A stretch of DNA of 33,164 bases, from NCBI GenBank assembly GCA_903908605.1, contig CAIVSQ010000378.1, forward strand, positions 1-33,164. Direction: 5' to 3'. The notes beneath the pieces are model-generated. The model did not search any database. It was not told the origin of the DNA and saw only the letters and a program-made list of their open reading frames with translations. A program made the position numbers and the translations under genes. This DNA comes from an uncultured Anaerolineae bacterium (GTDB taxonomy: Bacteria; Chloroflexota; Anaerolineae; Anaerolineales; Villigracilaceae). Shown here one piece after another: positions 1-33,164 of the stretch (position 1 is the first letter of the stretch; every line of letters starts with the position of its first letter).

Positions 1-470
1 CCGTGGGCGATGCAAAGTGATTCAGTGCGAAGAGCAGATCGCCACGCTGCCGAAGTACAAGTGCGGCAGCTCTCGATGACAGTAAAGGGGCCATGCGCAA
101 ACCCGCGCTCTTGTAATTCACGGGTGTGGCGATCTGCTCGTTGGTCATAGCTGGCATACTGCTTACCTGTCATCGCGAACCCGCGCTCTTGAACCCGAAA
201 TAGGCCCTGGTTCTTGTAGGGTCGCGGGTGTGGCGATCTGCTCGTCGGTCATAGCTGGCATAACGCCCGTGGGCGACGCAAAGTGATTCAGTGCGAAGAG
301 CAGATCGCCACGCTGCCGCCCTACAATAGCCAGGGCCTACCTCGGAGTACAAGTGCGGCAGCTCGCGCATCGTCCCAGCTCCATCGGGAATGACGCCAAA
401 GGGGGTAGACGCGAACCCGCGCTCTTGATCCCAAAATAGGCCCTGGTTCTTGTAGGGTCGCGGCCAGGAT
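1..470. repeat. Cluster of interspersed ~95-100 bp repeats (five copies or fragments, both orientations)
   Basis: Non-coding. The stretch 1-52 recurs at 267-318 with a single mismatch. A core resembling GAGGTAGGCCCTGGCTCTTG followed by a GCGTGGCGATCTG end appears in plus orientation at 177-262 and 411-470 and in minus orientation at 301-394. Internally deleted versions lie at about 1-83 (minus) and 105-167 (plus). The same element recurs at 12751-13111 and 13229-13322. Open frames through this stretch are made of repeat sequence, differ between copies and have no recognisable protein content, so I call no gene here. The element has no transposase; it could be a MITE-like or REP-like family. 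The identity of the family is unknown to me. Confidence 0.8.
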
Positions 471-516
471 GGATAGAGATACCAGTATAGCCCGCGCGCG
501 AAGAATTTATTTTTTC

Positions 517-555
517 GTGAATATTTTCGAGGAAAAACACCTCGAAAATATTCAC
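517..555. repeat. Perfect 16-bp hairpin with 7-nt loop
   Basis: The arms 517-532 and 540-555 are exact reverse complements, separated by the loop AAAAACA. The hairpin is preceded by a run of T and followed by TTGCGGGAAAA. It shares its layout and part of its sequence (TTTTCG.GG, A-rich loop ending ACA, then .TGC.GGGAAA) with the hairpin at 12683-12725, so the two look like members of one family. No adjacent gene ends here, so a pure terminator role is less obvious than for the second copy. Confidence 0.75.
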
Positions 556-800
556 TTGCGGGAAAATCCGACCGCGGCGCGGCGGGATTAACTTCCGCTG
601 ACCTGTTGTCCTTTCAATATAGTCACCTACTCGTTTTAAACCGCTTCTCAGTTCACGCAAGTCCTTGCAGACAAAACCGTAGTAGCGGATTTATCCGCTG
701 CTCTTGATCTGCGGCAATCATCCTGGGTGCGCGCGAAAAAACACCCTGCTGGGGAACGCCCATCCGCTGCACAGTAGAAGTTCAAAAAATCCACGCCATT

Positions 801-840
801 AAACCCAAAGAGCCAGCGCTGCCGTGGCAATGCTGGCTCT
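801..840 (-). terminator. Putative terminator of the lipoprotein gene
   Basis: A 9-bp perfect stem (AGAGCCAGC at 809-817 with GCTGGCTCT at 832-840) lies 20 bp downstream of the stop codon of the minus-strand gene at 860-2581. Read on the minus strand the stem is followed by TTTGGGTTT, a partial T tract. The rest of 560-800 shows no gene I can support. Confidence 0.5.
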
Positions 841-859
841 CTTCATTTAATAACCGAAC

Positions 860-2581
860 TCAGGGCTGCGGACCGGTGGTACCGTAGGGGCTCTGGTCGA
901 TGATTTCGGGGACCCCGTCGCCATCGGCGTCGGACCAGCCGAACATATCGTAGGTGATCCAGTCGTCGATCAAGGTGCCATCCGCGAGGGTGATGGATTT
1001 GCGCGGCCAGGTATCAAACATGCCCAGCAGGTGACTGAATTCGTGATTGAAGTCCATCAGCAGCACACCGCGCAGATCGTCACCGCTGTAGAGCGACCAG
1101 ATATTGATGCTGCCGTCGTAATAGGCACCGCAGCCCTGCAGGGCAATGCCACCGCCCAGGTCGAGCACACCCTTCCAGTTGGCTTTCCCAACCGTGTTAT
1201 CCGCATCCAGGTCAACTTGCATGATGATGTCGAATTGAGCCGGGTCCACCCCGCTGGCGGACCGGATCTTGTCCGCGCTGAGCAGCTTGCCGCGCTCGGG
1301 AACCGGCAAATAAACGCCCTGGGCCTGCAGATGCATCAACCCACTGGGCTGACCCTGGCTATGCGCAAAGTTATCGTAGAGCAGATTCATTTCATCAGCC
1401 ACCTGCGGGACCAGCGCAAGCGCTTCGTCGCGGTTGACAGTCAGGTTGCCATAGTCGACAAACGCCACCAGGATGCGGTAGTTACCCGAGGGCCGGCAGA
1501 CGACGAAATAGGTCTCGCGGCTTTTGGTGGTCACACCGGCGTAGTCGCCACCGCTAAACTCATGATGACCATCGTCGTATAGATCGAGATAGTGCAGCTT
1601 GCCGCGGTAATACACCGCGCTGATCCAGCGGGCAATATCCGGCCGCGCGACCGAATCGAAGCGGTAAACCGAGGGCAGCGGCACGTCGATATCGTAAAGT
1701 TCTTTATAGAGTTGGGCAAAACGGGCCTGGGCACTGGCGCGATCGAGGGCTGGCGGCAGCTGGGTATAGGCTGCGACCCCGGTCACGGTGATGCGCACGC
1801 TGGCTGTGGCAATTTGTTTCTCGTTGCTGATAGCCGTGGCCACCAGCGAGTATTCGCCTCCGCCCGCCTGGGGTGACCAGGCGATCTGACCGCTGAACGG
1901 CAGGCTGGACTGCGGATTATCCAGCTGGGCAGGGATATCGATGCCATTGGCAGAAAAGGTGATCGCGAAGGGTGCGCTGCCGGTCACCTCCACCTGGACG
2001 GGCACGACCGGCTTGCCATCCGCCCCCAGCGTGGCCGCCACCGAACCTCCATCGGCCAGGTTGACGAAGTGAATCTGCATATCGCCGCCAGCGTTGGTCA
2101 CCGGCGCAGGCAGCGTGGCAGCGGCGGCCGGACCGACCTGCACATTCAGCACCGCGCTGGCCAGGTTCTTGTTCACATCCATGATCTCCACCCGCAGCAC
2201 GTGCGCGCCGGCGGCCGGGTTTTGCCACTGCAGGCTGTTAGTCAGCTGGGCATCCACGCTGGAGGTCAGGTTAACCGAAGTGGTCACCGTTTCATCCACC
2301 AGCAGGATTGCCTCGAGGAAGGGTCCGCCCGCAGCGACGAATTGCACATCCACCGGCGCTCCACCCGCCAGCTGGGCGCCATCGGCCGGGCTGGTAACCA
2401 CTACCGAGAGGACCCCAGGCGACAGCACGGCCGGGCTGACGGCTGAACCGGCGGGTGTGCTGGCAGCCTGGGGCAGCCCGGTCGGCGAGGAGCCAACTTT
2501 TTTCTGAACAGGCAAATTACAACCCGCCAGCAGCAGCACGAGAATGATCAGACTGTATCCACGCATTTTTTTCAGGTTCAT
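860..2581 (-). CDS. Lipoprotein with Ig-like domains and a C-terminal HExxHxxGxxD metalloprotease-type motif
   Basis: A 573-aa exported lipoprotein. The N-terminus has a charged start, a hydrophobic stretch and the lipobox LAGC, so it should be lipid-anchored outside the membrane. A low-complexity Ser/Pro/Ala linker follows. Residues about 58-150 and 165-265 look like bacterial Ig-like modules of the kind containing SPADGAQL and ending in a V-rich strand. Near the C-terminus, HEFSHLLGMFD (about residues 513-523) matches the metzincin-type zinc site HExxHxxGxxD, in which the last Asp can be the third ligand as in snapalysin. The tail DADGDGVPEIID resembles a Ca-binding thrombospondin-3 or dockerin-type loop. 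It is transcribed away from the M23-domain gene at 3007. Protease activity is an inference from the motif; the family is not one I can name. Confidence 0.85.
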   Translation of the reverse strand: MNLKKMRGYSLIILVLLLAGCNLPVQKKVGSSPTGLPQAASTPAGSAVSPAVLSPGVLSVVVTSPADGAQLAGGAPVDVQFVAAGGPFLEAILLVDETVTTSVNLTSSVDAQLTNSLQWQNPAAGAHVLRVEIMDVNKNLASAVLNVQVGPAAAATLPAPVTNAGGDMQIHFVNLADGGSVAATLGADGKPVVPVQVEVTGSAPFAITFSANGIDIPAQLDNPQSSLPFSGQIAWSPQAGGGEYSLVATAISNEKQIATASVRITVTGVAAYTQLPPALDRASAQARFAQLYKELYDIDVPLPSVYRFDSVARPDIARWISAVYYRGKLHYLDLYDDGHHEFSGGDYAGVTTKSRETYFVVCRPSGNYRILVAFVDYGNLTVNRDEALALVPQVADEMNLLYDNFAHSQGQPSGLMHLQAQGVYLPVPERGKLLSADKIRSASGVDPAQFDIIMQVDLDADNTVGKANWKGVLDLGGGIALQGCGAYYDGSINIWSLYSGDDLRGVLLMDFNHEFSHLLGMFDTWPRKSITLADGTLIDDWITYDMFGWSDADGDGVPEIIDQSPYGTTGPQP

Positions 2582-3006
2582 AGTCGTTTGGCCTTGTTGA
2601 ACGAAGTAGCAGGAGAGGGTTTAGCGCCAGTGTAAAAATCAATGCAATTCTGCAGGTTTGTTTGGCAAACGTATTATATTATTTTTCCACCTAAAAAACC
2701 TTTCAAAGGGTTAAGGTTATATAAATAAATCACAGTAACACCGGGCGCTGACGGCAAATACGTCCCCCTGGACCAACAGAATAACCCTATAAAGGATGCG
2801 AAGTGGATGGAATCTTACCAGCAACCTCGAGCGACTTTACAGTAGCCTATCAAGCCCACCCATAGAAGAGATTTGGCCCAATAACCAAATATAATGGAAG
2901 AGTATCTCACCCTATCCATACAAACCACAACTCGGCCAAAACGCTTAAATCGAGTGGCATCGCGTAACAGGCCTCTTCATATCGAGAACAACTGGAAATT
3001 GCCCCC
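2582..3006. other. Divergent intergenic region with two possible -10 boxes
   Basis: AT-rich spacer between two divergent exported-protein genes. I see a TATAAT on the minus strand at 2673-2678 (about 92 bp before the lipoprotein start) and a TATAAT on the plus strand at 2890-2895 (about 112 bp before 3007). Neither has a convincing -35 box at 17 bp, so promoter assignment is tentative. No small gene is supported. Confidence 0.35.
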
Positions 3007-6000
3007 ATGTCAGTGATCCTATTGCGAGACCGTTTAGTGCTCAAAGCCTGCCTGCTTCTGGCACTGTTGGGTTTGATGATCAGCCTGCCAGTAAATGTCA
3101 CAGGATTCGCCAAGGGACTTCCGGCCCAGACCATTGTCACACCAGGGCCCGATTTACCCACAATTATCCAGGAAGACCCAGCCACGCTCATCAGGCAAGT
3201 CTTTATCAAAAAAATGGCAGATGCTGGCCTGCCCACCGACCCCCGCCAGGTGGTCATGATCCTGGATGTCAATATCCTCAACCCATACGCTGTGATCGGT
3301 TATTTTATCGCTGACCCATCCCAACTTCCCGATACCTTTTCACCACAGATCGCGCTGGCATTTTTCAACGGTAAAACCTGGGAAGCCAGCACACGCGAAT
3401 TGGACCGGGAAAATTTCAACATCTTACTCGATAAATTTCCCAGCAGCCTGTTACCTGGCGACACAAAAATAATCAGCGCTTACTACCCGGCCCGCGACGG
3501 GCTGCAAGTAGCCGCTACTTATTCCGGTCATTACCTTCCCTGGCAAAACGGGGTGGCACATACCGTCACCCAACGTCCAGGTGGCTGCGGCTCACATTGT
3601 GTTGGAAGTTTCGGCGAGTTCGCCTGGGATTTCTCCATGGCTAATGGGGCTGAAGTATGGGCTACTCGAATTGGCACCGTAAAATTAGTGCAGGAAAACA
3701 ACAGCGTAGGAACTTTTTCATGGAACACAAGTTGGGGTATGTACTGCACACCCAGTAACACTCCCCCCAACTACGTGGTCATTTACCATGATTCTGGTGC
3801 CTCGCTGTACCTGCACCTCAAGCAATACAGTGTGCCCGACGCAGTGGTGGCGAATGCCCCAATCGGCCAGGGCGACGTGGTAGGTGGAGCAGGCAACGTC
3901 GGCTACGTTTGCTCGAGCACAAACTCCTCCACATCTGGCACCCACCTGCATTACCAGGTGCAAAGCCAATCGGCCAGTTATTGGGCTCAATCGGGAAGTG
4001 TAGATTTTGCCGAATGGGATGAACAGGGTTCTTCACCAACCAGTGGAAATCAACGCAGCGGCGGCGGTGGCACCAATAACCCGCCCGCTGGATATACGAA
4101 ATGCGCCGATGAGAATGGACGCTGCGCTTTCAGCGGTACTGCCGATGTGGTCTACGGCGCGCTCAACAGCTTCACCTCTCCGCGCTCGTTTAGCGACGGC
4201 GTGGACTGCAACAACAGCGTCTTCGGCGACCCAATCAGCGGAACGGGCAAATCCTGCTATTACAAATCGACCGGCGGCGGTTCAAGCGACAGCTGGTCCT
4301 CCAGCTTTTACGACACGATCGACCGCTGGAACGACAACAACAACTCGGGCAATTACCGCTGCTCCGAGACCATCTCCAGCACCTTCCTGGACCAGAACTA
4401 CGGCACCGGCACGCGCTGCGGCATGGATCCGGATACCTGGGTGGGCGAATACAGCGGCAGCCGCAATTTCGGCGCTGGCAATTACGTCTTTTACGTCGAG
4501 CATGATGACGGTCTGAAGTTGTGGATCAACGGCAGCAACAAGGCCGACCGCTCCGGTTCCGGCTCGACCTACGTCTGCCCGGCCATCTACCTGAACGGCT
4601 CCACCCCGCTCAAGGTGATGCTGCGCGAGGACGGCGGCGACGCACGCGTCAAGGTCAGCTGGTCAACCGACACCTCACCCTGCAACGCACCCGGGTCCTT
4701 TGGCAAAAGCGGCCCAGGCAACGGAGCCGGCAGCGTCTCCACCAGCCCAACCCTGAGCTGGAATTCAAGCAGCGGCGCCAGCGAGTATAAATACTGCATC
4801 GACACCACCAACAACGCCAACTGCGACAGCGGCTGGCAAAGCACCGGCAGTTCCACCAGCGTAGCCCTGGGCGGGCTGAGCAGCGCCACGACCTATTACT
4901 GGCAGGTGCTCTCCACCAACAGCCGCATCGAAACGGTGGCCGATGGCGGTACGTGGTGGTCCTTCAGCACCCAGCCGGTCTACGCCGCCCAGTTCGTCTC
5001 GCAATCGGTGCCCACCAGCATGCTGACCGGCCGCACCTACTCCGTCTCAGTGACCTTCCGCAACAACGGCAGCGAGACCTGGACAGCGGCATCCTATTAC
5101 AACCTGGGCTCGCAAAACCCGACCGATAACAGCACCTGGGGCACCAGCCGGGCCATTCTGCCCGCCGCAGCCGCCATCGCCCCCGGCCAGAACGCCACCT
5201 ACAGCTTCAACGTGGTCGCCCCGGTCAGCGCTGGCAACTACAACTTCCAATGGCGCATGGTGCGCGATTACATCACCTGGTTCGGAGACAGCTCCACCAA
5301 CCAGGCCGTGACCGTCTCCGCCGCGCCCACCATCCCGGCCACCCCCGGCGGGCTGACAGCCAGCGACGGAACGGATTACGCCACCATCCAGCTCAGCTGG
5401 AACGCTGCCAGCGGGGCCAGCTACTATGAAATCTTCCGCAGCTCGGCCAACAGCCTGCCGGCCAACCCACACAAAACCGGGCTGACAGGGCTTTCGCTCA
5501 ACGACACCCTGCTGCTGGATAATGTTAAATACTATTACTGGGTGAGGGCCTGCAACGCCAACGGCTGCAGCCCGGTTAGCGCCGCCGAGAGTGGTTCGCT
5601 GAAGGTCAATATCGGCGACGATATCGCCCTGCCGCTCACCCCCATCCTGGTCCAGGCAACTTCGCTCTCGCTCAGCACGCTCGAAGCGACCCAGGGCATC
5701 TTTGACCCGCTGCTGACCAGCTGCAACCGTGGCCAGGGTTACGCCACCATCTGGCTGCGCATCTCCACCCCCACCGCCCGCTGGCTGGTGGTCGATACGA
5801 TCGGTTCGGATTACGACACCATGCTGGCGGTCTGGTCGGGCACACCCGGCAACCTGCAGCCGGTCGGCACCTGCAACGATGACCTGGGCGGCGGCAGCTA
5901 CCAATCGCGCGTGGCGGTGCCCCTGGCAGCCGGCGGCAGTTACTACGTCGAAGTGTCGCAATTCCAGAGCGCTCCCGGTGCGCCGAGTAACGATCTTTCC

Positions 6001-6624
6001 AAGCCGGCCGTTTTTGCGGCTTCTGGTGGCGCGCTGCGGCTGAACATCCGCTGGGCCAGTTCACTGCTGGTCAAGTCGGCCGGCGCCTATGACGGCTTTG
6101 TGATTGAATCAAGCGAAACCAGCAGCCAGGGCGGCATCCCGGACAGCACTTCGGCGGTTTTCAAGCTGGGCGATACCGCCACACGCCGCCAGCTCCGCGC
6201 GATCCTGGCCTTCAACACCGCCGCCCTGCCCGATAACGCCGTGATCCTGTCTGCCACGCTCAAGATCCGCCAGGCCAGCCTGCCGCTCGGCAGCAACCCG
6301 TTTGGCGTGCTGGGTCCCATTCTGGTGGATGCACGTACCGGACCGTTCGGCCTGCTGGGGCTGACCCAGACCGATTTCCAGGCGGCCGCCACGCTCGGCA
6401 AGGTGGCCAGCTTCGCGGTGCGGCCCTCACTGGTGGGCCAATGGTACAGCGCGCCCCTGCTGGGAGCCGGCCTGCCAACCCTCAACAAAACCGGCTGGAG
6501 CGAGTTCCGCCTGGCCTACCGGCTGGACGATAACAATGACGCGCTCAACAACCAGCTCTCCTTCAACAGCGGCACCACTCCCGACCTGGCCCCGCAGCTG
6601 GTGATCACGTATTACGTACCGTAA
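3007..6624 (+). CDS. Large secreted protein: M23 peptidase-like, PA14, FN3, NBR1-Ig-like, PPC-like and DNRLRE-like domains
   Basis: A 1205-aa protein with an N-terminal hydrophobic signal segment (about residues 10-30). Residues about 175-345 look like an M23 (LytM) endopeptidase: D208 in FAWDFSM and the HLH pair at 313/315 are plausible zinc ligands, with H197 upstream. Then follow a Gly/Ser linker, a PA14-type carbohydrate-binding module (about 438-553, EHDDGLKLWING), an FN3-like module (562-656), an NBR1/next-to-BRCA1 Ig-like module (659-772, FRNNGSETWTA), a second FN3 (776-866), a pre-peptidase C-terminal-like module (882-1017, DYDTMLAVWSG) and a DNRLRE-type beta domain (1022-1205). The role is probably cell-wall or polysaccharide processing outside the cell. 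The first third is visibly less GC-rich than the rest, suggesting domain accretion. The start has only a weak RBS (GGAAA). Confidence 0.85.
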   Translation: MSVILLRDRLVLKACLLLALLGLMISLPVNVTGFAKGLPAQTIVTPGPDLPTIIQEDPATLIRQVFIKKMADAGLPTDPRQVVMILDVNILNPYAVIGYFIADPSQLPDTFSPQIALAFFNGKTWEASTRELDRENFNILLDKFPSSLLPGDTKIISAYYPARDGLQVAATYSGHYLPWQNGVAHTVTQRPGGCGSHCVGSFGEFAWDFSMANGAEVWATRIGTVKLVQENNSVGTFSWNTSWGMYCTPSNTPPNYVVIYHDSGASLYLHLKQYSVPDAVVANAPIGQGDVVGGAGNVGYVCSSTNSSTSGTHLHYQVQSQSASYWAQSGSVDFAEWDEQGSSPTSGNQRSGGGGTNNPPAGYTKCADENGRCAFSGTADVVYGALNSFTSPRSFSDGVDCNNSVFGDPISGTGKSCYYKSTGGGSSDSWSSSFYDTIDRWNDNNNSGNYRCSETISSTFLDQNYGTGTRCGMDPDTWVGEYSGSRNFGAGNYVFYVEHDDGLKLWINGSNKADRSGSGSTYVCPAIYLNGSTPLKVMLREDGGDARVKVSWSTDTSPCNAPGSFGKSGPGNGAGSVSTSPTLSWNSSSGASEYKYCIDTTNNANCDSGWQSTGSSTSVALGGLSSATTYYWQVLSTNSRIETVADGGTWWSFSTQPVYAAQFVSQSVPTSMLTGRTYSVSVTFRNNGSETWTAASYYNLGSQNPTDNSTWGTSRAILPAAAAIAPGQNATYSFNVVAPVSAGNYNFQWRMVRDYITWFGDSSTNQAVTVSAAPTIPATPGGLTASDGTDYATIQLSWNAASGASYYEIFRSSANSLPANPHKTGLTGLSLNDTLLLDNVKYYYWVRACNANGCSPVSAAESGSLKVNIGDDIALPLTPILVQATSLSLSTLEATQGIFDPLLTSCNRGQGYATIWLRISTPTARWLVVDTIGSDYDTMLAVWSGTPGNLQPVGTCNDDLGGGSYQSRVAVPLAAGGSYYVEVSQFQSAPGAPSNDLSKPAVFAASGGALRLNIRWASSLLVKSAGAYDGFVIESSETSSQGGIPDSTSAVFKLGDTATRRQLRAILAFNTAALPDNAVILSATLKIRQASLPLGSNPFGVLGPILVDARTGPFGLLGLTQTDFQAAATLGKVASFAVRPSLVGQWYSAPLLGAGLPTLNKTGWSEFRLAYRLDDNNDALNNQLSFNSGTTPDLAPQLVITYYVP

Positions 6625-6631
6625 ATAATGC

Positions 6632-6687
6632 GCGCGGGGTGTCCCCCCTGTGGGGGGGGGCACTCCGCGCGGGGTGGCGTTTTTTTT
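6632..6687 (+). terminator. Strong intrinsic-type terminator
   Basis: Just after the stop codon at 6624, arms at 6632-6641 and 6661-6670 pair with one G-T wobble and enclose a C6/G9 inner stem. A run of eight T follows at 6680-6687. The 9-nt gap between stem and T tract is longer than usual, so the exact folded form is uncertain. Confidence 0.65.
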
Positions 6688-6839
6688 GTAGCCGGGGAAT
6701 TTTTCCACTAAAACGCAAACAGATTGTATAATTCACACGCGGGGATGTGCTGAGTTTCAACCTTACGCGAGAAACAGTCAATTAATCCCTTGCAAATGGT
6801 GGTTTTATTTTTCGTAACCCAGCCTCAAAGATCTTGGGA

Positions 6840-7672
6840 ATGACTATTTCTATAGATAAAAAAAATGTTTTAGTCGCAATATCGCCAAACGTCAAGGCAT
6901 TGGATCGATTAAAAGATGAACGCTGGTACCATATTCCATTCGATAAGGCCCCCAAGAACTTCCCCCCCCAGGTTATTGGCGTTTTACCAAGGTCATGTTT
7001 TTGGCAAAAAGGCCGCCTACCAGATTCGCTATTTTGGCGAAGTAAGTCAATGCGACATTGTGCCCCGGCGAGTATTGTTCCCGAACGATGTGACCAAGCC
7101 AGAGAAAGCAGAAAATCTATACTACCGGCTGGAATTATCGGCCCTTGAAGAGCGGGCGGTTCCAATCCCAAGTTATCGACCACGCCGGCTTGTATTTGTG
7201 CCGACGACAATAAAAAAAATTTGAACAAGCCCAACAAATCAATGATCTTTTTGATGGCAGCCCATTGGAAGATGAAGTTTGGAATTCGTTAAAAAACTCT
7301 GTAATGCCTGCCGAACGACAATGGAGATTGTCAATCGAGCGCAAGATTTATTTTCTGGATTTTGCCGTCTTCTGCAAAGAGGGTGATCTGGCAATCGAGA
7401 CCGACGGCTACACAACCCACTATGATTCAATACGCAAAATAGATGAAGATACCTGGCGGCAGAACGAAATCATTAACGACCGGTGGCATCTTCTGCGTTA
7501 TACCACCAACCAGGTCAAAGAAAACCCGGCCGCCTATATGGCCCAAATTCAAACAAAAGTCAGGCAGCTAGGTGGAATAAAATCAGCCGAAGAAGCCACC
7601 GGCCGAAAAATTGGGGAACAATTGTCAGAATACCAGGCAGACGAGGACGAATACTTTAATGACCTGGATTAG
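6840..7672 (+). pseudogene. DUF559/Vsr-like endonuclease gene with two homopolymer frameshifts
   Basis: Three consecutive frames read as one protein of about 276 aa: 6840 to about 6969, then to about 7219, then to 7672. The first shift lies at a run of eight C (6962-6969); seven would join NFPP to LLAFYQGHVFG. The second lies at a run of eight A (7212-7219); seven would join TTIKK to FEQAQQINDLF. The final frame carries the nuclease-like core FLDFAVFC, LAIETDGYTTH, a following R.N segment and WHLLRYTTNQV, the pattern of DUF559/Vsr-fold proteins. The N-terminal part (NVLVAI, DERWYHIP, LAFYQ, IRYFGEV) is the portion common to a family of stand-alone endonuclease-domain proteins. Either the gene is truly broken or both shifts are +1 homopolymer sequencing errors. 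ATG 6840 is chosen; TTG at 6834 is in frame. Confidence 0.8.
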
Positions 7673-7685
7673 GGTGAAGGCAAGG

Positions 7686-7728
7686 ATAGAATATTGTCCA
7701 GGTGCTAGCACCCTGGACAATATTCTAT
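7686..7728. terminator. Long near-perfect palindrome after the nuclease gene
   Basis: The arms ATAGAATATTGTCCAGG (7686-7702) and its exact complement (7712-7728) enclose TGCTAGCAC, which is itself palindromic, so almost the whole 43 bp folds with one bulged C. It begins 13 bp after the nuclease stop codon. There is no T tract, so it may be a processing or stability hairpin, or a protein-binding palindrome, rather than a classical terminator. Confidence 0.6.
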
Positions 7729-8152
7729 GATCGGATCGAGGTGGGGCAAGATATTTACAGTAAGCAGGTACCAATTGCAATAAGTAGAAAAATAGCTGAA
7801 TTCAGTGCCGCTCCATAAGATTCATCGCGAGCCGGCTGTTTTAGTTTTACAACCAAGTCAGCTACTACGAATTGTCAATTTTCCTATGCTAAAACCTGGT
7901 AGTTTGCCACCGGCGGGCTGCCTCATTACCGAAGAACAAGTCGGTAGTTGAACGACGACAGACAGTATTTGTTCTAATCGCCCTGTTAGTTCTCTCAAAG
8001 TTTTCCGAGACGGCTGCCATCCGAATTACATGCCCACAAACTCGTAATAATTAAGAGCCCCCCCACCGCCACCTTCCACCCTTTCCCATCCCACTTAGAC
8101 CTGATTTTCTGCTAAAATGAAGACACCAAACCCTTTTCTCTGAGGAAACAAC
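7729..8152 (+). promoter_or_regulatory. Intergenic region with extended -10 promoter before the small lipoprotein
   Basis: An AT-rich 424-bp spacer with no gene I can support. An extended -10 element TGCTAAAAT lies at 8110-8118, 34 bp before the start codon at 8153, with no clear -35. The similar TGCTACAAT at 24302-24310 suggests this type of promoter is used in this genome. The RBS GAGGAAA sits just before the start. Confidence 0.45.
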
Positions 8153-8659
8153 ATGAAAAAAACAACCCTGCTCCTCTTCCTCTGCCTGCTGCTGGCTGGC
8201 TGTGCGCCGCGTGCTTACAGCGACCCGTTTGCCTACTGTGCCGCCGTTGGGCAGGTGGATGCGCCCGATGCGCGTTACACCGGCGAACGTCTGCCCGATG
8301 CGCTCTTCCTGGGCTACCTCAAAACCGCCGGGCTGGACCCTGCTGCCGACTTCCCGCCTTCATTTAAAGAGATGACCAGCTGGCGCTGTATGGGCGGGCA
8401 GGTCTATGCCTGCAACGTCGGCGCTAACATCCCCTGTGATAGCAAGGCCGATACCAGCCAGCAGCCCAGCCAGCCCATGCGCGATTACTGCGCCCAGAAC
8501 CCCGGCGCGGAGGTCATCCCCATGTTCGTCACCGGTCACAACATCATCTACAACTGGAGCTGTGATAAGACCGAGCCCCGCCTGGGCCAGGCCTTTGATA
8601 CGGTTGACGCGGCTGGCTACCAGGCCAGCTTCTGGCAGTTGGTGCCAGCCACCCCCTAA
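8153..8659 (+). CDS. Small lipoprotein of unknown function
   Basis: A 168-aa protein with a textbook lipoprotein signal: MKK, a Leu-rich stretch and the lipobox LLAGC. The mature part has several Cys (YCAAVG, RCMGG, YACNVG, IPCDS, DYCAQN, WSCDK), suggesting disulfides, and no domain I recognise. It has a clear GAGGAAA ribosome-binding site. The cyclase-like gene begins 9 bp after its stop codon, so the two are probably co-transcribed, and this protein might serve as an outer sensor or partner for it; that link is only positional. Confidence 0.85.
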   Translation: MKKTTLLLFLCLLLAGCAPRAYSDPFAYCAAVGQVDAPDARYTGERLPDALFLGYLKTAGLDPAADFPPSFKEMTSWRCMGGQVYACNVGANIPCDSKADTSQQPSQPMRDYCAQNPGAEVIPMFVTGHNIIYNWSCDKTEPRLGQAFDTVDAAGYQASFWQLVPATP

Positions 8660-8668
8660 ACCACCCTC

Positions 8669-11600
8669 ATGCAAAGCCTGAGCGCCTACCTCCCCCAGGA
8701 TCGCATCCGCGCGCTGGCCCAGGGCCAGTCCCTGCCAGACCGCGCGCACGGCACCGCTCTGTTTGCGGATATTTCTGGATTCACCTCGCTGACTGAGTCA
8801 CTGCGCGAGGTGCTCGGGCCACGGCGCGGGGCCGAGGAGCTTTCGCGCCGCCTGGAGGCCGTCTACACCGCCCTGATCGCCGAGATCGAACGGCATGGCG
8901 GCAGCGTGATCGACTTTGCCGGTGATTCGCTGCTGTGCTGGTTCGATGCCAGCCTGGCCGAGACCGGCGATCTGGCCTACCCCATTTCGCCCACCCCGCT
9001 GCTGGCCGCCGCCTGCGGGCTGGCCCTGCAGCGCGCCATGCGCGCCTTTGCACGCATCCCCCTGCCCAACCAGGAAAGTATTGCCCTGCACATCAAGGTC
9101 GCCATCACCAGCGGGCCGGCCCGCCGCTTCGTGGTCGGCGACCCCTCTGTGCATCTGGTGGATATGCTGGCGGGCGCCACCATCACGCGCTCGGCCACCG
9201 CCGGCGAGCTGACCGGCCGGGGCGAGATCCTGATCGATGAAGACACCGCCGCCGCGCTTGGGGCCGGGGCCGTGCTGGGCGAATGGCGCAGCAACCCGGC
9301 CGGCACCCAGCGCTTTGCCGTGCTGAGCGGGCTGACCACCCAGGTGGAAACACCGCTGGCCATGCCGGCCCTGCACGCCTATCTTTCGGCCCAGGACTTG
9401 TTACCCTGGCTCTTCCCGGCCCTGGTGGAGCGCGAACAGACCGGCCAGGCCGATTTCCTGACCGAGTTCCGCCCCTGTGCGACCCTCTTTATGCGCTTCA
9501 CCGGCATCGATTACGACGACGAAAACGCCGGCGCCCGCCTGGACGCCTTCATCCGCCTGGCCGAGCAGATCGTCAGCCGCCACGACGGCACGCTGCTGCA
9601 GGCCATCAGCGGCGATAAGGGCAGCTACGCCTACATCAACTTTGGCGTGCTGAAGACGCACGAGGATGACGAGCGCCGGGCGGTGATGACCGCCGTTGAG
9701 CTGCGCGCCGCCAGTGCCACCCTGGGCTTCCTCGACCCGCTGCAGATCGGCATCACCCAGGGCACCCTGCGCACCGGCGCCTATGGCGGCCAGTCACGCA
9801 AGAGCTTCAGCGCCCTGGGCGACGAGGTCAACCTGGCTGCCCGGCTGATGACCAACGCTGCCCCCGGCGAGATCCTGATCAGCGGCGCGGTCCACCAGGC
9901 CGTCGAGCACGATTTCGTCATCGAACCGCGCCCCCCGCTGACGGTCAAGGGCAAGGCCGAGCCACTGCCGGTCTTCGCCATCAGTGCCCAGCGCCGCCGC
10001 CGCGCCATCCGCCTGCAGGAACCGGCCTACACCCTGCCGATGGTCGGGCGCCAGGCCGAGCTGCAAAGTATCGAGCAAAAGCTGGCCCTGGCCCTGACCG
10101 GGCAATCCCAAATTATCGCCATCGTGGCCGAGCCGGGCATGGGCAAATCACGCCTGGTGGCCGAGATCATCCGCGCCGCCCACCGCCAGGGCTTCATCGG
10201 CTACGGCGGTTCCTGCCAGTCAGACGGCATCTACTCACCGTACCACGCCTGGAAAAACATCTGGACGGCCTTCTTTGGGCTGGACCCGGAGCTGCCGACC
10301 CGCAAGCAGCTGCGCCTGCTGGAGGGCGAGCTGGATGACCGCGCCCCGACCCGCGTGGAGGCCCTGCCGCTGCTCAGCCCGCTGCTGGATATCGACATCC
10401 CCGAGAATGATTTCACCCGCGGGCTGGAGCCCAAGACGCGCCAGTCGGCCCTGCACGCCCTGCTGGAAGACTGCCTGAAATCGGCCGCGCGCGAGACGCC
10501 GCTGCTGGTGGTGATCGAAGACCTGCACTGGCTGGACGCGGTTTCGCAGGACCTGCTCGAGGAGCTGGCCCAGGCCCTCAACAATCTGCCGGTTTGTTTT
10601 GTGCTGGCCCACCGCCCGCCCCAGGCCGGGCTGCAGCGTATTTCACACCTCGAGAGCCTGCCGCACTACAGCCGGATAGAGCTGCACGAGTTGAGCCAGC
10701 CCGAATGCGAGCAGGCCATCCGCGCCAAGCTGGCCCAGCTGTACCCGGCCCGCGCCGGAGCCCTGCCCGCCCGTTTGGTGGAAAAGCTGACTCTGCGCTC
10801 GCAGGGCAACCCCTTTTACCTGGAGGAGCTGCTCAACTACCTGCGCGACCGCGGCCTCGACCCGCGCGACCCGGCCGACCTTGAGAAGATTGAGCTGCCT
10901 GGCAGCCTGCACACCCTGGTGCTCAGCCGCATCGATCAGCTCAGCGAACGCGAAAAGACCACCCTGCGCGTGGCCAGTGTAATCGGGCGCCTGTTCCGGG
11001 CCGACTGGCTGGCCGGTTATTACCCCTCACTCGGGCAGGTGGAGCATGTCAAGTTTGACCTGGAACGGCTGCGTGGGCTGGATATCACCCCGCTCGATAC
11101 GCCCGAACCGGAGCTTTCGTACCTATTCAAACACATTGTGCTGCACGAGGTGACTTACGAGAGCCTGCCCTTTGGGCTGCGCTCACAGCTGCACGAACAA
11201 CTGGCGCGTTTCCTCGAGCGCGAGCTGACGGCCGGTCACCTGCAAGAAGCCGCGCTGCTCGATACGCTCGTCACCCACTATGGCCGCAGCGAAAACCACA
11301 CCAAGCAGCGCGAATACCTGCGCAAAGCCGGCGAAGCAGCCGAGAAATCCTTCTCTAACGAGGCCGCCCTGGCTTATTACAACCAGCTCCTGCCCCTGCT
11401 GAGCGCGCCCACCGAGCAGATCGCCATCCTGCTGCAGCGCGGCGCGGTCCAGCAGCTGCTCGGCCACTGGGACCTGGCCGAGACCGATTATCTCAGCGCG
11501 CTCGCGGTTGCCCAGACCGGCCGCCTGCAGGCCACCGCCGCGGATGCCCAGTTTGCCCTCGGTCGCTTGTTCCGCCTGCGCGGTGATTTTGGCCAGGCGC

Positions 11601-12673
11601 TGGCCTGGCTGGATCAGGCGCGCGCCTGCCGCAGTCAGCTGGCCGACCGGGCCGGGATGGGCCGCATCCAGGTCGAAATCGGCACCGGCTATTTTCAAAA
11701 ATCTGATTACGCCCGCGCGCGCACCGCTCTGGAAGAGGGCCTGGCCCTGGCCCGCGAAACCGGCGACCAACCCGGCACCGCCATGGCGCTCAACTACCTC
11801 GGCAACGTGGCCTTCAGCCTGGGCGAATATCCCGCCGCACAAACCCTGCTGGCCGATGGGCTGGCCCTGCAGCGTGCATTAAAAGACAAGCGCGGCATCG
11901 CCATGTCATTGATCAGCCTGGGCAACCTGGCGGTCGTGCAGGGTGACTACGCCACCGCCCGCACCTGGCTGCAAGAGTGCCTGGCCCTGCGCCGCGAAAC
12001 CGGTGACAAGTTGGCCATCGCCCACGCGCTCAGTTCACTGGGCGTGCTGGCCATCTCGCTGGATGATTACGCCGCGGGCATGCAGTACGAGCTGGAGAGT
12101 TCCTCGATCAAGCTGGAGATCGGCAACCGCACCGGCTATATCACCTCGCTCTCCAACCTGGGCATCGCCGCCCTGGCGCTCGGGCAGTACCCGCAGGCAC
12201 AATCCTATTTTCACGATTGTGCCCAGTTGAGCGAAGAGCTGGGCGACCATTCCACCCTGGGTTACGCCTACCTGGGCCTGGGCATGGTGACTCTGGTCAG
12301 CGGCTCGCTGCAAACCGAGGGCGTCGACGCCGTCCGCGAGCTGATCGGCCGCAGCCTGCGCCTGCGCCAGGAGATCGGCGAACTGCTGCCGCTCACCTCC
12401 AGCCTGGTGGGCATGTCCCTGCTGGCCGCCCAAAGCGGAGCCGCCCGTCTCTCCGCGCAGCTGCTCGGCGCAGTCGAGAGCGGCCTCAAGACCATTCAGA
12501 CGGTGATGGAACCCGAGATGCGCGCCTTCCACACCCAGGCCGCCACCACCGCCCGCGCCGCCCTGGGCGAGCCCGCCTACCAGGCCGCCTGGTCCGAGGG
12601 CGAAAAACTATCCCTCGAACAAGCCACCACCCTGGCCCTCTCAACCCACCCCTGGCCCAAAGCCAACACTTAA
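8669..12673 (+). CDS. Soluble-adenylyl-cyclase-like protein: two class III cyclase domains, P-loop ATPase, TPR repeats
   Basis: A 1334-aa cytoplasmic signalling protein. Cyclase domain 1 (about residues 25-200) has FADISGF with D34 and FAGDSLL with D86, the two metal-binding Asp. Cyclase domain 2 (about 268-435) lacks the first Asp (R276 in its place) but has D385, N388 and R392 in GDEVNLAARL, the adenine and transition-state residues. Together they could build one composite active site, as in animal adenylyl cyclases. A P-loop ATPase follows (Walker A 487-494 AEPGMGKS, Walker B VVIEDLHWLD near 614), then TPR repeats with recurring GDY/GEY..A and LGNLA units from about 900 to 1250. The order is that of mammalian soluble adenylyl cyclase and of known bacterial relatives. 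The product is presumably cAMP, by inference. No strong RBS is visible before ATG 8669; translation may be coupled to the lipoprotein gene. Confidence 0.9.
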   Translation: MQSLSAYLPQDRIRALAQGQSLPDRAHGTALFADISGFTSLTESLREVLGPRRGAEELSRRLEAVYTALIAEIERHGGSVIDFAGDSLLCWFDASLAETGDLAYPISPTPLLAAACGLALQRAMRAFARIPLPNQESIALHIKVAITSGPARRFVVGDPSVHLVDMLAGATITRSATAGELTGRGEILIDEDTAAALGAGAVLGEWRSNPAGTQRFAVLSGLTTQVETPLAMPALHAYLSAQDLLPWLFPALVEREQTGQADFLTEFRPCATLFMRFTGIDYDDENAGARLDAFIRLAEQIVSRHDGTLLQAISGDKGSYAYINFGVLKTHEDDERRAVMTAVELRAASATLGFLDPLQIGITQGTLRTGAYGGQSRKSFSALGDEVNLAARLMTNAAPGEILISGAVHQAVEHDFVIEPRPPLTVKGKAEPLPVFAISAQRRRRAIRLQEPAYTLPMVGRQAELQSIEQKLALALTGQSQIIAIVAEPGMGKSRLVAEIIRAAHRQGFIGYGGSCQSDGIYSPYHAWKNIWTAFFGLDPELPTRKQLRLLEGELDDRAPTRVEALPLLSPLLDIDIPENDFTRGLEPKTRQSALHALLEDCLKSAARETPLLVVIEDLHWLDAVSQDLLEELAQALNNLPVCFVLAHRPPQAGLQRISHLESLPHYSRIELHELSQPECEQAIRAKLAQLYPARAGALPARLVEKLTLRSQGNPFYLEELLNYLRDRGLDPRDPADLEKIELPGSLHTLVLSRIDQLSEREKTTLRVASVIGRLFRADWLAGYYPSLGQVEHVKFDLERLRGLDITPLDTPEPELSYLFKHIVLHEVTYESLPFGLRSQLHEQLARFLERELTAGHLQEAALLDTLVTHYGRSENHTKQREYLRKAGEAAEKSFSNEAALAYYNQLLPLLSAPTEQIAILLQRGAVQQLLGHWDLAETDYLSALAVAQTGRLQATAADAQFALGRLFRLRGDFGQALAWLDQARACRSQLADRAGMGRIQVEIGTGYFQKSDYARARTALEEGLALARETGDQPGTAMALNYLGNVAFSLGEYPAAQTLLADGLALQRALKDKRGIAMSLISLGNLAVVQGDYATARTWLQECLALRRETGDKLAIAHALSSLGVLAISLDDYAAGMQYELESSSIKLEIGNRTGYITSLSNLGIAALALGQYPQAQSYFHDCAQLSEELGDHSTLGYAYLGLGMVTLVSGSLQTEGVDAVRELIGRSLRLRQEIGELLPLTSSLVGMSLLAAQSGAARLSAQLLGAVESGLKTIQTVMEPEMRAFHTQAATTARAALGEPAYQAAWSEGEKLSLEQATTLALSTHPWPKANT

Positions 12674-12682
12674 TAAAATAAA

Positions 12683-12725
12683 AGGTGTATTTTTTCGTGG
12701 AAATACACCACGAAAAAATACACCT
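12683..12725 (+). terminator. Perfect 18-bp hairpin after the cyclase gene
   Basis: The arms 12683-12700 and 12708-12725 are exact complements around the loop AAATACA, starting 9 bp after the stop codon. The arms contain internal T and A runs, and part of the arm can pair with the loop side (GGTGTATTT with AAATACACC), giving an alternative fold. No T tract follows. It is a relative of the hairpin at 517-555. Confidence 0.65.
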
Positions 12726-12750
12726 GCAGGGAAACCCAACACCTTGCACT

Positions 12751-13111
12751 CCGAGGCAGGCCCTGGCTCTTGTTGGGCATCGGCGTGACGATCTCGCGTC
12801 CAATGAGTGAGATTGCCACGCTCGCTGAGGAACGCTCGCTCGCAATGACGGACAATGGGCAGACGGAGACGAACTCCTGTCATCTCGCGCTGCCTGTCAT
12901 TCCCGATAGAACTGGGACGATGTGCGAGCACGCGCCTTTGGTTCCGAGGTAGGCCCTGGCTCTTGTTGGGCATCGGCGTGGCAATCTCACCCTCATGGCT
13001 CGAGTGTCCCCGCTGCCTGTCATTCCCGATAGAACTGGGACGATGTGCGAGCACGCGCCTTTGGTCCCGAGGTAGGCCCTGGCTCTTGTAGGGTCGCGTG
13101 CGTGGCAATCT
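12751..13111 (+). repeat. Tandem copies of the interspersed ~100 bp repeat, period 123 bp
   Basis: A partial copy at 12751-12796 is followed by two nearly identical full copies at 12889-12987 and 13012-13111 in the same orientation. They start GCTGCCTGTCATTCCCGAT and end GTGGCAATCT; they differ mainly near the end (TTGGGCATCGG against TAGGGTCGCGTG). Between the partial and first full copy is an unrelated spacer. Frames through this block are repeat-derived and not called as genes. Confidence 0.8.
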
Positions 13112-13228
13112 GCCCTTTGCACTAAATCCCTTTGAATTTCAGCCGAGATCGCCATGGGCTAGCAGCAGTAGGTCCCCTGCAAGTGATTTTTATCGCGCGC
13201 GGACATTGCGCCAGCGATGACAGACGAG

Positions 13229-13322
13229 CAGATCGCCACACCCGCAGCCCCACAAAATCTGGGGCCTACCCGGAGTACAAGTGCGCGGGTTCGCGCATGG
13301 CCCCAGCATTATCGGGGATGAC
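13229..13322 (-). repeat. Inverted copy of the interspersed repeat
   Basis: In minus orientation the segment carries the same landmarks as the copies at 301-394 and 12889-12987: a CAGATCGCCAC end, GGGGCCTAC, GGAGTACAAGTGCG, TCGCGCATGG and a terminal GGGATGAC. The middle has diverged (CACAAAATCT in place of the Cys-Thr-rich core). The surrounding 13112-13415 holds no gene I can support. Confidence 0.7.
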
Positions 13323-13415
13323 ATTTAATTGGATGTTATTAGTAGCTACCTGTCATTGCGAGATTCGCACATACAGCCGGGGGCTGTACTTGATGGAAAA
13401 ATGACAATTTTGTTA

Positions 13416-13748
13416 TCAGTAGTAGGTTCCATCCAACAGGACCGGTGAGGTGATATTCGGCAAGGGTGAATTGATCGACATGGATCGAATTCCGCTGCCT
13501 GGCAGGGCAAACAGGATGGTATTCATATCCACATTGGCATTCGCCTCCTGCAATGCGGCTCGCAGCGTGCAGGGACCCGAGGCTGTGGCGCAAACGCCAT
13601 CCCCTGGGTGCGCATCCGAGCCTTCATTGACCAATGTCACCGTAAAAGTAGGGCCTGCGCCTCCCGCGAAGACCCGCCCACCCGGAAAAACCAACCCGCC
13701 CAGCAAGACCAGGGCGCACAACGCACGAATTACCCTTTGCGTATTCAT
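13416..13748 (-). pseudogene. Truncated CSLREA-type exported protein
   Basis: A 110-aa product starting at the ATG complementary to 13746-13748, which has an excellent AGGAGG-type RBS; a longer frame upstream lacks signal character. A signal peptide ends near VFAGGAG. The next part (FTVTLVNEGSDAHPGDG, then C...GPCTLRAALQEANAN) is the CSLREA-domain signature. Family members normally run on for hundreds of residues as a beta-helix or adhesin-like exoprotein; this one stops after SPVLLDGTYY, right where the first repeats would begin. The interspersed repeat block lies just beyond its stop. I therefore read it as a gene remnant, though a short secreted product is possible. Confidence 0.65.
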
Positions 13749-14173
13749 TCCAATCTCCTCCTTGCATAGAATAAAGCTTAAAACGAAAGGGAAAGCACCC
13801 GCTGCCCCAACCGGAACATGGCCAATCCCTGGTCTTTGTATCAATAACGGCAATAAAACTTCCCGCGAATAGCAGATCATTGCTGATTGTTTTTTTGAAT
13901 GGATAGGATAATTTGCTAATCGTAGTACGCCTGGCCGCACTCAACAAGATAAAACCCTCGAACAATGGCAAATATCATCACTTAAACACAATAAGCCCAA
14001 GTCCATCACCCCACCTTACCAGTAATAATAGCCCGCGAAAAATAGTTTATCATGATTCCAGCGTTGTTTGTAAACTGTAGGGTTTACCTCCAATTACACA
14101 AAAGCCAGTAACGCAATCCTCCGTCCCCCGTCCGCATTCCCCGTCCCCGGTCCTCCGTCCCCCGTCTGCTCTC
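13749..14173. other. Intergenic region with a CCGTCCCC-rich degenerate repeat
   Basis: A spacer between the CSLREA remnant and the response-regulator gene. At about 14119-14166 there is an imperfect tandem of CCGTCCCCxGTCC-type units. It lies immediately downstream of the response-regulator stop codon on the minus strand. No gene, hairpin terminator or promoter is convincing elsewhere in the spacer. Confidence 0.4.
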
Positions 14174-14806
14174 TCACGACAACCGAATCACCCCACGCTC
14201 CAATGCGGTGGTGACGGCGGCGGTGCGGTCTGAGACGCCCAGCTTGTTACAGATCTGGATCAGGTGTGATTTGACGGTGGCCTTGCTGATGAACAGGCTT
14301 TCGGCAATTTCCTGGTTGGTGGAGCCGCGCGCAACCAGCAGCAGCACTTCAATCTCGCGCGATGAGAGCATATCATCCCCGCCCGAGCGGACCTTGCCCA
14401 TCAGCCGGGCCGCCACCGAGGAGGCCAGCACCGTCTCGCCGCGCGCAGTGGCCCGCACCGCGCGAAAGAGCTCCTCGCGCGGCACATCCTTTAACAGGTA
14501 GCCGGTCGCGCCTGCATCCACAGCCCGGACGATATCGCCATCGGTATCGAAGGTGGTCAGCACCAGCACGTGCAGATCTGGCAGCTGCTCGCGGATGGCG
14601 GTGATCGCTTCAACCCCATCCATCTCGGGCATACGCAAATCCATCAGCACCACGTCGGGATGCAAGATCAGGGTTTGCACCAGCGCCTGGCGTCCATTTT
14701 CCACCTCGGCCACAATCTCAAAATCGGGCTGGGTCTCAAGCAGTTGACGGATGCCCGCCCGCACAATGGTGTGATCGTCAGCGATCAGGATCGTGATTGG
14801 TTTCAT
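14174..14806 (-). CDS. NarL/LuxR-family response regulator
   Basis: A 210-aa two-component response regulator. The receiver domain (about residues 1-120) has the acidic pair D10-D11, the phospho-acceptor D56 in VVLMDLRMPE, and the conserved Thr and Lys in VLTTFDTDG and GYLLKD. The C-terminal LuxR-type helix-turn-helix (about 145-205) contains LSSREIEVLLLVARG, NQEIAESLFIS and TVKSHLIQICNKLGV. An AAAGGAA RBS precedes the start. It lies 28 bp downstream of the histidine kinase gene and is surely its partner. The target genes cannot be read from the sequence; autoregulation of the hydrolase-kinase-regulator operon is a reasonable guess. Confidence 0.95.
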   Translation of the reverse strand: MKPITILIADDHTIVRAGIRQLLETQPDFEIVAEVENGRQALVQTLILHPDVVLMDLRMPEMDGVEAITAIREQLPDLHVLVLTTFDTDGDIVRAVDAGATGYLLKDVPREELFRAVRATARGETVLASSVAARLMGKVRSGGDDMLSSREIEVLLLVARGSTNQEIAESLFISKATVKSHLIQICNKLGVSDRTAAVTTALERGVIRLS

Positions 14807-14834
14807 ACAGATTCCTTTGATGAAAGGCGGCCGA

Positions 14835-16292
14835 TTAGCGGACCGGGATGGAGACGGCGATGGTGGTGCCCTGACCGGGTTCGCTTTCGATGGTCAACTC
14901 GCCGCCCAGGCGTTCGGCCTGCTCACGGACCGAGGGCAGCCCAAACCCGCCGGCCACACTGGCAGCGGGCAGGGATTCGGGCTGAAAGCCCCGGCCGTTA
15001 TCGCGCACATCCAGCGCCACCAGGCTGTCCAGGTAGGTCAGGGTCAGCGCAACCTGGCTGGCGCGGGCATGCTTGCGGATGTTGTTGAGCGCCTCACGGG
15101 CGGTGCGCAGCAGGGCCGTCTCGATATCGGGGTGCAGGCTTTGTGAACTGCCGGTGACGGTGAAGCTGGCAGGGATGCCGTTCTGACCGGACCAGTGCCG
15201 GGTCATCTTGTCAATGGCAGCCGCCAGCGTCTCGCCGCTCTGCAGGTCCGGGCGCAGGGCCCAGGTCATCTGGCGGGCCGCCGCCAGGTTATCACGAGCC
15301 ACCTGGCGGGCCTGGTCCAGCAGCGGCTGCACATCACCAGGCGATTTATCCAATTTCTCTTCGGCCATCTCCAGCTTGGTGACAATGCTGATAAACCCCT
15401 GGGTCAAGACATCGTGGATTTCACCCGCCAGGCGCTGACGTTCCTGCATGATGCCAGTTTCGCGCGCCTGTTCGATCAACTTGAGGTTTTCGAGCGAGAG
15501 ACCCAGCTGCTCGGCAATCGTCAGGTAGTTCTGGATATCGGCACGGGAAAAGCCGTCTTGCTGCCGGGATGCCACCAGCAGCGCTTGCCCGGCCGAAAGC
15601 AGGATCAGCAGGTGTGACCGCCAGGGCAGGTCAGCAGGCCTGGCGACGCTGAACGTCTCCAGCCCGGCCGGCAGCGGGCCGATCGAGGCGGGCAATTTTG
15701 CCAGATGCGGCGATCGCCAGCTCGTGCCTGCCTCCAGTTCACCGGCATTGTTGACCAGCGCAACCAGCTCGATGGCCGGGCCCGCCAGCTGTTCGCCAAT
15801 CGCCTGTACGGCCGCCTTGCGGTCGGCTCCTTTGAGCGCCTGGCTGGTGCGGTAGACCGCCTCACGGTTGGTCAGAATCAGCCCGCCCCAGCCACCACCC
15901 AGCCAGCCCGCCAGGATCGTCAGGGCGATCGCCACCCACTCATCCGGGGCGGTCGGCGGTGATAAGAGCGCATCCGAGACCAGCGTGGCGGCCGCCACCA
16001 GCAGCCCAATGATCAGCCCGTGCAAGCGGGGAGCGGCCCGCAGGCGCAGGGCCAGCCAGGTGGTGGCAAAAAGCGTCAGAGCCACAGAGGTCAACGAACC
16101 GAACACACGCCCAAACACCTCGCTGAAGGTGGCAATCTCGGCCTGGGTCGGGATGTTGCCCAGCATGGCTTCACTGGCGGCGTAGATGGCGATCGAGAGA
16201 AAGACCGAGGCACTGATCAGCACCAGCACCAGCAGCGTAACCGCCAGGATCCACAACCAGTGCAGCGAGGAAAGCGCAGCGCGTATCTTCAT
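14835..16292 (-). CDS. NarL-type sensor histidine kinase with four N-terminal membrane helices
   Basis: A 485-aa kinase. Four hydrophobic segments lie in residues 1 to about 150, followed by a GAF-like region (about 170-270). The HisKA_3 dimerisation segment has the phospho-acceptor H293 in AGEIHDVLTQGF. The ATPase domain (about 390-485) shows the DNGRGFQP and GGFGLPSVREQAERLGG boxes and a final GQGTTIAVSIPV. The sensor has little loop outside the membrane, so the signal may be in the membrane or in the cytoplasm. It lies between the serine hydrolase gene (47 bp upstream) and the regulator gene (28 bp downstream) on the same strand, pointing to one operon. The RBS is weak. Confidence 0.93.
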   Translation of the reverse strand: MKIRAALSSLHWLWILAVTLLVLVLISASVFLSIAIYAASEAMLGNIPTQAEIATFSEVFGRVFGSLTSVALTLFATTWLALRLRAAPRLHGLIIGLLVAAATLVSDALLSPPTAPDEWVAIALTILAGWLGGGWGGLILTNREAVYRTSQALKGADRKAAVQAIGEQLAGPAIELVALVNNAGELEAGTSWRSPHLAKLPASIGPLPAGLETFSVARPADLPWRSHLLILLSAGQALLVASRQQDGFSRADIQNYLTIAEQLGLSLENLKLIEQARETGIMQERQRLAGEIHDVLTQGFISIVTKLEMAEEKLDKSPGDVQPLLDQARQVARDNLAAARQMTWALRPDLQSGETLAAAIDKMTRHWSGQNGIPASFTVTGSSQSLHPDIETALLRTAREALNNIRKHARASQVALTLTYLDSLVALDVRDNGRGFQPESLPAASVAGGFGLPSVREQAERLGGELTIESEPGQGTTIAVSIPVR

Positions 16293-16339
16293 GTTTAAAG
16301 TATACCCACAAATTCATTGACCGTCATGGCTCAGCCTCA

Positions 16340-18325
16340 CTACAGGTGAAAACCGATCAGGTTCCAATACTGGGCCCAGGCAATCACCACCAGGGCAGCC
16401 ACGGCACTGAGTGTAAAGAAAACCCGCAGCCAGGTTTTCCACCAGCGGTTGCGCCAGGCCAGCCCGGCCAGCACCGGCAGAGAGATGGTCAAATATGCCG
16501 GCAGCGAAACCGCGTTGAGCGCGTTGATGATGGCCGGGCTGATGCCCCACACAAAATTGGGGAAGCCGGCGATGCTGTTGAAGGCGTACAAATTGCCGAT
16601 CACCCCAGAGACCACCAGTGCCAGCCACTGCGTCAGCAGCCCGGCCCACACCAGCGCCGCCAGCTCCATTTTGGATAGCGGGGCCCGGGCCTGTTGTTTG
16701 CGAAGTTTGCGCACCAACCAGATCAGCGGCATTAAGAGGAAGATCAGCAGCCCAAAGCTCAGCAAGATCACCGCCGCCACCGCAATGGAACCGATCTGGA
16801 AATGGGCCGCTTCGTACCAGGCCAATTTCTTGAAGGTGCTGTGATAGCCCTGGCCCGAGATCATGCGCACAACACTGCCTTTTTCATCCGTCACAAACGC
16901 CACCACACCGCCGCCGTCCACCCGTTCAAAATGGAGCGGCGAGACCTCAATCCACTGCGTGGCACCCTCAAAACCGCCCATCACACTGCTGTGATCGCCC
17001 ATGCCGGTCGATTCAATCGTCAGCGTGCCATCGTTGTTGGCCTTAATTTCGACCAGCTGCGAGAAGAAGTACATCGACTTGGTAAAGGTGGAGATATCGG
17101 CCTGCAAGGGTCTGAAGGTGCCCGTGAACATCTGGGCGCGTTCACGGTAACCCGTCATACCAACCGGGCTGGTCTTGCCAGCGGGATAATAGTGATTGAG
17201 GTAATCGCCGATCAAATTCAGGCGCAGGTTGCTATCACCCGAGTTGTAGCTGATGAAAATGCCGGTGTTGTACTGCGGCAGCAGCACCAGGCGGGTGCGT
17301 GTGCCGACCCCATCGCCATCGCGCAGCAAGGCGCGCTGGCCGTTTTTGAAATCTTCAAACAAGCCATAGGTGATGCCGGGCATACCCTCCGCCGGACTGA
17401 ATTGCTGGGTGAGCATACTCGCCACCGCTGGCGCGGTCAGGATGCGCCCGTCCTGGTACTGGCCCTGGTTGAGCAGCGCCAGCATAAAATGATTCATATC
17501 GGCGGCAGTCGTGCGCAGCCCGCCCTGCGGAACGTAGCTGATATAGAAAAACGGCTCGGGCTGGTTGTTGCCCTGCTCATAGGAATAACCTGTAGCCAGG
17601 GTGTCGCGCTGGGCGGCGGTCAGGTCCTGGTTAAAGGTGCTGTGCGTCATCCCCAGCGGTGTAAAGATCTTCTCGAGCATGATCTGCTCAAAGGGCCGGC
17701 CGGATATTTCCTGGGTCAGGTAACCGGCCAGGTTGGCGGCATAATCACCATAGGTCAGGTACTTCCCGGCCGGCAGGATCTGGTTGGGCTTGTAGGTGGC
17801 CAGCATTTCACCCAGCGGTTTCAATTCATCGGCCCGCAGCGCCGCCACGCCAATCATGCGCGTCTCAAAGCCATCGGTGTGCGTCAACAGGTTGGCAAAG
17901 GTGAGCGGGTCATCGAAGCGGGTGTTGAGGGTGAAGTCCTTGAAATACGGGCGGATATCGGCCTGCAGGTCGAGCTTGCCCTGCTCGCTGAGCTGCAGCA
18001 GCCCGACCGCGGTGAATAACTTGCCCAGCGAGGCGGTCGTCAGCAGGCTGTCTTCGCTGAACGGCCTTTGCTGCTCGATATCAGCATAGCCATAGCCCTT
18101 CGAGAAGAAGACCTTGCCATCCTTCACCACGCTGATGACCACACCCGGGATGTGGTACAGATCCATCTGTTCGGCCAGGTAGCCATCAAAAAAGGCCTCC
18201 ATCTCGGCCGGGTCCACCGGTCCATCCAGGGCACCACTCTGCGCCAGGGCCGGCTGGGCATTCAGCAAAAGCAGCGATAACAATAAAAACAAAGCGATAA
18301 TTTTTGAGAAAAGACGAGATTGCAT
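16340..18325 (-). CDS. Membrane-anchored serine hydrolase of the class C beta-lactamase/PBP fold
   Basis: A 661-aa protein with a signal peptide ending near ALAQS. The hydrolase domain (about residues 40-375) has the catalytic motif S99-L-G-K102 within TTASLGKLFTA. The second motif, normally YSN, appears as Y192-G-D194 in LTYGDYAANLAGYL, so Asn is replaced by Asp. A soluble beta-rich domain (about 390-500) follows, then about four membrane helices (about 510-655), placing the enzyme on the outer face of the membrane. Substrates of this family range from D-amino-acid peptides to esters and cannot be told from sequence. An AGGAGC RBS precedes ATG 18325. It is the first gene of an operon with the kinase and regulator, so it may feed the sensor or be controlled by it. 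Confidence 0.9.
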   Translation of the reverse strand: MQSRLFSKIIALFLLLSLLLLNAQPALAQSGALDGPVDPAEMEAFFDGYLAEQMDLYHIPGVVISVVKDGKVFFSKGYGYADIEQQRPFSEDSLLTTASLGKLFTAVGLLQLSEQGKLDLQADIRPYFKDFTLNTRFDDPLTFANLLTHTDGFETRMIGVAALRADELKPLGEMLATYKPNQILPAGKYLTYGDYAANLAGYLTQEISGRPFEQIMLEKIFTPLGMTHSTFNQDLTAAQRDTLATGYSYEQGNNQPEPFFYISYVPQGGLRTTAADMNHFMLALLNQGQYQDGRILTAPAVASMLTQQFSPAEGMPGITYGLFEDFKNGQRALLRDGDGVGTRTRLVLLPQYNTGIFISYNSGDSNLRLNLIGDYLNHYYPAGKTSPVGMTGYRERAQMFTGTFRPLQADISTFTKSMYFFSQLVEIKANNDGTLTIESTGMGDHSSVMGGFEGATQWIEVSPLHFERVDGGGVVAFVTDEKGSVVRMISGQGYHSTFKKLAWYEAAHFQIGSIAVAAVILLSFGLLIFLLMPLIWLVRKLRKQQARAPLSKMELAALVWAGLLTQWLALVVSGVIGNLYAFNSIAGFPNFVWGISPAIINALNAVSLPAYLTISLPVLAGLAWRNRWWKTWLRVFFTLSAVAALVVIAWAQYWNLIGFHL

Positions 18326-18753
18326 GGTGAGCTCCTATGACGAGTGAATACTGATAGGATATCAAACAACCCCCGCAAAGGTATCCACCGATCGGTTGAA
18401 GTTTTTGCACCATAGGGTTGATTGTGTGGGGTGAGGGTGGAGGTGGGATGGGTTATTGGTGCGGTAATTGACACTGCGAATAAAGTTGACTATGCGCATA
18501 TCGATATAATTCGAGTTAGCCGGCTGACACAATATAATGAAGAGCCCAGCCCTCAAGATCAATGCTCGCACAGTACAGTGGATTGCACTTGCATTGTTCC
18601 AGGTCAGTTTCTCTCATTTCGGTGCTGATTTTTATTCAACATCAAAAAAAAAGCGACATCCATCCTTGCAAAAAGTGACATTTAAGTATTGCCCTTACAC
18701 CCGAAAGCATCTACAATTATGTAGTGCATTCCGCATACAAGAGGAAGGGTTAA
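18326..18753. other. Divergent intergenic region between the hydrolase operon and the defence island
   Basis: Contains a 10-bp palindrome ACCGATCGGT at 18387-18396 and two overlapping palindromes, TATGCGCATA at 18491-18500 and ATATCGATAT at 18498-18507. These could be operator sites but are short. A frame of 78 codons at 18537-18773 shows no recognisable protein and overlaps the promoter of the next gene, so it is not called. Confidence 0.4.
18689..18717 (+). promoter_or_regulatory. Putative promoter of the defence island
   Basis: TTGCCC (18689-18694) and TACAAT (18712-18717) are separated by exactly 17 bp and lie 37 bp before the start codon at 18754. A purine-rich RBS (GAGGAAGGG) is at 18741-18749. 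This is the best sigma-70-type match upstream of the island. Confidence 0.55.
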
Positions 18754-18942
18754 ATGGAAACAGAATTGCCTAAGACTTTCCAGATGCGTTTCGACCTAAA
18801 AAATGAACAGGATCAAAAAATCGCTCACTTTCTACAGCTCTATCCCTGGTCTCGCACGCAGAAAGTGAAGGAAATCCTTCTTGCCTATATTGAAAGCCAG
18901 GAAACTGAAAAGCAATCTACTCCACCCGGGGGAAACCAATGA
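18754..18942 (+). CDS. Small ribbon-helix-helix-like protein, first gene of the defence island
   Basis: A 62-aa protein. A beta-strand-like stretch (FQMRFDLKN, residues 8-16) is followed by two predicted helices (EQDQKIAHFLQLY and RTQKVKEILLAYIESQ), the layout of ribbon-helix-helix DNA-binding proteins such as ParR/MetJ/Arc types. Its stop codon overlaps the start codon of the giant helicase gene as ATGA (18939-18942), so the two are translationally coupled. A likely role is autoregulator of the operon or a DNA-binding adaptor for the helicase. No catalytic residues are evident, and the fold is inferred by eye. Confidence 0.7.
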   Translation: METELPKTFQMRFDLKNEQDQKIAHFLQLYPWSRTQKVKEILLAYIESQETEKQSTPPGGNQ

Positions 18943-21900
18943 ACGTTTTTGACCTGCGAAACAGCCTTGTTGAAGATTATTCATCCTACATCAGCAGCTT
19001 TATCCGCATCAGGGATAAAAAGATCCGCGAATATGTTGAAGAGCAATTAAAAAACGGCTTATTATGGCCCGAATCGCTCATCCAGCTCAACCCGGCCTTT
19101 GAGCCTGGCCACTGGGTCGATGAACTTGTCCAGGAAGGCTTGCTGCATAAAACCTGCGGGGATATCTTCCGGCGTAAAGATGAAAAGAATCCGGGTGGAA
19201 GCCGTTTTCGCTTCCACCGGCATCAGGAAGATGCCATCCGTGTAGCCCAGGCTGGCAATAACTACGTACTCACCACCGGCACAGGCTCGGGCAAATCGTT
19301 ATCCTATATCGTTCCGATTGTGGATTTTGTCCTCAAGCACGGCAGCGGGCGCGGCATCCAGGCCATCATCGTTTACCCAATGAATGCCCTGGCCAACAGC
19401 CAGTTAAATGAATTAAAGAAGTTCCTCAGCCTGGGTTTCCCCGATCGAAAAAGCCCGGTTACTTTTGCGCGCTACACCGGGCAGGAAAACGACGAGGAAA
19501 AAAACCGGATCATGGCCAACCCACCGGACATCCTGCTGACCAACTATGTCATGCTCGAATTGATCCTGACCCGCCCAGGTGAGCGCAAGACCCTGATCAA
19601 TGCCGCCCAGGGGCTGCGCTTCCTGGTATTGGATGAGCTGCATACTTATCGTGGAAGGCAGGGGGCAGATGTTTCCATGTTGGTGCGGCGGGTGCGCAAT
19701 ATCCTCAACACGACCCGGCTGCAGTGCGTCGGTACCTCGGCTACGCTTTCGAGCGCGGGTGGTCTGGAGCAGCAGAAACGCGATGTGGCTGAGGTCGCGA
19801 CCAAACTATTTGGCGATACCGTCCGGCCCGAAAATATTATCGGTGAAACCTTAAAACGCTCTACCAAAGAACTGGATTTCACCCAGCCCCAAAACCTGGA
19901 AGCACTGACGCTGCGCCTGCAGGCCAGTGACCCAATCCCCAACAACTTTGAAGAATTTATTAGCGAGCCGCTGGCAGGCTGGATCGAGGCCACCCTCGGA
20001 CTGCGCAGAGATGAAGAAACCGGCAAACTGATCAGAGCCATCCCGCGCAGCCTGCTAAGCAGGTATGGCAGCGAGCTGGGCAATGGAAAAGAAGGAGCCG
20101 CCAGACTGCTCAGCACAACAACAGGCGTACCTGAAGAAATCTGCTACCAGCGACTCATCCAAACCCTCATGACCGGCTACGACGTCCGCAACCCAGAGAC
20201 CGGTTTCCCGGTCTTTGCCTTTCGCCTGCACCAGTTCATCAGCCGTGGCGATACGGTCTATGCCTCGCTGGAGGCAGAAGATGAACGCTATGCAACGGTC
20301 AACGGGCAAAAATTTGTTCCAAATGATAGAAGTAAGATCTTGCTGCCGCTGGTCTTTTGCCGTGAGTGTGGCCAGGAATATTACGTGGTGCGGAAGTTCA
20401 AAAACGCTGCTGCTCGTCCACAGCAAGATGGTACTGCGGCCAACTGGACAGCATTTGGCCCCCAGGAATTTGATGACAATGCCGAGGATGATAGCAGCGA
20501 AAAAGGCTATCTCTACCTGAATACACTTGAGCCCTGGCTGCCAGAGAATATGCTTGAGAAAATCCCGGAAGAGTGGCTGGAAGAACGAAATGGGAATATG
20601 AGTGTGATCGCCAGCCAGCGCAAAAACCTGCCGGCGCCGTTCAAAATCAATCCCCTCGGGCAGCTAGCAGAGACAGGCATCGAGGTGCAGTTCATCCCCG
20701 GTAAATTCCGCTTCTGCCTAAGCTGCGGGGTCTCTTATAACCCACGCCAGGGCTCTGAATTTTCCAAACTAACTCAACTCAGCTCAGGCGGTCGCAGCAC
20801 CGATACCACCGTGCTGAGCCTGTCATTAATCCGTAACTTGCGGGCAGACCGAACGTTGGTGGAAAAAGCCCGAAAATTGCTCAGCTTTACAGACAACCGC
20901 CAGGACGCTTCGCTGCAAGCCGGGCATTTCAATGATTTTGTCGAGATCGCCATCTTACGCTCTGGCATCTATAAGGCAATTTTAAAAGCCGGTGAGGCAG
21001 GGATTACTCACGAAGTCCTGACCCAACGCATCTTTGATGCGCTCAAATTGGACTTTGCTTTGTATGCCATCGACCCGGATGTGCGCTTTGCTCAAAAAGC
21101 CGAAACCGAACGCGCCCTGCGTGAAATGCTCGGCTACCGCATCTACCGCGACCTCAAACACGGTTGGCGGATCACCTCTCCCAACCTGGAACAATCTGGA
21201 CTGCTTGAAATTCAATATATTTCCCTGGATGAAGTCTGCGACGCACAGGATATCTGGCAGGATGCCCATCCGGCCCTGGCAGGAGCCAGCCCGCAAACTC
21301 GTCAAAATATCAGCAAGGTACTGCTGGATTTTATGCGCCGGGAGCTGGCCATCAAGGTCGATCACCTGAACCAGAATTACCAGGAAGGTATAAAACTCCT
21401 TAGCAACCAAAAACTAAAAGAACCCTGGAAAATTGACGAAATTGAGAAATTCGAGCATGCTTCCATTTTGTTCCCTCGCAAAAAAGGACATGCGCGCGGT
21501 GAAGATTACCTTGGCAATGTTTTCCTTTCCGGGCAGGGTGGCTACGGCCAGTTCTTACGGCGTCGCAAGAATTTTCCCGATTTCCAAGCCAAACTAACCG
21601 TTGAAGATGCCCAGGAAATGATCCGTCAAATCCTGGAGGCCTTGCGCGTGGGCGGACTGGTGGAAATTGTGCAGGAAGCCAAAAAAGAAGATGAAGTGCC
21701 TGGTTACCAGGTCCCCGCTTCGGTGATGATCTGGAAAGCCGGCGACGGTCGAAAAGCCTTCCATGACCAGATCCGCGTGCCACGCCAGCCGGAAGAAGGC
21801 GGGCGTACCAACCAGTATTTTGTCGATTTTTACCGCTCCATCAGTAGTGACATGTATGGGTTATCAGCCCACGAGCACACCGCCCAGGTGCCGGCCAACA

Positions 21901-24179
21901 TCCGCCAGGAACGTGAAGACCTCTTCAAAGAGGCCAAGCTCCCCATCATGTACTGCTCCCCGACCATGGAGCTGGGTGTCGATATCTCCGAGCTGAATGC
22001 CGTCAACATGCGCAATGTCCCGCCCACCCCGGCCAACTATGCCCAGCGCAGCGGTCGTGCCGGGCGCAGCGGCCAGCCAGCCCTGGTCTTTACCTACTGC
22101 ACCATGGGCAGCCCACATGACCAGTATTACTTCAAACGTCAAAACCTGATGGTCGCGGGCGCAGTGACACCCCCCCGCCTTGACCTGGTTAATGAAGATC
22201 TGGTAAAAGCACACGTCCATTCCATCTGGCTGGCTGAGTCGGGGCTGGACCTGCAGCGCTCGCTCAAAGACCTGCTCGATCTCTCCGGCGATGACCCGTC
22301 CCTGGAGGTGCTTGATTCGGTCAAGGATGCGCTCAATTCAGATGGGATCCGCGCAAAAGCCCGCTTGCGCGCGCAAAGCGTACTAAAAACCATCGAGGTG
22401 GAGCTGGCCAGAACCGATTGGTACAGGGATACCTGGCTGGAAGCTACCCTGAACCACGTCCCGCTCGATTTCGACCAGGCCTGCAAGCGTTGGCGCACCC
22501 TTTATCGCGCCGCCAAGGGACAGCAAAAGACCCAGCAGCGCATCATCGACGATATGTCGCGCTCGGCCGATGACCGTAACCTGGCCAGGCGTTTGCGCAA
22601 CGAAGCCGAGAGCCAGATCGAACTGCTGACCGATTCAGAGAACCTGATTCAGTCCGATTTCTATTCCTACCGCTATTTTGCCAGCGAAGGCTTCCTGCCC
22701 GGTTACAGCTTTCCGCGTCTGCCGCTTTCTGCCTTTATCCCCGGCCGGCGCATCAAAGACAAAGACGAATTCCTGTCACGCTCGCGCTTCCTGGCCATCT
22801 CTGAGTTCGGGCCGCGCTCGATCATCTATCACGAAGGCTCACGCTATATCATCAACAAGGTCAACCTGCCGGTTTCGGAAAGTGGTGATGGACTGGTCAC
22901 CAACCGCGCCAAGCAGTGCCCGGTCTGCGGTTATTTCCATGTTATCAGCGATGGCGATGGCCCTGACCGCTGCCAGCGCTGCGATGCCCTGCTCGATATC
23001 CCCCTGGTGTCCCTCTTCCGCCTGCAAAATGTCTCCACCAAACGCCGTGACCGAATCAGCTCTGACGAGGAAGAACGCATGCGCCAGGGCTTTGAACTGC
23101 GCACCGCCTTCCGTTTCCAGGATAACCAGGCCGGTGAGCCCGCCGCTCAATCGGCCAAACTAATGAAGGATGATCAAGAGCTTGCCACGCTGACCTATGC
23201 CAGCGCAGCCTCGCTCTGGCGCATTAACATGGGCTGGAAGCGCCGAAAAGACCCCACCCAATTTGGGTTTATGCTCGATATTGAGCGCGGCTACTGGGCC
23301 AAGGAAAACGACAAGACCGACGAAGGGGATGACCCGATGTCAACCCGCACCATGAAGGTCATTCCCTTTGTGGAAGACACCAAGAACTGCCTGATCTTTG
23401 AACCGCACAGCCAGCTGCCACTCGAACAAATGGCCAGCCTGCAAGCTGCGCTCAAGTCAGCCATCCAGGTAGCCTACCAGCTTGAAGATAATGAGCTCTC
23501 TGCAGAACCGCTGCCCTCCACTGATGATCGCAAACTGATCCTGTTCTACGAGTCAGCCGAGGGCGGGGCTGGCGTGCTGCGCAGGTTAATGGATGACTCT
23601 AGCGCCTTCGCCAGTGTCGCCCAGACGGCCCTGGAGCTGTGCCACTTTAACCCGCTCACCGGCGAAGATTTACGCAAGGCCGAAAATGCCGTCGAAGACT
23701 GCGAGGCTGCCTGTTACAACTGTCTGATGAGCTACTTCAACCAGATGGAACACCGCCTGCTAGATCGCCAAATCATCAAGGACGTGCTGATTGAATTGAG
23801 CGGTACCCAGGCAAAAATTTCACCATCGGCCCTCTCGCGCGCCGAGCATCTCAAGCGGCTGCGCGCCCAGTGCCAGTCTGACCTGGAACGTAATTGGCTC
23901 GATTTTATCGAAAATCGCAGCCTCAGCCTGCCCTCACACGCTCAAAAACTGATCGAGAGCTGCGCCACCCGCCCAGACTTCTTATATGAAAAAGACTGCC
24001 TGGCCATCTACGTCGACGGCCCGCATCATTTATACCCAGAGCGTGCTCAACGCGATGCCGCCCAGACCCGTTGCCTCGATGATATCGGCTACAGCTACCT
24101 GCGCTTTGGGTTGCAGGATGATTGGGAGCAGGTAATCAAAAAAGCACCGCATGTGTTTGGGAATAGCGGGCAGGCTTAA
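18939..24179 (+). CDS. Giant DEAD/DEAH helicase with DUF1998 and a C-terminal Vsr-like nuclease domain
   Basis: A 1746-aa predicted defence helicase-nuclease. The first RecA domain has Walker A TGTGSGKS (residues about 113-120), YPMNALANSQ, DELH (232-235) with HTYRGRQGADV, and GTSAT (about 264-268). A large insertion carries a Cys pair CRECG (474-477) and CLSCG (593-596). The second RecA domain has ELGVDISELN and motif VI QRSGRAGRSG (about 1036). A zinc ribbon lies at 1327-1348 (CPVCG, CQRCD). DUF1998 follows with YESAEGGAGVLRRL (about 1535) and Cys 1568, 1588, 1592 and 1595. The last ~80 residues match Vsr/DUF559-type endonucleases: PDFLY with D1680, YVDGPHH at 1691-1697, then RDAAQTRCLDDIGYSYLRFG. 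DruE of Druantia and DrmA plus DrmB of DISARM are the nearest named relatives; the nuclease fusion is atypical. RBS GGGGGAAA. Confidence 0.88.
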   Translation: MNVFDLRNSLVEDYSSYISSFIRIRDKKIREYVEEQLKNGLLWPESLIQLNPAFEPGHWVDELVQEGLLHKTCGDIFRRKDEKNPGGSRFRFHRHQEDAIRVAQAGNNYVLTTGTGSGKSLSYIVPIVDFVLKHGSGRGIQAIIVYPMNALANSQLNELKKFLSLGFPDRKSPVTFARYTGQENDEEKNRIMANPPDILLTNYVMLELILTRPGERKTLINAAQGLRFLVLDELHTYRGRQGADVSMLVRRVRNILNTTRLQCVGTSATLSSAGGLEQQKRDVAEVATKLFGDTVRPENIIGETLKRSTKELDFTQPQNLEALTLRLQASDPIPNNFEEFISEPLAGWIEATLGLRRDEETGKLIRAIPRSLLSRYGSELGNGKEGAARLLSTTTGVPEEICYQRLIQTLMTGYDVRNPETGFPVFAFRLHQFISRGDTVYASLEAEDERYATVNGQKFVPNDRSKILLPLVFCRECGQEYYVVRKFKNAAARPQQDGTAANWTAFGPQEFDDNAEDDSSEKGYLYLNTLEPWLPENMLEKIPEEWLEERNGNMSVIASQRKNLPAPFKINPLGQLAETGIEVQFIPGKFRFCLSCGVSYNPRQGSEFSKLTQLSSGGRSTDTTVLSLSLIRNLRADRTLVEKARKLLSFTDNRQDASLQAGHFNDFVEIAILRSGIYKAILKAGEAGITHEVLTQRIFDALKLDFALYAIDPDVRFAQKAETERALREMLGYRIYRDLKHGWRITSPNLEQSGLLEIQYISLDEVCDAQDIWQDAHPALAGASPQTRQNISKVLLDFMRRELAIKVDHLNQNYQEGIKLLSNQKLKEPWKIDEIEKFEHASILFPRKKGHARGEDYLGNVFLSGQGGYGQFLRRRKNFPDFQAKLTVEDAQEMIRQILEALRVGGLVEIVQEAKKEDEVPGYQVPASVMIWKAGDGRKAFHDQIRVPRQPEEGGRTNQYFVDFYRSISSDMYGLSAHEHTAQVPANIRQEREDLFKEAKLPIMYCSPTMELGVDISELNAVNMRNVPPTPANYAQRSGRAGRSGQPALVFTYCTMGSPHDQYYFKRQNLMVAGAVTPPRLDLVNEDLVKAHVHSIWLAESGLDLQRSLKDLLDLSGDDPSLEVLDSVKDALNSDGIRAKARLRAQSVLKTIEVELARTDWYRDTWLEATLNHVPLDFDQACKRWRTLYRAAKGQQKTQQRIIDDMSRSADDRNLARRLRNEAESQIELLTDSENLIQSDFYSYRYFASEGFLPGYSFPRLPLSAFIPGRRIKDKDEFLSRSRFLAISEFGPRSIIYHEGSRYIINKVNLPVSESGDGLVTNRAKQCPVCGYFHVISDGDGPDRCQRCDALLDIPLVSLFRLQNVSTKRRDRISSDEEERMRQGFELRTAFRFQDNQAGEPAAQSAKLMKDDQELATLTYASAASLWRINMGWKRRKDPTQFGFMLDIERGYWAKENDKTDEGDDPMSTRTMKVIPFVEDTKNCLIFEPHSQLPLEQMASLQAALKSAIQVAYQLEDNELSAEPLPSTDDRKLILFYESAEGGAGVLRRLMDDSSAFASVAQTALELCHFNPLTGEDLRKAENAVEDCEAACYNCLMSYFNQMEHRLLDRQIIKDVLIELSGTQAKISPSALSRAEHLKRLRAQCQSDLERNWLDFIENRSLSLPSHAQKLIESCATRPDFLYEKDCLAIYVDGPHHLYPERAQRDAAQTRCLDDIGYSYLRFGLQDDWEQVIKKAPHVFGNSGQA

Positions 24180-24203
24180 ATATTTTTAGACCACCAGATC
24201 GTT

Positions 24204-24266
24204 CACCACAAAGGTCATGAAGAACCACCAAGAAAACCTTTGTGCCTCTTTGTGTCCTTCGTGGTG
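24204..24266. repeat. Inverted repeat, island family copy 1
   Basis: A 63-bp imperfect palindrome starting CACCACAAAGG and ending CCTTCGTGGTG, lying 24 bp after the helicase stop codon. It shares CCACCAAGAAAACC and TTTGTG segments with the copies at 29332-29401 and 29418-29487. It could act as a transcription or mRNA-stability boundary between the helicase and the downstream genes. Confidence 0.75.
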
Positions 24267-24301
24267 ACTCGTTTTTAACACAGGGCAGATACGCGTACCG
24301 G

Positions 24302-24310
24302 TGCTACAAT
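24302..24310 (+). promoter_or_regulatory. Possible internal promoter (extended -10)
   Basis: TGCTACAAT lies 22 bp before the ATG at 24333, which has a CAGAGGAAA RBS. No clear -35 is present. If active it would give the downstream genes their own transcription start after the inverted repeat. Confidence 0.4.
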
Positions 24311-24332
24311 ATTATTCAGAGGAAATTGATCC

Positions 24333-24863
24333 ATGTTAACAGCCGGGCAGTTGGAAAAAGAAGAACGTTTGGTTGCCGAACTGGAGGTCATGGGGATCCG
24401 TTACCTATCCCGCCTGACGGCCACCCAGGTCAGGCACCTGCGATCTCCACAGCAAATGTTGACCGATCTGGTAAAACAGCCCAGCAGCCGCGTCCGCACG
24501 GCTGTGATTGCCATTTTTCTTTTACATCCTGATTTCTGCGAAGCCCTGCCAGGCGCACTGGATGGTTTATCACCGCAAGATCAGCAAACACTCAAGTTCT
24601 TTTACACCGCGGCAGTCTATTTGCAGCGCAAACATGATGCCCGGCTGCAGTTATATGTGGGAGATCGTTGGCGTCAGCTTCCAGATCTATTCCAGCAGGA
24701 ATTTTCCTTCCAACCGCAGGCTTCCCCAGATGAGCTGCTCCGCCAGCTCGGCATAAAACAACGCGAGCAAACCGGCATCGTGGCCAATTGGGCGGGTACT
24801 TACGAAAACGTGGCTCATCATTTACTGCGCAGTTGGGAATTGGGGCAAAAATGGAGCCAGTAA
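24333..24863 (+). CDS. Unknown 176-aa protein of the defence island
   Basis: A soluble, helix-rich 176-aa protein that I cannot assign to a named family. Visible features are an N-terminal helix (QLEKEERLVAELEVMGI), a repeated Leu-rich helical middle (LLHPDFCEALPGALDGL, TLKFFYTAAVYLQRKHD) and a C-terminal NWAGTYENVAHHLLRSWELG. It has a good RBS. Its stop codon lies inside the start of a broken nucleotidyltransferase gene (13-bp overlap), an arrangement typical of two-gene toxin-antitoxin or adaptor pairs. It may be the partner (antitoxin or substrate) of that nucleotidyltransferase; this is a positional inference. Confidence 0.75.
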   Translation: MLTAGQLEKEERLVAELEVMGIRYLSRLTATQVRHLRSPQQMLTDLVKQPSSRVRTAVIAIFLLHPDFCEALPGALDGLSPQDQQTLKFFYTAAVYLQRKHDARLQLYVGDRWRQLPDLFQQEFSFQPQASPDELLRQLGIKQREQTGIVANWAGTYENVAHHLLRSWELGQKWSQ

Positions 24864-25069
24864 CTTCCGCCATCCTGAAAAATTTTCTCAGCCAGCTCGG
24901 AGAACGCCTTCCCGCGCCAGCCTCGCTTTACCTTTTGGGCGGCAGCGCCCTGGGGATGGGTGGGCAGATCGCATCAATAAAATTCTCAAGGGCTACCTTA
25001 TGCCAGATGCGCGTAAACCAAACGAACTGTTTTGTTGAGACCGATTTTGAGCATAAGTTCAAAGCATAA
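24851..25069 (+). pseudogene. Remnant of a nucleotidyltransferase (DUF6036-like) gene
   Basis: A 72-codon frame starting at ATG 24851 within the end of the previous gene. The first ~38 residues (FLSQLGERLPAPASLYLLGG then SALGMGG) match the start of MNT-type or AbiEii-like nucleotidyltransferases, whose GGSA motif is here at residues 30-33. The catalytic D-x-D/E pair expected about 10 residues later is absent; the frame instead continues as unrelated residues and ends at 72 aa, where intact relatives are 150-250 aa. An internal deletion shortly after the GGSA motif explains this best. Confidence 0.65.
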
Positions 25070-25103
25070 TCATTAATTTTCAGTTGGGAAGAGGTCCGAA
25101 TAC

Positions 25104-27950
<2,847 letters not shown>

Positions 27951-27953
27951 AAG

Positions 27954-28787
27954 ATGAAAAACAAACCAGCCGAATGTCGCTTTTACTTTGTAGATGAAGC
28001 CGGAGATACAACTCTCTTTGGGCAGCGTGGCAAGGTTTTAATTGGCGAGGAAGGTTGTTCACGTTTTTTTATTTTGGGCGTTCTGGATATTCCTGACCCG
28101 CTTTCGCTTGAACTGGAATTGAACACTTTACGCCAGGCTTTGCTGGCTGACCCTTATTTCAAAAAAGTGCCATCCATGCAACCAGAAGCGCGCAAAACTG
28201 CTCTGATGTTCCACGCCAAAGACGATGTGCCAGAAGTGCGGCGCGAGGTGTTTGCCTTGCTGCAAAAGCACGAACTTCGATTTTTGGCAGTTGTACGCGA
28301 CAAACAAAAAGTTTTGGAATATGTCCGGAAGCGCAATATGCTCGATCTTGATTATCGCTATACACCAAATGACCTGTACGATTATATGGTCAGGGTGTTA
28401 TTCAAAAATCTCCTGCACCAGGACGAACGTTACGAAATTTACTTTTCGAAGCGTTGGAAACAGGACCGCACCGAGGCACTGGGGCTGGCATTAAAAACGG
28501 CGCAAGATCGCTTTGCCCAGCAGTGGGGTATTGTTCACTCGCCTGAGATTAAGGTTATTCCCAAAAATTCTCATGAGAGTGGTGGATTCCAGGCGGTCGA
28601 TTATTTTTTGTGGTCATTGCAACGATTTTATGAACGCAGAGAAGATCGTTACCTTGATTTACTGTGGAAATCCTTTCGGCTGGTGCATGACTTGGACGAT
28701 ACACGAACAACCCCGTATGGCGTATATTACACACAAAAAAAGCCGCTAAATATAGCGGCTTTGGAAAATTACTTGCCAGGGATATAG
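27954..28787 (+). CDS. DUF3800 domain protein
   Basis: A 277-aa protein. The N-terminal strand YFVDEAGDTTLF has D14-E15 of the DUF3800 signature (D-E-S/A-G), a family with an RNase H-like fold. The C-terminal motif QAVDYFLWSLQRFYE places D216 in the other conserved acidic position, followed by RYLDLLW. The fold and acidic residues suggest a metal-dependent nuclease, but activity is unproven for most members. It starts 3 bp after the SNF2 helicase stop, with the RBS inside the end of that gene (GTGTGAAAG), so it is part of the same transcript. DUF3800 proteins often occur in defence or mobile contexts; here it may be an effector or accessory nuclease. Confidence 0.88.
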   Translation: MKNKPAECRFYFVDEAGDTTLFGQRGKVLIGEEGCSRFFILGVLDIPDPLSLELELNTLRQALLADPYFKKVPSMQPEARKTALMFHAKDDVPEVRREVFALLQKHELRFLAVVRDKQKVLEYVRKRNMLDLDYRYTPNDLYDYMVRVLFKNLLHQDERYEIYFSKRWKQDRTEALGLALKTAQDRFAQQWGIVHSPEIKVIPKNSHESGGFQAVDYFLWSLQRFYERREDRYLDLLWKSFRLVHDLDDTRTTPYGVYYTQKKPLNIAALENYLPGI

Positions 28788-28916
28788 AACTGAACTGACC
28801 GTAGTCAGACAATTACACGGCCTGAAGCCGAACTTTGTCCACTGGCTATTAAATTATAGCACAAAGGTACAATTGAAAGCAAATCTATCCTAACCCTATC
28901 ACTCAGTTTATGGATT
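28788..28916. other. Short AT-rich gap between DUF3800 and GxxExxY genes
   Basis: Contains GGTACAAT at about 28866-28873, possibly a -10 for the next gene, and on the minus strand TGTGCTATAAT at about 28853-28863, an extended -10 that would point back across the DUF3800 gene. Both are weak on their own. No gene. Confidence 0.3.
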
Positions 28917-29369
28917 ATGCCAAACGTCGCTTTAACTTATAAACCTATGGACATCGAAGAAATTGGCAAACAAATAGTAGACTCGACCATCCTGGTCCAC
29001 CGTGCCCTCGGACCTGGCTTGCTTGAATCCGCCTACCAGGCCTGCCTGGCCTACGAACTGCGCCAGCGCGGCCTGCACGTCGAAACCGAAGTACATCAGC
29101 CTGTCCTCTATGATGGCCAGCAACTGGACGCTGGTTACCGACTGGATATGCTTGTGGAGCACACCGTCATCATCGAAAACAAAGCCGTAGAAACCCTCCT
29201 GCCCATCCACGAAGCCCAACTGCTCACCTATCTCAAGTTGAGTGGTTTATGGCTTGGTTTCTTAATCAATTGGAACACGGTCAGGGTAAAAGAGGGAATT
29301 AAACGAATGGTCAACGGGCAAAAACCGTTTTACCACGAAGAACACAAAGAGCCGCTAAGAAAACCTTAA
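28917..29369 (+). CDS. GxxExxY protein (PD-(D/E)XK-like small protein)
   Basis: A 150-aa protein, or 140 aa if translation starts at the second ATG (28947, MDIEEIG), which fits family N-termini better; neither start has a good RBS. The name motif is in GPGLLESAY, with G, E and Y in the right spacing. The nuclease-like core YRLDMLVEHTVIIENKAVE and the LLTYLKLSGLWLGFLINW strand-helix follow, as in the family. Proteins of this family usually end soon after GIKRMVNG; here the frame runs on through YHEEHKEPLRKP, which is encoded by an inverted repeat that begins at 29332. The role is unknown; members occur near defence genes and repeats in many genomes. It separates the DUF3800 gene from the methyltransferase. 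Confidence 0.88.
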   Translation: MPNVALTYKPMDIEEIGKQIVDSTILVHRALGPGLLESAYQACLAYELRQRGLHVETEVHQPVLYDGQQLDAGYRLDMLVEHTVIIENKAVETLLPIHEAQLLTYLKLSGLWLGFLINWNTVRVKEGIKRMVNGQKPFYHEEHKEPLRKP

Positions 29370-29401
29370 AAACACTTCGTGTTCCTACGTGCCTTCGTGG
29401 T
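29332..29401. repeat. Inverted repeat, island family copy 2 (overlaps the GxxExxY 3' end)
   Basis: Exactly 70 bp, with ACCACGAAG at the left end and CTTCGTGGT at the right end, and an inner GCTAAGAAAACCTTAAAAACAC. The left arm supplies the last codons and the stop of the GxxExxY gene. A second 70-bp copy follows 16 bp later. Confidence 0.85.
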
Positions 29402-29417
29402 AAAAACAAAACCTTGA

Positions 29418-29487
29418 ACCACGAAGCACACAAAGAGCCACCAAGAAAACCTTAAAAAACCTTTGTGTTTCTTTGTGTCTTCGTGGT
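29418..29487. repeat. Inverted repeat, island family copy 3
   Basis: Exactly 70 bp, with arms ACCACGAAGCACACAAAGAG and TTTGTGTCTTCGTGGT around CCACCAAGAAAACC. It is very similar to copy 2 and to the copy at 24204-24266. It lies between the GxxExxY gene and the methyltransferase gene. Confidence 0.85.
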
Positions 29488-29560
29488 AAATGAATTTTTC
29501 GTGCCTTCGTAGTAAATGAATTTTTCGTGCCTTCGTAGTAAATGAATTATTTTTCGTGGT
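29488..29560 (+). repeat. Tandem 26-bp repeats before the methyltransferase gene
   Basis: Two identical 26-bp units (29488-29513 and 29514-29539; AAATGAATTTTTCGTGCC then TTCGTAGT) and a shortened third (29540-29560). The unit is a duplicated right arm of the inverted repeat. The methyltransferase start codon follows 14 bp later, so a change in copy number would alter its leader. Confidence 0.85.
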
Positions 29561-29574
29561 AAAAAGAGAGTCAC

Positions 29575-32500
29575 ATGCAAACTCGCACCCGCAACCCCTT
29601 CACCACCATCCACACCGAAGGCGCACTGCTGCCCTCTGATTTGCTTCAGCGCATCCTGGATTACGACAAAAGCCTGCCAGGTCTCACGCCAGAAGCCTAT
29701 CACCTCTCAGGCGAGAAACTCAACGAAGCCATCAACCGCTCGTGGAACCGGCTGCAGGGAGCCTGGGCCGCCTTCAGCACATCACGCAACCGCCTGGGTG
29801 AAAGCGACGCCGCTACAGGGTTGACTCGCGATCGTTGGCTCTACCCTCTTTTTGACGAATTGGATTTTGGACGCCTGCAGCCTGCCAGGGGCCTGGAAAT
29901 TGACGGCAAGCCATACGCCATCTCGCACCTGTGGACGGCGGTGCCGATCCACCTGGTCGGCTGTGGCGTTGACCTGGAGAAGCGCTCGGCTGGCGTGGTG
30001 GGCGCTTCCAAAGCCAGCCCGCACAGCCTGCTGCAGGAATACCTCAATCGTTCGCCAGAATCGCAATGGGGCATTGTCTCCAACGGATTGCGTCTGCGCG
30101 TGCTGCGCGATAACGCCACCCTCACCCGCCAGGCCTTCCTCGAATTTGACCTGGAAGCCATGTTCGATGGTGAAGTCTATGCCGATTTTGCCCTGCTGTG
30201 GCTGATCTGCCACCAATCCCGGCTGGAAGTAGCAGAAGGCGCAAGCGAATGTGCGCTCGAACAATGGTCAAAATCTGCCCAGGATCAGGGTACCCGCGCG
30301 CTAACCAAGCTGCGCGCCGGCGTGGAGCAAGCCATCGCCGCCCTCGGCAGCGGCTTCTTAAAGACCCAATCCAACCAGAAATTGCGCGGCGACCTGCGCT
30401 CTGGCGCACTGGCCACCCAGGATTACTACCGCCAGCTGCTCCGGCTGGTCTACCGCCTGATCTTCCTCTTTGTGGCCGAAGACCGCGACCTGCTCTTTGA
30501 CCCGGCCTCCACCCCCAAAGCGCGCGAACGCTACCTCAAATACTACTCGCTCCAGCGCCTGCGCCGCCTGGCCGCCCGCAACCGCGGCAGCCGCCACCCG
30601 GACCTATATGAGTCGCTCAAGCAAGTCATGGATCTATTGGCCGGGACATCCGCCAAGGAAGAATCGCGCCTGGCACTGGGCTTACCCGTCCTGGGCGGCT
30701 TTCTCTTCTCCGATGCCGCCCTGCCCGACCTGGATGCAGCCGAACTGGAAAACGAAAGCCTGCTGACCGCCCTGCGCCACCTGACCCAGATCGAGGAAGG
30801 CAGCACCCGCCGCGCCGTCGATTACAAAAACCTCGGCTCCGAAGAACTGGGCGGCATCTACGAAAGCCTGCTCGAACTGCACCCACTCATCAACACCGAC
30901 TCAGCCTCCTTCCAGCTCACCTCGGTGGCTGGCAACGAACGCAAAGAAACCGGCAGCTACTACACCCCCTCCAGCCTCATCCAGGTCCTGCTCGATTCGG
31001 CCCTCGACCCGGTCATCGAGCAAGCATTGGAAAGTGCAAAAACTTTAACCACAAAAGACACAAAGGGAGAAAATGAAAATCCAGGCCCTACTTCGTTCTC
31101 CTCTGTGACCCTTGGTGATCTTCGTGGTTCAAAAGAATTAGCCCTGCTGAATCTTAAGGTTTGCGACCCGGCCTGCGGTTCCGGCCACTTCCTGGTGGCT
31201 GCCGCACACCGCATCGCCCGCCGGCTGGCCCAGCTGCGCACCGGCGAAGGTGAACCCGCCCCCGAAGCCATGCGCACCGCCCTGCGCGAGGTGATCAGCC
31301 ACTGTATTTACGGTGTCGATATCAACCCCATGTCGGTTGAACTGTGCAAGGTCAGCCTGTGGATGGAAGCGATCGAACCGGGCAAGCCGCTCTCCTTCCT
31401 GGATGCGCACATCCAGTGTGGCAACAGCCTGGTGGGGGTTGGCCCCAAAATGGACATCAACACGCTGGAGATCCCGGACGAAGCCTTCAACCCGGTCACC
31501 GGCGATCACAAGCCCACATCCTCCCTGCTAAAAAAGCGCAACAAGCAGGAACGTGCCGGGCAGGAAAGCCTGTTTATCACCCTGCTCAAAACCCAGGAAG
31601 ACCTGGAGGCCTGGCTGGCCGGGCGTGCCCGCGCCGTGGAAGTCATGCCAGAAGACAGCCCCGAGCAGGTGCAAGCCAAAGCCCTGGCCTACCGGCAGGT
31701 GAACGAATCTGCCCAGTACCAGAAACAGAAACAGATCGCCGACCTGTGGACAGCGGCCTTCTTCTGGCCAATCAAGGAACCCAAAACCGCCTCCTACGAA
31801 CTCAGTGCTCCCACCCAGGGCCAACTGCGCCGCCTGCGCGCGGGCAGTCAGAACCAACCCGGGCTGCAGGACGAAGTAAAGCGTTTGAGCCAGGAAGTAA
31901 ACTTCTTTCACTGGCCCCTTGCTTTTCCGGACGTGAACGCCCAGGGAGGTTTTGACTGCATCCTCGGCAACCCGCCCTGGGAAAGAATCAAGCTGCAGGA
32001 AGAAGAGTTTTTTGCCGCGCGTGATCCCAATATCGTCCTGGCAGCCAACAAAGCCGCCCGGCAGCGACTGATTGACAGCCTGCCACAAACCAACCCGACC
32101 CTGGCCCTTGATTTTGAAAATGCCAAACATGCCGCCGAGTGTTCATCCAAGTTTGTGCGCATCTCCAATCGCTATAAATTGACCGCCGTTGGCGATGTTA
32201 ACACCTACGCCCTTTTCGCCGAGCACGGCCGTGACCTGGCGTGCGGACGCACTGGCATTATCCTGCCGACCGGCATTGCCACCGATGACACCACCAAAGA
32301 CTTCTTTGGCGACCTGGTGGAAAAGCGCTCGATTGCCTCGCTCTTTGACTTTGAGAACCGTGAAGCAATTTTCCAGGGTGTTCACCGAAGTTATAAATTC
32401 TGCCTGCTGACCCTTTCCAGCCAGCCGGTCCAGACCAGCGAATTTGTCTTTTTCGCCACGCGCACCCAACACCTGCAAGACCCACGCCGCCGTTTTTCGC

Positions 32501-33039
32501 TTGCCCCGGCCGAAATTGCGCTCTTCAACCCCAACACCCGCACCATGCCCGTCTTCCGCACCCGCCAGGATGCCGAATTGACCCGCAAAATTTACCAGCG
32601 CGTACCAGTTCTCGAAAACGAGCGCACCGGGCAAAACCCGTGGGGTGTACGTTTTTTGCGAATGATTGACATGTCAAATGACAGCGGCCTGTTCAGTGAC
32701 CAGCCACGGGAGGGATATGTTCGTTTATTTGAAGGGAAAATGGTTCAGGCGTATGATCATCGTGCTGCTGGTGTTATGACAATCGTCGAAAATTTAAAGA
32801 GACCTGGACAACCAGTTGATACATCGCTTGGCGAACATCAGAATCCAAAATTTCTACCTAAACCACAATATTGGGTGTCAGAAATAATTGTTAGGGAAAG
32901 AATCCTTAGCAAAACTCCTAATTGGTTCATAGGATTTAAAAGCGTAACTAGTTCGACAAACGAACGAACATTTATTTCTACTTTATTACCTTTTAGCGGT
33001 GTGGGGAACTCAATGCCAATAATATTAGCTAAAGTGTAA
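29575..33039 (+). CDS. Eco57I-like N6-adenine DNA methyltransferase (class I/PglX-like), C-terminus probably truncated
   Basis: A 1154-aa protein with an AGAGAG-type RBS. After an N-terminal helical region (about residues 1-460) comes GSYYTPSSLIQVLLD, then SAM-binding motif I D531-PACGSG537-HFL, motif X-like features, and motif IV N799-PPW802 (ILGNPPWERIK), typical of gamma-class adenine-N6 enzymes of Eco57I, PglX and DrmMI types. Its job would be to mark host DNA for the island's helicases or nucleases. Two oddities are visible. A palindromic repeat is inserted in frame at residues about 491-518. From about 32650 the DNA becomes AT-rich with different codon choice, and the protein stops after GVGNSMPIILAKV, where relatives continue with a conserved FDYVARQK-like segment and ~150 more residues. 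I infer exchange or loss of the target-recognition end. Confidence 0.85.
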   Translation: MQTRTRNPFTTIHTEGALLPSDLLQRILDYDKSLPGLTPEAYHLSGEKLNEAINRSWNRLQGAWAAFSTSRNRLGESDAATGLTRDRWLYPLFDELDFGRLQPARGLEIDGKPYAISHLWTAVPIHLVGCGVDLEKRSAGVVGASKASPHSLLQEYLNRSPESQWGIVSNGLRLRVLRDNATLTRQAFLEFDLEAMFDGEVYADFALLWLICHQSRLEVAEGASECALEQWSKSAQDQGTRALTKLRAGVEQAIAALGSGFLKTQSNQKLRGDLRSGALATQDYYRQLLRLVYRLIFLFVAEDRDLLFDPASTPKARERYLKYYSLQRLRRLAARNRGSRHPDLYESLKQVMDLLAGTSAKEESRLALGLPVLGGFLFSDAALPDLDAAELENESLLTALRHLTQIEEGSTRRAVDYKNLGSEELGGIYESLLELHPLINTDSASFQLTSVAGNERKETGSYYTPSSLIQVLLDSALDPVIEQALESAKTLTTKDTKGENENPGPTSFSSVTLGDLRGSKELALLNLKVCDPACGSGHFLVAAAHRIARRLAQLRTGEGEPAPEAMRTALREVISHCIYGVDINPMSVELCKVSLWMEAIEPGKPLSFLDAHIQCGNSLVGVGPKMDINTLEIPDEAFNPVTGDHKPTSSLLKKRNKQERAGQESLFITLLKTQEDLEAWLAGRARAVEVMPEDSPEQVQAKALAYRQVNESAQYQKQKQIADLWTAAFFWPIKEPKTASYELSAPTQGQLRRLRAGSQNQPGLQDEVKRLSQEVNFFHWPLAFPDVNAQGGFDCILGNPPWERIKLQEEEFFAARDPNIVLAANKAARQRLIDSLPQTNPTLALDFENAKHAAECSSKFVRISNRYKLTAVGDVNTYALFAEHGRDLACGRTGIILPTGIATDDTTKDFFGDLVEKRSIASLFDFENREAIFQGVHRSYKFCLLTLSSQPVQTSEFVFFATRTQHLQDPRRRFSLAPAEIALFNPNTRTMPVFRTRQDAELTRKIYQRVPVLENERTGQNPWGVRFLRMIDMSNDSGLFSDQPREGYVRLFEGKMVQAYDHRAAGVMTIVENLKRPGQPVDTSLGEHQNPKFLPKPQYWVSEIIVRERILSKTPNWFIGFKSVTSSTNERTFISTLLPFSGVGNSMPIILAKV
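31047..31129. repeat. Inverted repeat copy 4, inserted in frame in the methyltransferase gene
   Basis: The left arm AACCACAAAAGACACAAAGG and the right arm CCTTGGTGATCTTCGTGGTT are imperfect complements of the island repeat family. It is translated as TTKDTKGENENPGPTSF and a following SVTLGDLRG stretch, residues absent from relatives, which pass directly from the upstream helix to LKVCDPACGSG. Confidence 0.75.
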
Positions 33040-33164
33040 TCTTCTTCCTTTTTGATAACCACCGTACGAGCAATGTGCGTGATGGTCCAAAACAAAAACA
33101 AGATGGTAAATGCACTCAACAAGGCGGACAAACTATTCACCATCACGGCCACTTGAGTAGGGTC
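33040..33164 (-). other. Possible end of an unrelated minus-strand membrane-protein gene at the right edge
   Basis: The last ~125 bp carry an open minus-strand frame entering from the right edge, with a convincing hydrophobic helix (LLSAFTILFLFWTITH) and then a charged tail (ARTVVIKKEED). No plus-strand frame here continues the methyltransferase. Beyond about 33035 the minus frame runs into antisense of the methyltransferase, so its true end is unclear. This could mark a recombination or assembly junction. Confidence 0.35.

What the first reader, a model, noticed from the sequence alone, without database searches (positions are those of the whole stretch)
18754..33039. Defence island with DISARM-like logic but non-standard composition
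Seen: a giant DEAD/DEAH-DUF1998 helicase, a DrmD-like SNF2 helicase, an Eco57I/PglX-like adenine methyltransferase, a DUF3800 protein, a GxxExxY protein and an RHH-like leader gene, all on one strand. Known: class 1 DISARM pairs DrmD, a methyltransferase, DrmA helicase, DrmB (DUF1998) and DrmC (PLD nuclease); Druantia uses DruE, a giant helicase with DUF1998. Here helicase and DUF1998 are one protein, a Vsr-like nuclease is fused to it, and no PLD gene is seen. This may be a merged or ancestral form, or a distinct system.
Basis: partly seen in the sequence, partly recalled or inferred. Interest (0 to 1): 0.85.

Follow-up and report, generated by a model that had tools for sequence, protein, structure and literature searches.

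The report
ARMADA antiphage operon with inserted passengers
A bacterial operon of two large DNA helicases and a DNA methyltransferase belongs to the recently described antiphage kind called ARMADA type I, so it is not a new system, but several of its small extra genes look like insertions, one of them linked to what may be an undescribed family of hairpin-shaped mobile DNA.

Summary
In detail: on one strand lie a 62-aa leader, a 1746-aa YprA-family helicase (DEAD, MZB/DUF1998, C-terminal DUF559/Vsr-like nuclease), a SNF2 helicase, DUF3800, GxxExxY and an Eco57I/PglX-like methyltransferase. The core is co-conserved: in 80 named loci SNF2 follows the helicase in 61 of 64 with room and the methyltransferase follows in 54 of 55; in a phylum sample 22 of 37 and 19 of 19. 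The helicase lies in a 37-row clade apart from DruE, DrmA, MrfA and three ARMADA II helicases. Gene set, order and fused nuclease match ARMADA type I (PMC12458937, 2025 preprint). Unexpectedly, three hairpins lie between the operon's genes and one in frame inside the methyltransferase. GxxExxY genes elsewhere sit between inverted 9/10-bp tandem repeats, and one junction is empty or filled in related genomes: probably a mobile element family.

The parts
18754..18942 (+).
   Evidence: coding by substitution pattern 8/3/24 against the copy on C146; no family match
18939..24179 (+). YprA-family helicase-nuclease (homologous to ArmC of type II): DEAD, inserted region, Helicase_C, MZB/DUF1998 zinc domain, DUF559/Vsr-like nuclease
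   Evidence: motifs GSGKS, DELH, QRxGRAGR and the four zinc cysteines in 11 of 11 rows, PDF...DG nuclease motif in 8 of 11
24202..24268 (.). ORF-less hairpin repeat (9-bp units) in the gap after the helicase
   Evidence: 63.9 bits; this copy was in the model
24333..24863 (+). 176-aa all-helical protein, first gene of a pair with a DUF6036 nucleotidyltransferase (accessory)
24851..25069 (+). truncated remnant of the DUF6036 nucleotidyltransferase (38 N-terminal residues, 61% identical to L112's gene, then no similarity)
25104..27950 (+). SNF2 / BrxHII-RapA-like helicase (ArmA-like)
27954..28787 (+). DUF3800 protein, accessory, matched in no other locus examined
28917..29369 (+). GxxExxY (PDDEXK_3) gene, probably cargo or enzyme of a mobile hairpin element
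   Evidence: this copy itself lacks matched arms
29329..29404 (.). hairpin repeat overlapping the end of the GxxExxY gene
   Evidence: 76.2 bits; in the model
29415..29490 (.). second hairpin repeat between GxxExxY and the methyltransferase
   Evidence: 78.8 bits; in the model
29575..33039 (+). Eco57I/PglX/DrmMI-like adenine methyltransferase (ArmB-like), C-terminus missing at the contig end; the last ~130 bp of the window do not agree with contig C559
31045..31131 (.). hairpin repeat inserted in frame inside the methyltransferase gene, absent from the methyltransferase on C174
   Evidence: 39.0 bits; not in the model

Best explanation
An ARMADA type I antiphage operon (YprA-family helicase-nuclease, SNF2/BrxHII-like helicase, PglX-like methyltransferase) in an uncultured bacterium, with accessory genes and mobile hairpins inserted in its two intergenic gaps. 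Shown here: gene content, order, co-conservation, helicase clade, conserved motifs. Inferred: the methyltransferase marks host DNA with N6-methyladenine; the SNF2 protein translocates on or clamps DNA and passes unmarked DNA to the YprA helicase, which unwinds it under its zinc canopy and cuts it with the fused Vsr-like nuclease, a direct, non-abortive restriction as reported for ARMADA type II. DUF3800, the 176-aa gene with its truncated nucleotidyltransferase partner, and GxxExxY are passengers, not needed for the core.
For: Core co-conservation: of 80 named loci, SNF2 directly downstream on the same strand in 61 of 64 with 2 kb of room, methyltransferase next in 54 of 55; of 40 phylum loci 22 of 37 and 19 of 19; the two sets share a few contigs. 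Tree of 48 helicases: the window inside a 37-row clade (SH-aLRT 100); two DruE, five DrmA, MrfA and three ARMADA II helicases outside. Paper: order, C-terminal Vsr nuclease, phage protection and need for each of the four genes in type II. Motifs intact in the window. In the named set the core genes are usually tightly spaced: helicase-SNF2 gap at most 150 bp in 49 of 61, SNF2-methyltransferase in 44 of 54.
Against: No type I ARMADA was tested for phage defence in the sections of the paper that I read; the mechanism is carried over from type II, which has a fourth essential gene (ArmD) not found here. The paper's type I reference (WP_108720193.1) was not at hand, so the clade's identity rests on gene order and architecture. 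The BrxA-like insertion could not be confirmed: model of residues 278-965 with pLDDT 82.7, no PDB match at E <= 0.001. 15 of 37 phylum loci lack a downstream SNF2 (of their upstream flank about 3 kb or less was held; 3 show a methyltransferase upstream, one a SNF2 on the other strand). Tree: quick method, no bootstrap, long branches flagged; L171, ARMADA II by gene order, is the sister of the 37 rows (81) and does not join the other two type II rows.
Confidence: 0.82

Rival explanations
1. A merged or ancestral DISARM/Druantia form, or a divergent Druantia III.
For: PADLOC's best helicase profile is DruE3 (324 bits, in pieces); the SNF2 and methyltransferase match DrmD (298) and DrmMI (259).
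Against: A DruE3 with its DruH neighbour scores 1953 bits on the same profile; the window helicase stands apart from both DruE and the five DrmA in the tree; no separate DrmB-, PLD- or DruH-like gene was shown among the 7 island ORFs (PADLOC lists of three proteins capped at 25 rows).
Confidence: 0.04
2. A distinct variant in which DUF3800, GxxExxY, the 176-aa gene and the leader are working parts.
For: All are co-directional and some closely packed; GxxExxY lies between SNF2 and methyltransferase in window, L059, L063 and L112; the nearest named relative L112 shares the 176-aa gene too (50% identical).
Against: DUF3800 matched in none of 41 and 80 loci; the second copy in the same assembly has an Abi_2 gene where the window has the 176-aa gene; the nucleotidyltransferase is truncated; GxxExxY genes are linked to mobile-looking repeats.
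Confidence: 0.1
3. A decaying, non-functional copy.
For: The methyltransferase ORF ends early, a hairpin sits in its frame, the nucleotidyltransferase is broken; in contig C559 a DUF559 ORF interrupts the methyltransferase's C-terminus in frame.
Against: The early stop lies in a contig tail not supported by C559; the insertions keep the frame, and the C-terminal one falls where some other homologues carry insertions too; helicase motifs are intact; between the two copies the leader's changes are mostly at third positions.
Confidence: 0.1
4. A Dpd-type (7-deazaguanine) system, since PADLOC names the SNF2 protein DpdE.
For: PDLC02853 'DpdE' matches over residues 3-947 at 882 bits.
Against: The next DpdE profile reaches 152 bits; NCBIfam DpdE 189 against a cut-off of 500; no dpd synthesis gene among the 17 window ORFs scanned. 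That the profile was built from ARMADA-like proteins is my guess.
Confidence: 0.02

Closest known systems
ARMADA type I (Bell et al., bioRxiv 2025, PMC12458937)
   Same: Gene set and order YprA - BrxHII/RapA-like - PglX-like methyltransferase; fused C-terminal Vsr-type nuclease; MZB/DUF1998 in the same protein
   Different: Extra genes in both gaps (176-aa gene with truncated partner; DUF3800, GxxExxY), a leader ORF and hairpin repeats, none mentioned in the sections read
ARMADA type II (E. coli plasmids; L180, L172)
   Same: Three homologous core proteins
   Different: Order SNF2-MTase-YprA-UvrD there; the RelE-UvrD protein ArmD is not among the window's island ORFs
DISARM class 1
   Same: SNF2 and methyltransferase relatives (DrmD, DrmMI)
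   Different: DrmA and DrmB are separate there; no PLD nuclease found here; helicase outside the DrmA group
Druantia type III (L183)
   Same: Giant YprA-family helicase as closest profile
   Different: No DruH found; DUF559 rather than PLD nuclease; methyltransferase and SNF2 present here

Membership tests
ARMADA type I | YprA helicase first, then BrxHII/RapA-like helicase, then PglX-like methyltransferase | tested here: met
   same order in relatives
ARMADA type I | C-terminal predicted active Vsr-type nuclease on the YprA protein | tested here: met
   DUF559 23.2 bits against cut-off 20.6; PDF...DG motif in the window and in 8 of 11 aligned rows, lost in L049, L058, L059; activity itself not tested
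ARMADA type I | helicase in the type I clade of the YprA tree | tested here: inconclusive
ARMADA type I | BrxA-like insertion after RecA1 | tested here: inconclusive
   no significant PDB match; the weak matches include winged-helix regulators
ARMADA type II | RelE-UvrD (ArmD) after the YprA gene; order SNF2-MTase-YprA | tested here: not met
   no UvrD match in the 7 island ORFs, and another gene order; sequence beyond the contig end not known except for contig C559's first 6 kb, of which only the methyltransferase was examined
DISARM class 1 | separate DrmA and DrmB, PLD nuclease DrmC | tested here: not met
   helicase and MZB in one ORF, no PLD match among 17 scanned ORFs; DrmA profile 51.6 bits only
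Druantia III | DruE with DruH; helicase in the DruE clade | tested here: not met
TALON / BRIGADE | NERD nuclease, TBP and TPR-CSD (TALON); deazaguanine cluster (BRIGADE) | tested here: not met
   no such Pfam match in the 17 window ORFs scanned; the TPR ORF at 8669-12673 carries cyclase and AAA domains

The most novel reading that the evidence does not exclude
The GxxExxY gene and the four hairpins of this operon belong to an undescribed family of mobile hairpin elements. Their arms are inverted runs of 9/10-bp units; the small form is a bare hairpin of about 70 bp and the large form carries a GxxExxY (PD-(D/E)XK) gene in the loop, so this protein would be the element's own enzyme. A sister group with 7/8-bp arms carries the four-helix protein known from 23S rRNA intervening sequences. 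They settle between and, in frame, inside operon genes, including this defence operon.
Probability: 0.6. Interest if true: 0.75.

Novelty: new member of a known kind. Interest (0 to 1): 0.42.

Why it matters
It settles what the island is, shows ARMADA type I order across many phyla (a type for which I saw no phage test), and shows that its two gaps take up other defence and toxin-antitoxin-like genes, including the type II component ArmD in 5 loci. The larger prospect is the side result: if GxxExxY (in 35 of 151 genomes of the phylum sampled) and the 23S IVP protein (47 of 151) are enzymes of repeat-armed hairpin elements, two common families would gain a role that can be tested directly.

Tried and rejected
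Druantia, DISARM, Dpd, TALON and BRIGADE membership: see the membership table. PADLOC's DpdE name for the SNF2 protein: judged a profile artefact. The 1154-aa methyltransferase as a complete short form: rejected, the ORF ends in a contig tail that C559 does not support. The 176-aa protein by fold: confident all-helical model (pLDDT 91.2), no PDB match at E <= 0.001. A DruE profile search in 201 genomes of the phylum gave nothing anywhere, controls included, so it shows nothing. Paper searches: DISARM/Druantia/DUF1998 and ARMADA (of the hits only PMC12458937 was read, the others seen as listings); DUF6036 (none); GxxExxY or its accessions (three papers, passages read in PMC8934634 and PMC12085832, neither passage about mobile elements; PMC9756366 seen as listing only); S23/intervening sequences (listing; PMC4990558 seen as abstract and outline); short tandem repeats (listing only).

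Against the mobile-element reading: the window's own GxxExxY copy has no matched arms on its two sides (score 18; shuffle maximum 25); L112 is at background (25 against 27); Sphingomonas has one arm only (16 against 22). Against mismatched flank pairs of other GxxExxY loci, a stricter null because loci share repeats, only 11 of 28 exceed the 99% value. At the genus junction the arm scores were 33, 21, 13, 10, 10 for the five GxxExxY copies and 9-27 for the 16 of 19 IVP copies where one was computed, that is mostly at background. Of the 19 hairpin pairs some are broken in up to 4 of 10 sequences. No movement was seen, and the library searched does not show that nobody has described it.
Full report
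WHAT IS THERE. The island at 18754-33039 has seven ORFs on the + strand. Pfam, PADLOC and NCBIfam identify a 1746-aa helicase with DEAD, Helicase_C, MZB and C-terminal DUF559 domains, a 948-aa SNF2 helicase, DUF3800, GxxExxY/PDDEXK_3 and an Eco57I-type methyltransferase. The leader has no family match but looks coding, since its differences from the second copy fall 8/3/24 on the three codon positions.

NAMING. A recent preprint (PMC12458937; abstract, all three parts of section 4, sections 12, 14 and 26 read) names ARMADA: YprA-family helicases encoded with a BrxHII/RapA-like helicase and a PglX-like methyltransferase. Type I is generally arranged YprA, BrxHII-like, PglX-like, and the YprA protein ends in a predicted active Vsr-type nuclease. 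That is what stands here. Type II carries a fourth gene, ArmD, and was shown to protect E. coli; [quoted passage not shown] I saw no phage test of type I in these sections; the supplements were not open to me.

CO-CONSERVATION. A search of 400 genomes of the phylum found matches at E <= 1e-60 in 65; the 20 other genomes of the window's own family that are listed had none. The phylum is Chloroflexota by inference: contigs L026 and L055 have the lengths and match positions of L116 and L117, titled Chloroflexi. I took 40 of the listed matches with their flanks. Of these, 37 had 2 kb downstream; SNF2 follows on the same strand in 22, and the methyltransferase follows in 19 of the 19 with room. Misses are L140, L145, L162 (no SNF2) and L129 (no methyltransferase). 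The 15 phylum misses are the more distant helicases; three show a methyltransferase upstream, as in the reversed order that the paper describes, and one a SNF2 on the other strand. The two sets share a few contigs.

TREE. In a 48-row tree (quick method, SH-aLRT only) the window helicase is next to the second copy of its own assembly, then to L112 (Chloroflexota), inside 37 ARMADA-like rows (100). Two DruE, five DrmA, MrfA and three ARMADA II rows lie outside. The type II labels are mine, from gene order in annotated records. The program warned of long branches; L171, type II by order, is the sister of the 37 rows at 81, apart from L180 and L182.

SECOND COPY AND CONTIG END. Contig C146 of the same assembly holds the leader (87% identical), helicase (90%) and SNF2 (93%), and contig C174 a whole methyltransferase 81% identical to the window's; that C174 belongs with C146 is inference. 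The assembly is estimated at 6.4% contamination, so the copies may come from two organisms. In place of the 176-aa gene C146 has an Abi_2 gene (178.5 bits). The window's methyltransferase stops at 33039, but the 13 homologues aligned over its whole length are 1335-1508 aa, and contig C559 overlaps window 32948-33032 by 85 bp at 97.6% and continues the protein. There, a DUF559 ORF (125 bits) interrupts it in frame at a place where L121, L040, L058 and L059 also carry extra sequence; 28 of the 36 segments that my pattern caught have the plain length of 36 residues.

ACCESSORY GENES. Gaps over 400 bp occur in 11 of 61 helicase-SNF2 and 10 of 54 SNF2-methyltransferase junctions of the named set. 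Their ORFs include Fic, Mrr_cat, SIR2_2, REase-ARP, AAA_21, nucleotidyltransferases, 23S IVP, PIN genes on the other strand and unknown genes; in L096, L103, L114, L115 and L135 I saw no convincing gene. Phylum loci add BrnT, PemK, GxxExxY and IVP. Five of 118 loci (L099, L111, L122, L143, L156) hold an ArmD-like RelE-UvrD gene between helicase and SNF2; L041 and L042 have weak matches (26-28%) upstream on the other strand. L111's is 37% identical to E. coli ArmD over 693 columns. The paper's text that I read gives ArmD to type II only. The 176-aa gene is found in 25 of 301 phylum genomes, the window's own included. Of 19 such loci, 15 have a DUF6036-like nucleotidyltransferase match just downstream on the same strand, and in seven the two are one protein (L196, L197, L199-L202, L204). 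In L112 the transferase is whole (Pfam DUF6036 42.9 bits); in the window only 38 N-terminal residues of it remain.

MECHANISM. Conserved helicase motifs, zinc cysteines and the nuclease motif and DPACGSG and GNPPW in the methyltransferase (seen in the sequence) fit a modify-and-restrict scheme: methylate host DNA, and unwind and cut unmarked DNA. This is inferred from type II and from MrfA and DrmA as told in the paper; PDB relatives by sequence include YprA/MrfA 6znp (70.9 bits) and 9tu7 (144.4 bits). Structure prediction of residues 278-965 gave no significant PDB match, so the BrxA-like domain stays untested.

HAIRPINS AND GxxExxY. A 19-base pattern hits the window five times with up to 3 mismatches where 100 shuffles gave none. 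These are arms of hairpins at 24202-24268, 29329-29404 and 29415-29490, and of one in frame in the methyltransferase, 31045-31131, which a covariance model built without it finds at 39 bits; C174's methyltransferase lacks it. GxxExxY genes of the phylum (31 loci given, 28 usable, the window's own among them) have inverted flanks: median score 38.5, 26 above the 99% shuffle value; 23S IVP genes (30 given, 28 usable) 30.5 and 21; controls BrnT (30 given, 26 usable) 17.5 and 2, and the 176-aa gene (20) 17.0 and 0. Against mismatched pairs of GxxExxY flanks 11 of 28 pass the 99% value. Periodic flanks show units of 9/10 bp in 28 of 30 for GxxExxY (56 flanks) and 7/8 bp in 40 of 43 for IVP (56 flanks); for BrnT 7 of 52 flanks were periodic. 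Outside the phylum, arms are present in Gemmatirosa, Bacteroides and Bernardetia and one-sided in Sphingomonas, where the gene lies between fabD and fabG; 4 of 7 plasmid hits were examined.

EMPTY SITES. The DNA around one GxxExxY gene (G005) was sought in 57 genomes of its genus; 53 matched somewhere. I fetched 40 junctions (G420 and G441 were left out by oversight, G018 and G416 are split over contigs, others showed one flank or none). Five hold GxxExxY, 19 an IVP gene, 15 no gene (29-174 bp) and one is unclear. By eye about nine of the 15 carry a bare hairpin of 9-bp units, and two (G419, G332) have only 29 bp. The arm scores of the filled copies at this junction are mostly at background (see Tried and rejected). 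The hairpin alignment of 10 sequences has 19 pairs, 5 with changes on both sides. The model matches 13 times in the window's genome and 10-70 times in five others, counted per strand, members of the model included, with 150 of 1157-2510 candidates scored per genome. Bare, GxxExxY and IVP forms at one site are best explained by mobility.

VERDICT. ARMADA type I, a new member of a known kind, with accessory genes and mobile-looking hairpins inserted. The claim of a new defence composition fails; the side result on GxxExxY deserves its own study.

Noticed in passing
window 24202-24268, 29329-29404, 29415-29490, 31045-31131: Hairpin repeats with inverted arms of 9-bp units, one in frame in the methyltransferase; GxxExxY genes elsewhere often sit between such arms, and one genus junction is empty, bare-hairpin, GxxExxY or 23S IVP.
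   Followed up: partly
L264-L293 (flanks of 23S_rRNA_IVP genes): Four-helix 23S IVP genes are flanked by inverted arms of 7/8-bp units (21 of 28 usable loci above the 99% shuffle value), up to 22 matches per genome.
   Followed up: partly
L099, L111, L122, L143, L156: ArmD-like RelE-UvrD gene, a type II component in the paper, between helicase and SNF2 in type I operons.
   Followed up: partly
L086:3-1421 (contig C559): Likely continuation of the window's methyltransferase, with a DUF559 ORF inserted in frame; some other homologues have insertions at the same spot.
   Followed up: partly
window 24333-25069: 176-aa gene plus DUF6036 nucleotidyltransferase: a conserved, sometimes fused pair; no paper in the library holds the word DUF6036; the partner is truncated here.
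   Followed up: partly
L005 (C146) and L079 (C174): Second copy of the operon in the same assembly, with an Abi_2 gene in the first gap; only the operon itself matches the window.
   Followed up: yes
window 25104-27950: PADLOC profile PDLC02853 named DpdE matches this ARMADA SNF2 protein over its whole length (882 bits), a possible source of false Dpd calls.
   Followed up: no
window 8669-12673: 1334-aa ORF with a guanylate cyclase-type domain, AAA_16 and TPR repeats, not part of the island.
   Followed up: no
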